From positions 60,319 through 124,318 of IMG/VR virus record IMGVR_UViG_3300025162_000024: a stretch of 64,000 nt of DNA; one strand, written 5' to 3'. Origin of the DNA: a virus. Every line of letters begins with the position of its first letter. Position 1 is the first letter of the stretch. The position numbers were made by a program, and so were the translations under genes. The notes under the pieces were generated by a model, which did not search any database, was not told the DNA's origin, and was given only the letters and a program-made list of their open reading frames with translations. This document shows, in pieces, positions 1 through 64,000 of the stretch.

Positions 1-122
1 TTCAGCCATCTTGGCCAGCCGCTTGGCCTTCTTCTGACTCGTTTTCCCCTTGAACCGAGGAGTACGCTGCACTGGGGTCTCGAATGGCTTGTCCGGCCTC
101 CAGTTGGCATTGGCTAAAGCCA
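1..122 (-). CDS. partial basic protein cut by the window edge
   Basis: Only about 40 N-terminal residues lie in the window. A GTG at 120-122 follows an AAGGGAG ribosome site by four bases and overlaps the stop of the preceding gene. The visible part ends in a Lys/Arg-rich stretch (KGKTSQKKAKRLAKMAE). No family is recognised. The frame was chosen from ribosome-site spacing and codon choice, so it is tentative. Confidence 0.4.
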
Positions 123-248
123 CTTGACTCCCTTCCCGCACAGACGGCACCTATGATTATCTCCGGACCAGCGGAACTCACTGTTCTTGGTCGGGCGGTA
201 CCAGTGCAGCCCCAAGTCGCAGAACATGAGCTTAAGAAGGGTACGCAT
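114..248 (-). CDS. small zinc-finger-like protein (44 aa)
   Basis: A short protein with a C-terminal CRLCGKG knuckle and an upstream CDLGLHWY segment, a layout common among tiny phage zinc-binding proteins of unknown role. The start at 248 has AGAGGGG eight bases upstream and overlaps the end of the preceding repeat protein. An internal ATG at 227 is possible but has no ribosome site. The function is unknown; zinc binding is inferred from the cysteines only. Confidence 0.5.
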   Translation of the reverse strand: MRTLLKLMFCDLGLHWYRPTKNSEFRWSGDNHRCRLCGKGVKWL

Positions 249-1245
249 TGGACCGGCCCCTCTTGTACTCGGAGAGCATTGACAATATGCAATCGGGATC
301 GTGCAGTACCCCTGACTCAACATCTGCCCGTTCCGCACAATCACTACACCAGTATGCGCCAGACACAACGTCAAACTCGACAATATTCTCACACAGTGTC
401 TCTTCCAGCTGATCGATCAGGGCATCAGCCTCCTTCAGCCTGTACTCAGCCGTCTTACCAGCCTTGGCCATACGGAAGATGCCGCGAAGATCATCGCAGT
501 TCTTGGCCTTGGAGAGCCTCCGGCACTCGTCACTCCCGCACTTTCCGGCTACGCACCCCGTACACACCCAATACTCGTCGGTCTCCGGGACCAGCTCGTA
601 GGAGACCCCGTCGATCACCCCGGACCAGAGAACCTTTGGCTCGACCTTCTTCGCCCATTCGGCCAGCGACTTCTTAGCCTGCTCATCCGGTATCCGCTTC
701 AAAGAGCTCGAATCCTCTGTGCGTGTGGCAGGCTCTGACTTCCCGTCATCCCGGTGGAAGACACCGGCGGGGAACTCGTAGATCCCGTGACGACCCTCTC
801 CGATATCGTAATACCGAGGCTTCTTCTCCCTCTCAGCCGCCCACCGGGCCATGATCCCCCTGGCCAACCTGAGCGAGATCGGGCGGATGCAACTGTTATC
901 CTCTTCGGACAGGGCCGAGGCGATCCCCTCTTTCTGGTGGACGAGGCGGGCCGGGAACTCCCAGATCGCCCTGATCTCTTCGTCTGTGGTCGATGTAGAC
1001 GCGTAGAACCGGACGGACTCTGCAGGCTTCCACGGGAATTCGGAGAGGAACGGGGCTCGAAGCACGTAGCTATCCCCGTACGCCCCCTTCAACAGGCACT
1101 GGCCGTCGTAAACCGCCAGGTCCTCGTAGGTGCACGGTCCGACGGCCAGCACCGGCAGCAGCCGGTCAATCCATACGATCTTGTCTCCAACACGGATCGG
1201 CTGACCCTGTTTGGGGTCGCCATTTGCATATGTAGGGGTCATCAT
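232..1245 (-). CDS. RWY/YPA-repeat protein with zinc-like module (337 aa)
   Basis: This is a member of the window's main paralogous family. Two repeat units are visible: about residues 78-138 (VRFYAS, then IWEFPARLVH, then a helix ending IMARW) and 143-200 (PRYYD, then IYEFPAGVFH, then a helix ending LAEWAKK). A module around residues 205-240 (VIDGVSYE, then WVCTGC and CGSDEC) resembles small phage Cys-rich domains and recurs in two other proteins here (30107-31489 and 52567-52968). The C-terminal third is charged and probably helical, with another CSDC. The start has a TAAGGAG site; a second ATG follows at once. The function is unknown. The repeat is not one I recognise. Confidence 0.8.
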   Translation of the reverse strand: MMTPTYANGDPKQGQPIRVGDKIVWIDRLLPVLAVGPCTYEDLAVYDGQCLLKGAYGDSYVLRAPFLSEFPWKPAESVRFYASTSTTDEEIRAIWEFPARLVHQKEGIASALSEEDNSCIRPISLRLARGIMARWAAEREKKPRYYDIGEGRHGIYEFPAGVFHRDDGKSEPATRTEDSSSLKRIPDEQAKKSLAEWAKKVEPKVLWSGVIDGVSYELVPETDEYWVCTGCVAGKCGSDECRRLSKAKNCDDLRGIFRMAKAGKTAEYRLKEADALIDQLEETLCENIVEFDVVSGAYWCSDCAERADVESGVLHDPDCILSMLSEYKRGRSNAYPS

Positions 1246-1256
1246 TTCTCCTTATC

Positions 1257-1349
1257 TCACGGCAGAATCCACCGCAACAAGTAAAGTACAAGTCCGGCCA
1301 CCCCGGCCAGACTAACCAAGATCACGACTGCCTTCTCCACTCTGCTCAC
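1257..1349 (-). CDS. 30-aa single-pass membrane microprotein
   Basis: A short frame opens with GTG, which forms a GTGA overlap with the stop of the upstream gene. It encodes a basic N-terminus (MSRVEK) and one long hydrophobic stretch rich in Val, Leu, Ala and Gly, ending RWILP. This is the shape of a tiny phage membrane protein, but nothing identifies it as a holin or spanin. Support comes from translational coupling and composition; the ribosome site is weak. Confidence 0.45.
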   Translation of the reverse strand: MSRVEKAVVILVSLAGVAGLVLYLLRWILP

Positions 1350-1771
1350 TTGGCCCTCGCCTTCTTCCACCGGGCTATCTGGGCCAAAGCCACCTTCTGA
1401 GAGATACGCTTGTCCTTAAACTCCTGGCACATCTCCTCAGGGCAAGTTGGCCATGATTCGCCGCGTGGGAAGTACACTTTTCGATCCGGGTAACTCCGAA
1501 TAATGTCCCTACACCGATACCAGCGAAGAGCCGGCTTTGTAGTCTTCTTCCATGTCCGCAGGGCTCTCCCGATCTGGATAGCCAGATCCTTGGCCGCCGT
1601 AAGATCGAGGTTTAGGAGATTACCGTTGAATCCATGGGAGATAGCCAACCTATCGTCTGCAGTGAACTGTAGGCTTCCACAGAGACCAGTGCCTTTCAAT
1701 GGGAAGCCCCATGTGACATTCCCCGCCCTCAAATATTCTCTCGTATACCGCTTAGAACTGCGTTTGGTCAT
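1346..1771 (-). CDS. protein with one C-terminal RWY/YPA repeat (141 aa)
   Basis: The first 80 residues form an unrecognised domain (NVTWGFPLKGTGLCGSLQF, ISHGFNGNLLNLDL, AIQIGRAL). The last 60 residues are one copy of the family repeat: LRWYRCRD, IIRSYPDRKVYF, then RISQKVALAQIARWKKA. This shows the repeat can occur singly, fused to another domain. The gene overlaps its upstream neighbour by 20 bp and is coupled to the membrane microprotein downstream. The function is unknown. Confidence 0.7.
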   Translation of the reverse strand: MTKRSSKRYTREYLRAGNVTWGFPLKGTGLCGSLQFTADDRLAISHGFNGNLLNLDLTAAKDLAIQIGRALRTWKKTTKPALRWYRCRDIIRSYPDRKVYFPRGESWPTCPEEMCQEFKDKRISQKVALAQIARWKKARAK

Positions 1772-1991
1772 TTTCGGCCTCCTCAGCCATCTGTTCTGCT
1801 ATCCGCCAATCACGAGCCCTACGAGCTTCCCGGGCACGGTCATCCGCAGCCTGAATCTCCCTGCGGGCCTCCGCCGCCCGCCACCCATCCTGGTAGTCGC
1901 GGGCATCCCTTTCCCATCCATAGTAAAGACGGCTGCCTGTACGGCCCAGCCCGTAATCATCAAAGCCCTGATCGTACGTCTTTCGGCTCAC
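1752..1991 (-). CDS. small charged protein with FDDYG and YQDGWRAAEAR motifs (79 aa)
   Basis: GTG start with AAGGAG four bases upstream, in a GTGA overlap with the preceding gene. The N-terminal part has aromatic/glycine pairs (QGFDDYGLG, YQDGWRAA), a pattern seen in short phage proteins of unknown role. The C-terminal half is a charged helix rich in Arg, Glu and Ala. No function is assigned. Confidence 0.65.
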   Translation of the reverse strand: MSRKTYDQGFDDYGLGRTGSRLYYGWERDARDYQDGWRAAEARREIQAADDRAREARRARDWRIAEQMAEEAENDQTQF

Positions 1992-2155
1992 TTTGCTCCT
2001 TTCTTGGCCACATGCGGATCCAACCGCTTCAGGTACTTGCATATGCATCGGCCGTAGTGCCGCTGCTTACGCCCGTCCATACACCCGTGCTGCTTTATTT
2101 GCCGCGGGGTCATTGCCCGTCTGTGCTTGCTGCAATAGGCTGCACGTAGTTTCAT
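1988..2155 (-). CDS. small Cys/His-rich basic protein (55 aa)
   Basis: A complete small frame with AGGAG four bases before its ATG, overlapping the next gene by GTGA. It contains YCSKHRRAMTPRQIKQHGC and later RCICKYL, so it has several Cys and His residues in a very basic chain, typical of a minimal zinc-binding phage protein. The role is unknown. Confidence 0.6.
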   Translation of the reverse strand: MKLRAAYCSKHRRAMTPRQIKQHGCMDGRKQRHYGRCICKYLKRLDPHVAKKGAK

Positions 2156-2395
2156 TCAGCTCCTGAGCTTGACGGAGGTCTCCGCACTCTTCAGCAGGGT
2201 CTGCCCGGCCACGGTCAGCATGGTAACCCTCTGTGTGGACCCAGTACGTTCCAGTACAGTGTTGAGCAGGGCCGCCTGCTGGACGACCGCCGAGTATACA
2301 GCATCCTCGCCCGCCGCATCATGGACGTTGCACGTGGTATGGAGCTCGTCACCCTCGGCCATCGTCCGGAGCTTCAGGATCTCTCTGTTCTTCAC
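2156..2395 (-). CDS. hypothetical protein (79 aa)
   Basis: GTG start in GTGA overlap with the upstream repeat protein; GGAG lies five bases upstream. The product is largely helical, with AAGEDAVYSAVVQQAALLNTV in the middle. No family is recognised and no cysteine cluster or membrane segment is visible. Confidence 0.6.
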   Translation of the reverse strand: MKNREILKLRTMAEGDELHTTCNVHDAAGEDAVYSAVVQQAALLNTVLERTGSTQRVTMLTVAGQTLLKSAETSVKLRS

Positions 2396-2871
2396 TCTGA
2401 CTCCGGGTAGCCCCTACGATACTTGGCGATCGCCTCACAGGTGCCCCGGTAAGACCCAGGGTAGGGACTAAAGCGATCCTCGATCTCCCCGATCAGCTTA
2501 TTGGCATCCGCCAGCTGCCGGTTGAGCCTGTCGTTGATACGACTCATAATCCATAGCCTACCCTCAGCCTGCGACATGCTCACAAGCTCGTCGCTAGTCT
2601 CCGGAAATATACTAGGAGTGGTCCTACCGTCATAGTGGCAGACGCTGGCCGGGAACTCCCAAATCACCCAGGGAGGGTTACAACCCAACTTCGATCGGTA
2701 GTAGCGTGGACCTTCCTCTTCCGCGGCCTTCCCGGCCAGCTCCTCCTTGATCTCCTTCTTCAACTCCTGGCCGTATGCGGTGATCGCCTCGGCCAATCCA
2801 TGGGCCTCCGGGACGAGCATACTGGTCTTGGTATAGATATCGTCGTACAACTTCTCGGTCTTCGTGTCCAT
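2392..2871 (-). CDS. protein with a single RWY/YPA repeat and helical flanks (159 aa)
   Basis: The start at 2871 (MDTKTEKLYDD) has AAGGAG at ideal spacing and lies just past the stop of the upstream gene; a longer in-frame extension is not needed. Residues 1-55 are helical. One repeat-like unit follows (GPRYYRS, VIWEFPASVCHYDG) but its C-terminal helix is diverged and runs into a longer helix (MSRINDRLNRQLADANKLI). This short member keeps only the beta-rich half of the repeat. The function is unknown. Confidence 0.7.
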   Translation of the reverse strand: MDTKTEKLYDDIYTKTSMLVPEAHGLAEAITAYGQELKKEIKEELAGKAAEEEGPRYYRSKLGCNPPWVIWEFPASVCHYDGRTTPSIFPETSDELVSMSQAEGRLWIMSRINDRLNRQLADANKLIGEIEDRFSPYPGSYRGTCEAIAKYRRGYPESE

Positions 2872-2881
2872 CCCAGTCTCC

Positions 2882-3184
2882 TTATCTGGGCAGGGCCAGG
2901 GCCGCTGCCAGTTTGCATCCTTGGTCGTGGCCCTCCTCCATGGGAAAGCCACACTCGGGGCAGAACGAACTTCCGTACTCGCCACACGCATCAAGCCCAG
3001 GCTGCCACTCCACTGCTTTCAAGGCCTTTTCCATCGCCCTGATCTTCTTGTCGGCCGTGTCCAGCATCCTCCTCAGGTCCGCAATCCTCTTCTGCTGGCC
3101 GACATCAGCCTCCTCCAGCAGCTGGAGCCTGGACCGGGCACAGCCACTGAAATGAAGGTCTCCACGGCATTTCATGTCACTCAT
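2882..3184 (-). CDS. coiled-coil protein with C-terminal zinc knuckle (100 aa)
   Basis: The ATG at 3184 is seven bases after GGAG and overlaps the previous gene's end. A helix of about 45 residues (ADLRRMLDTADKKIRAMEKAL) resembles a coiled coil. It is followed by CPECGFPMEEGHDQGC, which could bind one zinc ion. The function is unknown. Confidence 0.65.
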   Translation of the reverse strand: MSDMKCRGDLHFSGCARSRLQLLEEADVGQQKRIADLRRMLDTADKKIRAMEKALKAVEWQPGLDACGEYGSSFCPECGFPMEEGHDQGCKLAAALALPR

Positions 3185-3434
3185 CTTCAAACTCCAGGCT
3201 AGTCATGTCATGATCGCAGGTAACCGAGGGGCTGGTCAGTGATTCTCCGGCCAAGGCTGCGTGGTACACCGCTCGCAGGTCCCTCTTCAGGTCTTTCATC
3301 TCTGTAGCAGACATCCCACTCTGGCCCTCAGCGTTCGCCACGGTACACGCCTTGATCAGCCCTTCCAGGACATCGAGCACCCCATAGGCCTTTACAGCCT
3401 CGTCAATGGCCACCCTAAGAAATGGACTTATCAT
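3177..3434 (-). CDS. hypothetical helical protein (85 aa)
   Basis: The start at 3434 (MISPFLRVAIDEAVKAYG) has GAGGAAAG upstream. The middle of the protein is helical (VLDVLEGLIKACTVANA) and the tail is acidic (EFEDE). No family is recognised. It overlaps the downstream zinc-knuckle gene by 8 bp, so the two are probably co-translated. Confidence 0.6.
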   Translation of the reverse strand: MISPFLRVAIDEAVKAYGVLDVLEGLIKACTVANAEGQSGMSATEMKDLKRDLRAVYHAALAGESLTSPSVTCDHDMTSLEFEDE

Positions 3435-3666
3435 GCTTCTTTCCTCTCCGGGCTTCCCGCTTCTCAGCGGCACTAAAGCTCAACCATCGCTCTACCGCCT
3501 CTTTGAGACAGGCAGGGCACATCTTACGGGTCAGGTTGGGGTCTCCACCGGTTACTCGGACCACGGTAAAGCAGTGATTCTTGCACTTACAACAGATATG
3601 TCTCTGTCCGCGGCCCCTGGTTGGGTATGCCATGCTCGCCCACGGGGCTCTCTGTTCTTTGGCCAT
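3415..3666 (-). CDS. small four-cysteine zinc-ribbon protein (83 aa)
   Basis: The start at 3666 has TAGGAG six bases upstream. CCKCKNHC and, about 25 residues later, CPACLKEA form a likely four-cysteine zinc site. The remainder is basic (EKREARRGKKHDKS). The role is unknown. Confidence 0.6.
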   Translation of the reverse strand: MAKEQRAPWASMAYPTRGRGQRHICCKCKNHCFTVVRVTGGDPNLTRKMCPACLKEAVERWLSFSAAEKREARRGKKHDKSIS

Positions 3667-3673
3667 GAGTCTC

Positions 3674-3916
3674 CTACCGGTTGAACCAGACAACGTGCGT
3701 TGCGTCGGACGGGATATCCTCGGCGGCCGTAGACGGGCAGATGACTATGGACGTATCCGACATCCCGTCTCGAACAGGATGGCCGTATCCATCGTAGTCT
3801 ATGAACGCACCGCTCTCAACGGCCTGTATGAACTCTGCAACGGTATAAACGTCGTCCTCGTGCCCACACCCATAACAGTTGGTTTTGCTGAACTTAACTG
3901 GCTCGGTGTACGCCAT
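3674..3916 (-). CDS. small protein with NCYGCGHEDDVY motif (80 aa)
   Basis: AAGGAG lies five bases upstream of the ATG. The N-terminal NCYGCGHED could form half a zinc site. The rest (TVAEFIQAVESGAFIDYDGYG) looks like a compact alpha/beta fold found in many short phage proteins. No function is assigned. Confidence 0.6.
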   Translation of the reverse strand: MAYTEPVKFSKTNCYGCGHEDDVYTVAEFIQAVESGAFIDYDGYGHPVRDGMSDTSIVICPSTAAEDIPSDATHVVWFNR

Positions 3917-4566
3917 CACTTCTCCTTATTCTCTTCCACCCATTTACGCAGGTATGTCTTAACATTCCGATGCCATTCACGGGGATCATCGCTCGGCAGG
4001 TTCATTGCCGCATACCTGGTCGTAGTCAGACCCATGGCCTCTTGCAGCTCCCCTGATGCTCTAGCCAGTGGCAAATATAGCCATGACGGGGTCAGCACAA
4101 TAGCCAGCTTGTCCGCTACGCACAGACGAGAGAACAGCTTCCCATCCCGCTTAGCGTAGAACCGGGAGTGATAGAGGCAGAAGTCTTGCCAGTAAAATCG
4201 CAGCTGACAGCTGCAATACGGGGCCTCGACAGACACCCATTTAGTCCTACAATGGGGGCACTTCCACTCTGAGCAGTTGATTCCCGGATAAGTGTCATAC
4301 CATTCGCACTTCTCGGCCCCCTTCTTAATGAAAGGCCGATCGAACAGCCAGTGCATCAGGCGGGCACCAAACTCAACGTGCTTCTCGCCCTCGGCATCAT
4401 CCATTTTCCGACAGCCTACGTACCCCAAATCATGTGTGAAGAACGCCACCCAGAGCCTGGGATCCCAGGGGAAACCATAAAGAGACCACCATGCCCACAT
4501 AACGAACCAGCCATGGAGAAGAAAGCAGTGGGCTCCGAATAGAACTGACTTAGTCCCTCGCGTCAA
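3916..4566 (-). CDS. HD-domain-like protein with inserted zinc ribbon (216 aa)
   Basis: HCFLLHGWFVMWAWWSLYG, then PRLWVAFFTHDLGY, matches a phage protein family whose His and His-Asp residues suggest a metal-dependent HD phosphohydrolase. Conserved downstream segments are FCLYHSRFYAKRDGK and SRLCVADKLAIVLTPSWLYL. Between them sits a Cys-rich insertion (CSEWKCPHCRTKW and CSCQL), probably a zinc ribbon. The start is TTG, overlapping the upstream gene. The substrate is unknown, and hydrolase activity is inferred from the HD pattern. Confidence 0.6.
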   Translation of the reverse strand: MTRGTKSVLFGAHCFLLHGWFVMWAWWSLYGFPWDPRLWVAFFTHDLGYVGCRKMDDAEGEKHVEFGARLMHWLFDRPFIKKGAEKCEWYDTYPGINCSEWKCPHCRTKWVSVEAPYCSCQLRFYWQDFCLYHSRFYAKRDGKLFSRLCVADKLAIVLTPSWLYLPLARASGELQEAMGLTTTRYAAMNLPSDDPREWHRNVKTYLRKWVEENKEK

Positions 4567-4783
4567 CTGAACCCACCTTCCCCCATCTCCTAATGGCCTT
4601 CTTCATATCCTTCATGAGCACAGGGACATCCACGGTCTTCCTGACGATCTCATTGCCGCCAGTCCCATCCCTGCGTATAACGTCCACTACGAGCAACCCG
4701 GTTGTCTCGTTGAAGAAGAACGACAGGCTATGGCCGTTGGCCAGCTCTACGTAATGATTGTGTATGATGTTTTCTTCATCCAT
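4550..4783 (-). CDS. hypothetical protein (77 aa)
   Basis: A compact beta-rich protein (HYVELANGHSLSFFFNETTG, LLVVDVIRR) with a C-terminal helix (LMKDMKKAIRRWGKVG). The ATG overlaps the stop region of the upstream gene and a GGAGAAG site is present. It is not recognised. Confidence 0.6.
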   Translation of the reverse strand: MDEENIIHNHYVELANGHSLSFFFNETTGLLVVDVIRRDGTGGNEIVRKTVDVPVLMKDMKKAIRRWGKVGSVDARD

Positions 4784-4991
4784 TGGCCTGCTTCTCCGTA
4801 AACGCTGTCAAGGTCTCCCTGAACGCCAGATTCTCTTCGCAGATCTCGGCCAACTCCGTGGCCTGCTGGATCTGCTTGAGCCACCCGGGGGCCGCCGGGC
4901 AATCTGGCCAATTCGTATACTTCCGCTGGAACTCCGCAGCCTGCTGTCGGTAGTTAGCTGCCCGCTCCGCTATCCGCTTTGAACTAGGCAT
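4776..4991 (-). CDS. small helical protein (71 aa)
   Basis: A strong GGGAGG site directly precedes the ATG. The chain is almost wholly helical (KRIAERAANYRQQAAEFQRK and QQATELAEICEENLAFRETL), with NWPDCPAAPGW in the centre. It is the first gene after the terminator at 5009-5039. The function is unknown. Confidence 0.6.
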   Translation of the reverse strand: MPSSKRIAERAANYRQQAAEFQRKYTNWPDCPAAPGWLKQIQQATELAEICEENLAFRETLTAFTEKQANG

Positions 4992-5008
4992 TATCCTCCC
5001 ATCAAAAG

Positions 5009-5039
5009 AGCCAGGCCCCAGACTGGCCGGGGCCTGGCT
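5009..5039 (-). terminator. rho-independent terminator after repeat protein
   Basis: An 11-bp GC-rich stem (AGCCAGGCCCC paired with its complement, nine-base loop) is followed in the leftward transcript by CUUUUG. It lies 16 bases beyond the TAG at 5055-5057 rather than next to the TAA at 5133, which bears on where the upstream gene originally ended. Confidence 0.75.
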
Positions 5040-5132
5040 GACCTGTCTTCATCCCTACCGGCTGACGAGCTCGGCTACCCGCTTCTCCAGCCTGGAGATC
5101 GTCTCACGCTGATCATAGTTCAGCTGCCGCTG

Positions 5133-6395
5133 TTAGGCAGCCCAGTCCTCGAGCTGCTTGATCTTCTCATTTCGCTTGACGAGCTCAGCACTCTCCTCCT
5201 CGTTCAACTCTTTGAACTGAACCAGGCGAGTCTCGAGATCCTTGATCAACGTATCCCGCTCCTTGAGCAGCTGATCGTGGAGCTTGACGGTGACAAACTC
5301 TACATCACCCTGCACCGTACTGTAGGGATTCCTGATTCCGGCACGAATCACATGCATACCCTCTGAATCCTGGCGAACAGTTATGCACGGGCTCTGCTCC
5401 GGATTCCAGACATTAGCCGGCTTCTTCGCCTTCTTCCACCCCGCGATCAGCTCTTCGGCCTTCTCGGCAGTGACCAGCTTGGCACCCCAGCCAATCGCTT
5501 CTTGCTCCGAGCACTCGCACGCTTCGCCCTCTGGAATACTGCAGCTGTAGAATCTGCCTTCGGGGAACGCACGTAGAGTGTTGTTATGCCTGAGCAGATA
5601 CCAGCGGGTTGCCGGCTTCGGCTTCCACCCTGAGATGACTCTCTGGGCTTCCTCGGGTGTCACCTTCTCTGTCTTGTCCCGTATAAGCCACCACTCACGG
5701 CCAACATGGGAGATCGCGGATCCATCTGGCTGGGAACAAATATAAAACATACGCCCCGGGTAGGTCCAGAGAACAGTCTTGTCAGAGCTCCGGTACCAGC
5801 GCTCGCCCGGCATCTGCTGAACACGCCAGGCGGCGATCATAGCCTTGGCATCTTCCTCCGGGATCAGCTCGCTCCCGTTGGTCTTGACCTCAGACTCAAC
5901 GATAGCCACGCGGCCTTGCGGATAGTTCGACGTATAGAACTTACCGGCCGGGTACTCCCAGAGCAGATTCTCATCCTTCAGATACCAGCGGATGGCCTCT
6001 ACAGGCTTCGGAGTCCACTGAGCAATGAGCTCCTTGGCCCGCTCCTGGGTGACCTGAGGATGCCCGTCTCGGATCACTTCCCACTCGGATACATAGCACT
6101 GGAAGCCGTCTGAACGCCCTGAACCATACGCCAGGCCGGCCGGGAACTCCCAGAGATACATCGAACTCGCGTACCAGCGGACCAGGCTCCGACTTTCCCG
6201 TTTCCACACCTCGATCCTGGCCCTAGCCTCTTCAGCCGAGATCAGCTTATGCTTTCCCTTGTGGAAATCCTCAGTGTCCATGGCCAGCCCGCCCCCCGTG
6301 TTCCCCTTGTAGTAGAATCTCCGGGCAGGATATTCCCAGATCCCGTCATTGTCCCTCAGATACCAGCGGGTCTCTTCTGTTGTCTTGGTGTTCAT
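5133..6395 (-). CDS. RWY/YPA-repeat protein, five repeats plus coiled coil (420 aa)
   Basis: Five tandem copies fill about residues 8-325. Each starts with RWY, has a W/R..YPAG..FY core and ends in an EEA...I..W helix; the clearest is VRWYASSMYLWEFPAGLAY. The last 65 residues form a coiled coil (LIKDLETRLVQFKELNEEES, KIKQLEDWAA). After the TAA at 5133-5135 the same frame continues for 25 more coiled-coil-like residues (QRQLNYDQRETISRLEKRVA) to a TAG at 5055. This suggests a premature stop, readthrough or a sequence error. AAAGGAG precedes the ATG. The function is unknown. Confidence 0.85.
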   Translation of the reverse strand: MNTKTTEETRWYLRDNDGIWEYPARRFYYKGNTGGGLAMDTEDFHKGKHKLISAEEARARIEVWKRESRSLVRWYASSMYLWEFPAGLAYGSGRSDGFQCYVSEWEVIRDGHPQVTQERAKELIAQWTPKPVEAIRWYLKDENLLWEYPAGKFYTSNYPQGRVAIVESEVKTNGSELIPEEDAKAMIAAWRVQQMPGERWYRSSDKTVLWTYPGRMFYICSQPDGSAISHVGREWWLIRDKTEKVTPEEAQRVISGWKPKPATRWYLLRHNNTLRAFPEGRFYSCSIPEGEACECSEQEAIGWGAKLVTAEKAEELIAGWKKAKKPANVWNPEQSPCITVRQDSEGMHVIRAGIRNPYSTVQGDVEFVTVKLHDQLLKERDTLIKDLETRLVQFKELNEEESAELVKRNEKIKQLEDWAA

Positions 6396-6418
6396 AGCAA
6401 TCTCCTTTGTTTGGCATG

Positions 6419-6443
6419 GGGGCCCTCCACGGTGGAGGGCCCC
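6419..6443. repeat. perfect 12-bp inverted repeat, hairpin without U-tract
   Basis: GGGGCCCTCCAC and its exact complement are separated by one base in the 64-bp gap between two repeat-protein genes. In the leftward transcript it would form a very stable hairpin, but no U-run follows, so it is not a classical terminator. It may block exonucleases, act as a weak or factor-dependent terminator, or bind a protein. Confidence 0.6.
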
Positions 6444-6459
6444 TAGGACCTAGACGTGG

Positions 6460-7728
6460 CTAGGCCGACTTCTCGTTGATCTCTTTGAGCGTACCTTGCA
6501 GCTCGCGGATATGTCTGGCCTGGGCCAGTCCCCGATCAGTCAGATCCGAGATCTTCCTGCGAAGCTCTGTGTCCTGCTCTTTCTGAGCCTCCCAGCCGGC
6601 GAATACAGCTTTCGCCACATCCATCGAGATCTTCACATACTCGCGATCAGGGCCTGAGTAGACCGATTCGTGCTCATACCCATAGAGCTTACCTCCCTTG
6701 GGCTCGTGCGGGCTGTAATAGGTGTGATCAGGGTAGGTCACGATATGCTGCCCGCCCGTCGCCAGATATGCCCGCTTCTCCTCGACCTTCGGAGCTCGCC
6801 ACTCAGCGAGGAGCGCCTGAGCCTGCTCAGGAGTGATACTGAGGTACTGCGAACCCATATCTTTCTCTCCCCATTGGAGGGTACGGCCATCGGCAGAGTA
6901 TTCGGAGTACCCTTTACCGGCCGGGAACTCAACCAGAAACTTGTGGTCGGAGGTGATGAACCACCGGACCTTAGGGGCCTTCCACTCAGCGATCTGCTTC
7001 TCGAACTGCTCCCGACTGATCTGGGTGAAATCTTTGTTCTTAGAATAAACGGTCTCCGCCTCTTCCCCCGACAGTTTCACGCCATTCAGATTGTTCTGGC
7101 GGTAACAGATGCAGTCCGGGTACTCCACGATATTCCCAGTCACCTTCGACTGGTGATACCGCTTCGGAGCCCAGTCCGCCAGCTGCTTCTTGGCCTCCTC
7201 CGTAGAGATCCGGGCGTATCCACGCCATTTGCCGGAGATGACGTCGGACTCGGCCATGCACGTTGAATCCCCTGCCCTGGTCTCAGAGTTGTAGTACATG
7301 TTCGCCGGGTACATCACCAGGTGCAGCCCGTCATGAAACCTGTACCACCGTTCCTCCACTAGCTGGGTCGGAGACAGACGATCGTCAATCGCCTGGTTGA
7401 TCGCCTTGGTCAGCCGGGTGGCGGCCGATCCGTTGTAGCCATCCTGGGCCTCTGCCAACGCCATTTCAACCTGGTCTTTTACCTTGTTCATGGACCTCTC
7501 CTTTATCCTTTGAAGTTTCTCGTATATCTGGGCCAGACGGTTGTCCTGCTTCCAAGACAACCGGCGTGACCGCCATGACCCGCTCAGGCTGAGGACGAAC
7601 CCGACTTCCCAGTAGGTAAGGTCACGGTCCGCCCCCAGCGCACAATCCAGCATCTCACACTGCTCTGCAGTCACCTGGTATATCCTGCCGGACAATGTCC
7701 GGCCCTGGATAGGTGTGGCTATTGCCAC
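6460..7728 (-). CDS. RWY/YPA-repeat protein, four repeats, with fused N-terminal domain
   Basis: Four repeats occupy about residues 122-395 (ERWYRFHDGLHLVMYPANMY is typical), followed by a short coil. The reading frame opens with GTG at 7728. Its first 79 residues (DLTYWEVGFVLSLSGSW, then WKQDNRLAQIYEKL) match a phage pattern in which a WE..FV helix is followed by KQ...L..IYEK. A very strong internal site (AAAGGAGAGG) precedes the ATG at 7491 (MNKVKDQVEMALAEAQDG), so one mRNA may yield two forms, or two genes have fused. The function is unknown. Confidence 0.75.
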   Translation of the reverse strand: MAIATPIQGRTLSGRIYQVTAEQCEMLDCALGADRDLTYWEVGFVLSLSGSWRSRRLSWKQDNRLAQIYEKLQRIKERSMNKVKDQVEMALAEAQDGYNGSAATRLTKAINQAIDDRLSPTQLVEERWYRFHDGLHLVMYPANMYYNSETRAGDSTCMAESDVISGKWRGYARISTEEAKKQLADWAPKRYHQSKVTGNIVEYPDCICYRQNNLNGVKLSGEEAETVYSKNKDFTQISREQFEKQIAEWKAPKVRWFITSDHKFLVEFPAGKGYSEYSADGRTLQWGEKDMGSQYLSITPEQAQALLAEWRAPKVEEKRAYLATGGQHIVTYPDHTYYSPHEPKGGKLYGYEHESVYSGPDREYVKISMDVAKAVFAGWEAQKEQDTELRRKISDLTDRGLAQARHIRELQGTLKEINEKSA

Positions 7729-9071
7729 AAAACTCGGACCAGCTGCTTGGTCTGAGCCAGCTGAAGCTCCTCCCGGAGATCGGACAGCTCCTCTTTGAGC
7801 TCGGAGACCTGCGTAGTCAGCTCGTTGATCTCATCCTCGTCCTCGTCCGCGGCCGTCTCGAGCTCGTCGATCTCGTCCTGGAGCCCGTTGTTCTCCTTGT
7901 GGAGCAGTTCGATCTGCTCCCGGAGCCCGGTACGCTCTAATCCCATCTCAGACAGGCGACGATCACTGTCCTTCAGAGCCGACCGCAGGTAGGCCACATC
8001 CCCCTGAAGCCCTTCGATCTTCTCCTCGACAGCCGGCTGCTTGGGAAAGGCCCTCTGCTGTTCCCAGGCCTGGATCTGGGCAGCGGCCTCCTCGGCAGAG
8101 ATCGGCTGATGGTTGGCATCTCTCTCAAGATCTCCTGCACGAACCGGACCATCGTAGGCATCCCAGTAGACACCTGTGCCGTTCGCGTACTTCCAGATCA
8201 CACGGATAGGTCCGCCCACGCTCCGATACCAGTGCTCTTCCCGGGCCTTACGGGCATCTTCCCAGGCCTTGACCTGGGCCATGCCCTCTTCTGCCGAGAT
8301 CCGAACATGATAAGTGTCAAGCTCGTGGTCCGGCGCTGGGAGTGGCCCACAGGCCTTATTCCAGAACTCACCTTTTCCGTTCTGGTACCGCCAGACAACC
8401 GTACGATCGCAATCGGTATACCATCGCACCTCAGCGATCTTCCGGGCCTCTTCCCAGGTCTTGATCAGCATCTGGGCGTCCGAGGCCGCGATCGGAACTG
8501 TCATCAGTGACTCGTAGCAGCTTGAAGGTCTCGGACCGCCCCCTTCATTCCAGAACTCGCCCTCGCCCGCTACAAACCGCCAGATACCAGAGCGGTAGGT
8601 ATCCGTGTACCAATGCTCTTCCCGGGTCTTGCGAGCATCTTCCCACGCCTTGAGCTGAGCCTGCCCCTCTTCTGCAGAGATCGGCAGGTGCCACGAGGCG
8701 GTCTCGTCATCCGTAGCCGTGAACGCGATGCGGTTCTTGTTCCACCACTCACCCTTGTGATCGGTATACCGCCAGATGGTCAGGCCCGTGACGTACCCGG
8801 TGTCCTCGCTCTTATACCAGCGTTCTTCTACGGGCTGGGGTGTCTCTCGGGTCAGCGGGCCGTACTGAACGAACTCCAGGCCATTCCCGGTCCGGGCCCA
8901 GACCACTCCGCCATCCGGGAGGCCGAGGCACACGCCCAGCTCCTGCGAGAAGCACTCCACTTCGCCCATCTGGCCGAGGCTGGTCCGCACCACATGCCCG
9001 ACTTCAACCGGCTGTCCGTTACGGACGCCGCGAGTATAGTAAGGACGCTCTGTCATATTCTTCGATTCCAT
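7719..9071 (-). CDS. RWY/YPA-repeat protein, four repeats plus acidic coiled coil (450 aa)
   Basis: The start at 9071 (MESKNMTERPYY) is chosen for its AAAGGG site. Residues 15-70 form an SH3-like beta region (VEVGHVVRTSLGQMGEVECF). Four repeats follow in which the core is W.Y..GKGEFWN rather than YPAG.FY, making this a distinct subfamily; each ends in an AQ.KAWEDARK helix. From about residue 345 to the end is a coiled coil, strongly acidic in the middle (ELETAADEDEDEINELTTQV). The gene overlaps the next by 10 bp. The function is unknown. Confidence 0.8.
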   Translation of the reverse strand: MESKNMTERPYYTRGVRNGQPVEVGHVVRTSLGQMGEVECFSQELGVCLGLPDGGVVWARTGNGLEFVQYGPLTRETPQPVEERWYKSEDTGYVTGLTIWRYTDHKGEWWNKNRIAFTATDDETASWHLPISAEEGQAQLKAWEDARKTREEHWYTDTYRSGIWRFVAGEGEFWNEGGGPRPSSCYESLMTVPIAASDAQMLIKTWEEARKIAEVRWYTDCDRTVVWRYQNGKGEFWNKACGPLPAPDHELDTYHVRISAEEGMAQVKAWEDARKAREEHWYRSVGGPIRVIWKYANGTGVYWDAYDGPVRAGDLERDANHQPISAEEAAAQIQAWEQQRAFPKQPAVEEKIEGLQGDVAYLRSALKDSDRRLSEMGLERTGLREQIELLHKENNGLQDEIDELETAADEDEDEINELTTQVSELKEELSDLREELQLAQTKQLVRVLWQ

Positions 9072-9109
9072 CTTCAAACCCTTTCTCGGCCATCTACGTG
9101 GCCTTAAGT

Positions 9110-9457
9110 TCATTCCACTAGATCTGCACGATCCTCAAACGCCTGGACAAGGTTGTCCCACTCATTCCTGGAATACTTGACACTCACGTTCAGCCTGTAG
9201 GTAACCGTCACCTGGTCATAAGCCACATACCGCATGGGGCTCCCACCGCCCAGGTCAGGCCAGACCTTGGCCGGTAGATCCCGACAATCAGAACAGCGGA
9301 CTCCACCACTCCCACGCAGCCGGCACCCGCACTGGGCACAGACCCGGCCACGGACGCTGCACTCTGCCTCGTACCGGGCCTCGCACTCATTGGAGCAAAA
9401 CGGGAAGCGGTGGGAAGGGATCTTCCCACCGCACATCGGACACAAGTTCCTGTCCAA
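9110..9457 (-). CDS. multi-cysteine zinc-finger protein (115 aa)
   Basis: The TTG start at 9457 has AAGGAGG four bases upstream. Four CxxC-type motifs occur in the first 70 residues: CPMCGGK, FCSNEC, CAQCGCR and CSDCRD, consistent with two zinc sites. The C-terminal 45 residues are beta-rich (QVTVTYRLNVSVKY). The start region lies inside the upstream gene, a 71-bp overlap. The role is unknown. Confidence 0.55.
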   Translation of the reverse strand: MDRNLCPMCGGKIPSHRFPFCSNECEARYEAECSVRGRVCAQCGCRLRGSGGVRCSDCRDLPAKVWPDLGGGSPMRYVAYDQVTVTYRLNVSVKYSRNEWDNLVQAFEDRADLVE

Positions 9458-9680
9458 CCGACCTCCTTGGGTAATCCGAATCCTCTGCGGCCTTGAGCAT
9501 AGCGGCGATCGTCGCCTTATCAACAGTCGCCTCCCCCTGCATCGACCTATGCCACTCAAAGCAATTCTCAGAGCAGCAGAGGAATACCCCGTATTGGTCT
9601 TTCAAGAGATCTCCACACACGGGGCAAGTCCGCAGCCTGCCCTTCTGAACCTTCGGCGTTAAACTGCTTCGCCCTCGCAT
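9387..9680 (-). CDS. small zinc-finger protein (97 aa)
   Basis: GAGGAGG precedes the ATG at 9680. The N-terminal half carries CPVCGDLLKDQYGVFLCC followed by SENC, a likely four-cysteine site. The second half is a helix (KATIAAMLKAAEDSD) and a tail that overlaps the next gene by 71 bp. Both belong to a run of small Cys-rich genes. The function is unknown. Confidence 0.55.
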   Translation of the reverse strand: MRGRSSLTPKVQKGRLRTCPVCGDLLKDQYGVFLCCSENCFEWHRSMQGEATVDKATIAAMLKAAEDSDYPRRSVGQELVSDVRWEDPFPPLPVLLQ

Positions 9681-9690
9681 AAACACCTCC

Positions 9691-10776
9691 TCAAGTCGCG
9701 GCCTCCTTGGACGGAGCAGCAAAGGATTTCATAACGCTGTCAGATACGCCCTTCGGACCTGCTGCCCTCGCTGCATCACGGTCTTCCGTACGCCGTGGGA
9801 TGATAACCCCAGGAAGTGGAGCATCGGGATCGTATGCCACATTCCAGAAATTATTCGTCCAGTAGCAGTCCCAGGCCAGCAGACAATGTACGTAAACTTC
9901 GTGCTTGCTCGGAAGGCGTTTACTCGCGGTATCTTTGCGGTCCTCCCTACGCTCGGATACAGCCTCCTCTTCAAGCCATCTTGCCAACTGGCGCGTAGCA
10001 CTGTGGAAGCTGCCGTGCTTCTTGTTCTGCACCAGACCCCAGAATTGGTTCAAGCTCTCTGTTCCGCGATGTCTATTCCAGGTGGCGAGCATAGCGGCCA
10101 CCACCCCCTCGCGAAGCATGTAATCTGGCCGCAAATAGGGCTTCGCCCAGACCATAAAGTCAACGAACTCGTGGCATAGACATGCTCGGTCCTCCTGTGA
10201 CATTGTTCGCCTTCCGCCACTGACGTTCATGTCGATTCCACCGGTCAGCGTGGTCATGACCTTGGCATTTGTGCCTCTGAGCTTGGGCTCCTTATCGAAC
10301 TCCGCTCTGTGCAGAATCTCCTGATCCTGCTTGGCCTCGAAGTTATGGCCGCGCTTCCTACCGCCTCGCTTACCCGGCTTCACAAGATCCGTCGGCTTCT
10401 CTGGCTCTGCGTCCTTTGCAGGAATCTCCAATTCCAGGACCTTCGCAGGCTTCGCCTTGACCTCTCCCGGTGCCAGTTTCTCTGGAGCCGGGGGAAGATC
10501 CAGTGCAAGATCATCTTTCGCTGGCTTGATCGACTCTCCCCCCACGGGATCTGCCGCGACCACAGGCCTAACCTCCTTGACCGGAGCGGGAAGCATAATA
10601 ACCTTCTGCTTGACCTCTTTCGCAGGGATCAGCGGAGCCTCACTCACAGGCTCCTTGCTCCAATCAAAGCCGCTGGCGAATGCAGAGAGGCCTATCTTAC
10701 CCTGGGCCACAGCGATACCGCCCGGGCCTCCTGCCACACTCAGCTCAATACCGTAAACTCCATTACTAGTTTCCAT
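9691..10776 (-). CDS. unknown protein with Pro/Lys-rich linker (361 aa)
   Basis: TAGGAG precedes the ATG at 10776. Residues 1-50 are a small globular segment (GVYGIELSVAGGPGGIAVAQ). Residues 50-150 form a low-complexity linker rich in Pro, Ala, Lys and Glu, ending in a basic patch (GKRGGRKRGHNFEAK). The C-terminal half is globular and helical (CHEFVDFMVWAKPYLRPDYM, MLATWNRHRGTESLNQFW). The shape resembles a nucleic-acid or scaffold protein, but no family is recognised. Confidence 0.65.
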   Translation of the reverse strand: METSNGVYGIELSVAGGPGGIAVAQGKIGLSAFASGFDWSKEPVSEAPLIPAKEVKQKVIMLPAPVKEVRPVVAADPVGGESIKPAKDDLALDLPPAPEKLAPGEVKAKPAKVLELEIPAKDAEPEKPTDLVKPGKRGGRKRGHNFEAKQDQEILHRAEFDKEPKLRGTNAKVMTTLTGGIDMNVSGGRRTMSQEDRACLCHEFVDFMVWAKPYLRPDYMLREGVVAAMLATWNRHRGTESLNQFWGLVQNKKHGSFHSATRQLARWLEEEAVSERREDRKDTASKRLPSKHEVYVHCLLAWDCYWTNNFWNVAYDPDAPLPGVIIPRRTEDRDAARAAGPKGVSDSVMKSFAAPSKEAAT

Positions 10777-10786
10777 ACTCAATCTC

Positions 10787-11320
10787 CTACTTTCTGGTCT
10801 TCCAACCGGTACTGGCCAGCATCTCCATGGCCTGGCCGATCCCCTCACCCCGGAACCTCGAGGCGACCAGGGACATACAGGCCGTCACAAGATGGGCCGT
10901 CTCCTGCCCGAGCACTCTTCGATCAATCCGTTTAGCTCGGATCGTGCCTGGCGTGCACCTTACGATATACACGTGCTGCTGTTGGGCCCGGGTCAAAGAG
11001 GATAGGACATCCGAGGCATCGAACCGTCCCTGGCACTCACTGAACCTGTGGGGAAGGTGCTGGTGCATGGGGATCTCGCAGAGCTCGGCTGCCCCTATGA
11101 GATGGATACACGCGGCACCCACCGATTCCATGCCCGCCTCAGGCCCCCACCTGACAGCCTGTCCTATCTGGTACAAGCCTATCGCGAACCGGAGCAGGCT
11201 ACCCCCGCCATCCCAATCGCAGTACTGGCGGATCCACTCACAAGACTCAAGAACCAGATCGGGGTCAAACTGGTCCACTACGCACGCCGGGAAACTGCTG
11301 TTCTTGAACTCGGGGATCAT
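10787..11320 (-). CDS. hypothetical protein next to thyX (177 aa)
   Basis: Starts inside the stop codon of thyX, indicating translational coupling. It is mostly helical, with CEWIRQYCDWDGGGSLLRFA near the N-terminus and EGIGQAMEMLASTGWKTRK at the end. Coupling to thyX suggests a nucleotide-pool role, but there is no diagnostic motif. Confidence 0.6.
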   Translation of the reverse strand: MIPEFKNSSFPACVVDQFDPDLVLESCEWIRQYCDWDGGGSLLRFAIGLYQIGQAVRWGPEAGMESVGAACIHLIGAAELCEIPMHQHLPHRFSECQGRFDASDVLSSLTRAQQQHVYIVRCTPGTIRAKRIDRRVLGQETAHLVTACMSLVASRFRGEGIGQAMEMLASTGWKTRK

Positions 11321-12012
11321 CAAACGGCCACCGGAACGATGTCATCGAACAGTACGGGTACCGCGGCCTTGAACATGACAAGGGCCTTGCAGGCTAGGTC
11401 CCGCATCTGAGGATGAGCCGCAGTCGCTGTTCTCAGCGTGAAGAAGTGTCGCCACTCCCGCATATTCGCGGTCATCACAATCTCTGTCTTCAAACTATTG
11501 GGGAGCACTGAGCGAGCTTCCTGGGCTGTTGCTCCCTCTGCAATCAGCCTAAGATACTGCTTCTCGACGTACTGCATAGTCTCAAACCAGGTGTCGAATT
11601 TCACCTCATCCTTGCCTCCAGGACCGCGATCCATCCAGAACACGGGATCCACGTAGGTTACCTCGCCGCCGAATCCATCGCGGCTGTAGTTGCAGTACCG
11701 CGTGCTCTCCTGGCTATACGAATCGGGGGATGGATGAAACATGTCCTCGTGTTCATCGTGGATCGTGGCTACTCGGTGCCGGACCTGCTCGTGGGTCACA
11801 CCCCGGTCGGTGACGAACAGCATCGAGGCTGAGACATGCTCAATGACGCTGGCATGACCACTCTTCATGATTCTACGGACGAACTCCGCAGCACTATCTG
11901 CAGTGATCTTTGCCTCGCTCTTGTAGCAAGTTCGACCTGCCCGCTCGATCACCTGTAAGGCGTCGGCAGGCAACTCCTGAATCCACTTACACGACTGTTC
12001 GACAATCCTCAT
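11320..12012 (-). CDS. thyX: flavin-dependent thymidylate synthase ThyX (230 aa)
   Basis: Makes dTMP from dUMP using methylene-tetrahydrofolate, NADPH and FAD. Family landmarks are RTCYKSEAK near residue 30, GHASVIEH at 52-59, and the signature starting RHR at 78-80 and ending SYSQESTRY at 98-106. In normal ThyX the RHR and S.E.(S)TRY parts are two residues apart. Here 15 extra residues (TIHDEHEDMFHPSPD, positions 83-97) sit exactly between RHRVA and SYSQESTRY, in frame. The rest of the enzyme looks intact, including the C-terminal NMREWRHFFTLRT. It overlaps a homing endonuclease gene by 4 bp. Confidence 0.92.
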   Translation of the reverse strand: MRIVEQSCKWIQELPADALQVIERAGRTCYKSEAKITADSAAEFVRRIMKSGHASVIEHVSASMLFVTDRGVTHEQVRHRVATIHDEHEDMFHPSPDSYSQESTRYCNYSRDGFGGEVTYVDPVFWMDRGPGGKDEVKFDTWFETMQYVEKQYLRLIAEGATAQEARSVLPNSLKTEIVMTANMREWRHFFTLRTATAAHPQMRDLACKALVMFKAAVPVLFDDIVPVAV

Positions 12013-12704
12013 AACTTAGTTTCCTCTTCATTAACAACTTCTGTGGGTACCCGATTTGGCGTCGTCTTACCTTCGCCAAACGAGCTTTCTCGACAGATTA
12101 AACCAACTGCCTGGGCATCCGGCCAACCTCGCCTACGTCTTGTGCATATCAATCTGCTATCAATCCCAGCCACTCTCGCCCACTGAGCTACAGTGCGGGT
12201 AAAGCCTCCTGCCGTAATCCAAACATTAGACCGCATGTTACTAGCCTGCTCAAACCGCGGAATCCACTTACAATTCGAAGGCTCATAATCCCCGTTAACA
12301 TCTACTCGCTCAAGAGAATAACCAGAAGGACGCGGTCCCATGTCCTTGATGAAACTGTTAAATGTCTGCCACCGATCGCATACTTTTATACCGCGGCCGC
12401 CGTACCACTTAAAAACGGCACAAGAGATGTTGGAGCACCTGTGTTTCATCGCTGCCCAAATTGAGTGAGTTGGAGTGCGGCTCAGCCCGAGCTGACTACG
12501 CCCCGCTCCACGGCATCCGCAAGAAGACGTGTGACCATTTCTAAGATGACCCTGCAGCACCTCTACGACGTTGCCACACTTGCAGTGGCACACCCACTGC
12601 TTCTTAACGTTCTTCTTATACGGTACAAGCGAGACAACAGTCAACTCTCCGAAGAGCTGTCCAGTGAGGTCTGCCCCTCTCGTGATTGATCTACTAGATG
12701 CCAA
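12009..12704 (-). CDS. HNH-type homing endonuclease (231 aa)
   Basis: The central part reads TPTHSIWAAMKHRCSN, WYGGRGIKVCDRW, GYSLERVDVNGDY and NCKWIPRFEQASNM, the typical phage/AP2-associated HNH layout in which YGGRGI..C..W and D..GDY...NC.W are conserved. N-terminal CHCKCG and CGC may bind zinc. These enzymes nick or cut DNA to spread their own gene. The nucleotide sequence is visibly richer in A/T than its neighbours, a sign of recent entry. It ends 4 bp into thyX. The TTG start directly follows an in-frame stop. Confidence 0.8.
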   Translation of the reverse strand: MASSRSITRGADLTGQLFGELTVVSLVPYKKNVKKQWVCHCKCGNVVEVLQGHLRNGHTSSCGCRGAGRSQLGLSRTPTHSIWAAMKHRCSNISCAVFKWYGGRGIKVCDRWQTFNSFIKDMGPRPSGYSLERVDVNGDYEPSNCKWIPRFEQASNMRSNVWITAGGFTRTVAQWARVAGIDSRLICTRRRRGWPDAQAVGLICRESSFGEGKTTPNRVPTEVVNEEETKL

Positions 12705-12743
12705 TTATGTCAATCTCCAGTCAGAATCTCTCGCATCGCATTG

Positions 12744-12959
12744 TCATACGGTTCCATCAGATACATCAGTCTGCATCCTCCTAATAAAGACCTCAGTCGG
12801 CCACTCACTGTACGGATCACACTCCCACTCGTCCAGGGGCGGACACGGGCAGTCTGCTACGTGCCCCCCGTGGATCAGGCATAGGAAGTCGTCACACTGA
12901 TCGCACCGGACCCAGGCAGCCTGGGCCTGGGTCCGGGTTAGAACTCGATCTCGGCTCAC
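12744..12959 (-). CDS. small Cys/His protein with CLIHGGH and CPCPP motifs (71 aa)
   Basis: GTG start in a GTGA overlap with the preceding gene. CDQCDDFLCLIHGGHVADC followed by PCPPLDEW resembles short phage proteins with a CxxC...H...CPCPP pattern, probably zinc-binding. The role is unknown. About 40 bases of non-coding sequence separate it from the homing endonuclease. Confidence 0.6.
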   Translation of the reverse strand: MSRDRVLTRTQAQAAWVRCDQCDDFLCLIHGGHVADCPCPPLDEWECDPYSEWPTEVFIRRMQTDVSDGTV

Positions 12960-13369
12960 TCCTGGCCGCCGACGAGGACCCCGCACTTGTGGGGTGTGCC
13001 ACCGTTCTCGGAGATCAGCTGCGGACTATCCAGCAAGTCTGAGAACAACCGTCGACTTGTACTGGCCCCGATGAACACACCTGCTTCGCTGATCTCTACC
13101 ACACGACATCTACCGATATCAGGGTAGATAATCTCGCACGTGCCAAGGTCCGGGAACGTCTCGAGCGTGTACGGAACCCACTTGGCGGGTTCCGGCTTGT
13201 TCCGTAGGCTTGTCTCAAAGAAGTAATTCCAGGTCAGCTCACCGGTTACACTGCTCCTGTACTCCACAAAATACGTGGTCTTCTCTGCCAACCGGGTGAA
13301 CCCAGCAAGAGTCACGTCCATCCACTGGTCGTTCCTCTTCATCTGAATCGGCTTGGTCGTATCAATCAT
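12956..13369 (-). CDS. beta-rich hypothetical protein (137 aa)
   Basis: Opens MIDTTKPIQMKRNDQWMDV after AGGAG. The IDT.KPIQ opening is common in phage-encoded proteins of unknown function. The body is beta-rich (TYFVEYRSSVTGELTWNYFF) and the C-terminus contains GTPHKCGVL. No function is assigned. Confidence 0.6.
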   Translation of the reverse strand: MIDTTKPIQMKRNDQWMDVTLAGFTRLAEKTTYFVEYRSSVTGELTWNYFFETSLRNKPEPAKWVPYTLETFPDLGTCEIIYPDIGRCRVVEISEAGVFIGASTSRRLFSDLLDSPQLISENGGTPHKCGVLVGGQE

Positions 13370-13400
13370 CTCTCGATCTCCTTTTGTTCGTCGTTTACCG

Positions 13401-15134
13401 TTAGCTAGGCTTGTTCACATAGAGCTGCTTGGAACCTGACCACGTACCTGACGTGAACCAGACTTGATCCCCACCGTATTTGGCGTCAACCCGGGAGACA
13501 ACCATCTGGTACGGATCCAAACTCCTGGAGGAGGGCCTGAACCAGAGGGTATCCCCTATGTTGAACCGGCCGTCGGCACACTCATACTGACCCTGCTTCT
13601 TCTTCGGCTGGATAGGCTTGTTCACGTACAGATGTGAGGGTGTTGCGTACGTCCCCTCGGTCAGCCAAACCCTGCGACCACATTCCATGTCTTCTACCCG
13701 CTCTACAACCACTTCTTCTGGATCCTTGTCAGGTTGGCTGTAGTCGAACCACAGGGTGTCACCCAGGTCAAATCGGCCATCGGCACACTCGTACTGCCCG
13801 TTCTTCTTCTTAGACTTGAGCTTGGTCAACTCCTCCTGCAGCTCGTCGATCTGGCTGATCCGCTCATGGGCATCATCCACCAGCTCATCGGCATCATCCT
13901 CCAGCTGCTTGATCTTCTCGCTCTTGGTCACAAGTGTGTCCTTGAGCTCCATGACCTGAGTCTGCAGCTGGGTGATAGTCTGGGCCTGCCGGTTGACCTT
14001 GCCCTGGAGGCCGCGGACCACCTCGTTCTCGCCCCGAATCTTCTGGGTCAGATCGTTGATCTGCACATGCTGCTCCAGATCAGACTTCTGGAACTCAGCG
14101 ATCGTCTTGTACTGCTCAGAGTGCATGCGGTCAAGACTCTCGATCTCCTTGGCCTGCCTGGCGTTTTCATCCTTGAGCCTGCTTACGTGCAGCTCACAGG
14201 TGATCCCCGATGGTGGGTCTATCGCCTTGACCAGCTTGGCCAAGACCTCTGAATCTGGAGTCAAGCTTGGCGACGTCCACCGAACGCTGATATCCCCAGT
14301 GATCACCAACGGTGCAGAATCCGGGCACGACGCATACCGCCCAGCCGGCTGCCACCGGCTAAGTATTTCCTGGGCCTCCCGCACCGAGAGCGGCTGACAG
14401 TCCCAGAGGATGCAGTCCTTTTCCGAGACGGGTACCTTGATCCCTTCAGGGACCAGCGTCTCGTGATACCCACGGGTGGCCGGGAACTCGTAGATCCGGC
14501 CAGTCTCCTTGTTCTGATACCAGCGAACTGCTTCGGTCCATGTCCGGCGGATGGCCTGGGCCTGAGCAGGGGTGATACTGAAGCAATTGTGGTCCGCCTT
14601 GACCTCCTGCTCAGTGGACGACGACTGGCACCCGTCCGTTCGATACGAGCGGCTGTAGTGAACGCCCTTAGGATACTCCCAGATAAACATCAGCCCATCA
14701 CTGGAGTAGAACCTGGGCTCTTCCTTCGGCCGGAAGTCGCCGGGGCCCAGCTGCTTGTGGCCATTCTTGATGCAGTCAAACTCGGTCCATGAGGTGCCAC
14801 CCCCGTTGATCTCGCCAGTCTTATCGTCACAGAACCTGGCGTCCGGATATTTCCGAACGTACCCGCTCTCTTCCGCGTACCACCGTACCGGCTCGGACCA
14901 CGATCGCCGAACGGCCTGAGCCTGCTCCTGGGTAATCCGGAAGACACCGGAGTAGCCCAGTACGGTCTGTTCGGAGATCGCACTGCTCGTGTAATCAGCA
15001 CTGTAGGCGTTCGCAGCCGGGTACTCCCAGACGTACGCCAGGCTCTTGCAGGTATAGAACCGCGGCTCTTCTCTGTGCTTGAGCACGCTAACCACGCAGC
15101 AGCCATTTCCACAATTGCAATCACTTTTAGCCAT
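13401..15134 (-). CDS. RWY/YPA-repeat protein with coiled coil and second repeat type (577 aa)
   Basis: The start at 15134 (MAKSDCNCGNGCCVV) follows AAAAGGAG. The N-terminus has a compact CNCGNGCC cluster. Four RWY/YPA repeats occupy about residues 20-285 (PRFYTCKSLAYVWEYPAANA is typical; the second has lost its terminal helix). A coiled coil of more than 100 residues follows (LKDENARQAKEIESLDRMH). The last 120 residues contain two copies of a different unit of about 60 residues, each starting QYECADGRF, continuing GDTLWF and ending LYVNKP. The second unit is also unrecognised. The architecture suggests an elongated, multivalent protein. Confidence 0.85.
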   Translation of the reverse strand: MAKSDCNCGNGCCVVSVLKHREEPRFYTCKSLAYVWEYPAANAYSADYTSSAISEQTVLGYSGVFRITQEQAQAVRRSWSEPVRWYAEESGYVRKYPDARFCDDKTGEINGGGTSWTEFDCIKNGHKQLGPGDFRPKEEPRFYSSDGLMFIWEYPKGVHYSRSYRTDGCQSSSTEQEVKADHNCFSITPAQAQAIRRTWTEAVRWYQNKETGRIYEFPATRGYHETLVPEGIKVPVSEKDCILWDCQPLSVREAQEILSRWQPAGRYASCPDSAPLVITGDISVRWTSPSLTPDSEVLAKLVKAIDPPSGITCELHVSRLKDENARQAKEIESLDRMHSEQYKTIAEFQKSDLEQHVQINDLTQKIRGENEVVRGLQGKVNRQAQTITQLQTQVMELKDTLVTKSEKIKQLEDDADELVDDAHERISQIDELQEELTKLKSKKKNGQYECADGRFDLGDTLWFDYSQPDKDPEEVVVERVEDMECGRRVWLTEGTYATPSHLYVNKPIQPKKKQGQYECADGRFNIGDTLWFRPSSRSLDPYQMVVSRVDAKYGGDQVWFTSGTWSGSKQLYVNKPS

Positions 15135-15162
15135 TTTCTTCTCCTTTTGGGTTGAATCACTT

Positions 15163-15477
15163 CTAGTACGGACGATCCTCGTCCTCCCACGGTAGGTCAT
15201 CAACAGCCTCTCCCGCATCCCACTCCAGGCCCCTGCTCATAGCCCGAGGCTCGCTATCCTCCGTCTGCCCCATGTTCAGAGTCTCGCACAGCTCGTCTAT
15301 CTCCTCATCGGTCGGCAGGCTGAGCTCCTCATCCGTGAAATACATCTGGACCATTTCATCGCAGAGCATGTCGCCCCGAAGATCCTGAAACATCCTGAGA
15401 GACATGAGCACAGTAGCCAACAGCTTAGGACTGAGCTTTACTGGCTTGTCCTTTCCTACTTGAACCTTAGTCGACAT
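15163..15477 (-). CDS. acidic hypothetical protein (104 aa)
   Basis: GGAGG precedes the ATG. A basic N-terminus (KVQVGKDKPVKLSPKLL) is followed by a helical middle (FQDLRGDMLCDEMVQMYF) and a very acidic C-terminal half (TDEEIDELCETLNMGQTEDS; ends WEDEDRPY). The acidity could reflect DNA mimicry or a flexible tail. No family is recognised. Confidence 0.6.
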   Translation of the reverse strand: MSTKVQVGKDKPVKLSPKLLATVLMSLRMFQDLRGDMLCDEMVQMYFTDEELSLPTDEEIDELCETLNMGQTEDSEPRAMSRGLEWDAGEAVDDLPWEDEDRPY

Positions 15478-15742
15478 CTTCGACCTCCTTTGGCATCCAG
15501 ACCCATGCTTGGACCCACGTACCGTGTGGTGCTACGCTGAACGCTGCGTCCTCGTCGATCTCCAGGTTGTCATCGCTCGGATCGGCATAGACCCGGGTGG
15601 CCAGCTCCCTGAGTGCCCGGTCAGCTCGGCTCCGCATAGACCTGTGCTCATTGTTCAGCCTGCGGACGATACCCTCGAACCCGAATGAGGCTAATGCCTG
15701 CTGGACGCCCTCGTACTCTTTGGGGTCAATCCTGATCCACAT
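15467..15742 (-). CDS. hypothetical protein (91 aa)
   Basis: The start at 15742 (MWIRIDPKEYEGVQQALASF) has GGGGATCAGG upstream and overlaps the preceding gene's end. An alpha/beta N-terminal half is followed by a helix with several Arg (RRLNNEHRSMRSRADRALRE). It overlaps the next gene by 11 bp. It is unrecognised. Confidence 0.6.
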   Translation of the reverse strand: MWIRIDPKEYEGVQQALASFGFEGIVRRLNNEHRSMRSRADRALRELATRVYADPSDDNLEIDEDAAFSVAPHGTWVQAWVWMPKEVEDVD

Positions 15743-16253
15743 CCTGATCCCCCCAAAGACGATGGTACGCCGCTCGGAGGTATCCGCTGGCATCCATGAG
15801 TTCGGCGGAAACACAACCGCAAACAAGGCTGAGAGACGACTCATCCTTACACGACGTTACGCACACCACGTCATTTCCGTCGCAGAATATCCGGATGTGC
15901 TCATCGTGCTCGAAGCCGATGTTGTCAGCAACCTCTTCCCTCGCCATCTTCAAGGCATTGAGCGCATCTCGCTGGGTTGCGTATTCCGCTCGGAGCATAG
16001 CCGCACACCCTAACTTTTCCTTGGGCTTGCTCAGGTCGAAGTAGGTCCCGCCCTGCTCCTCGCAATACTTTTTCATCTTGTCCACGTACCGCTGGGCATC
16101 GGCAATCACCCTATCGTGCTGTACCTCCAGATCACGGTTGAGAGTGCGGAACGCAGTCATCATAGCACTGCGAAGTCCAACGTCGCTGTCCTGCCCGCCA
16201 AGCGGAAAAAGTACCCGGCTAAGCTGGTACTCGAACTCTTCTTGTGTCAGCAT
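15726..16253 (-). CDS. hypothetical protein (175 aa)
   Basis: AAGGAG site before MLTQEEFEYQLSRVLFPLGG. The central helices (VIADAQRYVDKMKKYCEEQG) are followed by a small alpha/beta region with several Cys (FCDGNDVVCVTSCKDES, VCGCVSAELM). No family is recognised. Confidence 0.6.
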   Translation of the reverse strand: MLTQEEFEYQLSRVLFPLGGQDSDVGLRSAMMTAFRTLNRDLEVQHDRVIADAQRYVDKMKKYCEEQGGTYFDLSKPKEKLGCAAMLRAEYATQRDALNALKMAREEVADNIGFEHDEHIRIFCDGNDVVCVTSCKDESSLSLVCGCVSAELMDASGYLRAAYHRLWGDQDVDQD

Positions 16254-16265
16254 CTTCGTCTCCTT

Positions 16266-17162
16266 TTAATTGACCGAACCAGGTTCTACGTAGAACTTCC
16301 GATACAGATCGGCATCCGAGTTCATCCAGGTCCACAAGACCTGAAGATCATCGTCCTTCTGGTACTCTTTGGGTATCTCCTGATGCCCTGTGCCGATCCC
16401 GCCCCGCCCGGGCATCCCCTTGATCCCCACGGCCGATGGGACCTGCGAAGGCCTCCAGATGGTTCCACCCGTCGCCCAAATACGCAGGTCGACAAACGGA
16501 TTATCCCCGTCCAATGACTCTCTCAGCGCCCTGTACTTCTCTGGCCTCAGCCCTGTTTGGCACAGACTGGCATGCCCCAGGTTGTCATGGATGAAATACC
16601 GGCGGGCTGCAACGTTGTAGTAGTGGGCTAGACCTTCACCGGCCAGCTCGTGATCGTACAAGGCACATGCCATCAGATCCAGGTAGTTCGGAGAGTAGTA
16701 GTCGTCATCCTCTATGAACAGGGTGGCCTCCCCCTGCAACACCCCGGGCTCGAACGCTGCCCTGAGGTTGGCACACAGGGTATGGCCCTCTCCCGGGGCC
16801 CGGCGTACCACCTGCTGGACAAAATGGGTGTGAGTCTCCTTGCGTCCGTCGTCGACCACCACCCACTGGATCTTCCCCTTATACGATTGGTGGTACATCC
16901 AGAGCTCGCACAGGTCGAAGGCCGTCGGACGATCACCGGTACACGTCAGCAGCGTCAAACTCTTCAACTGCCTGCTCTGATCAATGACCGGCTTGGAGAC
17001 AAGTTTGATATGGGCGTCCTGGGCCATCCTTGTGAGCTGGGCGGCCACCGAGTTGTACTCCATGCCCTTGAGCAACCCGGTCAACGCCTGCCTCAACCTC
17101 GGGTCAGGATTCTTCATCTCGGGGAGCTTCTGGAGCAAAGCTTCAGTCTCCTTCTGATTCAT
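16266..17162 (-). CDS. GT-A family glycosyltransferase (298 aa)
   Basis: A GT2-like nucleotide-sugar transferase. After about 65 helical residues the GT-A core begins with LTLLTCTGDRPTAFDLC. WVVVDDG near residue 100 and LFIEDDDYY near 150 are the acidic motifs that bind the nucleotide-sugar and metal. GLAHYYNVAARRYFI and CQTGLRPEKYRAL lie in the acceptor half. It overlaps another glycosyltransferase gene by 4 bp, so the two probably act together, for example on modified phage bases, virion proteins or host envelope glycans. The substrate cannot be read from sequence. Confidence 0.8.
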   Translation of the reverse strand: MNQKETEALLQKLPEMKNPDPRLRQALTGLLKGMEYNSVAAQLTRMAQDAHIKLVSKPVIDQSRQLKSLTLLTCTGDRPTAFDLCELWMYHQSYKGKIQWVVVDDGRKETHTHFVQQVVRRAPGEGHTLCANLRAAFEPGVLQGEATLFIEDDDYYSPNYLDLMACALYDHELAGEGLAHYYNVAARRYFIHDNLGHASLCQTGLRPEKYRALRESLDGDNPFVDLRIWATGGTIWRPSQVPSAVGIKGMPGRGGIGTGHQEIPKEYQKDDDLQVLWTWMNSDADLYRKFYVEPGSVN

Positions 17163-17953
17163 CTCAAAAGCTCCTTGTACTTCGATTGGGTCAGTCTAAG
17201 CGAGAATCGCAGAGCACTATGATCGACGACCGTCGCGGCCCTATCCAAGTCCTCCATCTCACTCATCTTCCTCTGGTGTTCGGAGTCTGCGACATCCGGA
17301 CGACCTCGGGCCGCTTTGGCCCCGAACTCCGCCCTCGACTTCGTCCAGTAGTGGTTGATCGCCATTCGCGAATAGCATACGGGACTAACCAGAGGACCGG
17401 TGCACGGGGTTAGCCCGGTGTCCACCGCCAGCCGGCTCTCAGTATACGAAAACGAGTGGATGCCCACGCCGTTCGGGCAGACGCATTCTGGGCGAACCAA
17501 GCTCTTTACGTGCTGGCACACCGGATTCGAGTCAGGCACACGCATCACATAGTTATCCATCACCAACCCTGGCGGTTTAACCGGGTGCCCAGAACTCCCA
17601 AACATCTTCCAATGGAGGCAGATCCCAACCTGGTCCTCGAACGGACTGAGATCAAGGCGATCGCCCTCCTGGGGGATGATGAACTCATCGGCATCGATCA
17701 CAGCAAGCCACCGGGTATTCCCCCGGGCCCGCATCAGTCCGTCACGGTAGACGGGCCTCTGCTGGACCCTGCCCGGCCAATCGATGAGCTCATAGAACTC
17801 CTTGAACGGCTCCAGGGCCCGGCACAAATCGTCAGAACTCTCGTTATTGAAAATATAGAAATGATCGACACCCAGCAGTAGATGATGGACCAGCCATTCC
17901 CTAAGGTACGGAGCTTCGTCCTTGACCATGACCAGCACAGATAAGTTGTACGT
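17159..17953 (-). CDS. GT92/GT2-like glycosyltransferase, probable ACG start (264 aa)
   Basis: LSVLVMVKDEAPYLREWLVH, GVDHFYIFNNESSDD and WLAVIDADEFIIP match the family 92 / Glyco_tranf_2_4 pattern: an N-terminal strand, a K.E..YL.EW..HH helix and a D.DEF metal motif. The first ATG/GTG (17938) would delete part of strand one and lies about 20 bases from the ribosome site. AGGAGG at 17958-17963 is followed after four bases by an in-frame ACG at 17951-17953 (TYNLSVLVMVKDE), which gives a complete fold. I therefore place the start at ACG. Confidence 0.78.
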   Translation of the reverse strand, partial: TYNLSVLVMVKDEAPYLREWLVHHLLLGVDHFYIFNNESSDDLCRALEPFKEFYELIDWPGRVQQRPVYRDGLMRARGNTRWLAVIDADEFIIPQEGDRLDLSPFEDQVGICLHWKMFGSSGHPVKPPGLVMDNYVMRVPDSNPVCQHVKSLVRPECVCPNGVGIHSFSYTESRLAVDTGLTPCTGPLVSPVCYSRMAINHYWTKSRAEFGAKAARGRPDVADSEHQRKMSEMEDLDRAATVVDHSALRFSLRLTQSKYKELLR

Positions 17954-17965
17954 ACGCCCTCCTGT

Positions 17966-18079
17966 TCACAGATCGAGGATCACGTTGTTCACGTCACCCT
18001 CTGGATCGAAAAACACATCGGCAAAGTCCTCTGGGTATATGGAGTCCGCACACGGATTTTGTGGGAAATGCGTGGCCAT
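17966..18079 (-). CDS. 37-aa acidic microprotein
   Basis: ATG directly preceded by GGAGGG. The product (MATHFPQNPCADSIYPEDFA, then DVFFDPEGDVNN, ending VILDL) ends just before the ribosome site of the glycosyltransferase gene. Its own ribosome site overlaps the structured leader at 18084-18145, so it may be translated under structural control. No family is recognised. Confidence 0.5.
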   Translation of the reverse strand: MATHFPQNPCADSIYPEDFADVFFDPEGDVNNVILDL

Positions 18080-18083
18080 CCCT

Positions 18084-18145
18084 CCAGGTTACCCCAGGGG
18101 GCTCCTACTAACCTGGGGGGTCCCCGGCCGACCTGAGAACCCCCC
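18084..18145 (-). promoter_or_regulatory. structured RNA leader with competing hairpins
   Basis: In the leftward transcript, hairpin B pairs 18109-18116 with 18084-18091 (eight perfect pairs) and overlaps the GGAGGG ribosome site at 18080-18085. Hairpin A pairs the six C at 18140-18145 with the six G at 18115-18120 (plus-strand bases) and shares bases with B, so the two compete. This resembles an attenuator or translation switch for the microprotein and glycosyltransferases downstream. No ligand-binding class is recognised. Confidence 0.4.
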
Positions 18146-18182
18146 TGGACCAGACCATGGCCACCGCAGGAGCGGCGCAAGC

Positions 18183-18341
18183 TTACCACCACATGCGGCA
18201 TATCCCGTAGACCATGCAGACGATGACCGCGGCCACCACGGCCATCCCCACCCACAGGCCCAGGGCGTGACACATCTCTTCGAGAAGTGTCCGCCTTGGC
18301 CCCATGACCGAGGCTACTTGCTCATCTCTTTTTTTAGCCAT
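18183..18341 (-). CDS. 52-aa single-pass membrane protein
   Basis: GGAGG precedes the ATG by three bases. A charged N-terminus (MAKKRDEQVASVMGPRRTLL) is followed by one hydrophobic helix (LGLWVGMAVVAAVIVCMVYG) and a short CRMWW tail. It sits directly after the leucine-rich-repeat gene. It could be a holin-like or membrane-anchoring protein, but no class II/III holin signature is clear. Confidence 0.6.
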   Translation of the reverse strand: MAKKRDEQVASVMGPRRTLLEEMCHALGLWVGMAVVAAVIVCMVYGICRMWW

Positions 18342-18354
18342 TGGCCTCCGGCGA

Positions 18355-19101
18355 TCACGTATATACCTGGCAGTCCGGCATATTGTCCAGAGCCGAGAAA
18401 TCCTTGACCCGACTTCCGTACAGTCGCACGCAACGCAGCTTGCGTAGTTTGGCGAGGGGCCGTACGTCGCTGACCGAGGTGCCCACTATACTCAGCCATC
18501 TCAGGTTCCGGCAGTGGGCCAGGGCCGAGATATCCTTGACCCCCGTGTCTCCCAGGTTCAGGTCATCGAGCTTCATGCAGTGGGCCAGGGACGAGATATC
18601 CCTGACGTTGGTATCAGTCAGATAGAGATTACTGAGTCTCTTGCACTTGGCCAGCCCGCTGATATCTCGGATCGTAGTTCCACTCAGATCCAGCATCTCC
18701 AGTTTCGGGCACTCGGAGAGCCTCTCGCTGACCACCGCCGCCTTGATCCCTCGCCTGTATGGCATGTCGAGTTCGGTAATATCCCGAAGGAACCTTTGGG
18801 GCAGGATCTCAAACAGGTTGTCGGCCGCCGCATTCAAGTCCGCGGCTATCATCCGATTCAGGCGGCCAGCGGCTATATCTCGGAGCATCCCCCGGGGTAC
18901 TCCTTGGCGGCCCTCGCAATCCTCTCCCCAGGTCACCCCGTGCACCCTGCGGATTGCACTGTGCCCGACCGCCTCCTCCCAGGTCATCTCCCCATTCGCG
19001 ATCAAGGCCTTCACATCGTTGTCCGTGTTCCAGACTGCCTTGGCCTTTTTTCCAGTAGCAGTGTAGGTCGCACCCGTGATCCAACTAGGTATATCGCACA
19101 T
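18355..19101 (-). CDS. leucine-rich-repeat protein (248 aa)
   Basis: Residues 1-115 are an unrecognised helical region (GEMTWEEAVGHSAIRRVHGV). The C-terminal half has about six leucine-rich repeats of roughly 22 residues of the SDS22/internalin type: LEMLDLSGTTIRDISGLAKC, LSNLYLTDTNVRDISSLAHC, LDDLNLGDTGVKDISALAHC, LRWLSIVGTSVSDVRPLAKL, LRCVRLYGSRVKDFSALDNM. Such repeats form a curved protein-binding surface. There is no signal peptide, so it probably acts inside the cell, binding a host or phage protein. AAGGAG lies eight bases from the ATG at 19101. Confidence 0.85.
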   Translation of the reverse strand: MCDIPSWITGATYTATGKKAKAVWNTDNDVKALIANGEMTWEEAVGHSAIRRVHGVTWGEDCEGRQGVPRGMLRDIAAGRLNRMIAADLNAAADNLFEILPQRFLRDITELDMPYRRGIKAAVVSERLSECPKLEMLDLSGTTIRDISGLAKCKRLSNLYLTDTNVRDISSLAHCMKLDDLNLGDTGVKDISALAHCRNLRWLSIVGTSVSDVRPLAKLRKLRCVRLYGSRVKDFSALDNMPDCQVYT

Positions 19102-19129
19102 GTTCAAATCTCCTTGTTTGTCAGCACTC

Positions 19130-19465
19130 TCACGCCACTCTTCTCGTGTGTACCGGTGGATCAGGGATCCAAGCCAGGTACTGGTCCCAGCCCAATCCCC
19201 ACTCCCTGCGGTAGACGATCCCCCCGAACTCCAGCAGAAGACTCATCTGTAGCCTTCCCTTCCGATCAGGCTGGTAACTCGGCAGGGTCCTGGACCCTCT
19301 GTAGATCAGGATGTCCCCGGCCTTCGCCAGGATCGCGGGCGTCCCGTCCATCTCATACAGGTTCAGGGCCTGGATGACCTCAAACCGCTGGCCACCCTCC
19401 CAGAGATGCCCGTCTTCTCCCAATACCACATGATCAGGCTGATACTTCTCAGATGCTCGACGCAT
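19130..19465 (-). CDS. hypothetical beta-rich protein (111 aa)
   Basis: AGGAG site before MRRASEKYQPDHVVLGEDG. The middle is beta-rich (LNLYEMDGTPAILAKAGDIL) and the C-terminus aromatic (GWDQYLAWIPDPP). No family is recognised. Confidence 0.6.
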   Translation of the reverse strand: MRRASEKYQPDHVVLGEDGHLWEGGQRFEVIQALNLYEMDGTPAILAKAGDILIYRGSRTLPSYQPDRKGRLQMSLLLEFGGIVYRREWGLGWDQYLAWIPDPPVHTRRVA

Positions 19466-19500
19466 GATATCTCCTGGTAAAAACTCAAACCAGATTCAGG

Positions 19501-20157
19501 TCACGCTGCAGTCTCCCGCCGCTTTCGCTCGTCTTGGACCATCTCGATGAGCCCGGCATAGCCCGCAACGTCCACGATCGAGTCTCGGTGCCCTGGACTC
19601 TGTACGAGCCGGGCAAGCTTTGTCCCGACCATGCACAAGATCGCTTGTTCAGGAGTAACCTGAGTTCCTAGGATCTCCGACCAGATCCGAGCTGTACGCC
19701 CCCAGTTGTCCAGCGGATGGCCGTACGCCGCCTGTCTGTTCTGGTTGATCAGCCGATGGGCTTCGACCAAGACCGGCTCCGATGCGGGTTCTGCCACCTT
19801 GGCCACCTGTGGAGATGTGGGCTTGATCTGCACTACAGGCTCATCCTGGATATATGAGTCCTTGAGGATCTCCCGGATCTGCTCCATGAACCCGCTGTTC
19901 GCCGGATCAGTCAGAGGCACGGCCATCGCATGATCAAGCTTCTCCATGGTCTCAGCCAGGATCATTGCTGCAACGATCGCTTGGGGCTTGAATGAGTGTC
20001 CGACACCCTCGCTGAATCGTTTCCGGATAAAGTCACGCAGCTCGGAGAGTAACGCAGTATTCTCCGGCTTCCACTTAGTCATGGATCCCGTCGCGTAGAC
20101 CAGTGCGTTACACACCTGCCCTACATACGTCTCTACCGCTTTGAACTCTTCGCTCAT
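19501..20157 (-). CDS. DUF6378-like phage protein (218 aa)
   Basis: The C-terminal 85 residues, AHRLINQNRQAAYGHPLDNW, then TPEQAILCMVGTKLARL, then SPGHRDSIVDVAGYAG, match the DUF6378 pattern common in phage genomes: R...YG.P..N, a KL.R helix and HRDS..D.AGY. The His/Asp arrangement hints at an all-alpha, possibly MazG-like, nucleotide-binding fold, but activity is unproven. The N-terminal 120 residues are helical with a Pro/Lys linker. Confidence 0.65.
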   Translation of the reverse strand: MSEEFKAVETYVGQVCNALVYATGSMTKWKPENTALLSELRDFIRKRFSEGVGHSFKPQAIVAAMILAETMEKLDHAMAVPLTDPANSGFMEQIREILKDSYIQDEPVVQIKPTSPQVAKVAEPASEPVLVEAHRLINQNRQAAYGHPLDNWGRTARIWSEILGTQVTPEQAILCMVGTKLARLVQSPGHRDSIVDVAGYAGLIEMVQDERKRRETAA

Positions 20158-20174
20158 CTTACGTATCTCCTTTT

Positions 20175-20396
20175 CTATCGTTCTCTCGAGAGCCGGGCCG
20201 GTGTAGCCATCCGCCCATCGAAAACTCGGTCACAACTGGCACAGAGGCTAATACCGGGCAACCTCGGCTCCTTGCGGCACTTAGTACACAACTTCCGATC
20301 AGCTGCTCTGACCACTGGCATTGGATACCGGTTCGGAAGTCGGTCTCCTTTGTACCCGGTCAACGAGTAGCCCGGCGGGAGCCTTTTCCTTGCCAA
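20175..20396 (-). CDS. small two-CxxC zinc protein (73 aa)
   Basis: TTG start with GGAGG six bases upstream. A basic N-terminus (MARKRLPPGYSLTGYKGDRL) precedes LCTKCRKEPRLPGISLCASC, a four-cysteine zinc finger. The gene overlaps its upstream neighbour by 37 bp. The function is unknown. Confidence 0.55.
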   Translation of the reverse strand: MARKRLPPGYSLTGYKGDRLPNRYPMPVVRAADRKLCTKCRKEPRLPGISLCASCDRVFDGRMATPARLSRER

Positions 20397-20659
20397 CCTG
20401 AACCTCCTCCGTAGCCTCCAAGGTCTTTCTTCACCAGATTCCCAAACCCATGTTGGGCCAGGAACGCGTCAGCCTGCTTCTCCAGGTCCCCGCCGCCCTC
20501 CGCAGCCCGCCGCTTTAGCTCTGCGTCTGCCTCGTCCGCCAGATTAGCGAAGTCCCCGTCCTGGAGCTCCCCGACCATCCACCGCAGATAGTCGTCGGGG
20601 AGCTCGCTGATCTTACTGCCCTGATAGTTTCCGAATGGAATACGCGTAGAAGAACTCAC
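20360..20659 (-). CDS. DUF3820-like protein (99 aa)
   Basis: RIPFGNYQGSKISELPDDYL, then RWM and an ADAELKRRAAEG helix, match DUF3820, where PFGKYKG..+.E+P.DYL.W is conserved. In phage and bacteria it is a short single-domain protein sometimes linked to exonuclease-like genes; the role is unknown. The C-terminus is Gly/Arg-rich and disordered. GTG start with GGAGG upstream, overlapping the preceding stop. Confidence 0.65.
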   Translation of the reverse strand: MSSSTRIPFGNYQGSKISELPDDYLRWMVGELQDGDFANLADEADAELKRRAAEGGGDLEKQADAFLAQHGFGNLVKKDLGGYGGGSGWQGKGSRRATR

Positions 20660-21156
20660 TAGTAGACCTCCGCCATCGCCTGCCAGTCCACCTTACCCGC
20701 CGACCGGAAGCTGCTCCCGACCTGAGCCCCAAGCTCGACCCGGGGGAAGCCCGGAATGCAGATCTCGCCGTCGGCCGCGAAGTAGAAGCCGTACACTTCC
20801 TCGAACTCGGCACAGGGCGTTCTCCGCACGGTCAGGATGCTCGTCGGACTCTCTGGCAGGGTCCATCCGGCTTCCCAGGTGCCTGCCGTCGGCAGCTGGA
20901 GGCTCTCTACACGCTTATCCAGGAGCGACCCAGTGAACCGGCGGAGCCACCCAGGCAACCGGCTTGGATCTGTGTTCTTCACCCGCTGGAGACCTCGTAC
21001 TACGATCAGCGATCGGCTCACGGCGTCCATCCGGGCGAGCATCTCACCGTTCGTCGCCAGGATGGTGAACGGCGTGTCATGATCCATGTAGATCTGGTGA
21101 TAGTCCTCGATCGGCGAAACACGCCCCGAAGGGACGATGAAGCAGCACTTGGTCAC
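20659..21156 (-). CDS. hypothetical protein (165 aa)
   Basis: The start is placed at a GTG (21156) six bases after AAAGGA. The chain is alpha/beta (VTKCCFIVPSGRVSPIEDYH, ILATNGEMLARMDAVSRSLI) with a C-terminal half rich in aromatic residues (EVYGFYFAADGEICIPGF). It is unrecognised and first in its operon after the non-coding region at 21.3-21.7 kb, apart from the small membrane protein. Confidence 0.6.
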   Translation of the reverse strand: MTKCCFIVPSGRVSPIEDYHQIYMDHDTPFTILATNGEMLARMDAVSRSLIVVRGLQRVKNTDPSRLPGWLRRFTGSLLDKRVESLQLPTAGTWEAGWTLPESPTSILTVRRTPCAEFEEVYGFYFAADGEICIPGFPRVELGAQVGSSFRSAGKVDWQAMAEVY

Positions 21157-21185
21157 GAGAAATCCTTTCCCCACGCCGGGGAAGT

Positions 21186-21314
21186 TCAGGTTTGCTTGCG
21201 TACGGAGAGTGCAACAAGCACTACTCCTAGAGCTCCGAAGAGCAACGGGCTAGTCAGCAAAAGCAGCAGTAAAATAAGCATGCCGCTCAGCTTCAGACCT
21301 AAGTTAGTATTCAT
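21186..21314 (-). CDS. 42-aa membrane microprotein
   Basis: MNTNLGLKLSGMLILLLLLL continues through a second hydrophobic stretch to VALSVRKQT, so it may span the membrane once or as a short hairpin. There is no clear Shine-Dalgarno, but the frame begins only five bases after the palindromic motif at 21319-21337 that also precedes the pilin-like gene. Support is composition and position. Confidence 0.5.
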   Translation of the reverse strand: MNTNLGLKLSGMLILLLLLLTSPLLFGALGVVLVALSVRKQT

Positions 21315-21318
21315 CTTA

Positions 21319-21337
21319 ATATTTCAGCGCGCTAAAA
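21319..21337 (-). promoter_or_regulatory. 19-bp palindromic motif, copy 1
   Basis: The plus-strand sequence ATATTTCAGCGCGCTAAAA contains a near-perfect palindrome (TTT.AGCGCGCT.AAA). An identical 19-bp copy lies at 35755-35773. Both stand immediately upstream of minus-strand genes for short membrane proteins. A protein-binding operator or phage promoter element is the simplest reading. Confidence 0.5.
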
Positions 21338-21677
21338 TATCTCCAGAAAATTCACCTCAATTTAGCCGTGTATTCTGAGCCTGTTTTCACTTAAGTGCAG
21401 TTTGTACCTACACTTATGAATCTCACGCTCAGACACATTCTCCTGATGTTGGTTTCCAGAAGCCACAAAAGGTCGTTTGCAGAGGTTTGACAGGCTATAG
21501 ATCAGGCCTGTTCGGCCCTAAACTAGCCTGTGGACCCCCCTGTTAGGCCACTTAGGAGCAGCCTAAATCAACTCGTGTAAACTTCTCAGCTCTGTAAACC
21601 ACCTCAATCAGGTAAATGTTACCCAGCTAGATCGCAGATCTCCTCGGTTTGCGCCGACGGGTTTACAACCAATAGAC
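21338..21677. other. 340-bp non-coding A/T-rich region, candidate control region
   Basis: No open frame with a ribosome site is visible on either strand. The stretch is richer in A/T than its surroundings and has several short GTAAAC/GTTTAC and GTAAATGTTAC-like words between 21570 and 21670, plus small GC hairpins (AGGCC near 21505-21520). It could hold promoters for the leftward genes or a replication origin. Nothing specific can be called. Confidence 0.35.
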
Positions 21678-21711
21678 AGAGGAGACCGGTCGTCCGTGAC
21701 CGACCTCCTCT
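21678..21711 (-). terminator. strong hairpin downstream of the 21726-22340 gene
   Basis: In the leftward RNA, AGAGGAGGUCGGUC pairs with GACCGGUCUCCUCU through 14 pairs, two of them G-U, around a six-base loop. The sequence after it is only moderately U-rich (GUCUAUUGG). It lies just beyond the stop at 21726 and before the long non-coding region. Confidence 0.6.
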
Positions 21712-21725
21712 CGTAGGCCGGTGGA

Positions 21726-22340
21726 TTACGCCAGGAGCTTGCGGATGGAAGCGGGAAGGATGGTCATTGCGTCGAGCGACCCGAGCATCTTCTGGCCTTC
21801 GTCGCTACTCCCGAGTGATGCACGGGTCAATTTGGCCTGGGCAACACGGGCCGCAGTCGGCAGCTTGTTGATCGCCTCGTTCAGCTCACAACGAAGGCCG
21901 TGGAGCTCCTCGAAGTTCTTGGCCGCTCTGTCCAGCTCCTCCGCCTTCTTCTGGTAGGCAGGGGACGTCTTGGACTTGATATCGAACGAGAATCTTACCT
22001 GGGCACTTCCCGTGATCTGCCCGTCGGAGACCCGTTCTTCAACGGTCAGGCTGTACTCGATCTTGAGCCGTTTCAGGAGCTCTTCGATCTCGGCCAGGCC
22101 CTTGATCGAGGCCCTAGCCTCTTCCGTGCCCAACTTCTCCAGGTCCTCGCGGATCCGGGTCATGCCGGCCTGGACATCTTTGATCTGCCCGTTGGTCTCG
22201 AGTACCTTCTCTTGCAGCAGCTGCTCGTTCTCCGCGACGAGCATGTTGATAACGTCTGCAGATCCCAGATTGATCTTCAGGGCGATCTCGGGCTTACTCG
22301 AATCAACCGCAGTCGCCTGTACCTGTTGCACCTTCGCCAT
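21726..22340 (-). CDS. coiled-coil protein (204 aa)
   Basis: AAAGGAG precedes the ATG at 22340 (MAKVQQVQATAVDSSKPEIA). Residues 40-100 form a long helix (NEQLLQEKVLETNGQIKDVQ), residues 105-140 are beta-rich (IEYSLTVEERVSDGQITGSA) and a second helical region follows. Single-strand annealing or a tail/scaffold role are both conceivable, but no RecT, Erf or known motif is evident. Confidence 0.65.
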   Translation of the reverse strand: MAKVQQVQATAVDSSKPEIALKINLGSADVINMLVAENEQLLQEKVLETNGQIKDVQAGMTRIREDLEKLGTEEARASIKGLAEIEELLKRLKIEYSLTVEERVSDGQITGSAQVRFSFDIKSKTSPAYQKKAEELDRAAKNFEELHGLRCELNEAINKLPTAARVAQAKLTRASLGSSDEGQKMLGSLDAMTILPASIRKLLA

Positions 22341-22911
22341 CAGAATTCTCCTTTGACACGCCCGCCGTATCCTCTTCTTGGAGGAAGGCTGGCAACTCCA
22401 GACCACTACCCACTAACCGGACACGCACCAATCCGCAGCCCGGAACCTCTTGGATATCCGAGCACACCACGATCAGCCCGCCATCCGCCAGGCGGTAGAA
22501 ATCAGCCGAGAGCCGTACCCTGCCCTTTCCCCGTTTCTCGGCCTCGAGCCATAGCCAATACCTGAACTCATCACTCTTCAGGACGACCCACGCACTATCC
22601 CCACGGGCCGCGGCCAGCCTGATCCTGCGTATATCCCCTCTCTGGGGCTCTCCTACGAGTGGCGGGCTCTCCCCGTACGCTGGCTGGACCGGGAACAGCT
22701 GATCATCGAAATCCTGTACTTCTAGCAGCTCTGCCCACAGCTTGGGCACGCTCAGGGTAGCTGCCTTCTCCACTGCCAGCCTCCGGTCTGCCGGGGTCAG
22801 ATCCCGGATCACCTGTATATCTTTAGGAGATAGGTACTCACGACCCAGATAGAGAGACACCCTAAGCAATCGGACGGCCGCATCTACGTCTGCCAATAAC
22901 CACCCCGCCAA
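22303..22911 (-). CDS. hypothetical protein (202 aa)
   Basis: The TTG start at 22911 overlaps the upstream gene; a TTG at 22896 after GGGGTGG is an alternative. The N-terminal 70 residues are helical (YLSPKDIQVIRDLTPADRRL). The C-terminal half is beta-rich (SAWVVLKSDEFRYWLWLEAE, GLIVVCSDIQEVPGCGLVRV). The tail overlaps the next gene by 38 bp and looks disordered. It is unrecognised. Confidence 0.55.
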   Translation of the reverse strand: MAGWLLADVDAAVRLLRVSLYLGREYLSPKDIQVIRDLTPADRRLAVEKAATLSVPKLWAELLEVQDFDDQLFPVQPAYGESPPLVGEPQRGDIRRIRLAAARGDSAWVVLKSDEFRYWLWLEAEKRGKGRVRLSADFYRLADGGLIVVCSDIQEVPGCGLVRVRLVGSGLELPAFLQEEDTAGVSKENSDGEGATGTGDCG

Positions 22912-23132
22912 CTTCTTGCATACCCTTGACTACCCTGACCGGCACGATCGTGGACCACAAAGCACTCTCGATCCCGCACCCATACCGCCTGATTAGTGTC
23001 GAGAGTTACCTGCACTCTCTCCTTACACACACTCTGGACTGTTCCGAACCTTCGACAATGGCCATCGAACGGTATGTTGACCCTCAGCCCGTTAAACAGC
23101 CGCTCTCCACAGCATGACACGGCTTCATACAC
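22884..23132 (-). CDS. small SH3-like protein (82 aa)
   Basis: GTG start with AAGGAG at a slightly long spacing. GLRVNIPFDGHCRRFGTVQS followed by ERVQVTLDTNQAVWV resembles a small five-stranded barrel of the kind found in phage accessory proteins. Three Cys near the N-terminus. The function is unknown. Confidence 0.55.
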   Translation of the reverse strand: MYEAVSCCGERLFNGLRVNIPFDGHCRRFGTVQSVCKERVQVTLDTNQAVWVRDRECFVVHDRAGQGSQGYARSWRGGYWQT

Positions 23133-23145
23133 CGGTCATCTCCTT

Positions 23146-23337
23146 TCAACCTGCAGCCAGCCTGAGCTGACCTGGTACTACTTCAGATCGTTCTGCTCTG
23201 CTCGCCTTGCCCAAGGCCTCCTTGGCCTTACCCGCAGCTTCCACCAGCTGCTTACGACCGGCAGGGGACCATGGGCGTACCTTGAGCTCGTCCAGGGCCT
23301 CTCCGAGGTTCTGGATTACTTCTTCATAATTTGTCAT
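23146..23337 (-). CDS. small helical protein (63 aa)
   Basis: MTNYEEVIQNLGEALDELKV, then RKQLVEAAGKAKEALGKASR: two amphipathic helices with no other motif. A ribosome site is not obvious; the ATG lies one base past the stop of the upstream gene, so translation may be coupled. Confidence 0.5.
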   Translation of the reverse strand: MTNYEEVIQNLGEALDELKVRPWSPAGRKQLVEAAGKAKEALGKASRAERSEVVPGQLRLAAG

Positions 23338-23340
23338 AGG

Positions 23341-23772
23341 TTATGGAAGAGAAAGGACTGTGATCGGGGCCAACCCGAGCTTCTGCTGCTCTTTGATCAG
23401 CTTCCTAATCTCTTTCTCTTCCTTGATCACTATCGCATAGATCTCGAGGAGCTTGGAGTACCCGGCTAGGTCCCCAGCCCTCAGCGGCTGGCTGGGAAAG
23501 TCCGGATCTCCGACCATCTTTGCCAAAGTCACGAGCTCACCTACACTTCCAGACCAGTCGAAGCTCGGACCGACCCCTGTCGAGAGCAGGGTGCTCATGG
23601 GGAGCGCAGGGTCATATATGAACTGGATCAGACCAGCGCGTTCCCCGAAAATAACCAGGGCCCAGCTCTGCCCTTCTTCGCCAGTATCTATGGCCGTAGC
23701 ATAGACGAAAAACTCAACCTGCCGGTGGGAGAGTGGGATGTCCTGGCCCGGAACCGGCTCTTTCATCTTCAC
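23341..23772 (-). CDS. hypothetical protein coupled to exonuclease (143 aa)
   Basis: A GTG at 23772 forms a GTGA overlap with the exonuclease stop. The chain is alpha/beta (QVEFFVYATAIDTGEEGQSW, ALVIFGERAGLIQFIYD) and ends with a long helix (YAIVIKEEKEIRKLIKEQQK). Its coupling suggests it works with the exonuclease, but no motif identifies it. Confidence 0.55.
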   Translation of the reverse strand: MKMKEPVPGQDIPLSHRQVEFFVYATAIDTGEEGQSWALVIFGERAGLIQFIYDPALPMSTLLSTGVGPSFDWSGSVGELVTLAKMVGDPDFPSQPLRAGDLAGYSKLLEIYAIVIKEEKEIRKLIKEQQKLGLAPITVLSLP

Positions 23773-24464
23773 AGGACTAAATCCTGTTTGTTCCAAAGTT
23801 TACCCATCCTTTCTGAGGGTAGACCGACCAGAGCACAAAAGATGCGTGCCGTGGCCCGGACGTCGGCCAATGCGTCATGTGCACCGACAAACGCACACTT
23901 ACAGAGCTTCTGGTGGGCTTCCTGGGCCTTTGGCCATTTGTAACCATTGCGGGTCCCTGGGATCTTGCAGATGTCCGTGGACTGGCGCATGGTGCAGATC
24001 ACGGGTTTGGCCAGCTCTAGGGACATGTCGATCCCGGCCCTGTGGGCAGCCGATCGCATGATCTTCAGATCGAACTCTAGGTTATGCCCCACCTGGATAT
24101 CCGAGACGGCCAACAGATCCTTCAGCAGTCTGACCGCGGACGCCCTGGGCACCCCCATCTTCCGAGTCTTATCCCGGGAGATTCCGTGCACCTCAAATGC
24201 CCCTTGATCGACAGGGATCTCCCCATGGACCAACAGGCTCAACTGGGAAATGATCTCTACATCCCCCGTCTCTGAGGCCTCCGGTACGCTCAAGAGCATT
24301 GCAGCCAGCTGGACGATGTCCGGCTGGCTCGGATCCTCTGGCGGCAGATTCTTGGTGAATCCGGTAGTCTCGGTATCCCAAACGGTGTACAGCATACGAT
24401 CACCTCGGCTAGTTGCGGGCTCCGGACTCCCGGGACCCGCGTCAAACTCGGTTATTACGCTCAT
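23769..24464 (-). CDS. DEDDh 3'-5' exonuclease (DnaQ/RNase T superfamily, 231 aa)
   Basis: Degrades single-stranded DNA or RNA from the 3' end. All family motifs are visible: VWDTETTGF (Exo I, Asp and Glu), VGHNLEFDLKIM (Exo II) and GAHDALADVRATARI (Exo III with the His five residues before the last Asp). It could proofread or recycle nucleic acid; the family A polymerase here has its own exonuclease domain. The ATG at 24464 is in an ATGA overlap with the upstream gene. A second start at 24395 with GAGG would remove 23 non-conserved residues. Confidence 0.88.
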   Translation of the reverse strand: MSVITEFDAGPGSPEPATSRGDRMLYTVWDTETTGFTKNLPPEDPSQPDIVQLAAMLLSVPEASETGDVEIISQLSLLVHGEIPVDQGAFEVHGISRDKTRKMGVPRASAVRLLKDLLAVSDIQVGHNLEFDLKIMRSAAHRAGIDMSLELAKPVICTMRQSTDICKIPGTRNGYKWPKAQEAHQKLCKCAFVGAHDALADVRATARIFCALVGLPSERMGKLWNKQDLVL

Positions 24465-24724
24465 TTGAAACCTAGATCATTTAGTTTGCTTCGGAATTCA
24501 GTGGCCACCACATTCAGTGCCTTCCGATGCTCGTCTTTCAATGCCTGCAGATCAGCGAGTATCTTGCGGCCAGCCTTGCCCTCTACGAGTCTGGATGGCT
24601 TAAACAGGTATCCCGGACCGTACCCCTTGATCTCAACGCTTTCCCCGCTCATCTTCACGACCCGCCCGCCAAGATAGTACGGGAACAGATCGTAGGGCCA
24701 GAACGCGTACAGCTCATCTTGCAT
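24461..24724 (-). CDS. hypothetical protein (87 aa)
   Basis: GGGAG precedes MQDELYAFWPYDLFPYYLGG. A short beta-rich, aromatic N-terminal half (GESVEIKGYGPGYLFKPSRL) is followed by a C-terminal helix (ILADLQALKDEHRKALNVVA). Coupled to the exonuclease by ATGA. It is unrecognised. Confidence 0.6.
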   Translation of the reverse strand: MQDELYAFWPYDLFPYYLGGRVVKMSGESVEIKGYGPGYLFKPSRLVEGKAGRKILADLQALKDEHRKALNVVATEFRSKLNDLGFK

Positions 24725-25148
24725 TGATCTCCCTCACCTGTTTAGCAGTAAGGACCCTCATAAACTTGATCGATCCAGCAATCAGCCATTCTCCACCCTG
24801 GTTCTTAGGACGAGGAAAGCGGTAGAAGCCCCCTGTTGGCATATTCCCCATCAGATCACCGGAAGGCGTCATGTCCGCCAGCCACTGCCAGTCAGATCCG
24901 GGGATCCTCGCTTCGACCCACACCCGGTCCTCGGCAAGCGTCCCATCCCGCTTCAGCAGATGAGGAGCCCAGGGCTTTATACTCACGTGCCAACCCGGCC
25001 TGACCGCGTACCCCGTGGTCTTCAGGCACTCTGCAGGCATCCACCTTCCGAACAGTACAGGTTGGCTCTTTCCAATGAACAGCGGAAAGAGCTGTCCCGG
25101 CCTGCTCTTAAGCCTCCTCAGTAACTTGTAACACTTTAACGTCTTCAA
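24714..25148 (-). CDS. conserved phage protein of unknown function (144 aa)
   Basis: KCYKLLRRLKSRPGQLFPLF, GYAVRPGWHVSIKPWAPHL and KNQGGEWLIAGSIKFMRVL match a widespread phage pattern (YKL....G.L.PLF, GF..RPGWH.....APHL, QGG.W...G.+K..R.L). The role is unknown. The TTG start is preceded by AAGGAAG and lies inside the end of the upstream gene. Confidence 0.6.
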   Translation of the reverse strand: MKTLKCYKLLRRLKSRPGQLFPLFIGKSQPVLFGRWMPAECLKTTGYAVRPGWHVSIKPWAPHLLKRDGTLAEDRVWVEARIPGSDWQWLADMTPSGDLMGNMPTGGFYRFPRPKNQGGEWLIAGSIKFMRVLTAKQVREINAR

Positions 25149-25920
25149 CCGACTTCTTCCTTTTGCTAAGTCCTTCTATCGCCGGGATCAGCCTGTCCAG
25201 GGCGTCTCTAGCCTTACCCAAGTCTGCAGTAAACCCGTGAGGGACTCCGGCCATCACCTGGGCCAAAGCCTCCTGCCTATTGTGAGTCCACCGGCCAAGG
25301 TTCTCAACGTCAACCCCGAGCCCGACCAAATCCGCTCTGAAATCCTGGAGGGCATGTACACTCTGTCGGATATGGTTGTTCTCATCCTGCAGGGCTGTCA
25401 TCTTCTCTCGGATCTTACCTTTGATCTGGTATGAAATGTCAGAAGCGGCCCGCTTACTCTCAAGGCGAGCCCGCCACAACCCCAACCGGTACTCCCTGTT
25501 ATCTGAGTCTGGCGGACCCAGCCGGCACATCAGTATGTACCTGTACAGGTCCTCAGGGACCTGTACCTGCCTGCTCGGAGCCTTTTTCTTCGTGGTCAGC
25601 CCGCGGCCCGTCTTCTGCACCCAGAGAAGGCCGGCTTCGGCCGGCAACTCTTCAGGCTTGATCAGACCGCTGGGGCAGACGAAGTAGAAGTCAGTACAGA
25701 GCGGCAGATAGTTCCTCCACTTAGTGTCACGCAGAAAATCTCCGCGATCGACCTTGACCTCGTAGCCGTAGCTGATCGGGTTGGACCAGCTCTTGAGCAT
25801 GGCCCAGGCGTCCAGACGCAGGTGATTGCCGTAGACGGTCGGACCATCTTTGCACTCTTGTACAAAGACGTCCGCAGCATGCTTCGCAGCCAGTAGTTTT
25901 ACGATCTGATCAGCGGTCAA
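25108..25920 (-). CDS. MmcB-like PD-(D/E)XK nuclease-fold protein (270 aa)
   Basis: RLDAWAMLKSWSNPISYGYE, VKVDRGDFLRD, then YLPLCTDFYFVCPSGLIKPE and EAGLLWV match the MmcB / DNA-repair-associated restriction-fold family, in which YE.KV.R.DF holds the catalytic Glu and Lys. Members are linked to DNA repair or host interference. The C-terminal 120 residues are helical and end in a Lys-rich tail. The TTG start directly follows the upstream stop; a ribosome site is weak. Confidence 0.65.
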   Translation of the reverse strand: MTADQIVKLLAAKHAADVFVQECKDGPTVYGNHLRLDAWAMLKSWSNPISYGYEVKVDRGDFLRDTKWRNYLPLCTDFYFVCPSGLIKPEELPAEAGLLWVQKTGRGLTTKKKAPSRQVQVPEDLYRYILMCRLGPPDSDNREYRLGLWRARLESKRAASDISYQIKGKIREKMTALQDENNHIRQSVHALQDFRADLVGLGVDVENLGRWTHNRQEALAQVMAGVPHGFTADLGKARDALDRLIPAIEGLSKRKKSVEDVKVLQVTEEA

Positions 25921-26322
25921 TCACACCCAATTTAAATCAATACACAACTTCAGCAACTTGATCGAACGGCAGAGAATGGTTCCATCCGGAAGACTGTCCA
26001 TTTTAGTTCTTTGAAAGCCGCCCTCAATTCGCTGCCAAGCGTGCTTGCTTCTGGAGAGTACCGCCTCACACCGATACACCCGCCACCCGTAGTCTCCGAA
26101 CAACTTTCGTGCGAAGTAACGAGCCTGCCACTCGTAGTCAAATGCACAGAGCGGCCCGCAGTCAGCAGCAGGCTTTACCGTTCGTCCGATCTTATATTTC
26201 ACCGGCTTCAACACTCGAAGATTAGATCGAACCATCCATGACTTGTTGCCGGCGACCGCCGACAGCAGGCTAAACCGGACCACCTTGTACACCTGAATCG
26301 TCTTCTGTCTTCTCTTGACCAT
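25921..26322 (-). CDS. hypothetical protein (133 aa)
   Basis: AAGGAG precedes the ATG. QVYKVVRFSLLSAV, KYKIGRTVKP and YEWQARYFARKLFGDYGWRV give a compact alpha/beta protein similar in layout to small phage proteins that open YKV... and carry a Y..G.......G fragment. Basic overall. The start lies 53 bp inside the methyltransferase gene's end. The function is unknown. Confidence 0.6.
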   Translation of the reverse strand: MVKRRQKTIQVYKVVRFSLLSAVAGNKSWMVRSNLRVLKPVKYKIGRTVKPAADCGPLCAFDYEWQARYFARKLFGDYGWRVYRCEAVLSRSKHAWQRIEGGFQRTKMDSLPDGTILCRSIKLLKLCIDLNWV

Positions 26323-27256
26323 TGCTCACTCCTTGTTCATCCACAGGCGGATCCACCTGTCCATCGATCTTCACCTCTCCCTTGCCCATCCAACTGCACC
26401 AGACCCGTTCAGCCCTACGCGGTAGCTTCGTATGCCCCTGACTACTCCGATTAGGAACGTCCAGGGCCAGCCAACCCCAGGGGAGGGCTTCTTCATACAG
26501 CTGGCTGGGAGCCCCCATGATCATCACCAAGTGGCCCTCTGCGGCCCTCGCTTGGGCCAGCCCCAACATCTCCCGATGACGATCGTCGGACATCTCTCGC
26601 TGGCCAAAGATCCTCGTACTGGTCCTACACGACTTCACATACGGAGGATCCAGCAGGTAGAGGAACGGGCCTGGGAACATCGTGAGCCTGATGCTCATCA
26701 CTCTGCTGAAGTCCTGGCAGGTCACATTGGCCCCTTTGAGGACAGCGGCATACTCATCCAGATCTCGTAGAAACGTGTTCCACGCATGGAGACTCTCGGG
26801 CTCTCCACCCCGCAATCGCTTAGCCTCACAGAATCCTCCCATCAGCCCGCCACGGCTAAACCGGCGGACGACTGTTGAGACGATCGCCGTGTGCAACACA
26901 TCTGCGGTCTCCCCCGCATCTCTCATTCGCCGATATTCCGTGCGATATGTCAGAAAGGTGGGTTTGTCGTAGGTCAGAGGGAGGAGGGCCGCTTTGTACT
27001 TGGCGTATAGCAGGGGCTCTGCCAGGCACTGAAAGATCGAGGCCAGGAACGGATCCACATCGTTCACCACGCGACGAACGCCGGGAGGAGCGTTAAACAC
27101 GATACTCCCCCCGCCACAGAACGGATCGACCAGCGTCGAATAGGGGTGGCCCCTGGCCAGGTCCAGGATCCTCCGGCAGGTGTAGAACCGACCCCCATGG
27201 GTCTTGACCACCGGCCGATATTTTGCTCGCGTAAAGGTCAATATCTTCTTCGGCAT
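26270..27256 (-). CDS. Dam-type DNA adenine-N6 methyltransferase (328 aa)
   Basis: Transfers a methyl group from S-adenosylmethionine to adenine N6 in DNA (D12 class). LVDPFCGGGSIVFN near residue 44 is the AdoMet-binding motif, VVNDVDP follows it, and FLYLLDPPYVKSC near 200 contains the catalytic DPPY. The N-terminal THGGRFYTCRRIL matches the KWAGGK-like region in position. In a phage it usually protects DNA from restriction. The last 40 residues are a charged tail overlapping the next gene. GGAGG lies ten bases upstream. Confidence 0.88.
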   Translation of the reverse strand: MPKKILTFTRAKYRPVVKTHGGRFYTCRRILDLARGHPYSTLVDPFCGGGSIVFNAPPGVRRVVNDVDPFLASIFQCLAEPLLYAKYKAALLPLTYDKPTFLTYRTEYRRMRDAGETADVLHTAIVSTVVRRFSRGGLMGGFCEAKRLRGGEPESLHAWNTFLRDLDEYAAVLKGANVTCQDFSRVMSIRLTMFPGPFLYLLDPPYVKSCRTSTRIFGQREMSDDRHREMLGLAQARAAEGHLVMIMGAPSQLYEEALPWGWLALDVPNRSSQGHTKLPRRAERVWCSWMGKGEVKIDGQVDPPVDEQGVSNGQEKTEDDSGVQGGPV

Positions 27257-27262
27257 AGCGAT

Positions 27263-27718
27263 CTACCCTCCTTTCTCAGAGTCGGTTTCCCATCCGGGGA
27301 TGACCGCCCGCATCTTCGGCCCGTTCTCCCTGAACCACTTCGAGTCAATCACCCGCAGTCGGACCAGTGGGTGATATTTTGCCATCCGCTTGAGCTTGGT
27401 CTTGCTCTTAGGGTCGAGCCAACCTTTTACTTCGTGATAGATTATTGCTCCATCTCGCTCTGTGACCCGGAAGTCTGGAAGGTAGGACCGGACCCCTCTG
27501 CGGATCTTCTCGAACCAGAAGGTCTCCGGTTCGTGAGCCCAGCCTACGATCTGGCCCTGGTCGACCAGGAACTGGAGGTAGCAAGCATAGTTGTACTCCC
27601 AGCGGCTGCGAAAGAAGATCTTCTTCCCGGCAATCTCCCGCCAACCCGCTTTACTCGTGTGCGTCCCGCCCTTGGTTTGTCTGAAGTTCATAGCGGCCCA
27701 TAATTGTACTGGGGTGAT
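27263..27718 (-). CDS. TnsA-like / DUF1064-like nuclease (about 151 aa)
   Basis: REIAGKKIFFRSRWEYNYAC, RSYLPDFRV and IIYHEVKGWLDPKSKTKLKR match phage endonucleases of the TnsA/DUF1064 type: FRS.WE.NYAR holds a Glu, YLPDF the catalytic Asp and E.KG the catalytic Glu-Lys pair. A strong AAGGAG is followed five bases later by ATC in frame (ITPVQLWAAMNFRQTKGG). The first ordinary ATG, at 27691, has no ribosome site. The start is therefore uncertain, with ATC or ATG both possible. It sits next to the adenine methyltransferase, which could be its protective partner. Confidence 0.7.
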   Translation of the reverse strand: MTPVQLWAAMNFRQTKGGTHTSKAGWREIAGKKIFFRSRWEYNYACYLQFLVDQGQIVGWAHEPETFWFEKIRRGVRSYLPDFRVTERDGAIIYHEVKGWLDPKSKTKLKRMAKYHPLVRLRVIDSKWFRENGPKMRAVIPGWETDSEKGG

Positions 27719-27766
27719 CTGGTCTCCTTTCTCCAGCCTAGGAAAACTGGGATATACGCCAAAACA

Positions 27767-27799
27767 AGAGCGGCGCGACACAGTATGTCGCGCCGCTCT
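27767..27799 (-). terminator. rho-independent terminator
   Basis: AGAGCGGCGCGACA pairs perfectly with its 14-base complement around a five-base loop, and the leftward transcript continues UUGUUUUGG. It lies just after the stop of the six-repeat protein (27813). Confidence 0.85.
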
Positions 27800-27812
27800 A
27801 CACGTCAGCCGG

Positions 27813-29114
27813 TTACTTCTTCAAGCTCGCTTCGAGCTTCCAGAGGTCAAGAAGCTTATGAGCGTCCTCGGCCGAGATCAGCTTGCAGCACCGCTGGCAG
27901 TTCCTGGTCAGGTAGGACTCCTCGACAGCGTTACTTGTGCCACTCAGGCACCACTTCGCATAGAACATATTGCCAGGATACTTCCGCAGCTCTGTCGACC
28001 CGTGATAGTACCAGCGCTCCTCTGGCTTCTTCCAGCTCTCGATAAGCCTACGAGCCTCTTCGGCCGTCACCCGCTTGCAGCAGGTGAGAGCGGTTACCGC
28101 TTTCTCCTCTGCGAACGCGTCGAACCCGCCCGTGCAGTTCTTGGAATAGAACTTCTTGGACGGGAACAGCCAAAGGCAGTTGTCTGTGGAGCACAGATAC
28201 CAGCGTTCCTCGGGCTCCGCCTTCTTCGGCTGCCAGCTCTCGAGGAGCTTATGTGCCTCGTCAACCGAGATTCGATCGTTGGGATATAGCGAGTCCTCGG
28301 TCTCGATGGCGTAGACCGGCTCTCCCTTGGGGATACAGCAGCTGTAGAATATGCCAGCCGGGTACACCCGTAGACATCCGCAGGACTTGTACCAGCGTTC
28401 GGTGGGCTCCGCTTTCTTCACCTTCTCAGCCTGTGCTCTAGCCCACCCGGCGATCATCTCGCGGGCCTTGGCCGGAGATACACGCTGGTTCTTCCACGTG
28501 GTGATAAGCGACCGCTCATCCGAACTGTTAGAATAGCCCTCGGGGGTAGCTGCATCGTATGTCTTCTGCTCTGGGAACGACCGCAGACTGAGCTTTCCCG
28601 ACCACTCTGAGGTGTCCAGAAGCCACCGCTCTGGCTGGGACGCCCACCAGCCTTCGATCTTCTCAAGAGCCTCTTTCTCGGAGATGCTCTCGTAGTTCAG
28701 AGTGATCAGACCTTCCTCAGTGGACGCGGCGTATAACCCGGCTGGCGTGCCCTTCGTGTGACAGATCTTTGAAGGGTAGGTCCAGAGAGCCCCGTTCCCA
28801 GTGTACCACCGGGAAACCCCCTGGAGGGTCCATGCGGCGATGATCCTGGTGGCCTGTTCGGACGTAACCTCTTTATGGCTTGATTGCACCTGTTGCTCGG
28901 TGTTAGTCTCTGGATGTGCGCTGGGAGCGGTCCGCGTATACTTCATGGCCTTCGGATAAACCCAGAGGATCCCGTCGCTTGTGTCCAGATACCAACGGGG
29001 CTCTTCTCGGGCCTCTTTGGCCTTTTTACAGCCATCGATGATCTTCTGGGCCTCGGCCGACGAGTCCTGATACCGATGAACGTTATCCACGTATTTGTAA
29101 GCTTCCTGAACCAT
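27813..29114 (-). CDS. RWY/YPA-repeat protein, six repeats (433 aa)
   Basis: The largest tandem array in the window: six units fill residues 36-433 with almost nothing else. Typical starts are PRWYLDTSDGILWVYPKAMK, SRWYTGNGALWTYPSKICH and ERWYKSCGCLRVYPAGIFYS. Each ends in an EEA/EDAH...LL..W helix (AHKLLESWQ, ARRLIESWK, AHKLLDLWK). The last three are rich in Cys (CCIPKG, CCKRV, CQRCCK), which may bind metal. The first 35 residues are helical. There is no signal peptide. The function is unknown. Confidence 0.85.
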   Translation of the reverse strand: MVQEAYKYVDNVHRYQDSSAEAQKIIDGCKKAKEAREEPRWYLDTSDGILWVYPKAMKYTRTAPSAHPETNTEQQVQSSHKEVTSEQATRIIAAWTLQGVSRWYTGNGALWTYPSKICHTKGTPAGLYAASTEEGLITLNYESISEKEALEKIEGWWASQPERWLLDTSEWSGKLSLRSFPEQKTYDAATPEGYSNSSDERSLITTWKNQRVSPAKAREMIAGWARAQAEKVKKAEPTERWYKSCGCLRVYPAGIFYSCCIPKGEPVYAIETEDSLYPNDRISVDEAHKLLESWQPKKAEPEERWYLCSTDNCLWLFPSKKFYSKNCTGGFDAFAEEKAVTALTCCKRVTAEEARRLIESWKKPEERWYYHGSTELRKYPGNMFYAKWCLSGTSNAVEESYLTRNCQRCCKLISAEDAHKLLDLWKLEASLKK

Positions 29115-29115
29115 G

Positions 29116-29643
29116 CTAAGCTCCTTTCACACGAACAATCCAATTGCCGGCCGACACGACTTCTGGAACACCCAGAACCTCTTGTACGGCTTTCATCACT
29201 CCGGGCCAGCCCTCTACGTAATCGTGGCCCCCGATATACCCACCTGCCTTCACCTTGGGCAGCCAAAGCCCCGAATCCTGCTTGACCGCCTCGTAGGTGT
29301 GTGTCGCATCGATGTAAACAAAATCCTGGCTTCCGTCCAGGATCTTATGAGATGCCTCGAGGCTCGACATCTTCATCTTGAACACATTCTCCAACGGCTT
29401 CGTCCGCCGGTCGAAGATTGCCTCAATCTCGGCCATGGGGCAGCAGGAGGACGCCGGGTCCCCCGCATCATACCCAAGCTCCCAGCTGTCCACGGCACAC
29501 ACCGAGAGCATGTACTTGGCGAAAATACAGGTACTCCAGCCAGCATACGAGCCGACCTCGACCATCCGCCCACCCCGGACCAGATCGAGAAGTGGTTTTA
29601 AGCCATCTTCTCTCCCCGAGTCATCCATCCACGCAGTATCCAT
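29116..29643 (-). CDS. class I SAM-dependent methyltransferase (175 aa)
   Basis: MVEVGSYAGWSTCIFAKYM is the AdoMet-binding loop and FVYIDATHTYEAVKQD followed by KAGGYIGGHDY is the downstream acidic pattern of the Methyltransf_24 family, often found beside sugar or natural-product pathways. It lies between two repeat-protein genes and is coupled to the six-repeat gene (1-bp spacing), which raises the possibility that a repeat protein is its substrate or partner. The acceptor is unknown. AAAGGAC ribosome site. Confidence 0.78.
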   Translation of the reverse strand: MDTAWMDDSGREDGLKPLLDLVRGGRMVEVGSYAGWSTCIFAKYMLSVCAVDSWELGYDAGDPASSCCPMAEIEAIFDRRTKPLENVFKMKMSSLEASHKILDGSQDFVYIDATHTYEAVKQDSGLWLPKVKAGGYIGGHDYVEGWPGVMKAVQEVLGVPEVVSAGNWIVRVKGA

Positions 29644-29675
29644 TCACTGTCCTTTCAAATTGTTTCGTGATTATA

Positions 29676-30107
29676 TCAATCTCCTTTTACTGAGTCCTCG
29701 TAGATCTCCGCCATCGGATGTGCCTCTCTCCAGGCGGCGACCGCCCTGGCCAGTGTCGGATGCCTGGCCGAGAACTGCCCGTCTCTCTTCTTTGGGTGGA
29801 ACATGAGCTTCAGGTGTCGCATACACGGGTTTACCTCGACGCGGATCGCCATATCATGGGCTAGAAAAACCAACCTGGTCAACATGTCAAAGTCGAACGT
29901 GGATAGGCATCCATCGTCCCAGAGCAGCTCTTGCCAGATGGGATTGGCCCAATCGACTTTAGCCAGGTGCTTCTCCTGAATGTGATGCAGGCCTACCCAT
30001 CGGTCCAGAAGGTCGGCCACCCTGAGCCCTGATTCGCTAGGGGATCGGCCGACCTTTAGGCACCGCTTGACATGAGAAAGTACTCTGGTCATTCGAGGCT
30101 CGAGCAT
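29676..30107 (-). CDS. conserved phage hypothetical protein (143 aa)
   Basis: GRSPSESGLRVADLLDRWVG, LHHI, TFDFDMLTRLVFLAHDMAIR and FSARHPTLARAVAAWR form a helical domain seen in other phage genomes, with conserved LTRLVFLAHD and RHPTL. No activity is known. The start overlaps the stop of the five-repeat protein, with GAGGT upstream. Confidence 0.6.
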   Translation of the reverse strand: MLEPRMTRVLSHVKRCLKVGRSPSESGLRVADLLDRWVGLHHIQEKHLAKVDWANPIWQELLWDDGCLSTFDFDMLTRLVFLAHDMAIRVEVNPCMRHLKLMFHPKKRDGQFSARHPTLARAVAAWREAHPMAEIYEDSVKGD

Positions 30108-31489
30108 CAGCGAGACCTCAGGTTGTGCTCAAACCGCCAGTTCTCCAGAAGCTTGAGGGCCTCGTCCTGGGTCACTTTTCGATAAGAGCCACACTGAGTT
30201 GCAGTCTCGTCCATCCCGGTCGGCGACCCATCTGGCTGCGAGTAGGCATATCGCATGCCGGCCGGATACTTGAACAGACTGCCCAGCGAGTGCAGATACC
30301 AGCGGGGCTCCTCGGGCTGTACTGCAGACCGGACGAAGATCACCTGGTTATTGCCACAGTGGAACGTTTTGGCAACAGGACTAACCCAGGGACCCTGGCA
30401 GGTGCTGAGGAACGTGCATCCCGCACACTTCCACCGAGCGTACTGAGGGCCTGAGGTGGGCTCGGGCCGTGTCTCGTACTGAACACCGTCGATGATCCCG
30501 GTCCATTTGGGCTTGGCCTCAGCCTCTCTCTTGGCCTTTTCCTCGTCCCACTTGGCAATCATCTCCCGAGCCTTCTCAGTGGTCACCCGGTGGGCTGTGG
30601 ACTCGGCTACCCCCTTCACCCAGTTAGATTCCGGGACCGTGATCGTATCACCCTCAGGCTTGAGCGAACTGTAGAAGATGGCCGCCGGATACGCCACGAG
30701 ACTATAGGACGTAGCATACCACCGCACATCCTGCTTCATCCAGAGCCCTTCCCTGAGCTGGTCTGCCTGCTTAGAATCGATCCGGACGATGCCTCCCTGC
30801 AGGATGTACGACTCTTCGGATGCTGAGGCCTTGGCCCCCTCAGGATTGCCAGTATAGACCCGGGAGGCCGGAAACTGCCCAAACCAGGCGATCCGCTCGC
30901 TCTTGTACCAGCGTTCGACAGTCGGCTGGCTCTTGGCCTCGGTCCACGCCCTGATCAGCATCTGAGCCGTTTTGGCCGGGATCAACTTGGTCGTAGATAG
31001 GAGCTTTACTCTCTCCTCAGACTCTAAGGATACATCGGCCTCGGGGAACATCGCTGTGTACACCTTATGCGCTGGATACTCTCTGAGCAGCTCGCCGTCG
31101 TCCGTGTAGTACCAGCGGGACGTCTCCTTCCGCCAGCCATCCAGGATCCGGATGACCGTGTCATATGAGATCTCTTCGTCAGTCCCGCTCACGAATGATT
31201 CGATGGCCGTAGCCGGATACCCCTTAGGATCGCTCCGGGTATAGCACGTAGCCTGGGGATATACCCTGAGCAGCTCGCCGTCCGGTGATCGGTACCAGCG
31301 GTAACCCTCAGGCTTGGCCGGGGCCAGGACCTCTCGAGCCACCTGGTACATGAGACTGACCTCAGCAGCGGCCAGCTTCTGGTATCCCTCGAACTCTGTG
31401 AGATCCCCGGACTCCACCCTCGTCCCGAGATTGGCATAGGTGTTGGTCAAAACCTGAACCTTCATCTGATCCACTGATCCATTAGACAT
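30107..31489 (-). CDS. RWY/YPA-repeat protein with inserted Cys module (460 aa)
   Basis: Five repeats between residues 58 and 460: for example YRWYRSPDGELLRVYPQATC and SRWYYTDDGELLREYPAHKV. Between repeats four and five lies a module (WTGIIDGVQYETRP, then WKCAGCTFLSTCQG, then CGNNQVIFVR) shared with the proteins at 232-1245 and 52567-52968. The first 55 residues are helical (TNTYANLGTRVESGDLTEF). AAAGGAG precedes the ATG. Intact and without signal peptide. The function is unknown. Confidence 0.85.
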   Translation of the reverse strand: MSNGSVDQMKVQVLTNTYANLGTRVESGDLTEFEGYQKLAAAEVSLMYQVAREVLAPAKPEGYRWYRSPDGELLRVYPQATCYTRSDPKGYPATAIESFVSGTDEEISYDTVIRILDGWRKETSRWYYTDDGELLREYPAHKVYTAMFPEADVSLESEERVKLLSTTKLIPAKTAQMLIRAWTEAKSQPTVERWYKSERIAWFGQFPASRVYTGNPEGAKASASEESYILQGGIVRIDSKQADQLREGLWMKQDVRWYATSYSLVAYPAAIFYSSLKPEGDTITVPESNWVKGVAESTAHRVTTEKAREMIAKWDEEKAKREAEAKPKWTGIIDGVQYETRPEPTSGPQYARWKCAGCTFLSTCQGPWVSPVAKTFHCGNNQVIFVRSAVQPEEPRWYLHSLGSLFKYPAGMRYAYSQPDGSPTGMDETATQCGSYRKVTQDEALKLLENWRFEHNLRSR

Positions 31490-31545
31490 CGCAAACTCCT
31501 TTAGGACAAAGACTTATAGTTGCCTTCAGAACACCTGGAGGCCTG

Positions 31546-31875
31546 CTAACTGCAGTAGGCAGGCCTCGTGGCCTCTTCTCCCTGCCCAACCCGCTCAGCG
31601 ACACACTCAGGGCACCTCTGATACTCTCCGTGCTCCGGTGTAAACCGTTTCCGGCATATGGAGCATCCACGGGCACCGCGGACAACGTCAATCGCTGACC
31701 TCAAGGCAGCCAAGAACTCGGGGTGAACCAGGGTGTCATACCTGTCTAACTTGAAGCCACCATTATACTTAGAGATCAAACAGTAGGCTTCTCCAGAGGT
31801 GACCTCGACTACCCCATTGTCGTATACAGTTACCTGGGCTATCCCGATAACCCGCGGAAGACCTTTCAAGTCCAT
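31546..31875 (-). CDS. small protein with C-terminal zinc finger (109 aa)
   Basis: GGAGGAG precedes the ATG at 31875. A beta-rich N-terminal domain (IAQVTVYDNGVVEVTSGEAY, NGGFKLDRYDTLVHPEF) is followed by CSICRKRFTPEHGEYQRC and PECVAER, a four-cysteine zinc site. It is the first gene leftward of the large inverted repeat. The function is unknown. Confidence 0.6.
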   Translation of the reverse strand: MDLKGLPRVIGIAQVTVYDNGVVEVTSGEAYCLISKYNGGFKLDRYDTLVHPEFLAALRSAIDVVRGARGCSICRKRFTPEHGEYQRCPECVAERVGQGEEATRPAYCS

Positions 31876-31928
31876 CAAACTCCTCCAATCAGTTAAATGA
31901 AGTCCATAGACAGGATCAAGACCCTGAC

Positions 31929-32204
31929 TAATGATGGCGTTTACGCCTTTCTATCTTCGATAGAAAGAGTAATACGAAGAAAGAGAAGAAGAGGAGGAAG
32001 GGAAAGAAGACAGAGAAATAAAGAAGTAAATCCATATTGTAGCAACATCTCGTTAAGATATTGGAAAAGCGGAAATGACCAACTTGCAAGTCGGTCACCA
32101 GGCACGGACTTGGTCTCTTCTCTTCTCTTTCTTTTCTTCCTCTTCTTCTCTTTCTTCGTATTACTCTTTCTATCGAAGATAGAAAGGCGTAAACGCCATC
32201 ATTA
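31929..32204. repeat. 276-bp element with perfect 67-bp inverted arms
   Basis: Bases 31929-31995 and 32138-32204 are exact reverse complements; similarity then decays into matching purine/pyrimidine-rich runs. The 142-bp spacer is unrelated. Each arm holds two nested hairpins: GGCG-TTTA-CGCC and CTTTCTATC-TTC-GATAGAAAG. Both outer ends are TA, the target duplication expected of a mariner/IS630-type MITE, but TA is self-complementary so this is weak. No real gene fits inside. It lies in a 350-bp gap between leftward genes. It could be a MITE, a replication or packaging site, or a structured RNA. Confidence 0.85.
32076..32097. repeat. 22-bp near-palindrome in the element's spacer
   Basis: TGACC-A-ACTTGCAAGT-C-GGTCA is symmetric except for one pair. 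It lies near the middle of the spacer between the 67-bp arms and could be a dimeric protein-binding site or the tip of a cruciform. Confidence 0.5.
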
Positions 32205-32226
32205 TTGGGCAGTTGCGCTGCTCTAC

Positions 32227-33108
32227 CTACTCAGGTTGACCTTCAATGGTCTCTGGGGATAGAGATGGACTTGGGAGAGCCTTGGACTTGGGAATGCTCT
32301 TTATCCCGAGGATTGGATCAAATCTGCGGTCTCCTTTTACGCCTATGCCACGTATGGCTTGGGCTATTCCAAACCGGGTAGCGAGCTTGGCTGGATCGAG
32401 CTTCTCGTCCAGGAACAGGTTGTTGACGTATGGCTCGTACTTGCTATTGAGTCCTACCAGAGGCTGGTCGTGGGTGATGAACAGGTACAGAGCGTGGCGT
32501 GTCTCTCCGAGCTTGACGTATACGGAGTACCCTTCTGCCTCTCGTCCCAGGTTCCTCCTGAGCCATTGGCCCATGTTGTTACGGCCCTTGGCTAGGTCAG
32601 CGACGGTCTCGAACTCTAAGCCTATGGTTGACATAAGCTTACGCTCGAAACCCGCTGATCCCCAGGTGCGCCATGCCCTGCTAAGCTCAAAGACAGAACA
32701 GAACAGGCACTCTCGGTACTTGCACCTATGGAGCTTTACGGCCTCGGATCGTCCGCCGTTCTTTGTACGCTTCCTATGGGCTGCCCTCGCTATCTGCCGA
32801 TAATTAGGGCAGAAGAGCAGGCCTTTGAAGTGAGGGTCCATGGGCGTCTTGTTCAACTCCAGGTTACGCTTTGCAGCCTCTGCTCTCCCCCGGAGATTGT
32901 CCATGTACGCATGAACAGCTCTCAGTTTGATCTTCCAATGACTATCTGGTTCCGGGTCGGTCGGAGGCTGTTGTCCGGCCAGCTCCTTGTACTGGGCCTC
33001 ATACGTAACGTTCCATCTGGCTCTCTTCCAAACTAAGCGACGTTTGTCCTTCTCACGCTTGACTTCTTTGCCCAGTTGGCTGAGGACCGCCCTCTTCTCT
33101 TTGCTCAT
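32227..33108 (-). CDS. unknown zinc-containing protein beside the inverted repeat (293 aa)
   Basis: AAAGGAAG precedes the ATG at 33108. Very basic N-terminal half (KEVKREKDKRRLVWKRARWN); a LHRCKYRECLFC cluster near residue 130 with helix SRAWRTWG; then GYSVYVKLGETRHALYLFIT. The order of a C...C..C cluster followed by a strand with His is loosely like rolling-circle Rep proteins, but the HUH pair and a catalytic Tyr motif are not evident. Its 3' end lies 22 bp from the 276-bp element. The function is unknown. Confidence 0.6.
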   Translation of the reverse strand: MSKEKRAVLSQLGKEVKREKDKRRLVWKRARWNVTYEAQYKELAGQQPPTDPEPDSHWKIKLRAVHAYMDNLRGRAEAAKRNLELNKTPMDPHFKGLLFCPNYRQIARAAHRKRTKNGGRSEAVKLHRCKYRECLFCSVFELSRAWRTWGSAGFERKLMSTIGLEFETVADLAKGRNNMGQWLRRNLGREAEGYSVYVKLGETRHALYLFITHDQPLVGLNSKYEPYVNNLFLDEKLDPAKLATRFGIAQAIRGIGVKGDRRFDPILGIKSIPKSKALPSPSLSPETIEGQPE

Positions 33109-33133
33109 CCGACTTCCTTTCACAAATGGTAGA

Positions 33134-33163
33134 GGGGCGACCTGGGCAATCCCAGGCCGCCCC
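33134..33163 (-). terminator. hairpin terminator after the 33184-33519 gene
   Basis: In the leftward RNA, GGGGCGGCCUGGG pairs with CCCAGGUCGCCCC through 13 pairs (one G-U) around AUUG. It is followed by UCUACCAUUUGUG, only weakly U-rich. It separates the small gene beside the terminase from the downstream zinc protein. Confidence 0.6.
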
Positions 33164-33183
33164 AAATAGTGTCTACCTGTCTC

Positions 33184-33519
33184 TCATCGACCCAGCTGCA
33201 GACGGGGGCTGGCGGCTAGGACTGGCCTGCCACAGACGATCGAGGTGATCCTGGGGGCTCGACGCCCCTCAAGCCTCCGCCTCTCTCTGAGTTCGTCCTG
33301 TAGCCTTTGCTGAAGGGCCAATCCCTCCTCAATCCCCTGCGCATAGGACTTCTCCCAGCTCCAATCTGCTATACTGCTAGTGGCCTTGGCCGTCGGTGTC
33401 AGCTGTGTCTCTTTCTGCGTGAGCAGGTCACGGACCTGTCCGCAGATAGTAGAGAACAGCTTGACCCCCTGGCCGACGCCGTAGATCACTGGGTCCAGAG
33501 AGGACTCCGGGTAGCTCAT
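33184..33519 (-). CDS. hypothetical protein divergent from terminase (111 aa)
   Basis: The ATG at 33519 has GGAG five bases upstream. The product is helical (GVGQGVKLFSTICGQVRDLL, GIEEGLALQQRLQDELRERR) with a basic C-terminus. Position next to the terminase and size fit a terminase small subunit or packaging accessory, but no helix-turn-helix is clear. The start codon overlaps the proposed terminase start on the opposite strand. Confidence 0.55.
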   Translation of the reverse strand: MSYPESSLDPVIYGVGQGVKLFSTICGQVRDLLTQKETQLTPTAKATSSIADWSWEKSYAQGIEEGLALQQRLQDELRERRRLEGRRAPRITSIVCGRPVLAASPRLQLGR

Positions 33520-35434
33520 GCAGACTCCAATAGTGCCGCCAGCCTCGGGTAGGAACTTAGTACCCGACCTGCTCCGTGTGTTGACGGCGGCCAGCACAGA
33601 GCTCGGCCAGGCACAGGGAAACGCTTATGCGACGTCCGTGGCCGTCGGTAATCTGTATCGATCCATTGGATCTTTGCGTCTCCCGAATATAGCCCCTGTA
33701 CTCCCCTTGCTCATGTCAATCAAGGGCAAGCCAATGTCCCTCACCTCGCGGTTCCCGTTTGAGGTGCTGTTCAAGATGGTGGGGGTGCCCAGGAGACTGA
33801 CGCTGGTCACAGGACGTCAGGTCTCGAAAACGACAAGCATCTTCTCGTCTGAGATAGTGACCAGGAGCCTGCCGAACCCTTATTTCAACTCAGCATTCGT
33901 CCAACCGCAGTTCGACCAGATCCGCAGGTTCTCTACCACTGTAGCCCGCCCGATGCTCCTTGATTCTCCTATACGATCAATGATCGTCGGGGACTCTGTG
34001 GTAGCCGCTGGCAACGTGCTGCAAAGGACACTGAAGAATGGGTCGAACATATTCTTTACGTTTGGCGGTGTGGATACCGAGCGCAATCGTGGTATGCCCC
34101 TGGACAGCCTGATCATGGACGAGGCCCAGGATTTCAGTGTGGACGCTGCCGAGATCCTTGAGGCGTGTCTGGACGCTTCGGACTGGAAACTGATCAGAAA
34201 CAGTGGAACTCCCAAGACCGAGTCCACCTTCCTCCACAACCGGTGGATGGACAGCTCCCAGGCCCAGTGGACGATCCCCTGCTCCTGCGGGTATACGAAC
34301 ACCTGCTGCCGGGCCCTGGACATGGATCAGATGATCCAGCCAAAGGGCCTCTCTTGCCGGAAGTGCGGGGCTATCGTCAACCCTAGGCTGGGGCATTGGC
34401 AGCATATGGTGACCGGCGGAAACCGCCTGACGTTCCATCATGGGTATCACATCCCTCAGACTATCATGCCCATGCATTGCGAGAGGCCCTATGAATGGCG
34501 GATGATCCTCGCCAAGAAATCAGGAACCTCTCAGGTCACGTACGTCAACGAATGCCTTGGAGAAGCTGTAGGGGTCAGCCAGGGCCTGATCACCGAGCAG
34601 CAGCTCCAGGCGGCCGCGGTCCTCCCCTGGAACAACCGCCTGGAAGAGGCGGTCCCGCTACGTAACAAGTACTCGTTCCGCGTGCTGGCCGTGGACTGGG
34701 GCGGCGGGGGTGCCGGCCAGGTCCGGTACCGCAACGGGCGTATCACGGTCCAGAACGGTACGTGCTCATTTACCCATGTGGCTATCCTCGGGTTCCTCCC
34801 CTACAGCCTGATCCCGCACGTCCTGTACGCTGAGAGATTCCCGATCGAGCTGGACGAAGTGGACGAAGTGGGCCGCGTCCTTCGCCTGTACGCCTCGTTC
34901 AACTGTGACCTGCTCTCCCATGACTTCGGGGGGTCCGGAGGCGTACGAGATACGATCATCCTCCGCAATGGGTTCCCCGCCAACCGGTTGTTCCCCTGCC
35001 TGTACGTAGCTTCCAGGAACAAGATCCTCGTGTACAAGCACGAGTCGGACAACGTCGATGGCCGGATGTATTACGGAGTGGACAAAGCCCGATTGCTGCG
35101 GCTGATGTGCATGGCGATCCGGACCCAGCCGACGGTCAACGGCGGACATTTCCCCCGCTGGGAGAGCTCCAGGACCTCGGTAAGCGACTACCTGGCCCTG
35201 CTCCCAAACCGCCACTCCTCGGAGTCCGGTGCCGAAGTAACCACGATCATCCGTGATCCGACGAAGCCCGATGACTTCGCGAATGCCCACGCATACGGGT
35301 GCGCCGCCTACTGGTTCACCCGCCAGCAGTACCCCGATTTTGCCCCTGAACTGGTCTTCCCCCAAGGATCGGCCATGCAAGCGGTGCTCACCCCGGACTA
35401 CGGGGCGGGACTCGCCGGATGGGATCCAGGATAG
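33518..35434 (+). CDS. terminase large subunit, GpA-like (638 aa)
   Basis: The ATP-driven motor and nuclease that packages DNA into capsids. LTLVTGRQVSKTTSIF is the Walker A loop (deviant, with QVSKTT), DSLIMDEAQDF is Walker B with the catalytic Glu, and IRNSGTPKTESTFLHNRW is the coupling segment. CSCGYTNTCC with CRKCGAIV is the zinc finger typical of the GpA/GpA-like class. VLAVDWGGGG and LLSHDFGGSGGVRD carry the RuvC-like nuclease acidic residues. The first 45 residues are poorly conserved, no good ribosome site precedes 33518, and the true start could be further in. One of only three plus-strand genes called here. Confidence 0.88.
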   Translation: MQTPIVPPASGRNLVPDLLRVLTAASTELGQAQGNAYATSVAVGNLYRSIGSLRLPNIAPVLPLLMSIKGKPMSLTSRFPFEVLFKMVGVPRRLTLVTGRQVSKTTSIFSSEIVTRSLPNPYFNSAFVQPQFDQIRRFSTTVARPMLLDSPIRSMIVGDSVVAAGNVLQRTLKNGSNIFFTFGGVDTERNRGMPLDSLIMDEAQDFSVDAAEILEACLDASDWKLIRNSGTPKTESTFLHNRWMDSSQAQWTIPCSCGYTNTCCRALDMDQMIQPKGLSCRKCGAIVNPRLGHWQHMVTGGNRLTFHHGYHIPQTIMPMHCERPYEWRMILAKKSGTSQVTYVNECLGEAVGVSQGLITEQQLQAAAVLPWNNRLEEAVPLRNKYSFRVLAVDWGGGGAGQVRYRNGRITVQNGTCSFTHVAILGFLPYSLIPHVLYAERFPIELDEVDEVGRVLRLYASFNCDLLSHDFGGSGGVRDTIILRNGFPANRLFPCLYVASRNKILVYKHESDNVDGRMYYGVDKARLLRLMCMAIRTQPTVNGGHFPRWESSRTSVSDYLALLPNRHSSESGAEVTTIIRDPTKPDDFANAHAYGCAAYWFTRQQYPDFAPELVFPQGSAMQAVLTPDYGAGLAGWDPG

Positions 35435-35733
35435 GCCTCGGCCGGCAGCCGATCGGCAGGCTTGGTGATCAGCGTGGTTCTCTGCTGGGAAGCGAACTGA
35501 TCTGTGGGCGTCGAGCTCACATTTGTTATGGTCAGATCAGGATGCTCCTGAGAAAACTTGCTGACCCCGGCATTGATCTGATAAGAACTCGACTCGAAGA
35601 CCCAGACGTTCGGGGCTATCTGCTTGGTCACCGGTGAGATCGATACTTTCCCAGTGATGATCGCAGCGATGATCGCGACGATCACCACTACGATCAGTAA
35701 CTCTATCAGAGTAAACGCTTTACAACTTTTCAT
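35398..35733 (-). CDS. type IV pilin / type II secretion pseudopilin-like protein (111 aa)
   Basis: MKSCKAFTLIELLIVVVIVA is a class III prepilin leader: a short positive segment, the processing site before Phe (here Ala-Phe instead of Gly-Phe), Glu at position 5 of the mature chain, then a long hydrophobic helix. The soluble remainder (about 80 residues) lacks the usual C-terminal Cys pair. Host prepilin peptidase could process it. AAGGAG precedes the ATG, and the shared 19-bp motif lies 22 bp upstream. Its 3' end overlaps the terminase 3' end tail-to-tail by 37 bp. The role is unknown; interference with host pili or superinfection exclusion is one option. Confidence 0.85.
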   Translation of the reverse strand: MKSCKAFTLIELLIVVVIVAIIAAIITGKVSISPVTKQIAPNVWVFESSSYQINAGVSKFSQEHPDLTITNVSSTPTDQFASQQRTTLITKPADRLPAEAYPGSHPASPAP

Positions 35734-35754
35734 GCCATCTCCTTGGTTGAGAAC

Positions 35755-35773
35755 ATATTTCAGCGCGCTAAAA
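35755..35773 (-). promoter_or_regulatory. 19-bp palindromic motif, copy 2
   Basis: Identical to 21319-21337 (ATATTTCAGCGCGCTAAAA on the plus strand). On the minus strand its T-run doubles as the tail of the terminator at 35779-35798, and the pilin-like gene starts 22 bp downstream. This order (terminator, motif, gene) supports a promoter or operator role. Confidence 0.55.
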
Positions 35774-35778
35774 AATTG

Positions 35779-35798
35779 AGCCAGGCACTAACCTGGCT
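35779..35798 (-). terminator. rho-independent terminator before the pilin-like gene
   Basis: AGCCAGG pairs with CCUGGCU around a six-base loop, followed in the leftward transcript by CAAUUUUUU. It would end transcripts of the 36-kb genes just before the motif and the pilin-like gene. Confidence 0.8.
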
Positions 35799-35839
35799 TT
35801 GGATCAAAGTGCAGGTACTTATCAACATCTACCGACGTT

Positions 35840-36178
35840 TTAGACCAACTCCATCTCCACGTCGCACTGGTCACAAATAGGATTTCCAACCTCGGCCAGC
35901 TGCGAGTAGGACACAGCAGCCTTCCACCCACAGTCCGGACATTCCCAGGTCCGGACATACTCGACATTCTTCTCTTCTTCCGAAAGATCCTCAGGGCAGC
36001 TTAGGTAGACGGCCTTCCGGAACAGATCCCCCTTCTCGTCCGTCTCCAGCTCCTGCTCGTCGCAACCCTCCACGTCGTAATCGTGGATCTCGACCTGGAC
36101 CCCAAGCGGGATGAACCACGGATGGGCCACACCCCCCTCTACGATGATCCCTACTCTGAACTTGTTCTCATCTTCCAT
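35840..36178 (-). CDS. hypothetical protein with zinc finger (112 aa)
   Basis: GAGG precedes the ATG at 36178 (MEDENKFRVGIIVEGGVAHP). A beta-rich, acidic N-terminal half (VQVEIHDYDVEGCDEQELET) is followed by WECPDCGWKAAVSYSQLAEV and ICDQCDVEMELV, a four-cysteine zinc ribbon. The function is unknown. Confidence 0.6.
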   Translation of the reverse strand: MEDENKFRVGIIVEGGVAHPWFIPLGVQVEIHDYDVEGCDEQELETDEKGDLFRKAVYLSCPEDLSEEEKNVEYVRTWECPDCGWKAAVSYSQLAEVGNPICDQCDVEMELV

Positions 36179-36180
36179 AC

Positions 36181-36468
36181 TCACCTCACAGTTATCCACA
36201 TATAACCGTTCCATCTGTACTGCTGGCGATCCTCGCCGCTCGCATAGACCACGATGTACCGATCTGCCGGCAGCTTTGCTGTCATCTTCTCCCAGTCGTC
36301 TTCCACCGCTTCCTGCGGAGTCCGGCCGTTCCCGTACCGGCCTTCGAGCATCCCATTACCGCCCACTTCGCGAGCGTAGGCTGAGACATACCAATCACCT
36401 GGTGCTCGCATCTCCAGGTGCGTGTTGGCCAAAGCCTTTAACGCTGCAAGTTTCTCTTCCCAAGTCAT
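36181..36468 (-). CDS. small conserved phage protein (95 aa)
   Basis: AAGGAG lies before the ATG at 36468. MTWEEKLAALKALANTHLEM, RAPGDWYVSA and GRYGNGRTPQEAVEDDWEKM follow a phage pattern (WE.KL.AL......MR.PGDWYV, G.G.TP.EAV..AW). No activity is known. The same frame remains open upstream to an ATG at 36714; see that entry. Confidence 0.65.
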   Translation of the reverse strand: MTWEEKLAALKALANTHLEMRAPGDWYVSAYAREVGGNGMLEGRYGNGRTPQEAVEDDWEKMTAKLPADRYIVVYASGEDRQQYRWNGYMWITVR

Positions 36469-36608
36469 CCGAAAATCTCCTTCTTGATCCTGTCGAGCAA
36501 CTCTACGCTGCACTTTTCCACCGGTGACCAGCTCACGACAGGCGACCGGAACAGGCGAGGTGTGACCATAAATACGCGGTACAGGCCGGTCACATATGAA
36601 TCGGACAT
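36465..36608 (-). CDS. 47-aa microprotein overlapping the next gene
   Basis: MSDSYVTGLYRVFMVTPRLF continues to LLDRIKKEIFG and stops in an ATGA overlap with the 36468 start. Codon choice (GAG, AAG, ATC, CTG, GTG) is like the neighbours', better than in the competing frame over the same bases. The spacing of AGGGG to the ATG is short. Confidence 0.4.
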   Translation of the reverse strand: MSDSYVTGLYRVFMVTPRLFRSPVVSWSPVEKCSVELLDRIKKEIFG

Positions 36609-36714
36609 CCCCTACACCCAAGCCGCTCTCCCGGCTGACGAATACCGATCCCCAGCCTCCGCACCACTCGTACTCACGCCCGCAGGCGTAAAACCACTGC
36701 TTGACAACTTCCAT
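36609..36714 (-). other. start of a reading frame with strong ribosome site, end unclear
   Basis: GGAGAG precedes an ATG at 36714 and the first 35 residues (QWFYACGREYEWCGGWGSVF and on) look coding. The frame then runs without a stop into the 36181-36468 gene, but between 36465 and 36608 another frame looks more like coding sequence. Either a 177-residue fusion, a short overlapping gene or a frameshift is present. Confidence 0.4.
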
Positions 36715-36730
36715 TTACTCTCCAAAAACA

Positions 36731-36762
36731 AGAACGCCGCGGGTGTCATCCCACGGCGTTCT
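36731..36762 (-). terminator. rho-independent terminator
   Basis: AGAACGCCG pairs with CGGCGUUCU, a mismatch, then three more pairs around UGACAC-like loop bases; the leftward RNA continues UUGUUUUUGG. It follows the stop of the 36780-37775 gene. Confidence 0.8.
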
Positions 36763-36779
36763 CTAGCTCTACTTTTCTA

Positions 36780-37775
36780 TCAGTTGATTACAGCCTTCAG
36801 CCCGAGCAGCAAGCTGTCTGCCTGCTCCCGGCTCAGCCCGGCCAACCCCCCTACGAGGTCTTTGTCCAGGGCCATGATGCACTCAGGGTCGAGGATGGCC
36901 GCGGCCTTCCCCAGATGCTCGGCAACCTGCTCCAGATCGAGCTTCGCGCCGTTATTTAGGGTCACTTCGACCTTAGCCCGTTTCGGGACCATCCCAAGCT
37001 CTTCGGGCAGGGCCAGGCCCATCGTGTAATGCTGGTACAGGCCAGTTTCCATATCCAGGTCTTCGACCATCTGGAACATGGCCTGAGCCGCCTGCTTGTT
37101 CCACGAGTCGTCCGAGAGCCCGTTGAACTCATGGGCGACCACCGCGTTCCGGCTCAGGTAGCAGGGGTATCGCTCAGCGATCAGCTGGTTGGGGACAAAT
37201 TCAAGGTCATCGGAGAGCGAGGCACGCTTAGCCCAGTCTTCGACCTGATCGCTTAGGGTCAGACCAAGCTCTTTGGCCTTGAGGAGCAAGGCAGACGCAG
37301 CCTTGGTCCGGTCCGCAAACGGCAGGCGACAGCGGGCATCGTACAGGTCTGAGGCACTCTTGGCCGTGTTCTGCTCGTCGGTGGCCGGGAACATCTTCAG
37401 CTTGCGGCCGCCACTCTCCGTAGTCAGCAAGAACGCGGAGTCGGGGATCACCCCCTGATACCGATCGACGTCGTCAGCGACCTGGGACATAACGCTTCCA
37501 ACTTCTTTATCGATCCCCCAGTAGGCAGCGAACTTCAGGAGGGACCCAGCCACATCCAGCCCCTCCCGGCTATCGTATACGGCGTTCGGAAAGTACTCGA
37601 CAGCCGCCAAGTAGCAGGCAGCCTTGGTATGGCACGGGAACCGTCGGCGACCCGGGTCGGCAAACGACTCGTCGGGCAGCTCTGCAAGCTCCTTGGCCGT
37701 CGAAACAGACGCCTCTTTGATAAACTCGGGGGGTCCGAATCGGTCAACACGGCTGAAAAGGGAGATCGGGTCCAT
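36780..37775 (-). CDS. unknown protein, ESFADPGRRRFPCHTKAA family (331 aa)
   Basis: A single long globular protein. Near residue 37 it has PDESFADPGRRRFPCHTKAA followed by CYLAAVEYF, a recognisable phage-encoded segment (FADP..R..P.....A..A..YF) often seen in proteins near virion or replication genes, without known activity. The C-terminal third is helical (KLDLEQVAEHLGKAAAILDP). There is no ribosome site; the ATG is seven bases from a TAGAAT that could be a -10 box, so the transcript may be leaderless. Divergent from the plus-strand gene at 37796. Confidence 0.65.
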   Translation of the reverse strand: MDPISLFSRVDRFGPPEFIKEASVSTAKELAELPDESFADPGRRRFPCHTKAACYLAAVEYFPNAVYDSREGLDVAGSLLKFAAYWGIDKEVGSVMSQVADDVDRYQGVIPDSAFLLTTESGGRKLKMFPATDEQNTAKSASDLYDARCRLPFADRTKAASALLLKAKELGLTLSDQVEDWAKRASLSDDLEFVPNQLIAERYPCYLSRNAVVAHEFNGLSDDSWNKQAAQAMFQMVEDLDMETGLYQHYTMGLALPEELGMVPKRAKVEVTLNNGAKLDLEQVAEHLGKAAAILDPECIMALDKDLVGGLAGLSREQADSLLLGLKAVIN

Positions 37776-37780
37776 ACCCG

Positions 37781-37787
37781 TATTCTA
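37781..37787. promoter_or_regulatory. candidate shared -10 element between divergent genes
   Basis: Only 20 bp separate the starts at 37775 (minus) and 37796 (plus). TATTCTA here reads TAGAATA on the other strand, so one hexamer may serve both directions. Neither gene has a Shine-Dalgarno. A similar arrangement (TATAATA) occurs at 61947-61953. Confidence 0.3.
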
Positions 37788-37795
37788 CTCAACTT

Positions 37796-40312
37796 ATGGC
37801 TAGCAGTCCGCTCATCTCGAAGTTCGACGCTGGGTTCTCCCTGGTCAGTTCCCAGCAAGCCCTCCGGATCCAGCCGAAGGAGGGCGAACCCGGCCTTTAC
37901 CTCTGTCCTATGTGCAAGAAGCCCGAGCTCCGGGTGTATCCGGTGATGGGTCCATGGTGGCACTGTCACCACTGTCAGAAGGGTGGATGGACTCTAGACA
38001 TGTTCTGTGCCATGCACAAGCTTCCCCTGGATCGGATGACCATCCCAAAGTTCTACGCGTCCACCGGCGGGATGGTACCGGCCACCACCGTAGCCGAAGG
38101 CTTGTACAGAGAGCTGGCCGCTGCCAGACAGATCAGAAATCAGCTTAGGGAAGCCTGGGGCAAATGCCATCGGCTGCGGCAGACTAACCCATCGAGGCTC
38201 CTGGAAGTACAGGAATCCATTGAAATATACGCCCCGGTCGACCCTGGGAGCGGCCCAGGCGCACTCGACGATCTGATGGGGGCCTGGGATCCCTCCACTC
38301 ACGTACATGGACTGCCCGATGTCCCCGGCTGGTTCTCGGGCGGGATGGTCTTCCCCCTGGAACTGGCTCCTGGACTGATCTCTGGATTCCTCGTCTGCTG
38401 CAAACGCAAGGGTTACCTAAGCTGGAAACTGGCGTCAATGACCAAGACGGACGTGGGAGGCATAGGCCTTGGACAACTCCCGGCCATGGCCAAAGATGGG
38501 ATCCTCCTGCTCAATGACCCTATGAGCCTCGTATGCCTAGGCTGGCATTGGGATAAAGACGGTCACGGACCGCTCCCCGCGGTGGCCGCCCCTGTCGTAG
38601 GCCAATACCCAGACCAGGCCGAGGGCTGCTCTGAGCTGATCATTAGCTCGCTGGGCCAGTACCGGACGTGCTCTGCCCTGCCCCCGGATCAAACCTTCTA
38701 CCTGTGTGCAGACCTGCTCCCGACGGCCGTCGTCTGCTCAGAGCTCTCTCAAGGTGAGATCCACGACACCTGTCAGAATATGGGCACAGTCCACATGCTC
38801 AGAGAGTGGCTTAGATCGGCGCGACCCTGGGCATACGTAGCAAGACGCCGGTTGATGAAAGGTTCGCTCTCCGAGGCTGCCCGGTGGATGTACGATGTGA
38901 ACGTCCCTCAAACGTCCAAGATGCTCACTGCCCTCATCCAGGGGGCGACCCCCCAAGAGAGGCTGCGAATTACTCACCTGTTTAGTTCCTCGGACAAGGC
39001 AAGGCCCTTCGTGTACGAGGGAAACCCGTTCATGGAAAAGCCGGGTATGGGCATATTTGAGATCTCCGGTTCCTCCGAGATCCAGGTGTCGAACGTGAGT
39101 TTGGCCCTGGTCCAGGGGGAGGCCGATGGAGACCAGATCAGATGGTCTGGGAAACTGGTTGGACCCGGGTTCCAGATACCGTTCTCGATCCTGGAGCGAG
39201 AACTGCGGAAGAATCCGATGGCCGTCCTCCAATGGCTGATGACCACCGCGGGCTCCTCCGAACGTTTGGAATTGCATAGTAAGTGGCGGACGAGGTTCTT
39301 AGACCTGTGCCTGGCCGCCTACCCGGTGGCCCACGTGGTCCCCGATACCCCCCTGGGCTGGGACGGTCATGTCCTCAGGTTGCCCAGGATGACCATAAGC
39401 CAAGAGAAACAAGAAGACCTTAGCCCGGAGCTCCAAAGGGCGAGCGGCCCATACCGTGATCTGAGAAGCTCTGTGAGCGAGATACCCCCCAATATCCGAG
39501 AGGCATGGGCCGCCCACCCTGCGTCCATCCACTTGCTGATCTGCGGGTTGTACCCGCTATACACAGCTATACACGGACAAAGGGCGGGGACCGTGGTCTG
39601 CGTGGGCCAAGAGGCGGGCGAAGTTGATCTACAGCTTCAGCAGCTTGCCGAGTGGCTGAACCTGCCGGGGGCCCGCCCCGGCGACGGACGGCTAGGCCGG
39701 GACCTTGCCGATCGCGTACGAGGATACAAACACGCTGCCTGGCACGTTCTGAGGCTCGCAGAGCCCTGGGACGGTGCAGGGCTACAAGATCTCTTGGAGG
39801 GCGGGCTTGGCTCTGTCCTCTCCCCCGCAACCCCCCTGCAATCACTGTCAGCCGTAGCCCACGGATGCCCCGTACTCCGCCTGAACGGGGAGATCCAGGC
39901 CCTGGACTCGCTGAACACGTATCTACCCGCGATGGCCCAGGACCTGCTCTCGTTCGAGCCTGGATTGGCCCTGCACCAGCTTATGCTCCGGATGTGCAAC
40001 TCATTCTCGATCAGGCTCCCACGGGGGCTGCCCCCGGCACCCACCCCGATCGACAATCTACTGACGGCATTGGCCGGTCTCGGGGAGATGGGCCAGGAGA
40101 AGGCGGTGGCCACCGTCCTCAGCCGCGAACCGGGGAAGGATCAGATCAATCTAGCAGTGGACAAAATAGCCTGGCTGGACAAGACACACTTCAGGTGCCC
40201 GTCCGTCTCCAGCATAGCCCAGTGCGGATACCCCGTGGAAGGCTCCAGCCTGGTCATTCCCCTTCCGGCCTGGCAGGAGGCAGTGGCCAGGGCGAAGTCG
40301 GTCTATCCCTGA
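37796..40312 (+). CDS. large protein with CHC2-like zinc finger, possible primase/ATPase relic (838 aa)
   Basis: LCPMCKKPELRVY, then WWHCHHCQKGGWTLDMFC near residues 38-65 is a four-ligand zinc finger like that of DnaG-type primases. A central beta-rich part (LISGFLVCCKRKGYLSWKLA, GILLLNDPMSLVCLGW) could be a TOPRIM-like or decayed fold. Around residue 595, TAIHGQRAGTVVCVGQEAGE occupies the place of an ATPase P-loop but lacks the GKS/GKT residues. It is the longest plus-strand gene and stands apart from the main primase gene at 51366. An inactive primase-helicase-like protein is one possibility; I do not recognise a family. Confidence 0.7.
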   Translation: MASSPLISKFDAGFSLVSSQQALRIQPKEGEPGLYLCPMCKKPELRVYPVMGPWWHCHHCQKGGWTLDMFCAMHKLPLDRMTIPKFYASTGGMVPATTVAEGLYRELAAARQIRNQLREAWGKCHRLRQTNPSRLLEVQESIEIYAPVDPGSGPGALDDLMGAWDPSTHVHGLPDVPGWFSGGMVFPLELAPGLISGFLVCCKRKGYLSWKLASMTKTDVGGIGLGQLPAMAKDGILLLNDPMSLVCLGWHWDKDGHGPLPAVAAPVVGQYPDQAEGCSELIISSLGQYRTCSALPPDQTFYLCADLLPTAVVCSELSQGEIHDTCQNMGTVHMLREWLRSARPWAYVARRRLMKGSLSEAARWMYDVNVPQTSKMLTALIQGATPQERLRITHLFSSSDKARPFVYEGNPFMEKPGMGIFEISGSSEIQVSNVSLALVQGEADGDQIRWSGKLVGPGFQIPFSILERELRKNPMAVLQWLMTTAGSSERLELHSKWRTRFLDLCLAAYPVAHVVPDTPLGWDGHVLRLPRMTISQEKQEDLSPELQRASGPYRDLRSSVSEIPPNIREAWAAHPASIHLLICGLYPLYTAIHGQRAGTVVCVGQEAGEVDLQLQQLAEWLNLPGARPGDGRLGRDLADRVRGYKHAAWHVLRLAEPWDGAGLQDLLEGGLGSVLSPATPLQSLSAVAHGCPVLRLNGEIQALDSLNTYLPAMAQDLLSFEPGLALHQLMLRMCNSFSIRLPRGLPPAPTPIDNLLTALAGLGEMGQEKAVATVLSREPGKDQINLAVDKIAWLDKTHFRCPSVSSIAQCGYPVEGSSLVIPLPAWQEAVARAKSVYP

Positions 40313-40461
40313 TCGCGGTTAATCGTGATCACCTGATCAAGTCTCACACACAGAGCGGTGAGCTCTGCGATGGTCTCCTGGTCGATCTCTTCTATCTCCG
40401 CGATCGTCAGTTCTTCAAGAGCCTCTTGAAGACCTACTGCATAATGCATGAAATCAGCCAT
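40303..40461 (-). CDS. 52-aa acidic helical protein
   Basis: AAAGGAGAGG precedes the ATG. MADFMHYAVGLQEALEELTI, then EEIDQETIAELTALCVRLDQ: an amphipathic acidic helix, probably oligomeric. The 3' end overlaps the plus-strand gene by 10 bp tail-to-tail. The function is unknown. Confidence 0.6.
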   Translation of the reverse strand: MADFMHYAVGLQEALEELTIAEIEEIDQETIAELTALCVRLDQVITINRDQG

Positions 40462-40472
40462 GTACCTCTCCT

Positions 40473-41162
40473 TTAACCGGATCTTTCACCGGTCATTAAC
40501 TTTGTCAATCGCTTCTTGATCTCTTCTCCTCCCCCGCCATGCTCCAGCGGAAGGCGTACAATCCGCTCAAAGAGCTCTTTCGTCCGCTTCGCCACCAATA
40601 GATCGATCTCGCCCGCTTCCCGGGCACATGCTGAGTGGAACGAGGCCAAGGCCTCTGGGTTCTCCGCTGAGGCCCCTGAGAACGGCTGGTCATGCTGTGG
40701 ATAGTCCGCCCACGTCAAGCTCTTGGGCGGCACGTGAATCCCTTGCCAGGCGAGGATGGTACCCACGTACCGGCAGACCTCCGGGCTAAACAACCCTTCT
40801 GGCATATCCCCTGCCCGTAGCAGCTGGATCTGGGCTGAGCCCCAGGCGATGACCTCGGTATCGATCGGTTCTAGGTTCTCGGCGACCCCGCCGTCCAACC
40901 CGACTATGACCCGGATGAAATCGTCGACCTGGGAAAAGATCTTGTCCGAGGTCAAGACGACCGAGGCGGCCATGATCTTGTTGACGACCTCCTCGGGCAG
41001 CTCCTGGCCAACGTAATCCCTGAGATCCATCTGGACGGTGCTCGGAGTCCAGTTCAAGCACTCTACGCCGAGCTTGTCCACGGTCAGCACGAGGAGGACC
41101 ACGGCGTCCTCTGCCGGATTGACCAGAACATCCCGTGTCTGCCGTTGCATAGTGGTTAGCAT
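40473..41162 (-). CDS. hypothetical protein (229 aa)
   Basis: The ATG at 41162 is preceded by AAGGAAG at long spacing. The chain is alpha/beta (AVVLLVLTVDKLGVECLNWT, ASVVLTSDKIFSQVDDFIRV) with a helical C-terminal part (AGEIDLLVAKRTKELFERIV). The size and lack of motifs leave it unassigned. Confidence 0.6.
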   Translation of the reverse strand: MLTTMQRQTRDVLVNPAEDAVVLLVLTVDKLGVECLNWTPSTVQMDLRDYVGQELPEEVVNKIMAASVVLTSDKIFSQVDDFIRVIVGLDGGVAENLEPIDTEVIAWGSAQIQLLRAGDMPEGLFSPEVCRYVGTILAWQGIHVPPKSLTWADYPQHDQPFSGASAENPEALASFHSACAREAGEIDLLVAKRTKELFERIVRLPLEHGGGGEEIKKRLTKLMTGERSG

Positions 41163-41166
41163 GCTC

Positions 41167-41478
41167 TTATTCTACTTCCTTAGACAGAAACACCATACGG
41201 CCCACAGGCTTCTCCAGCAGGTCGTGACCCCTCCGGCTGTCTTTCACGGGCAGGGCCGGATCCAGATGGAACACTTTATCCAGCCCTGCGTCGGCCACTG
41301 CCTTCTTGGCCTGGTTCAAATGGGATGGCCGCAGGCCCCGGACAGAGACAGACACTTCGAGGCCGGCCGGCTCCGATCTGGGGCGGACCCGGACGGGTGC
41401 CGAGCGATCGATGGGGATCCCCGCCTGGATCAAAATCTGTTTGAGACGATCGACATTCTTGTTACTTTGCCCCTTCAA
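41167..41478 (-). CDS. small alpha/beta protein (103 aa)
   Basis: TTG start after AGGTGAAAG, within the end of the upstream gene. NVDRLKQILIQAGIPIDRSA, GLEVSVSVRGLRPSHLNQAK and ADAGLDKVFHLDPALPVKDS form a beta-alpha-beta fold. It is unrecognised. Confidence 0.6.
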   Translation of the reverse strand: MKGQSNKNVDRLKQILIQAGIPIDRSAPVRVRPRSEPAGLEVSVSVRGLRPSHLNQAKKAVADAGLDKVFHLDPALPVKDSRRGHDLLEKPVGRMVFLSKEVE

Positions 41479-42625
41479 CTTTCACCTCATTCTTCTTGAT
41501 ACTAGGATCGATCGGGAACAACACGTCCAACGCCTCCTGGAGCAGCCGACGTTCTCTGGCATACTTCCGGGGGAGCTTGAGCGGACCAGACGAGTTCCGG
41601 TAGGCTTCAGGGCTCCTGAATGTCCGGCGACCCCGGGCCTTCCGGACCAGTTCCATGTACTTCTTCAACACCCTAGCGAACTTCTGCAGCTCTCGGCGGA
41701 CTCTACCAGGGTTATCCGTGATCTCCTGGAACAGTTCACACGTCTTTTTCAGATACTCACAGATCCGGTCATACCCGTGGATATCGACCAGCACACTCTC
41801 CAGAGATGTCCGAGGGGTCCACGCAATTGCATCCAACCGTGGTCTACGCTTAAGGCTGAGGGCACCGGAATACAGCTGGCGTATAGCTTTCTTAATCCCA
41901 GCTTTGTCCACGAGCGTCGCCTGGGGCGTCTGACCGTTTTCACCCTTCTCTCGCCGTTCGTCCTGCTTTTTGAGAGTCTTTAGCTGTTTCTCGGACAGCT
42001 CAGACTCGGTCACGATCTTCCCAGTAGCGTGGCAGAAGACGAAGCCCGGGATATCCTGCCTTGCACTGTAATCTCCGCTGATCCGGGCATATAGCCTAGA
42101 GTAGGCTGCAGTATGGTTGTACACCCTAAGCCAATCAATCTTGTGCGAATACTTCCGTCTCAGCTCATCGATAGCCACACCGTCCGCGGCCGCGGTTGCC
42201 ACCATCCTCAAGGCTTCCTCGGTAGACTGTGGAGCTACACACGTTCGCAGCGTGGGGCTGGACAGGAGCTGGACGACGCAGGGCTGGCCATTATCGTACC
42301 CACCCTCTTTCGCTTTGAGATAGGAGTTCTCGAATCCTGTGAGGTAATGGTAGTATGAGTGCCGCCAGTCACAGCTGGTGAGGATCTGGCTGGCGTGGTT
42401 TCGGTCCAGCTTCTGGCTCAGATCGTCCAGGTTCCGGGCGAATACCAGATCATCGGGGGACTCAGCCTGCTCCATGAGCTTGATACGAGATGCTGTGTCC
42501 TTGGGCCGGAACAGCAGGTATACGCTCTCTCCTTTCCCCTTCAGATGCTTGGGTCGCAGTGCTATAAGACTGTCTGACCTTGCCAGAGACTCAGAGGTCT
42601 CCTCAAGTCCGGTCACTGTCGTCAT
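41462..42625 (-). CDS. unknown protein (387 aa)
   Basis: AAGGAG precedes the ATG. A globular N-terminal half (CDWRHSYYHYLTGFENSYLK, DGVAIDELRRKYSHKIDWLR) and a helical, basic C-terminal half (YDRICEYLKKTCELFQEITD, GRVRRELQKFARVLKKYMEL). The Tyr/His/Arg-rich DWRHSYYHYL segment is striking, but the family is not recognised. No membrane segment. Confidence 0.65.
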   Translation of the reverse strand: MTTVTGLEETSESLARSDSLIALRPKHLKGKGESVYLLFRPKDTASRIKLMEQAESPDDLVFARNLDDLSQKLDRNHASQILTSCDWRHSYYHYLTGFENSYLKAKEGGYDNGQPCVVQLLSSPTLRTCVAPQSTEEALRMVATAAADGVAIDELRRKYSHKIDWLRVYNHTAAYSRLYARISGDYSARQDIPGFVFCHATGKIVTESELSEKQLKTLKKQDERREKGENGQTPQATLVDKAGIKKAIRQLYSGALSLKRRPRLDAIAWTPRTSLESVLVDIHGYDRICEYLKKTCELFQEITDNPGRVRRELQKFARVLKKYMELVRKARGRRTFRSPEAYRNSSGPLKLPRKYARERRLLQEALDVLFPIDPSIKKNEVKVEGAK

Positions 42626-42644
42626 CTACGCTCCTTCAAAAAGA

Positions 42645-42674
42645 AGAAGGCCCCAGGTTTCCCTGGGACCTTCT
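42645..42674 (-). terminator. rho-independent terminator
   Basis: In the leftward RNA, AGAAGGUCCCAGG pairs with CCUGGGGCCUUCU around a short GAAA-like loop, followed by UCUUUUUG. It ends the transcript of the 42712-43404 gene. Confidence 0.8.
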
Positions 42675-42711
42675 AACTGCTTCGCAGAGGTCATTGCCAC
42701 GCCGTGCCTGG

Positions 42712-43404
42712 TTAGACCGCTGGCGGATCGGAAGACGGCTTCTGCTGGCCTGCGACGGACGTCAGGCTCTGGCCAATGTCCTGCAGAAGCTTTCCTGACT
42801 CTTCCAGAGAATGCTTGACCTCAGTGGCCTTCTCGGGGGCCGCCCCCTTCATCTGCTTGTCCATCTCGGTCAAGAGCCTGGAGATGGTCACGAGTGACTC
42901 GTGGATCTTATCAGCGATGTCCGAGGGGCCGGGGACCACCACTTCCTTACGGAGGCCGGGGACCCGCTCGAGCAGGACCTTCTTGACATCGGCCTGGGCC
43001 AGCTTGCCCTCTGCCGCCTCTTTGATCAGATCGGCTGCCACATCGTCTGGCACCTGCTTACCAGTCAGCTGCAGGATCTGCCGGATGGACCAGCCCTTTT
43101 CGGCCAGCGGCTTGATCTGCGGTTCGTCGACCGCCGCGTGGACCCGGGCGTAGGCGTACAGCGAGTTGGTGCTCACCTTCAACCCGTGGATCTTCTTGAG
43201 GTCAGCTGACAGCTTGGCCACACTCTTCGCCCCGTACTTCTTCGGCTGGACCTGCAGGTCCCGGACGATCCCGCCCAGCTCATGAAACTCAGCGAGACCC
43301 GAGCTCTCCGCTTTCTTCAGCAGAGTACTCACATTGCCGACGAGCTTGCCATACTCAACCTGTGACTCGTTCTTTGCCACAGGCTTATTTGCACCTTTTG
43401 CCAT
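42712..43404 (-). CDS. DUF1016-N-like helical protein (230 aa)
   Basis: Residues 15-110 (EYGKLVGNVSTLLKKAESSG, ELGGIVRDL, KYGAKSVAKLSADLKKIHGL, STNSLYAYARV) resemble the N-terminal helical domain of the YhcG/DUF1016 family, a DNA- or partner-binding helix-turn-helix region, here without the nuclease domain. The rest is helical with a charged tail. It lies next to the recombinase genes and may help recognise DNA. AGGA ribosome site. Confidence 0.6.
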   Translation of the reverse strand: MAKGANKPVAKNESQVEYGKLVGNVSTLLKKAESSGLAEFHELGGIVRDLQVQPKKYGAKSVAKLSADLKKIHGLKVSTNSLYAYARVHAAVDEPQIKPLAEKGWSIRQILQLTGKQVPDDVAADLIKEAAEGKLAQADVKKVLLERVPGLRKEVVVPGPSDIADKIHESLVTISRLLTEMDKQMKGAAPEKATEVKHSLEESGKLLQDIGQSLTSVAGQQKPSSDPPAV

Positions 43405-43408
43405 ACTG

Positions 43409-43909
43409 TCATTCCTGGAATAAAGTTATCTTTGAGGCGGCCACAGCCTTATAGAAGTCGGCCAGTCGCTGAACAATCAGCACCCGGGATCCGCCTTCGA
43501 CCTCGATCCTAAAGTGTACAGGGCCGTGATTGAATATGCCGTTTGGGGCGTTATGGATCAGCAGGTCTTCAACCGCATCCCCCATTCTATCGAAGGCCAG
43601 ACCTACAAACCGGTTGCTTTCCGCCCAGTTCTGGCATACTTCTTCGTACACGGACCAGAACTCGCACCGGGATGACGGCCCTTTGAACAGTTGGGAGATC
43701 GTTACGTCCCCCCGGAGCTTCCTCCCCTCCAGGGACATCGGGAAGCTCGGGTAGTTCTCCGAGAACCAGTGAAGCCCGAACTCAGGGCCGGCCGCACGGG
43801 CCAGCCCTGAGATCTGATTGAATGTCAGGCCCAGAGCCTTGAGCAGGTCGCGGAGGACCTTGACCTCGTAGTTACTCTGTTTCTGCGACGACCACTTCGC
43901 CAGGTCCAT
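43409..43909 (-). CDS. hypothetical protein downstream of UvsX (166 aa)
   Basis: The start at 43909 (MDLAKWSSQKQSNYEVKVLR) has GAGGAG upstream and overlaps the UvsX gene by 38 bp. GLTFNQISGLARAAGPEFGL and CEFWSVYEEVCQNWAESNRF are the clearest segments; the C-terminus is beta-rich (VHFRIEVEGGSRVLIVQRLA). Its position suggests a recombination accessory role (UvsY-like mediator), but the sequence gives no direct proof. Confidence 0.6.
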   Translation of the reverse strand: MDLAKWSSQKQSNYEVKVLRDLLKALGLTFNQISGLARAAGPEFGLHWFSENYPSFPMSLEGRKLRGDVTISQLFKGPSSRCEFWSVYEEVCQNWAESNRFVGLAFDRMGDAVEDLLIHNAPNGIFNHGPVHFRIEVEGGSRVLIVQRLADFYKAVAASKITLFQE

Positions 43910-45281
43910 CAGTGATCTCCTCTGGCTTCTTCTCAGGCTTGGCCTTGCCCTTCTTCGGCTTTGTCTCTTCCTCGGGCTCCCCGGGTGTCCACCTGTACTC
44001 AGGGGTCCACCGTGGGTACATGTATAAGCCCAACGCCTTCTGAAGCTCAGCGCGAACCACCGGATCAGCCTGTATTTTCCGGCCAAGTTCTTGGGCGGTC
44101 AACTTCTGCTTATCCTTCGGATCGCACGAGACTCCGACCCGCTCGCAGCCATACTTGCCCTCGGTCATCTCGACGATCTCCAGGACACTCCTGATGTCGT
44201 AGGCATCGTCCGCCTGCAGATTGAGCAGCAGTTTGACCAAGGTAGTATCCCAATCGAAGTAGGACACTTTGTCATCGCCATGCCCTTCCTCGACATAGGT
44301 AATGGGCAGCTTCCGGCGGCAGGTGCCGTACGAGGAGTGCTTCAGCTCCCAGTAAAGGGTCAGTATCTCTCTGTTACCCTTTTTCTCCCGGCTCGGGGGA
44401 CTCACTCGAATGTCCAGAGCACAGTGGAAACCAATGGCGTCCCCGCCCACCACACGGGTCTTTGGCGGGCCAAACGAAGGCATCGACCCCGTCTTGATCT
44501 CTACTTTCTCATGGTTGGTCAGGCAGATGATCAGGGGTAGGCCCGTCAACCGGCTGGCATTAGAGGCGAGAAACGTTGAGAGCAGAAGTGGCCGGTCCTG
44601 ATGGGCACGGCCAACAGAGCCCTCGGCATCGACCTTCTCGTTCATCTCCCCGGTCTGAGCCCCGGCCACCGAATCGATCCCCAAGAAGATCGGACAGGGA
44701 GCGTCTGGCAGCTCACTGGCCTTGGCGGAGACCGCCGCGTTATAGACCAGGATCCCCTTGTGGATAGCCATTCGTAGGCTACCCGCGTTTTTCATCCATT
44801 CTTCGACCTGCTGGCAGGGCAGCTGGTTCAGGAGAGGTGCCCGCTTCCCCAGCATGTTATAGACCTTGCCCGAGGAGTACTTGCCCTCGGTGGTCATGAT
44901 CATGGCCGACCCCTGGATGTTCGGGGCTGTATCTGGGAGCTCCGGAGGACGGGGCATAAACCAGCTGGCCAGTTCGATGAGTGCCGAGCTCTTATAGCTC
45001 TTCAGGGGCCCAGCCAGCTGCATAAAGATCTGTAGGGGGAGGACACTGCACTCGATGAACCACTGGAAGGCCAAGGAGTAGGGCTCGATCCCCACGGTAC
45101 GGGCCCTGACCTCTTCTGCCGTCAAGATCTCTGTGCCCTTGAACCGCTTGCTTACCGATTTGATCAGGTTCGACATGAACCCTTTGCTCGCGGCGATCCC
45201 CTCTTCGTACGAGGCACCGGCCGAGACCTGCGTAGGATCGAGGCTCACATCGGCCTCTGATAATTCCTTCTTCTTCGCCAT
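43872..45281 (-). CDS. uvsX: UvsX/RecA-like recombinase (469 aa)
   Basis: Forms filaments on single-stranded DNA and drives strand exchange in phage recombination-dependent replication. LQIFMQLAGPLKSYKSSALI near residue 90 is the ATP-binding loop in the UvsX style (GPLKSYKSS, with Tyr where most P-loops have Gly). IFLGIDSVAGAQ near 200 is Walker B, and LPLIICLTNHEKVEI matches the next RecA-core strand. The C-terminal 60 residues are a Pro/Lys/Glu-rich tail. It lies between an ssDNA-binding candidate and small accessory genes. GGAG ribosome site. Confidence 0.82.
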   Translation of the reverse strand: MAKKKELSEADVSLDPTQVSAGASYEEGIAASKGFMSNLIKSVSKRFKGTEILTAEEVRARTVGIEPYSLAFQWFIECSVLPLQIFMQLAGPLKSYKSSALIELASWFMPRPPELPDTAPNIQGSAMIMTTEGKYSSGKVYNMLGKRAPLLNQLPCQQVEEWMKNAGSLRMAIHKGILVYNAAVSAKASELPDAPCPIFLGIDSVAGAQTGEMNEKVDAEGSVGRAHQDRPLLLSTFLASNASRLTGLPLIICLTNHEKVEIKTGSMPSFGPPKTRVVGGDAIGFHCALDIRVSPPSREKKGNREILTLYWELKHSSYGTCRRKLPITYVEEGHGDDKVSYFDWDTTLVKLLLNLQADDAYDIRSVLEIVEMTEGKYGCERVGVSCDPKDKQKLTAQELGRKIQADPVVRAELQKALGLYMYPRWTPEYRWTPGEPEEETKPKKGKAKPEKKPEEITDGPGEVVVAETE

Positions 45282-45311
45282 TCAGTAACTCCGTAGATAG
45301 TTGTTCAAACA

Positions 45312-45341
45312 AGCGGGAGGGCCGCCCATGGCCCTCCCGCT
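45312..45341 (-). terminator. rho-independent terminator between the SSB candidate and UvsX
   Basis: AGCGGGAGGGCC pairs perfectly with GGCCCUCCCGCU around a six-base loop; the leftward RNA continues UGUUUGAAC. It may lower UvsX expression relative to the abundant upstream protein. Confidence 0.75.
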
Positions 45342-45365
45342 CGGAACACCACACAATACACTAGA

Positions 45366-46589
45366 CTAGGCAGCAGCCGACGGGGCTGAGATCGCCCCGC
45401 GGATCCGGGCCATTACCGAGTCGACCTTCGCCTTATCCGTTGCCGGAGGGGTCGGGGTCGGCAGGGGTGCCGCTACCTGGGGGGCTGTAGGCCCCTGCGG
45501 AGCCTGGGGCACCGAGATCTTGGGCTCTGCCGGAAGATCCGAATCCTCGAAATGGAACGGATCGGGGGACCCACCGAACGGATCAGAGTTCTGACCCTGG
45601 GGTGTCCCTGCCGTTTCCTGGACCTCACCGAGGTTCTCCTGCTTGCCCGCCTCGGGTTGGGCCAGAGACGCCCCGATCTTCGTCGACTTCACATACGCCG
45701 GAAGCATCTGACCGAATCGGGAGTCGGCCAGACCAAACCGCATCCAGACAGCCGGATAGATCTCACACAGCTGTTCGATGAGCTCCTGTGAGGACATCCG
45801 GTTGATCGCATTCTCCCAGGGCTCCCAGCACCGGGCGATGATCTTGTCGGGGAGGGGCACGGTCTTCATGAACTTGACCGTGTACTTCTTCGCCTGCATC
45901 TGGCCCTGGCCGCCGCTGAACACGTCAGAAACGTCCCCAAGGTCGCCCCCGCCATCGACGTCCTCTGCGAACTTCTCGAAGAGCACGGTGCCCCCGATCT
46001 TCGCGTCGAACACGTCGGGATGGGCATACTTCGACCGCCAATCCTCGGGCGGGAACGGGGACTTATCGTCCGGGGCCCGAACCGTGAACATCAGCTCTTT
46101 GAGCCCGAGTCGGGCGGTTTTCGGGAGCATGAAGTGCACGTCTCGCGGCGTTTGCATCTTCTTGTCCTTGTAATAGACAAGGATGCCCTGAGCTATCACC
46201 CCGCCTGCAGCTTTCGGGAGCTTCGAGTACCGTTCGCCCTTCTTCAGCTGGTTCTTGAACTGATCGTCCTGCTTGGCGGCCGCCGTCAGCTTGGAGAACA
46301 GAAGATCATACGGACTGATCTTCGAGTCGTTGACATTGGCAAGGAACGATCGTTCCGTGGTGTGCCCGGCGAGCTTCACATAGTCGGGAACCGCGTAGAA
46401 CGTCTGGGGGTGCCAATCGGTCTCCGACTCGCGGACGACCTGGACCTTACCGTCGACGACCGGGGGGACAAACCGGATTACTGCCCGGCCATCCCAGCAG
46501 GGGGCCCACATCCCCTTAGAACCTTTCAGAACCAGATCGTTGCTAGACTGGCGATTCGCTTCGCCCTGACCAAAAATATCCATTCCCAT
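45366..46589 (-). CDS. candidate single-stranded DNA-binding protein (407 aa)
   Basis: The start at 46589 (MGMDIFGQGEANRQSSNDLV) has TAAGGAAA upstream. APCWDGRAVIRFVPPVVDGK and TDWHPQTFYAVPDYVKLAG begin a beta-rich domain. The C-terminal third is low in complexity, rich in Pro, Gly, Gln and Asp (DPFGGSPDPFHFEDSDLP). An OB-like core with an acidic tail, its own terminator and a place between polymerase and UvsX are what a gp32-like ssDNA-binding protein would show. The fold itself is inferred. Confidence 0.5.
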   Translation of the reverse strand: MGMDIFGQGEANRQSSNDLVLKGSKGMWAPCWDGRAVIRFVPPVVDGKVQVVRESETDWHPQTFYAVPDYVKLAGHTTERSFLANVNDSKISPYDLLFSKLTAAAKQDDQFKNQLKKGERYSKLPKAAGGVIAQGILVYYKDKKMQTPRDVHFMLPKTARLGLKELMFTVRAPDDKSPFPPEDWRSKYAHPDVFDAKIGGTVLFEKFAEDVDGGGDLGDVSDVFSGGQGQMQAKKYTVKFMKTVPLPDKIIARCWEPWENAINRMSSQELIEQLCEIYPAVWMRFGLADSRFGQMLPAYVKSTKIGASLAQPEAGKQENLGEVQETAGTPQGQNSDPFGGSPDPFHFEDSDLPAEPKISVPQAPQGPTAPQVAAPLPTPTPPATDKAKVDSVMARIRGAISAPSAAA

Positions 46590-46691
46590 ATAGGGAGTTT
46601 CCTTAGAAAAAGAGATAGTATGCCCAAATGACGCCACATTGGCTAAGTTGGGCAAATAAGACTATACCACAAGTAGGCAGACATTGCCGCC
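46590..46691 (-). promoter_or_regulatory. 102-bp gap holding a likely promoter for the SSB candidate
   Basis: This is an A/T-rich gap in an otherwise tightly packed module. On the minus strand it contains TATAGT and TACTAT words that could serve as -10 boxes, and TAAGGAAAC as ribosome site for the downstream gene. No -35 box with good spacing is certain. Confidence 0.35.
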
Positions 46692-49600
46692 CTACTTTTT
46701 GACCCCGACCAGATCTAAGCAGGCTGGGGTCAGCCCTGCATCCAACAGCTGAGCGCGATGCTCATGCTCGCCCCATCTAAGCTCAAGGTCAATATCACCA
46801 AGTGAATACTGTAACCCGAAGCCAGGGACTACCACATTCTCCACCATGCACCAGGGGAAGACCTTGGCGGCCACTTCCTCAGCCCGGTCTACCTTGACCT
46901 CGAGGGTCACTGCATCGTGGATCGACATGATGATCCGGTACTCTGGGGAGTCCGTAAACTTACGCCGATAGTCCGTGAAGTTACAGAGAGCCGCGGACAT
47001 CGAGTCGCCGACCGTCCCCTGAATCAGACAGTTACAGGCCTCCCGGTGGAAGCCCGCGATCGTATTGCGATCCTCTGCCCTCGGAAACCGGCGGCGGCGA
47101 CCATAGGGATTGACCAAGTACCCCGGGTTGGTCACCCTCCGTTTGCAATCCTCCAGGAACCGGTAGATAGGCTCGTACCGGCCGAAGAACGCATCAATCC
47201 ACCCTTGGGCCGTATCGCGTGACACGGTGATCCCATACCTACGCACTTTGCGGACGATGGCACCAGCCGAAATCTGATATGCCACGCCAAAGTTGAGCAC
47301 CTTTCCGACAGCCCCACGCAAATTATCCAACACTTTGTCAGACTTGCGGAGGGTGTTGAACTCCTGGACCGACATGTCCCCCAGCCGGCGGCCACCGTGC
47401 ATGTAGTCTTTCAACGCGGTGAGCGTCGTCTGTGTATGAACATCTGACGCTGCCAGATCGTGCAGGAACAGATCACACTTGGAGAGGGCCCCGATCGTCC
47501 AGAGCTCAGCCTGGTTCCAGTCCCCGGTCATCAGACAGTATCCGGGATCGGCCACCACACAGGAGCGTAGTGGGTAGTACCCTGGGTGTAGCATATGCCT
47601 CAGGACGGGGATGAACCCCTTTCCCTCAGCACGAGACACCCTAATGTGCAGCCCGCAGTCCGGAACGCTCAGGAAGGGAGCTGCCTGGGTCTCATCCGGA
47701 GTCTCATGCCCAGCTCCATCCAAGTACACCATATCCCCCTGGACCGTAGAGGTGGCCGCGACAAAGAACAGTCGGCTGAATGCCTTCTGGATGTCCGCCT
47801 CCTGCTTCTTGGGCCAGTTCTGGGTATTAGGGCTAGTCGCATATCTGCCAGTTTCAACAGTCTGCCGGAAGCTAGTGCGGAGCCGGCCATCGTCGTCAAT
47901 GGCCTGGCCAACCCCACCATCCCATACGAGGTTCCCGTTCTTGTCCTCCACCTCCTGGCGAAGGAAGCTCTTGGTGAGCTGCCCAAGTCGCTGATAGTGA
48001 AGGAGCAGTTCCAGGTCTGGACAGTTCTCAGACAGGATCGCGATGCTCTCCGAGTCACAGGAGGGTGCGTGCCTCCTCTGCTCGGCTTCCTCCAGCTCCA
48101 TAACCTGGGTCCAGGCCAAGGTCTGCTTCTTTTTGTCCCCAGTGGTCTTGATCGGGGTAAGCCCATAGATCCGGGCCCCTGGGGGGCTCACAACCTTGTC
48201 CTGCTCGTCCCAGGGCCTCCACCCATAGAGCAACTCTCGCATCTGGGGGGTAGAACCAGGGTTGAACGTGGGCCAGTGCACAGACTGCCTTAACCTGTCT
48301 AGGGATTCATCCTTGCACGTATGGGCCAGCCCCACTTCGTGGCGGAGCCTCGGGAGGTCCATGGGCATCCCGACCGTCTCCATCTCGTTCAGGGCCGAGT
48401 GCACCCGGTGGACAAGACGAGTGTAGAGCTCTGCAAGCCCCTGGGCCTCGATCTCCTTGCGGATCGGGCCTTCCAGGTTCAGACTGGCTATTGCGTCCAT
48501 ACCCGCATATGGATGGATGATCTCGTCGGGGATCATCCCATAGCCCATACGGTCCTTGTCCTCTTCACTCACCTTGTTCGCAACCAGCCAATCCCGCAAT
48601 GGCCGATCATACCGCTCCATGCCCAGCCAGGTCAGTGCCTGTAACTCCAGCTGCAGTGCAAAGTTCTCGTTAACCAGGTGAGCGGCGAGCATCGTATCGA
48701 ACCCGTTGGCGACGAACTCCTCGTGGAGGTCGACGCCCATCGAGGCAAGCCACTGCAGATCCTGGCGGGCACTGTGCCCTACCAAGTGGATCCCAGGCCG
48801 CTTCAGCAATCTTCGCAGCTGTTCTGCGACCTGCACGGACTGCGTGCAGAGCTCCGGCCGATTGTGCTGCCGACGCATGATGATGACCGCGGCCTGATCC
48901 CCAGGCCACGCCAGCTGTATAGTCCGAAGATTTCCCGTCCGGTAGGTTCCGTCAGCCCATTCACAGTCAAATCCGTATGAGAGATTCCCAGAAGCGATCT
49001 GGGAATCGACCATCTTGGTCAGGTCGGCGATCGTCGAGATCTCCGATATGGTGTACACGGGCTTCACCTCCGCGGCAGCCGGCGGATACAGCAGGTTACG
49101 GACGATCTCCAGGTCCCGGGCCAGATCCTGGTCAGTGGCCCGCCCGGCAATGATCTGCCTGGGGCTTAGTACGGCCACCATCTGGCAGTTCTCAGCCAGC
49201 TGCTGAGGGACCCCTCTCAGGTCGTCAAAGGCCCAGCTACCCTCTCCTGACTCCTTGAGGCTCATACAGCTTTTGGCCGCATCGGCCCCCACAGCCACGA
49301 CCAGCCTCGGGCGTACCAGGTTGATGGTCATGGCGGTCACCGGCCTAAAGTCTTTCCAGAACCCGGCCTTCCAGGGAAATGCCTTCTGGTCCATGGCCAG
49401 GGGGCAGCAACAGGTGAGCATCGCACTAGTCAGGTCGAGGCCCACCCCTTTAGCCGCCCGGAGGATGCCCTTGACCTCTTCGCTCTCCCCATAGCGGCCG
49501 AACTGATAGTCGATGACATCCGGGGTCTTGAACAGGAAGAGAACCTCCCGCTCTTTGATCCCGGAGATCCCGACGAATGTCGAGGGTGGAAGCGTCACAT

Positions 49601-49757
49601 TCGGATGTTCGGCCCCCGACTTGTCAGTCATCGGGATGACCACCGATTCGGTGCAGCACCTTCCGATCAGCTCGACGGGGTCCTGAGCATACCGCTCGGC
49701 GGCCACCGTCAGCAGGCTCTTCTTATCGATCTCTGGGATAGTCAGCAGTTCAGGCAA
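46692..49757 (-). CDS. polA: family A DNA polymerase with UDG-like N-terminus (1021 aa)
   Basis: Residues 1-225 look like a uracil-DNA-glycosylase-superfamily domain (EREVLFLFKTPDVIDYQFG, AMLTCCCPLAMDQKAF, RPRLVVAVGADAAKSCM), as known at the N-terminus of SPO1-type phage polymerases. From 255 the 3'-5' exonuclease begins (YGFDCEWADG, LVGHSARQDLQWL, PYAGMDA). The polymerase has motif A MTGDWNQAELWTIGALS near 745, motif B LRGAVGKVLNFGVAYQI near 816 and motif C MSIHDAVTLEV near 944; motif C has HDA where most have HDE. TTG start after GGGAG, overlapping the upstream gene. Confidence 0.92.
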   Translation of the reverse strand: MPELLTIPEIDKKSLLTVAAERYAQDPVELIGRCCTESVVIPMTDKSGAEHPNVTLPPSTFVGISGIKEREVLFLFKTPDVIDYQFGRYGESEEVKGILRAAKGVGLDLTSAMLTCCCPLAMDQKAFPWKAGFWKDFRPVTAMTINLVRPRLVVAVGADAAKSCMSLKESGEGSWAFDDLRGVPQQLAENCQMVAVLSPRQIIAGRATDQDLARDLEIVRNLLYPPAAAEVKPVYTISEISTIADLTKMVDSQIASGNLSYGFDCEWADGTYRTGNLRTIQLAWPGDQAAVIIMRRQHNRPELCTQSVQVAEQLRRLLKRPGIHLVGHSARQDLQWLASMGVDLHEEFVANGFDTMLAAHLVNENFALQLELQALTWLGMERYDRPLRDWLVANKVSEEDKDRMGYGMIPDEIIHPYAGMDAIASLNLEGPIRKEIEAQGLAELYTRLVHRVHSALNEMETVGMPMDLPRLRHEVGLAHTCKDESLDRLRQSVHWPTFNPGSTPQMRELLYGWRPWDEQDKVVSPPGARIYGLTPIKTTGDKKKQTLAWTQVMELEEAEQRRHAPSCDSESIAILSENCPDLELLLHYQRLGQLTKSFLRQEVEDKNGNLVWDGGVGQAIDDDGRLRTSFRQTVETGRYATSPNTQNWPKKQEADIQKAFSRLFFVAATSTVQGDMVYLDGAGHETPDETQAAPFLSVPDCGLHIRVSRAEGKGFIPVLRHMLHPGYYPLRSCVVADPGYCLMTGDWNQAELWTIGALSKCDLFLHDLAASDVHTQTTLTALKDYMHGGRRLGDMSVQEFNTLRKSDKVLDNLRGAVGKVLNFGVAYQISAGAIVRKVRRYGITVSRDTAQGWIDAFFGRYEPIYRFLEDCKRRVTNPGYLVNPYGRRRRFPRAEDRNTIAGFHREACNCLIQGTVGDSMSAALCNFTDYRRKFTDSPEYRIIMSIHDAVTLEVKVDRAEEVAAKVFPWCMVENVVVPGFGLQYSLGDIDLELRWGEHEHRAQLLDAGLTPACLDLVGVKK

Positions 49758-50043
49758 TCTTAAACTCCCCTCTGGCCATTCGCCCCTGCCTCGGGCTGGT
49801 GTTCACCCCTACACCCAGGCCCAGTGCTTTGCTGAACCCTACCTCATGGGGCAACGCGTACTCTTCACGCATCCCCTTCAGCCGGTAGGTAATCACCGAC
49901 GGGGTCACACGGACGATCTCTATCTGACGGTCTTTACCCTTATCGAACGAGGTTTTGACCGTCTCGAACGGGCCAAGTTGGCCCTTGATCTGACGAGCCC
50001 TCTGCCGCTTCTCGGGCAGAGGGCTCTTGTCTACTTCAGCCAT
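49750..50043 (-). CDS. hypothetical protein beside polymerase (97 aa)
   Basis: AAGGAG precedes the ATG. QIKGQLGPFETVKTSFDKGK and RQIEIVRVTPSVITYRLKGM form a basic, beta-rich protein; the C-terminus is Arg-rich. Coupled to the polymerase by an 8-bp overlap, so a nucleic-acid-binding helper is plausible. No family. Confidence 0.6.
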   Translation of the reverse strand: MAEVDKSPLPEKRQRARQIKGQLGPFETVKTSFDKGKDRQIEIVRVTPSVITYRLKGMREEYALPHEVGFSKALGLGVGVNTSPRQGRMARGEFKIA

Positions 50044-50056
50044 CGAACTCCTTGGG

Positions 50057-51355
50057 TTACACGGGTATCCGCGTGTACGGTACCCAGATCCGGCCGTCAG
50101 CCGAGAACTGAGCTGTCTTCGTATCTATCTGGACTGGTCGAGACCTGTCCACGGTCCGAGAAGGACTTTGCGGAGTCAGCCGGAACATCCAGCCTTCCGG
50201 AACATTGGGCAGCCCGTTCTCCGCCCGGAAATAAAACACGCGGTCAGAGCTGCTATACGTGTCGTACGGGTACCAGGGACCCATCAGGCTCTTGGAGATG
50301 TAAATCACGTTCCGGGGATCTCCGGGATTCGCCCTTTCCCAGAAGTGCGGATAGCAGTAGCTGCCCGCCGCGACAATCCCGATCAGTGATTTCCATGCGT
50401 GGCCGACAGACTTCCACTCGTAGACCTCCCCGTTCTGGCACAGGGCGTAGTTAACCTCATCGAGTACGGGGTATCCCGAAGCTCCTCTCTCGAAGCCACT
50501 GACAAGCGGCTTTGGGGCAGCCTTGAGGTTGCAGCCGTACCGGGCGTTGTACCAGCGGGCGACCACCTTCGTGGCCGCGTCGGCCGGAACCATGATATGG
50601 CCATAGGAATTGCACTGCAATTCCGCGATGGTCACAGAGAAGCCAGCGGGGTCCTCGCTGGTATATTCCAGGTCACAGAGGCCCACGCCATACCGACGGA
50701 GAGCACCGCTCTTGCGATCGAAGTACCAGCGGCCGGACAGTGTGGAGAACGTCCCGTACGAGCTCCGGATGAGCTCAAACTCATCTTGCGTGAGGCGGGT
50801 TTGACCGTCGTTCTCGGCCTGCTCTGCAGAGTAAAACACGCTCTGTACGGTCCTTCCGCTCTTCATATATCCGGTGCACGCCGGGAACTCCCAGATATAC
50901 CCGTCATCCTCATCCATATACCAGGAGGGCGCATCCGACTTCAGATTGTTATTGGCCGTAGTGACCAGAAACGGATTGGAGGCCACTGCCGATTGCTTCA
51001 GGCACCGCCATTCGGAGATAACCTTCTGGGCCTCCTCGTAAGTCAGCCGTCGGTCCTCCCTCTTGCACATGGCCTCATCAACGTACGTCTTGATCCCATC
51101 CGGATCTTCTCGGGTGAACACCAGGGGCGTGTTCTCCCCGTCGTATCGCCGGATAGTCCCGTACTCGGGGTCCTGGTACCAGCGGACCTCTGCAGGTGCC
51201 ATGACCTGCAATACTGTGCCGGCACCTGAGTACGCACTTTCGTAGTAGGCCTCTTTGACCGCTTTCTTCAGCTGTTTACGGCCATCAGCGGAATCCAGGT
51301 ACTCGGCGATCTTCACCTTAAACTGCTTGTCATCGATCTTTACCGTTGCGTCCAT
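50057..51355 (-). CDS. RWY/YPA-repeat protein inside the replication module (432 aa)
   Basis: The start at 51355 (MDATVKIDDKQFKVKIAEYL) follows TAAGGAG and lies just past the primase stop. About 50 helical residues come first. Three repeats follow: VRWYQDPEYGTIRRYDGENT, PSWYMDEDDGYIWEFPACTG and GRWYFDRKSGALRRYGVGLC, diverged from the left-end copies. The C-terminal 190 residues are a separate beta-rich domain (YALCQNGEVYEWKSVGHAWK, RVFYFRAENGLPNVPEGWMF, QFSADGRIWVPYTRIPV). Its place between primase and polymerase hints at a role during replication. Confidence 0.8.
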   Translation of the reverse strand: MDATVKIDDKQFKVKIAEYLDSADGRKQLKKAVKEAYYESAYSGAGTVLQVMAPAEVRWYQDPEYGTIRRYDGENTPLVFTREDPDGIKTYVDEAMCKREDRRLTYEEAQKVISEWRCLKQSAVASNPFLVTTANNNLKSDAPSWYMDEDDGYIWEFPACTGYMKSGRTVQSVFYSAEQAENDGQTRLTQDEFELIRSSYGTFSTLSGRWYFDRKSGALRRYGVGLCDLEYTSEDPAGFSVTIAELQCNSYGHIMVPADAATKVVARWYNARYGCNLKAAPKPLVSGFERGASGYPVLDEVNYALCQNGEVYEWKSVGHAWKSLIGIVAAGSYCYPHFWERANPGDPRNVIYISKSLMGPWYPYDTYSSSDRVFYFRAENGLPNVPEGWMFRLTPQSPSRTVDRSRPVQIDTKTAQFSADGRIWVPYTRIPV

Positions 51356-51365
51356 CTTCTTCTCC

Positions 51366-52583
51366 TTATCGTTTTTCATCGATCAAACTTCCTAACACGG
51401 GGGTCAACGCCGACCAGATCTGCCCGTGGGTCGCTTCTCCCGGATCCTTCGTCGGGAGCTTCACGCGGGTCACACCCCGCTCGAAGATCCCCCCGAACTG
51501 GGTCATTACCCCGGCGATCTCCGCGTCGGGCACGTCACTATCCAGTAGGACTACGGCCATCCCGGTACCCCACTCTCTCTTGAGCAGGGCTATCTGGTCC
51601 AGACTGGGTGTCTTTCCGAACAGGCATATGGCGGGCCCTGGTTTCTCCGGATCGGTCGGGGTCCCTACCCGGAGCACGTCAAACACCCCTTCGCAGATCA
51701 CCACATAGGGGTAGGTCCGGGCACTGCTCAGGTTGTACACATGCTGGCTCTTCTGGAACCCGGGGCATGTAAAGTACTTGGGGACCGGCGTAAGATGCCG
51801 ACCGCATGTGCAGGTATGGTTGGCCTCGGCCAGCTTGGCCAGGAACTTGTCCATCCCCGAGAGGTCCACAGAGATCAGCCCGCACTCAGAACAGAACTTG
51901 AGGTTCTTGGTATTGCCATCCCCCTTGGGCCCCAGGTACCTAGCCTGCCACCCGAGGAGCTTCCGGTTATCGGTCACAGGGAAGATCAGGCGGTGGCGAG
52001 CATGGGCCATGCTGCTGGCCGTGCAATAGCTCAGACTGTAGTTATCACCGACCACCCTAGGATCGTACCCGCGGGACCTGAGGTAGACAGACGCTGGATG
52101 CTCCGGCCGCAGCTGCGAGACGGGCACGGTCGGTCCGGGCATCGTAATCCGGTGGACAGGACGGGTCCCGTGTGCCTGCTGGGCCAGGGCCATATCTGGC
52201 ATCGTACTTAGAGTGAATACGTCGAGCATCTCTTCGAGCTTCGCTACGTTGCCCGGCGTCCTGGTGCATTCCTCATTGAAACACTTGATCAGATAGTGGA
52301 GCTTCCCGGCCCTAGGGTCCTCTGTCAACCATAGGTGGTTTATTGACAGGCGGCCTCGGGTATCCCGGCACAGTGGACAGTTAATGGCATAGGCCTCGCC
52401 CTGCACCTGGATCTTGGCCAAGATCTTCTTTCCATCCTTGACCCGCTCATACCTGAGGATAGTCTGCTGGCCGGGGCGGACCGTCTCTATCCGGTTGCCG
52501 GGGGCAGAGACGATCCCCTTGGCCATCGCCATCCACAGTGAGTGGTATAGCCCTGGATTCAGCGGATTAGTTGATGGAGGCAT
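51366..52583 (-). CDS. DNA primase, zinc finger plus TOPRIM (405 aa)
   Basis: Makes RNA primers for lagging-strand synthesis. CPLCRDTRGRLSI, then CFNEECTRTPG near residues 70-110 is the template-binding zinc finger. RHRLIFPVTDNRKLLGWQAR is the RNA-polymerase-like core strand pattern. A second Cys cluster (CSECGLISVD, CTCGRHLTP) is inserted in the middle. VVICEGVFDVLRVG and VVLLDSDVPDAEI are the TOPRIM Glu and Asp motifs. GAGGAG precedes the ATG. Confidence 0.85.
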   Translation of the reverse strand: MPPSTNPLNPGLYHSLWMAMAKGIVSAPGNRIETVRPGQQTILRYERVKDGKKILAKIQVQGEAYAINCPLCRDTRGRLSINHLWLTEDPRAGKLHYLIKCFNEECTRTPGNVAKLEEMLDVFTLSTMPDMALAQQAHGTRPVHRITMPGPTVPVSQLRPEHPASVYLRSRGYDPRVVGDNYSLSYCTASSMAHARHRLIFPVTDNRKLLGWQARYLGPKGDGNTKNLKFCSECGLISVDLSGMDKFLAKLAEANHTCTCGRHLTPVPKYFTCPGFQKSQHVYNLSSARTYPYVVICEGVFDVLRVGTPTDPEKPGPAICLFGKTPSLDQIALLKREWGTGMAVVLLDSDVPDAEIAGVMTQFGGIFERGVTRVKLPTKDPGEATHGQIWSALTPVLGSLIDEKR

Positions 52584-52968
52584 CAGTCTCCTCGAAATCG
52601 ATCACCTCACACAGAGCGATGCCCAAGGCGTTGGATACCTCTTGGACAATTCGCTCGATCTCCGCATCGGGCGGGCACTGACCACAGTACTTGAATGCAC
52701 GGTGAACCCCGTATTTCACGGCATCCTCGTACGTCCCGGTGATCAGCTGGTACAGATTCACCTTAATGGAGCTGGCCGGGACCTTCTGCTCTTTCAAGAT
52801 TTGCTCCCACATGCAGGAGTTTTTGGAGCAGAATCCTTCTCCAATCCCGTCAGCTTGGTGGATGTCCAAGCAGAGACTTGTACCGTACTCTCCTGCAGCG
52901 CACCCCGAGCAGCTCCAGGAAGCTCCCGGTACTTTTCTGTATCGTTCTCCGTCTACTTCGATCTCCAT
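52567..52968 (-). CDS. Cys-rich hypothetical protein (133 aa)
   Basis: EVDGERYRKVPGASWSCSGC, followed by CLDIHQADGIG and FCSKNSCMW, is the Cys module also found in the repeat proteins at 232-1245 and 30107-31489, here at the N-terminus. A helical second half (VHRAFKYCGQCPPDAEIERI) has another CxxC. Zinc binding is likely; the role is unknown. AAGGAG site, and the 3' end overlaps the primase gene. Confidence 0.6.
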   Translation of the reverse strand: MEIEVDGERYRKVPGASWSCSGCAAGEYGTSLCLDIHQADGIGEGFCSKNSCMWEQILKEQKVPASSIKVNLYQLITGTYEDAVKYGVHRAFKYCGQCPPDAEIERIVQEVSNALGIALCEVIDFEETDASIN

Positions 52969-52977
52969 GAATTCTCC

Positions 52978-54411
52978 TTAGCTCAACTTTCCACTCTTTG
53001 GGGTGACCGGGGGACCGACGGGTAACGAGGCCACAACGCTATCGTTTGCCTCCAGCCTTTGTCCGCCTCCGGCATACACGTACGAGTACTCCTTGTCCTC
53101 GACATGCACCTGATGATAATCCGGGTCGATCCGGCACCAGATGCTCTGCTCGAACGACTTGCCACGGCACTTTGGCGATCCGATCTTGGTCAGATTAGTA
53201 GCCGGATCCTTAGCGTTGACAGTGATCAACGTATCCATCAGCACCGGGAACATCGAAAACTCGGCAGCCGCATACTGGCTGGATTGGCTATCCGCTTTCT
53301 TCTGGCCGGCTGCCGCATTCAACTGGTGCAGTAGGAGTACGGCACACTTGTATTTATCGCTGATCGAGTTCAACTCAGACACGATCTGCTGGTACACGTG
53401 CCGGGTATCTCCAAAGTCGGTCTTATGACTACGCATGTACCTGGTGACCATCTCACCCAGGAAATCAACTACGATCATGGCCGGATGCCGTCCGAGTGCT
53501 TTTGCCCGATAGAGGACCGCGTCGATATCGGCCACGCCATTCATACCAGCGGCACCCGCCTGCATATCGCTGATACTGATCAGGTCGCCGATCTCCTTGC
53601 TTACGCTGGTAACCCGTTTCCTGGTGTCTTCTGACCACTGGTCGTACTGTTTCTCCAGCTCTGACCGATGGATGTTCGCCAGGTGATTGATGAACCTGGG
53701 TTTTAGCTGGTCTTTCGACTGCTCGTACGTGAAGTAGATGACCCGTTCTTTCCAGGAAGAGGCCAGGGTACACGCCAGGTTAATGCCATTCAGTGACTTA
53801 CCGCCACCGATCGGACCGAGCAGCCCTATGAAATCAGTGGCCCGCATCCCCTGGGTCAGCCGATCGAACGGCAGGTAGTTAGTGAGCCTCAGGGGAAGCT
53901 CGTTCTTGTACCCCCGGGTCATGTCGAACGGATTGAACAGCTCGGGGAGCCCCAACTGGTACGTGGAACACAGCTGCCCCATATTCGAGATAAGCTTGGG
54001 CAGATCTGTGATATCCGAGTGGGATGCCGAGCGGATTGAGGGGAGGACCACCCGTTCCTGGAAGAACGTCTGCAACAGATTTTGCCCGTAGTCCTCGGAG
54101 AACTCTTCGGCCGGAGTCTCGTAGACAACCGTAAGAAGATTGTCCACGGCCACCTCTAACTCTGCTTCGTCCAGGGTATCGAGGTTCATCCTGATGAGCA
54201 TCTCCAGAAGCTTCGGCCGCATCAGGAGTTTGGGGAGCAGCTCTTTGTACTCCCGGTAGTGATCCAGGGCCACCGACCAGAGGAAGCCAACGAGCTCCTC
54301 TCCCTTCTGGGTGAAATGAGCCGGCAGAAGCTTGTCTGCCGCCTGCATGAACAGCGTGGGGGTCCGCAGGGTGCAGGCAACCATATACGTAATGTACTCA
54401 GGCGCGATCAT
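52978..54411 (-). CDS. DnaB-like replicative helicase (477 aa)
   Basis: Hexameric 5'-3' helicase of the phage replication fork. The N-terminal 150 residues are helical, as in the DnaB N-domain. DFIGLLGPIGGGKSLNGINL near 199 is Walker A, VIYFTYEQSKDQL the following DnaB motif, and AMIVVDFLGEMVTRYMRS near 312 Walker B. CAVLLLHQLNAAAG matches DnaB motif 4 (QL...). The ATG overlaps the upstream gene by 4 bp. Confidence 0.88.
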   Translation of the reverse strand: MIAPEYITYMVACTLRTPTLFMQAADKLLPAHFTQKGEELVGFLWSVALDHYREYKELLPKLLMRPKLLEMLIRMNLDTLDEAELEVAVDNLLTVVYETPAEEFSEDYGQNLLQTFFQERVVLPSIRSASHSDITDLPKLISNMGQLCSTYQLGLPELFNPFDMTRGYKNELPLRLTNYLPFDRLTQGMRATDFIGLLGPIGGGKSLNGINLACTLASSWKERVIYFTYEQSKDQLKPRFINHLANIHRSELEKQYDQWSEDTRKRVTSVSKEIGDLISISDMQAGAAGMNGVADIDAVLYRAKALGRHPAMIVVDFLGEMVTRYMRSHKTDFGDTRHVYQQIVSELNSISDKYKCAVLLLHQLNAAAGQKKADSQSSQYAAAEFSMFPVLMDTLITVNAKDPATNLTKIGSPKCRGKSFEQSIWCRIDPDYHQVHVEDKEYSYVYAGGGQRLEANDSVVASLPVGPPVTPKSGKLS

Positions 54412-54926
54412 ATTTCCAAACCTTCTGTGTGCTTTCCGAGCAGCTTTTGATAGTGCGGGTACAGTCGTAAAAAGGCCGCTGCTGGTTCGGCCGTCTCCCG
54501 CTTAATGTCTTCTAGTTTCAATTCGTTGGCCAGGCACCAGACGAATGCCACATTCAACTTTAGCCCGGGGTCGGCCAGTATCTCCCTAAACTCCCGGCCC
54601 CGTCCCCGCTGGACGGCGACCGAACTGGACATGGCATTCAGGTATACCCGAGCCCGGCTCTCCGCGTCATCCCGGTTCTCTTGGCTCTGTACTTCGTCAG
54701 CATACCTTGGACTCTTCAGGGCCTCTGGTGGCGGGGCCTGGGGGTACCAGGCACGAAACACGTAATCCAGCCACAGATCAGGGTGAAGTCCACGGGTCTC
54801 CGCAAACTCGGCTGCCGACTCCCAGAATTTCTCTCCCCATCTCTTCTGATTAAGCTTAAAGTATCGGAACCGTTGACTACGTCGGCGGCAGTAACCCTCC
54901 ATCAACGCACTAGCCAAAGAGTTCAT
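54408..54926 (-). CDS. possible helicase loader (172 aa)
   Basis: A helical, basic protein (MEGYCRRRSQRFRYFKLNQK, CLANELKLEDIKRETAEPAA) coupled to the DnaB-like helicase by ATGA. Size, helicity and position match phage helicase loaders such as T4 gp59, but sequence motifs are absent, so this rests on context. Confidence 0.5.
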   Translation of the reverse strand: MNSLASALMEGYCRRRSQRFRYFKLNQKRWGEKFWESAAEFAETRGLHPDLWLDYVFRAWYPQAPPPEALKSPRYADEVQSQENRDDAESRARVYLNAMSSSVAVQRGRGREFREILADPGLKLNVAFVWCLANELKLEDIKRETAEPAAAFLRLYPHYQKLLGKHTEGLEI

Positions 54927-56457
54927 TCTTGACGACCTCTTTCAGCAGGTGGGCTGGCGGGTTAACCACCTCTATGGTCCACCCCATCTTCCTATAGCTT
55001 TTCATGCGTTCTCGGCTCTTTCGTTCGGCGACCGTATCGAACGTGTCGATCGTGTCGATAAGTAGACCATACTCCAATTCGCCTATGCGTGAGAGACGAC
55101 CGGGGATCTGCGTGTTGTTGATCCCCCCACTCTCGGCGTCGGCCCGGACCAGCACCGGGAGCTTCGGGAAGTCAACTCCCTGCTTCCATTTCATGGTCGC
55201 TATGGCCTTCCTCAACGTCTGCTCTTTGAACGCAGTCCTAAGCCCGTCCAGCTCTTTCGTGGACAGCGGACATATCTCTTCCTCTTTGGCCACTCCGGTC
55301 TTCACCAGGTTCTCTTTTACACCCTCGGTCATGTTCCCGTAGATGAGCGTGTACTCGGGCAGAAACTGCTTCAGGTGGTAGGCATGATCCGACTTGGATA
55401 CCATTACTAGTATCTGGGGGTCTGGGACCGGTGATCGGGTAGGGACCAGCTCGTTGCACGCCCAGGCCAAGATCCGGTTGCGATCCGCGTTCCGCCATAC
55501 GGCCTTCCTCTGCCACCCGACTGAGGTCGGATCCATCTGGTTGTCATACCCCGGTATCGGAGGGATCCGGATGGCCACTACCTTGATCGGGCGGACCGCA
55601 TTGTTCTCGACCGCCTCGTCATACGGAATCTCGAGCCGGACAGGCCCGACCCATGCCTCGATCAACGAGTCTCCACCATCGGCGCGTTTGCCCTGGCTGG
55701 CTGTAAACCCCACGATCTTCGCGTCGATCCACGTCCTGCTGAATATGTCCATCCGCCGGTTAGCGGCCAGGCAGTGGACTTCGTCTATGATCAGAAGGTC
55801 GTCGGCGGCGAAGTTGTGCTTGTGCATCGAATCCATCGAGAGCAGGGTCACCCGGTGCCCCGGCTCGTCGTAGCCGATACCGACGATCCCCACGTCGAAC
55901 CCCTTGGAGACCAGGGCTGCATGCAGATCACGGAGCAAGGATTCTCCGGGGGCGACGAACGTGATATGGTTCTCGTGGTAGATCTCACAGAGCATCATGG
56001 CCAGCGTGCTCTTCCCCCAGCCGGTGGGTGCCACGATCACCATGTTCTCGTCGTACGCCTCGATCGTCGCGAGTACCTCGTCCTGCTTATGCCTGAACTT
56101 GGTGATACCGATGCCTGCCAGTCTGTCGTACTGAGGTTCTCCCAACCTACGTCTCCTGAGATCTTGCAGGGTCGAGGAGTGCCCCAGATAGGTCAACCCG
56201 AACTCAAGCTTATGCCGGAGGCCAGCGGGCATCATCAGACTATCCCCGGTAGGCGCGAACAGGTCTATCCGCTTGAAGCTCATATTGGGGTTCTCCCCGA
56301 GCTTCCCGGCCTTCTTCAACCGCTTCCGCTTAAACAGGTCGAGGCCCCTGTAGTACTGTATATGTGTGTAAGAGAGGAACGGCCTGAGCTGATTGGCGAG
56401 GGATGCCCCGCCAACCAGCTCAATGCAGTTCCCGTCTCTCTTGATCGTGTAGGTCGT
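54910..56457 (-). CDS. superfamily 2 helicase, UvsW-like, probable ACG start (515 aa)
   Basis: ATP-dependent DNA/RNA remodeller. NMVIVAPTGWGKSTLAMMLC near residue 142 is motif I, DDLLIIDEVHCLAANRR near 223 is the DEVH motif II, KIVGFTASQGKR motif III and NNTQIPGRLSRIGELEYG motif VI. T4 UvsW acts on recombination intermediates and a similar role fits here. AAAAAGGAG right after the upstream stop is followed six bases later by in-frame ACG (TTYTIKRDGNCIELVGG). The next upstream ATG (56496) is inside the preceding gene and has no ribosome site. Confidence 0.82.
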   Translation of the reverse strand, partial: TTYTIKRDGNCIELVGGASLANQLRPFLSYTHIQYYRGLDLFKRKRLKKAGKLGENPNMSFKRIDLFAPTGDSLMMPAGLRHKLEFGLTYLGHSSTLQDLRRRRLGEPQYDRLAGIGITKFRHKQDEVLATIEAYDENMVIVAPTGWGKSTLAMMLCEIYHENHITFVAPGESLLRDLHAALVSKGFDVGIVGIGYDEPGHRVTLLSMDSMHKHNFAADDLLIIDEVHCLAANRRMDIFSRTWIDAKIVGFTASQGKRADGGDSLIEAWVGPVRLEIPYDEAVENNAVRPIKVVAIRIPPIPGYDNQMDPTSVGWQRKAVWRNADRNRILAWACNELVPTRSPVPDPQILVMVSKSDHAYHLKQFLPEYTLIYGNMTEGVKENLVKTGVAKEEEICPLSTKELDGLRTAFKEQTLRKAIATMKWKQGVDFPKLPVLVRADAESGGINNTQIPGRLSRIGELEYGLLIDTIDTFDTVAERKSRERMKSYRKMGWTIEVVNPPAHLLKEVVKNELFG

Positions 56458-56470
56458 AGCAATCTCCTTT

Positions 56471-56794
56471 TTACCAGTCAAATTGTGGAAGATCATCGTA
56501 CTCGGTGCCGTCACAGCCCAACCTTAGCACGCTGCACCCCGACTCCTGCACCTTCTGAACTAGGCTTACGGCCTCTGCCGAGAATCCGAGATCCACCATG
56601 CGAATTATGATCGATGCCTGGTAGTCAGGATCGGTACCGACGCATACGAAGTATCCCTCGTAGTATTCACTAACGCAGAAATCCGAAGGTCTGCCGTTTG
56701 CCTCAGCATCGGCAAGCATGGTCAGCAGTTCGCTGTCTTTGAGATCAATGTGGCAAGTGGAACAGTCAACGTAGCAGTAGGTATCAAACTTCAC
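56471..56794 (-). CDS. hypothetical protein (107 aa)
   Basis: GTG start after TTAAGGAG. KFDTYCYVDCSTCHIDLKDS has three Cys near the N-terminus. The middle and end are helical with an acidic tail (CDGTEYDDLPQFDW). It lies between SbcC and the helicase. The function is unknown. Confidence 0.55.
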   Translation of the reverse strand: MKFDTYCYVDCSTCHIDLKDSELLTMLADAEANGRPSDFCVSEYYEGYFVCVGTDPDYQASIIIRMVDLGFSAEAVSLVQKVQESGCSVLRLGCDGTEYDDLPQFDW

Positions 56795-56802
56795 GTTTCT
56801 CC

Positions 56803-59001
56803 TTAACCGGCAACCGCCTGGATCTGACCCATGTCGATACACTGGTCAAATGCAGACGAGAACCGCTCGTCGTGGGTGATCATGAGCATTTGCAGCCCCT
56901 GGGTCTTGGCATACCCGCTGACCGCTGCCAGCATATCCCGGACCTTAACGACGTGGGCTGCGTTCAGCCCGTAGGTCGGTTCGTCCAGGCACATGAACCG
57001 GATGTTTGAAGCGCACTGCCTGTGCACCGTGCACAGTAGGCAGATGGCGGCACAGCACAGCTGCCCGCCCGACAACTCCTCAATCGCCTGCTCGCCCCAC
57101 CCAAATTTGGCGGTCATCGACAGGTCGGGGTTCACCCCGATCGTGAACGGTACATCGACCATCGACAGAAGCTCGTTCCAGCTCCGGTTGAGCCTGGAGA
57201 GCGAGTGGCGTATACGGGCCGTGGGATAAGCCGATCGGTGGAGGACCCCGTACGTCCGGTTCAGGATATCCCGGTAGTGGACGACCCCGGCCGAGGCCGC
57301 TTCGGCCTCTTTGGCCTTAGCCAGTCTCTGGCCCATGTCAGTCACCTGCTTCTGCCACTCTCCGAGCTTAGCCTGGAGGCCAGCGCGTTTCGCGACAGTC
57401 GCAGAGATCTGAGCGAGCTCTTCCTTCTTCTTATCCCAGCCTACGTACTTGGCAGAGGCCAGCGAGGCCTGGACCTCGGCCAGAACCTCCAGAGCCTTGT
57501 CCACAGCCGTATATTCCGCTTCGGCCCGAGCCTGGTCGGCACCGGTCGTGGCCACGGCCTGCTGAGCTCTGGCCGCAGCCTGCTGTAGACTCTTCTCTCT
57601 GGCCAGCAGGTCTTCGCAGGATTTGCGGTCCTCTGCGGACATCTGCTGAACGTCTGCCGTAGCCTGGCTGGCCGCGGCTTCCGCGGCCGCCATCTGCTGA
57701 GATAACGACTGGGCCTGGGCCATACTCGTCTCCCACCCCCGACGCTTCTGCCTCCCGGCCAAGACCGTAGCCCGGTACTCTGCAAGCATCTTTCGGCCTT
57801 CGGCAACCTCCTTACGCAAGGTGGCCGCCTGGTCCCGGTTCTCTTTAACCTTAGTCTCCAGGTTAGTAAGCTGCCCGTCTTGATCGACTATGGCCCGGGT
57901 CCCGCACGTGGGACACACGCCTTTAGCGAAGCTCTGGGCGAACCGCTCCAGGCTGAGCATTGATTGCTCGGCCGGGATGATCACCTCAGTCTCAAGCTTC
58001 TGCCAGGCGGCGTCCTGATCCTCGGGCTCCGGGGGTTCCATCGTCTTCAGCTTATCGACTCGGGTCCGGGCCGCGGCCACCCGGCTAGTATGGCTCTCGA
58101 GCTCGGCGTGAAGCTTGGCGGCTCTTCCGGCACTCTCCAATAGTGCCCGGGCCTCTTGGGCCATCGGGGCGATCTCCTCTACCTGCTTGCGCAGATTGAG
58201 AGAAGCGAGTACCGCGGATTCCGATCGCTCCGCACTATTCGCCCGCTCCAGGTTAGCCCTGACCTCTGCCTCGGTCATCGCCCACAGCCCAGTCTTGGCA
58301 TCGGCCAGCCTGAGGGTCATGTTCTCAGCCTCGCGGACCAGAGCCTCATCCTCCTTAAGCTTCTGACCGTCCACGGGCGGCAATCCCTCTAGTTCCTTAG
58401 TAGCCTGCTCAATCTGAGCCGTAAGCTGCTGCAGCTGCTGTGGCAGAAGTTCTATGCCCATGATCACCGAGGGGGGTGGAGTCAGCTGGAGGCTCGTACT
58501 GATCAGGGTCCGAAGGGTCTCGCAGTTCTCTAGCCCGAACAGCCGGGTCAGAGCAGTCTCTCGCTCGGAGGGCCGTGCAGACAAGAGACGGGCGGTTTCC
58601 CCCTGAGGGATGAACACAGCGGTATCCAGTTGCTTGCTGGACGCTCCCAGGATATCGGCCAATACCTCTGCGACGGCCGCTTCGGACCTGGCTGTTTTAT
58701 CCCCGAACCTAAGGCTTCGGCTGGACCCACCTGACCGGCTCAGGCTACGGGTGAGGGTCCCGGGCATCCCCAGATGGGAGAAAGTCAAGGTGGCTGCCCC
58801 TTTGTCCTCCTGTTTATAAATGCGGCGGACCTGGGTTCCGTATCCCTTGAAGTCACCGGTCAACAACCACTGGATGATTTTTATCACATGGCTCTTACCA
58901 CACCCTATGGGTCCAAGGATCCCGGTCAAGCCCGGTCCAAACTTCAGGGATGCGTGGCGGATAGGGCCTAGATGCTCAATATCAAGCTGTAACAGATCCA
59001 C
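56803..59001 (-). CDS. sbcC: SbcC/Rad50/gp46-like SMC ATPase (732 aa)
   Basis: ATPase subunit of the SbcCD nuclease complex, which processes DNA ends and hairpins. GILGPIGCGKSHVIKIIQW near residue 28 is Walker A. Long coiled coils flank GVCPTCGTRA near 361, the CxxC zinc hook. EELSGGQLCCAAICLLCTVH near 642 is the ABC signature, FMCLDEPTYGLNAAHVVKV Walker B, and LQMLMITHDE the switch His. The length suits phage gp46. GTG start after GGAGG, overlapping SbcD by 20 bp. Confidence 0.92.
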   Translation of the reverse strand: MDLLQLDIEHLGPIRHASLKFGPGLTGILGPIGCGKSHVIKIIQWLLTGDFKGYGTQVRRIYKQEDKGAATLTFSHLGMPGTLTRSLSRSGGSSRSLRFGDKTARSEAAVAEVLADILGASSKQLDTAVFIPQGETARLLSARPSERETALTRLFGLENCETLRTLISTSLQLTPPPSVIMGIELLPQQLQQLTAQIEQATKELEGLPPVDGQKLKEDEALVREAENMTLRLADAKTGLWAMTEAEVRANLERANSAERSESAVLASLNLRKQVEEIAPMAQEARALLESAGRAAKLHAELESHTSRVAAARTRVDKLKTMEPPEPEDQDAAWQKLETEVIIPAEQSMLSLERFAQSFAKGVCPTCGTRAIVDQDGQLTNLETKVKENRDQAATLRKEVAEGRKMLAEYRATVLAGRQKRRGWETSMAQAQSLSQQMAAAEAAASQATADVQQMSAEDRKSCEDLLAREKSLQQAAARAQQAVATTGADQARAEAEYTAVDKALEVLAEVQASLASAKYVGWDKKKEELAQISATVAKRAGLQAKLGEWQKQVTDMGQRLAKAKEAEAASAGVVHYRDILNRTYGVLHRSAYPTARIRHSLSRLNRSWNELLSMVDVPFTIGVNPDLSMTAKFGWGEQAIEELSGGQLCCAAICLLCTVHRQCASNIRFMCLDEPTYGLNAAHVVKVRDMLAAVSGYAKTQGLQMLMITHDERFSSAFDQCIDMGQIQAVAG

Positions 59002-60085
59002 TGACTACCTCCTTCGGGGCTACGCATTTGTCCCGAAAATCCGAGAGGATCTTCCGGGGGTCTGCGGACTGGAGCAGGGTGCTGGCGAACGCGACGGTCT
59101 CCGAGTCCCCCTCCAGCTCCTGCAATATCTGAAGATCGGTCCGGACCTCGTCAGATTCGGCGACGGTCACTTCGATCTTCTCCTTGGCCGATGGGATCAG
59201 CATAAGACTGGCCACAGGCTCGACAGCCGCCCTGACCTTCCCCTCATCCCCGGCCGCGGCCTCCGCCAAGCGGATGGCAGCCAGCGGCTTAAGCTCAGGA
59301 TCATCGGCCGCCGTCGGTTTCAGATCCGCTACTAACTTAGCCAGGTCCGACTGGAGCTGGGAGGCCCCCAGGATATCCCGGTACACGATCCGACGGTTCT
59401 TGACCGGTATCCGGCAATAGCTGAGCCCTTCGTTCAGGACCAAGAATGACCTGGGGGACAGCTCATCCAACCCCAGGGGGTAGAGCGAACCAGTATAGAT
59501 CAGGGTCTTGTCCCCAACCTTATGCTCGCTCGGCATATGCGAATCGCCGAACACTGCGAGTTTGATCCACGCTGGGAGCCACTCAGGATCGAGATTCCAC
59601 CGGCCGGGGATGTCAATAATCCACCGGCCCATCTGATGACCGATGAGCAGCTTGGCGTCCGGAGGGCACTGGGCCAGCGTCTTCTGCAGGGCCTCAGTAT
59701 CGGCCGTGAACGGAACCAGGTAGGTCGGTACCCCCTCCAGCGGAAGCAGGCTGGGGACCACCGCATTTCGGATCCCGCATACATTCAGCCAGTCGGTGCC
59801 CTGATCGTGCCCAGGATTACCCGTGATCCCCAAGCAGAACACTTCCATCGCGTGCAGTTCTTGTACCGCTTTTTGCAGGGTGCGGACCACCTCATCCATC
59901 GGATACGGATCGTCGAAAGTATCACCGGCGAATACGACTGTCCCTATCCGCGGCTCGCCCTGCCGATCGCGAACCACCTCGACCAGTTGGCGGATAGTCG
60001 ATTCCAGATCTCCGCGGATATCCGGGCGACCCGCCCAGATCTGCTTCTTACAGTGTAGGTCACCTACAACCAGAATTCTACCCAT
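58982..60085 (-). CDS. sbcD: SbcD/Mre11/gp47-like nuclease (367 aa)
   Basis: Metallophosphatase-fold exo/endonuclease partner of SbcC. ILVVGDLHCKK (motif I), VVFAGDTFDDP (II), ITGNPGHDQG (III, in place of the usual GNHD), AKLLIGHQMG (IV) and AVFGDSHMP (V) are all present. The Pro-Gly pair within motif III is unusual. The C-terminal 100 residues are helical, as in the SbcC-binding cap. AAGGAT ribosome site. Confidence 0.88.
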   Translation of the reverse strand: MGRILVVGDLHCKKQIWAGRPDIRGDLESTIRQLVEVVRDRQGEPRIGTVVFAGDTFDDPYPMDEVVRTLQKAVQELHAMEVFCLGITGNPGHDQGTDWLNVCGIRNAVVPSLLPLEGVPTYLVPFTADTEALQKTLAQCPPDAKLLIGHQMGRWIIDIPGRWNLDPEWLPAWIKLAVFGDSHMPSEHKVGDKTLIYTGSLYPLGLDELSPRSFLVLNEGLSYCRIPVKNRRIVYRDILGASQLQSDLAKLVADLKPTAADDPELKPLAAIRLAEAAAGDEGKVRAAVEPVASLMLIPSAKEKIEVTVAESDEVRTDLQILQELEGDSETVAFASTLLQSADPRKILSDFRDKCVAPKEVVSGSVTA

Positions 60086-60086
60086 G

Positions 60087-61082
60087 TTAATCGGTATCCT
60101 TATATAACCTGGAGACGATTTTGAACCCCGCGACTCGCCCGTTCCCGAACAACTCCGGGGGGTCGATTCTAACGACTATGCCCTCGGCCGGCTTCCCATT
60201 CGGAAGCTTCTGAGCATCGGCCAGGGCCTGCAGCTGATCGGTGGTCTGGTACTTACCGGCCTCACAGAATCCGATGAGCGGAACGGTGTTAGCCCCAATA
60301 TCGACAGCAAGGTTGCTCATGCCGGGCCAGGCCATAGGAGCATGGTTCGCTCCGAACACGTTGAACACGAAGATCTCGGGCTCTGTCAGCTCAAGCTGGT
60401 TCCCCTGGACGCCGGGTCCCATCAGCTCGCCTTGGATCACACAGTCAGGTATAGTCTTGGTAATCTTGAGCTTCTTGGCCGCGTGCCAGAAGGCATTCCC
60501 TGGCTGATCGACCAGCGACAAGTTACGAGAGCAGACCTGGGAGATCTGACCGCCCTCGACGATCACCGTGCAGCTCGATCCGTCCATCTTCTTCGTGATG
60601 TACACCGGATGTTTCAGGACGTGGGCGACAATATCCAGGTTACTGAGGCCGTTATCCTCGTCGGTCTTCGGAGCTAGATGGGTGGGGAATGTCGAGCGGG
60701 CCTGTCCGCTGAGGGCCAGGCTCAACTCCTTTTCATACTTGGTGATCCCAAGTTCTCCTCCGACGTCCACCCCTTCCTGCCAACCCTGGACGCTCTCGGG
60801 CAGGACCGAGATCGGCAGGAACAGGCCCTGCGAGTACTCCCCGCGGATCTTGGCCGTCTTCAGCCGGATACGCCGGTCTGGGCGGTTCACGTCCACGAGG
60901 AACTCGGACCAGGGTGTGCGGGGGAGGATCGTGTCTATGACGATGAACACCCCGCGATCCCCAACCTTGAACTCATCTCGTTTGACGACGGTCTGCCAGC
61001 CTAGGATTTTGGCTATGGCTAGGCGATCAGCATTGGAATGATTCTTCAATTCAGCGACTGTCTCGATCGATGCCAGTTTCAT
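60087..61082 (-). CDS. RNA ligase, Rnl5/DRA2361-like (331 aa)
   Basis: Seals nicks in RNA or RNA/DNA. The N-terminal OB-type domain (NADRLAIAKILGWQTVVKRD, KVGDRGVFIVIDTILPRTPW) is followed by VYITKKMDGSSCTVIVEGG near residue 161 with the AMP-accepting Lys and KxDG. VIQGELMGPG (motif III), EIFVFNVFG (IIIa) and AEGIVVRI...FKIVSRLY (IV-V) complete the nucleotidyltransferase. Such ligases counter host RNA-cleaving defences or repair nicks. AAGGAG site. Confidence 0.88.
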   Translation of the reverse strand: MKLASIETVAELKNHSNADRLAIAKILGWQTVVKRDEFKVGDRGVFIVIDTILPRTPWSEFLVDVNRPDRRIRLKTAKIRGEYSQGLFLPISVLPESVQGWQEGVDVGGELGITKYEKELSLALSGQARSTFPTHLAPKTDEDNGLSNLDIVAHVLKHPVYITKKMDGSSCTVIVEGGQISQVCSRNLSLVDQPGNAFWHAAKKLKITKTIPDCVIQGELMGPGVQGNQLELTEPEIFVFNVFGANHAPMAWPGMSNLAVDIGANTVPLIGFCEAGKYQTTDQLQALADAQKLPNGKPAEGIVVRIDPPELFGNGRVAGFKIVSRLYKDTD

Positions 61083-61101
61083 ACCTATCTCCTTATGAGG
61101 A

Positions 61102-61722
61102 CTATACTTGCTTCACCAACCACAGTTGGTCACTGTCCACCGAGACCTGTGCCCACCCCAGTCGGCTCGCCCTGGCCCCAAGCTGTGTCCACCATTTCGA
61201 GGCCAGCCCGTAGCCTTTATTGCCGGTCCCGGCACAGAGCAGGCAGACCCCTGGGCTTATCCCGTCCACTTCCAACTTCAACCGTTCCATCCTCTGCTTA
61301 TTCGGATTGGGCCTCAGACTCTCCCGGCGATACGCCAGGAGCATACGCTGGGCCCTCCCCCGGTCCTGGACGTCCGGCTGAATCTCGGCAGCCCCCTTGC
61401 ACAGCGGACAGGGCTCGTCGTTCTTGTTGCAGATACCGTCCACGATCAGCTTCTCGACCTCCTCGGGTAGCGGAACACGCCTCCGAGGCTCCTGGCAATC
61501 AGCGGCTTTGGCCTCCTCCAGGAACTCTGGGAGATCCGGGAAGGTCACATCGGGGACCGCCGTGTAGAACGGACCACGCAGCCCAGCGAGCTCCGCTAGC
61601 TTCTCCCGGTCCCAGAACACATCCGGATCATCCGTTTTAACCATAGTTACGAACCGACCCTGGAGCACTGGTATTTCTATGCTCGGTGGGCCGGTACCGG
61701 TACCTGATTCATTTCCAACCAT
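61102..61722 (-). CDS. protein with two CxxC..G zinc motifs (206 aa)
   Basis: The start at 61722 has GGGAGAAAG. CPLCKGAAEI near residue 103 and CLLCAGTGNKG near 157 are DnaJ-type zinc motifs. They are separated by a basic helix (RMLLAYRRESLRPNPNKQRM). The N-terminal 80 residues are acidic. Directly downstream of the small ACG-start gene. The function is unknown. Confidence 0.6.
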   Translation of the reverse strand: MVGNESGTGTGPPSIEIPVLQGRFVTMVKTDDPDVFWDREKLAELAGLRGPFYTAVPDVTFPDLPEFLEEAKAADCQEPRRRVPLPEEVEKLIVDGICNKNDEPCPLCKGAAEIQPDVQDRGRAQRMLLAYRRESLRPNPNKQRMERLKLEVDGISPGVCLLCAGTGNKGYGLASKWWTQLGARASRLGWAQVSVDSDQLWLVKQV

Positions 61723-61934
61723 TCTTTCTCCCAATTCAAAGCTGCTTGTCTACTCTCAAACTTACGCCGAGGGCCCTGGACTGGGGCGAGGTCTGCGACC
61801 CACCCGAGTCCCTCGGGCTCCACATGACTCGCCCTTTCCACTCGAGACTCTCCCAGCTGGAGGAGCCCGCGGAGCGCGTCGTCATAAACGAACCTGAGCC
61901 CTTCCGGGCTGCAGAATATCTTTAGCTGTCGCGT
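61677..61934 (-). CDS. hypothetical protein, probable ACG start (85 aa)
   Basis: TGGAGG is followed after five bases by in-frame ACG (61932-61934), giving RQLKIFCSPEGLRFVYDDAL, then VEPEGLGWVADLA and ESRQAALNWEKEWLEM. The only upstream start in frame is a TTG with no ribosome site, before the likely promoter TATTATA. This is the third gene in the window with ACG at the right place. It is small, alpha/beta and unrecognised. Confidence 0.55.
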   Translation of the reverse strand, partial: TRQLKIFCSPEGLRFVYDDALRGLLQLGESRVERASHVEPEGLGWVADLAPVQGPRRKFESRQAALNWEKEWLEMNQVPVPAHRA

Positions 61935-61946
61935 ACGGACCTCCAG

Positions 61947-61953
61947 TATAATA
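61947..61953. promoter_or_regulatory. candidate shared -10 element (TATAATA) between divergent frames
   Basis: TATAATA on the plus strand reads TATTATA on the minus strand. It lies 13 bases before the ACG start at 61934 (minus) and 7 bases before the ATG at 61960 (plus). -35 boxes are not convincing. The arrangement mirrors 37781-37787. Confidence 0.4.
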
Positions 61954-61959
61954 GGGGTT

Positions 61960-62127
61960 ATGGTTAAGAGAACGGCCAAGGTTTACCTCGAAAATAGAGG
62001 GTATAGGTTTAGGCCACTGCGGCCGTTGCCCCTGCTGGGACCCGGGCTGATCCACTCTGCCCAACGCCCGGATACGAGCGGAACCGCCCGCAAACCGGCT
62101 TCGGTGGATAGTCCTAACCGGGGCTAG
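61960..62127 (+). CDS. possible 55-aa basic protein on the plus strand
   Basis: ATG preceded by AGGGG and by TATAAT. The product (MVKRTAKVYLENRGYRFRPL and on) is basic and Pro-rich, and its stop overlaps the stop of the DUF2997-like gene tail-to-tail. No equally good minus-strand frame covers this 145-bp gap. Composition alone is not decisive. Confidence 0.3.
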   Translation: MVKRTAKVYLENRGYRFRPLRPLPLLGPGLIHSAQRPDTSGTARKPASVDSPNRG

Positions 62128-62318
62128 CCCTGCCCTTGTACGATCTCCTGCTCAGTCTGGGCCACCAGGTACTCATCAGTCTGCTGATTATCCTGCACTT
62201 CCCCAAGCCTTCGCTCTAAGCCGGCAGTAGCCTTCTGGCAGCTGGGTCCGGAGAACCCTTCGGTCTGGACCGAAGTGGACTTGCCGTCAGCCGCGATCTT
62301 GATCGTAATCCTCTTCAT
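62124..62318 (-). CDS. DUF2997-like protein (64 aa)
   Basis: RITIKIAADGKSTSVQTEGF, then GPSCQKATAGLERRLGEV, match the DUF2997 pattern (I.+.I...G.....T.GF.G..C..AT..LE..LG). DUF2997 genes are usually near a DUF1257 (ycf35-like) gene, and one is two genes upstream here. The biochemical role is unknown. AAAGGA lies five bases before the ATG at 62318. Confidence 0.65.
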   Translation of the reverse strand: MKRITIKIAADGKSTSVQTEGFSGPSCQKATAGLERRLGEVQDNQQTDEYLVAQTEQEIVQGQG

Positions 62319-62320
62319 TC

Positions 62321-62746
62321 TCATCCTTTGTCCAAAATTGACCACGGGACTTCCTCGGTCTCATACGATTCGTCAGTATGCCGCGCGTAAAAGGTCCAGA
62401 GGAAGCCGGTCTCCTTGATCAGGACGCTGGACGCATCTGTCGTGAAAGTTAGCAGCGGATCAAGCTTGTAGCCGACTGGGACCTCGGCGTATCCAGGTCC
62501 GTTCAATGCCGAGCCAAACTGATCATCATCCTCACCGAGGGTCACCGGGTCGATCGTGTAATCAAAGAACTCAGCAGCGTAGAAGCCTGGTTGCTTGAAC
62601 AGCGGAGAGACCTTCTTCCGTAAGAGACTCATCCGCTTCCTGAACCCGGCGTCGATCTCCAGCAGACAAGTGTCGCAATCTCCGCCGTTCCCGCCAAAGT
62701 CATTATCACCAATATGGTTAACGCGAATCAACAGTTTTCTCGTCAT
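62321..62746 (-). CDS. hypothetical protein with CDTC motif (141 aa)
   Basis: GAGG precedes the ATG at 62746. VNHIGDNDFGGNGGDCDTCL begins a helical/beta protein (FRKRMSLLRKKVSPLFKQPG, LTFTTDASSVLIKETGFLWT). It sits between the DUF2997- and DUF1257-like genes and may share their pathway. It is unrecognised. Confidence 0.55.
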   Translation of the reverse strand: MTRKLLIRVNHIGDNDFGGNGGDCDTCLLEIDAGFRKRMSLLRKKVSPLFKQPGFYAAEFFDYTIDPVTLGEDDDQFGSALNGPGYAEVPVGYKLDPLLTFTTDASSVLIKETGFLWTFYARHTDESYETEEVPWSILDKG

Positions 62747-63189
62747 ACGCCTACCTCTGTAAGCCCGTTCAACCACTCGTTCACCCGTTCCTCGGCCTGG
62801 CCATCGATGGTCAAGACGATCACCCGCTCACCCGACTCCAGGTCCTGTGTCTCTTCCGTGGCCCCCATCCCCAACAGCTGCCGGATGTCCGGAGAGGTCA
62901 AAGCACACTGGCGGTTATACTCTTTGAGCAGGCCTTGGAGCTGAGCACCCCCAGCCTTCTGGGACATCCCGAGGCCCCCGTTGTACGCGTCGTACAATAG
63001 GTCATACGACCCATCCGGGGTCCGGACCACCCCGATCTCGTAGCATCTGAGGTTCTCGGGGATCGTAATGACCCACTCGGAACCGGATCGCATCTGCCCG
63101 CCATACGTCCGGAACTTATCCCGCTTCTCCAGGGCCATCCCGAGTACCGTACAGGCCAGGCCCAACGCTTTCAGATTCTTGATCTTCAT
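62743..63189 (-). CDS. DUF1257/ycf35-like protein (148 aa)
   Basis: LKALGLACTVLGMALEKRDK, FRTYGGQ, ITIPENLRCYEIGVVRTPDG and SYDLLYDAYNGGLG follow the DUF1257 order: helix, Y.G, a strand, then IG....DG.Y.L..D. Cellular DUF1257 genes pair with DUF2997 and an AAA ATPase in an uncharacterised, redox- or stress-linked system; plastids keep it as ycf35. The ATPase may lie beyond the window. The ribosome site is weak; ATGA overlap with the downstream gene. Confidence 0.6.
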   Translation of the reverse strand: MKIKNLKALGLACTVLGMALEKRDKFRTYGGQMRSGSEWVITIPENLRCYEIGVVRTPDGSYDLLYDAYNGGLGMSQKAGGAQLQGLLKEYNRQCALTSPDIRQLLGMGATEETQDLESGERVIVLTIDGQAEERVNEWLNGLTEVGV

Positions 63190-63209
63190 GCCTACCACAG
63201 CAATATGGC

Positions 63210-63815
63210 TTATGATTGCACCTCATCTGCAGCTGGGATAGGGGTAAGCCGACACTTGTGGTGGCTGTCCTCTTCCCAGTAAACGTTCTGCTCATTTGCC
63301 TTGTTAAAGGCGTCCACGGCCTTCTCGAACTCTTTGACCCCGTCCAGATCCTGGAAATCACTGTCTTCGACCCCTGCATTTTCCAGCAGGTTATTGACGA
63401 TCTCGACTGCGTCCAGCGAGTAGGGGATCACCTTACAGGTGTGGACGAATTCCGGCAGACCCATGTCCGGACCTTCCCTGGAGTCTGCCAGATACTCGAC
63501 GGCCTCCTCTGGATCCGGGAAATACCTGTCTCCGATGCAGACGGGTCCAGAGTAGTCCTCGATCAGCTCAGCTCGGTCCAGCCGGTCAGAGTCTATCTTA
63601 GCGTAGTAAGGGCCCCAGCACTTCCGGCAGACAGTTGCAACATGCCCACGAATACTGTCGTCGACTAGATCCGCTACCTTCCCGCAAACCAGGCATGTGC
63701 AGCACTTTGCGGAGCAGTACGCGGTACGCTCCGGGTAAACTCGCTTGCATACCCCGCACATCCAGGCCATTACCAACTGGCCGTCATTGTCCCTCAACTG
63801 AACTTCATTCGCCAT
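63210..63815 (-). CDS. zinc-finger phage protein (201 aa)
   Basis: Residues 18-70 contain MCGVCKRVY, YCSAKCCTCLVCGK and VCRKCWG: at least two zinc sites. The C-terminal half (YFPDPEEAVEYLADSREGPD, VHTCKVIPYSLDAVEIVNNL, VDAFNKANEQNVYWEED) matches phage proteins of unknown function with a conserved FN..N....Y..D ending. AAGGAC ribosome site. Confidence 0.6.
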   Translation of the reverse strand: MANEVQLRDNDGQLVMAWMCGVCKRVYPERTAYCSAKCCTCLVCGKVADLVDDSIRGHVATVCRKCWGPYYAKIDSDRLDRAELIEDYSGPVCIGDRYFPDPEEAVEYLADSREGPDMGLPEFVHTCKVIPYSLDAVEIVNNLLENAGVEDSDFQDLDGVKEFEKAVDAFNKANEQNVYWEEDSHHKCRLTPIPAADEVQS

Positions 63816-63826
63816 CGTTTCGTCCT

Positions 63827-64000
63827 TTAGATAGTCCGCGACCGGAGAACAGCGGTCGTCGCCTGCCTGTGCATCTCCTGGGCGACCCCTGTGACCTGGG
63901 TGCGGAATCCGGAGAGCACCGCTTTGAGCTGCTCTTGGATCTCGCTGCTCTTGTTGATCGCCTGGACCGACGTGGTCTGGAGCAGTTCTCGGATCTTCTT
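63827..64000 (-). CDS. C-terminus of a helical protein cut by the window edge
   Basis: The last 57 codons of a gene that starts beyond the right edge: KKIRELLQTTSVQAINKSSE, then IQEQLKAVLSG and GVAQEMHRQATTAVL before TAA. It is all amphipathic helix, compatible with a coiled-coil or structural protein. No family can be assigned. Confidence 0.55.
   Translation of the reverse strand, partial: KKIRELLQTTSVQAINKSSEIQEQLKAVLSGFRTQVTGVAQEMHRQATTAVLRSRTI

Follow-up and report, generated by a model that had tools for sequence, protein, structure and literature searches.

A 276-bp segment between two leftward genes of this large phage ends in long inverted repeats that match without a mismatch, which raises the question of what kind of element it is and what it might do. 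The window analysed here, 64,000 nucleotides long, covers bases 60319–124318 of a 124,318-base IMG/VR record, and coordinates are those of the window unless stated otherwise. The two arms are exact reverse complements (67 of 67 positions identical), and the outer end of each is TA, on both sides of the element. The parts of the locus are as follows.

31546–31875, minus strand: downstream neighbour in the order of transcription; the gene has a good ribosome-binding site and encodes a small CxxC-CxxC protein; its start lies about 50 bp past the element
31929–31995, plus strand: left arm, 67 bp, begins with TA; exact reverse complement of 32138–32204
31936–31947, plus strand: nested dyad 1, GGCGTTTACGCC, with a 5-bp stem and a TT loop; mirrored at 32186–32197
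31947–31967, plus strand: nested dyad 2, CTTTCTATCTTCGATAGAAAG, with a 9-bp stem and a 3-nt loop; mirrored at 32166–32186
31976–32010, plus strand: pure purine run, 35 nt
31996–32137: spacer, 142 bp
32029–32114, minus strand: predicted three-way-junction cap, made of a closing stem and hairpins 32074–32099 and 32043–32063
32076–32097: near-palindrome in the spacer, TGACCAACTTGCAAGTCGGTCA, 22 bp
32114–32157, plus strand: pure pyrimidine run, 44 nt, opposite the purine run
32138–32204, minus strand: right arm, 67 bp, ends with TA; exact reverse complement of 31929–31995
32227–33108, minus strand: upstream neighbour in transcription order, an orphan protein; its stop codon lies 22 bp before the element

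The sequence-only reading had described perfect arms with nested hairpins around a spacer containing a near-palindrome. This anatomy was confirmed, with both dyads located in the arms and the 22-bp near-palindrome found within the 142-bp spacer. From its TA end, each arm passes through the two dyads and enters the purine run on the left or the pyrimidine run on the right, and these are the two longest purine/pyrimidine runs of the whole record. The nested dyads have no further copies in the record beyond the arms. When the match is extended without gaps (31929–32014 and 32119–32204), it covers 86 nt at 93% identity, and all six mismatches are confined to the inner 19 nt. This inner part is nearly purine against purine, and its identity of 13/19 is about that expected for two purine tracts (p 0.09), so that the secure arm is 67 bp. 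The 276-bp inverted repeat is by far the largest in the record, and a chance origin is excluded; a scan of the 124 kb for inverted repeats spaced by up to 500 bp gave no other longer than 20 nt at about 80–89% (record positions 60001–60318 lay outside the scan).

The perfect identity of the arms had been taken to imply recent origin or strong selection. This is too strong, because template switching homogenises the arms of inverted repeats and can also create hairpins (PMC8604942, PMC8794818); perfect arms alone thus show neither youth nor selection. It had also been noted that the phage encodes its own SbcCD, which should destroy long palindromes. SbcC/Rad50-like and SbcD/Mre11-like genes are indeed present at family level, their NCBIfam matches falling below the curated cut-offs, but the paradox is a weak one. 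The E. coli SbcCD study used a 246-bp interrupted palindrome, compared with 67-bp arms and a 142-bp spacer here, and states that lagging-strand cleavage is detected only when the palindrome is artificial and exceeds natural ones in length (PMC3315005).

Nearly all genes of the record run leftward, the exceptions being the terminase (33518–35434) and an 838-residue gene (37796–40312). The element occupies the intergenic space of two minus-strand orphan genes, and without it the gap would be an ordinary one of about 75 bp. Because it lies between two leftward genes with short gaps, the element is probably inside a single leftward transcript. An AlphaFold model of the upstream neighbour, made without an alignment, has a pLDDT of 39 and was discarded as unusable. 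The same leftward run includes a D12-class adenine methyltransferase (26270–27256, minus strand) and a Methyltransf_24 protein (29116–29643, minus strand). An orphan 460-residue protein at 30107–31489 (minus strand) carries a repeated RWY...GEL...YP motif, and no family or relative was found for it.

The composition of the element sets it apart from the genome: its GC content is 39% versus 58%, at the 0.3rd percentile. Arms and spacer are at 37% and 41%, respectively, and the gap that holds the element has the lowest GC among gaps of at least 100 bp, the others averaging 55% (sd 5%). The 276 bp correspond to 92 codons, and frame 1 is free of stops from end to end on both strands, as in 0.4% of within-block shuffles in a post hoc test. 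Contiguous open frames, TA termini and long stem-loop transcripts occur together in RPE, ERIC and the 107-bp Correia element (PMC2229807). Codon usage in the open frame is unlike that of the phage. A plus-strand gene at 31897–32262 was rejected as a candidate, with a codon score of −0.12 per codon that is lower than for any called gene, and this frame had no protein match among phages, plasmids or families. Calling the element non-coding, as had been done earlier, agrees with the absence of a phage-like codon signal but overlooks the uninterrupted frame on each strand.

The whole element has a fold z of about −20 as RNA or DNA (−20 to −21 for RNA). In the direction of the mRNA, the predicted structure is a rod of about 67–80 bp with the three-way junction as its cap, and cap hairpin 32074–32099 includes the 22-bp dyad. 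The cap (86 nt) gave a z of −3.57 on the minus strand, where 1 of 200 shuffles was as stable, versus −1.34 on the plus strand, where 18 of 200 were; the significance is about 1 in 100 once two strands are counted. All non-Watson-Crick pairs of the two cap hairpins are G-U in the leftward RNA. Four of five transitions in the inner arms yield G-U on the plus strand, opposite to the mRNA sense, so the strand argument is limited to the cap, for which the predicted signal is moderate. Rfam contained no family at gathering score. Its only matches were to plant miRNA-precursor models far below that score, which may be obtained from any long hairpin, and a known RNA family was rejected. A tRNA or interrupted tRNA was likewise rejected, since ARAGORN (default thresholds, with or without introns) reported none in the full or the empty-site sequence; the right flank is D-arm-like (GGTAGAGCAGCGC, minus strand).

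The reading that we favour, tentatively and at a little under an even chance, is that of a palindromic, MITE-like insertion with TA ends, whose probable role is that of an RNase III-type hairpin for cutting or stabilising the leftward transcript. A fold-back element would have entered the leftward operon at a TA that separates two of its genes. Read-through from the upstream gene would then yield an RNA rod, paired without interruption over 67 to about 80 bp, with its three-way-junction cap, and RNase III, from the host or as a phage equivalent, would cut or bind the rod, separating the flanking messages and setting their stability. The identity of the arms may be maintained by template switching and need not indicate youth. 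Arrival by transposition, transcription of the element and the action of RNase III on it are steps that we infer.

Much of what characterises a MITE is present here. The element is short (276 bp), non-coding and bounded by terminal inverted repeats (the 67-bp arms); it is AT-rich and intergenic, sits in a leftward gap and is predicted to form a stable hairpin. MITEs also occur in multiple copies, and here one copy was found in the record and none in the collections searched, which may not include the host of the phage; for this reason the element is not filed as a MITE. That it nonetheless works like one comes close to an even call. The earlier label of a TA-flanked MITE therefore stands as to the TA ends, the AT-richness, the stop-free frames and the stable hairpin, but not as to copy number. 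The TA at each end is compatible with a TA duplication, yet this dinucleotide is its own complement and would occur at both ends by chance in about 1/16 of cases; no longer duplication is present. The insertion reading is also supported by the intergenic site and the strand-biased cap. Counting against a MITE are the single copy, the lack of an empty site for comparison, since no relatives of the flanking proteins were found, and arms far beyond the 7–24 bp of known TA-ended bacterial MITEs.

The best precedent for the proposed action of the element in RNA is the Correia (NEMIS) elements in Neisseria mRNAs. RNase III binds and cuts Correia elements in these mRNAs if their ends are symmetrical; the elements are often located at TA sites, and one has been reported from a prophage region (PMC2649163, PMC10969869). 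They resemble the phage element in their TA (sometimes CA) ends, intergenic position, palindromic and non-autonomous nature and transcript hairpin, and the RNase III action on symmetrical ends and the prophage-region example add to the likeness (PMC2649163, PMC2229807). In contrast, they are 104–157 bp long with repeats of about 24 bp and many copies, whereas the phage element has 276 bp, perfect 67-bp arms and one copy, and no sequence match between the two was found. The RUP element of pneumococcus is also small, palindromic, non-autonomous and targeted to TA, and is thought to be mobilised by IS630-Spn1 (PMC2229807). It differs in its length of 107 bp, its 9-bp repeats, its multiple copies and its proposed partner transposase, for which the phage element has no known counterpart. 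ERIC/RU-1 and the Rickettsia RPE share the palindromic structure, TA ends (absent from some RPE), open frames and stem-loop transcripts (PMC2229807), but have repeats of 7 and 12 bp and are multi-copy elements of bacterial chromosomes. MITEs such as the pandoravirus submariner also reside in virus genomes (PMC4495683, PMC6004678), although these are eukaryotic DNA viruses and the copy number has expanded. In the reports considered, viral MITEs are from such eukaryotic viruses, and the only phage case is the Correia element in a prophage region.

No second copy of the element was found in the 124-kb record, and none in 50,697 phages, in 72,556 plasmids or, by four exact-pattern scans, in IMG/VR. 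A single 18-mer scan of 84,980 genomes, one per species, returned 12 chance matches and no copy, and a BLAST search covering some 1,590 genomes in four phyla also gave no copy. The terminal 18-mer matches (4 viral, 12 genomic) were rejected as homologues, all being isolated and without a second arm; matches to GATAGAAAGAGTAATACG were rejected because they lacked a second arm and wider similarity. The proposal to seek the arms in other phages, here widened to plasmids and genomes, thus turned up isolated short matches only. As to a possible autonomous partner with a transposase, exact-pattern scans with arm 18-mers and 21-mers matched no element that has a second arm, and the record has no DDE_3 gene. 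Because the collection scans required exact 18- to 21-base matches and may not have covered the host, these negatives are limited. Searches by terminase, polymerase and neighbour protein found no close relatives, the terminase relatives having 22–38% identity only. In none of 80 loci from these terminase relatives does a perfect inverted repeat exceed 24 bp, and in the 42 related phage records neither a homologous element nor a relative of either flanking protein was found.

The strongest competitor is a structured RNA native to the phage, in which rod and cap are made from the leftward transcript, are under selection and were never mobile; its role could be that of a processing site or a small RNA, or it could act as decoy or sponge on host factors that sense double-stranded RNA or structure. 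It predicts a leftward transcript, as does the favoured reading. The strand specificity of the cap fold (z −3.57 versus −1.34) and the G-U pairs of its hairpins point this way, as do the failure to find a second copy and the long perfect arms, which favour a function of the duplex. The phage also has multi-subunit RNA polymerase genes of its own and so may control its own transcription. The cap signal nevertheless amounts to only about 1 in 100 when both strands are counted, the inner-arm mismatches favour the plus strand, Rfam offers no family, and the 80 loci and 42 records, distant as they are, yielded no homologue; we consider a native RNA possible, though clearly less probable than the insertion. 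The earlier suggestion of a double-stranded RNA decoy fares differently in its two parts. An RNA-level role gained support from the predicted transcript hairpin and the strand-biased cap, but it is improbable that rod and cap form a dedicated long double-stranded RNA that works in trans, such as a decoy or sponge directed at a host nuclease or a structure-sensing defence. Nor is a function required if template switching reverse-copied one arm and then held the arms identical. Such switching is known both to create reverse-complement repeats and to homogenise arms (PMC8604942, PMC8794818), and beyond 67 bp the match is no better than that of purine tracts. Published events are, however, shorter (the largest rRNA pattern is 59 bp, and yeast spacers are short), and the low GC of both arms and spacer, the nested dyads and the structured cap would be left unexplained, so that a purely mutational origin is unlikely.

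An action in cis at the DNA level, as replication origin, cruciform or protein-binding site, or packaging or partition signal, is about as improbable as the decoy. It is suggested by the three kinds of dyad in a symmetrical array, by the long purine/pyrimidine runs and by the PolA, DnaB, SbcC/D-like and Holliday-junction resolvase proteins that the phage encodes. An origin marked by skew was rejected, since GC skew keeps its sign at the site and lends the proposed lytic origin no support. The 1.3-kb distance to the terminase, given earlier for a packaging signal, is correct (its start lies 1,314 bp from the element), but nothing besides this distance supports such a signal; the dyads are absent from the record outside the arms, and the 80 relatives have no similar repeat near the terminase. 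Arms of 67 bp would suffice for homologous or site-specific inversion of the spacer, and template switching has been documented to invert the spacers of short repeats (PMC8604942). The invertible switch envisaged before is still very unlikely, as the record has no Phage_integrase-family gene (PF00589) and neither the spacer nor the region has a promoter above chance; no serine recombinase is among the families identified in the record. The least probable explanation, and a very remote one, is an assembly or amplification artefact. The element does come from a single metagenome contig, but both flanks run on into genes of the same strand, the arms are shorter than an ordinary short read, and a chimera would need a unique, structured spacer and TA stops on both sides.

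If the element is a MITE, it would be one residing in a large phage and away from any known host chromosome, and its arms would be much longer than those of the bacterial families. If it is native, it would be a large phage RNA without an Rfam relative. Either way, the perfect arms provide a simple test case for homogenisation by template switching in a virus with an SbcCD-like pair.

A 1448-residue protein (L019:6340–10686; record 26340–30686, minus strand) contains the RNA polymerase beta domains Rpb2_2 and Rpb2_6 followed by the beta-prime N-terminal domains Rpb1_1 and Rpb1_2. About 7 kb away, a 613-residue protein (L018:17125–18966, minus strand) contains the beta-prime C-terminal domains Rpb1_4 and Rpb1_5. 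From this domain order, the enzyme looks like a fusion of beta with the N-terminal part of a split beta-prime, and the phage may belong to the RNA polymerase-encoding Caudovirales (PMC7481178).

At 56803–59001, 58982–60085 and 60087–61082 on the minus strand, overlapping SbcC/Rad50-like and SbcD/Mre11-like genes adjoin an RNA ligase, whose best match in the phage collection is a ligase of an Altiarchaeum virus (35.6%). The minus-strand gene at 36780–37775 has its homologue on the terminase strand in the majority of the nearest relatives by terminase (e.g. L026, L027, L031 and L040), and L040 carries the homologue of the plus-strand 838-residue gene on the opposite strand. It seems likely that the terminase, 36780–37775 and 838-residue genes have undergone a local inversion.
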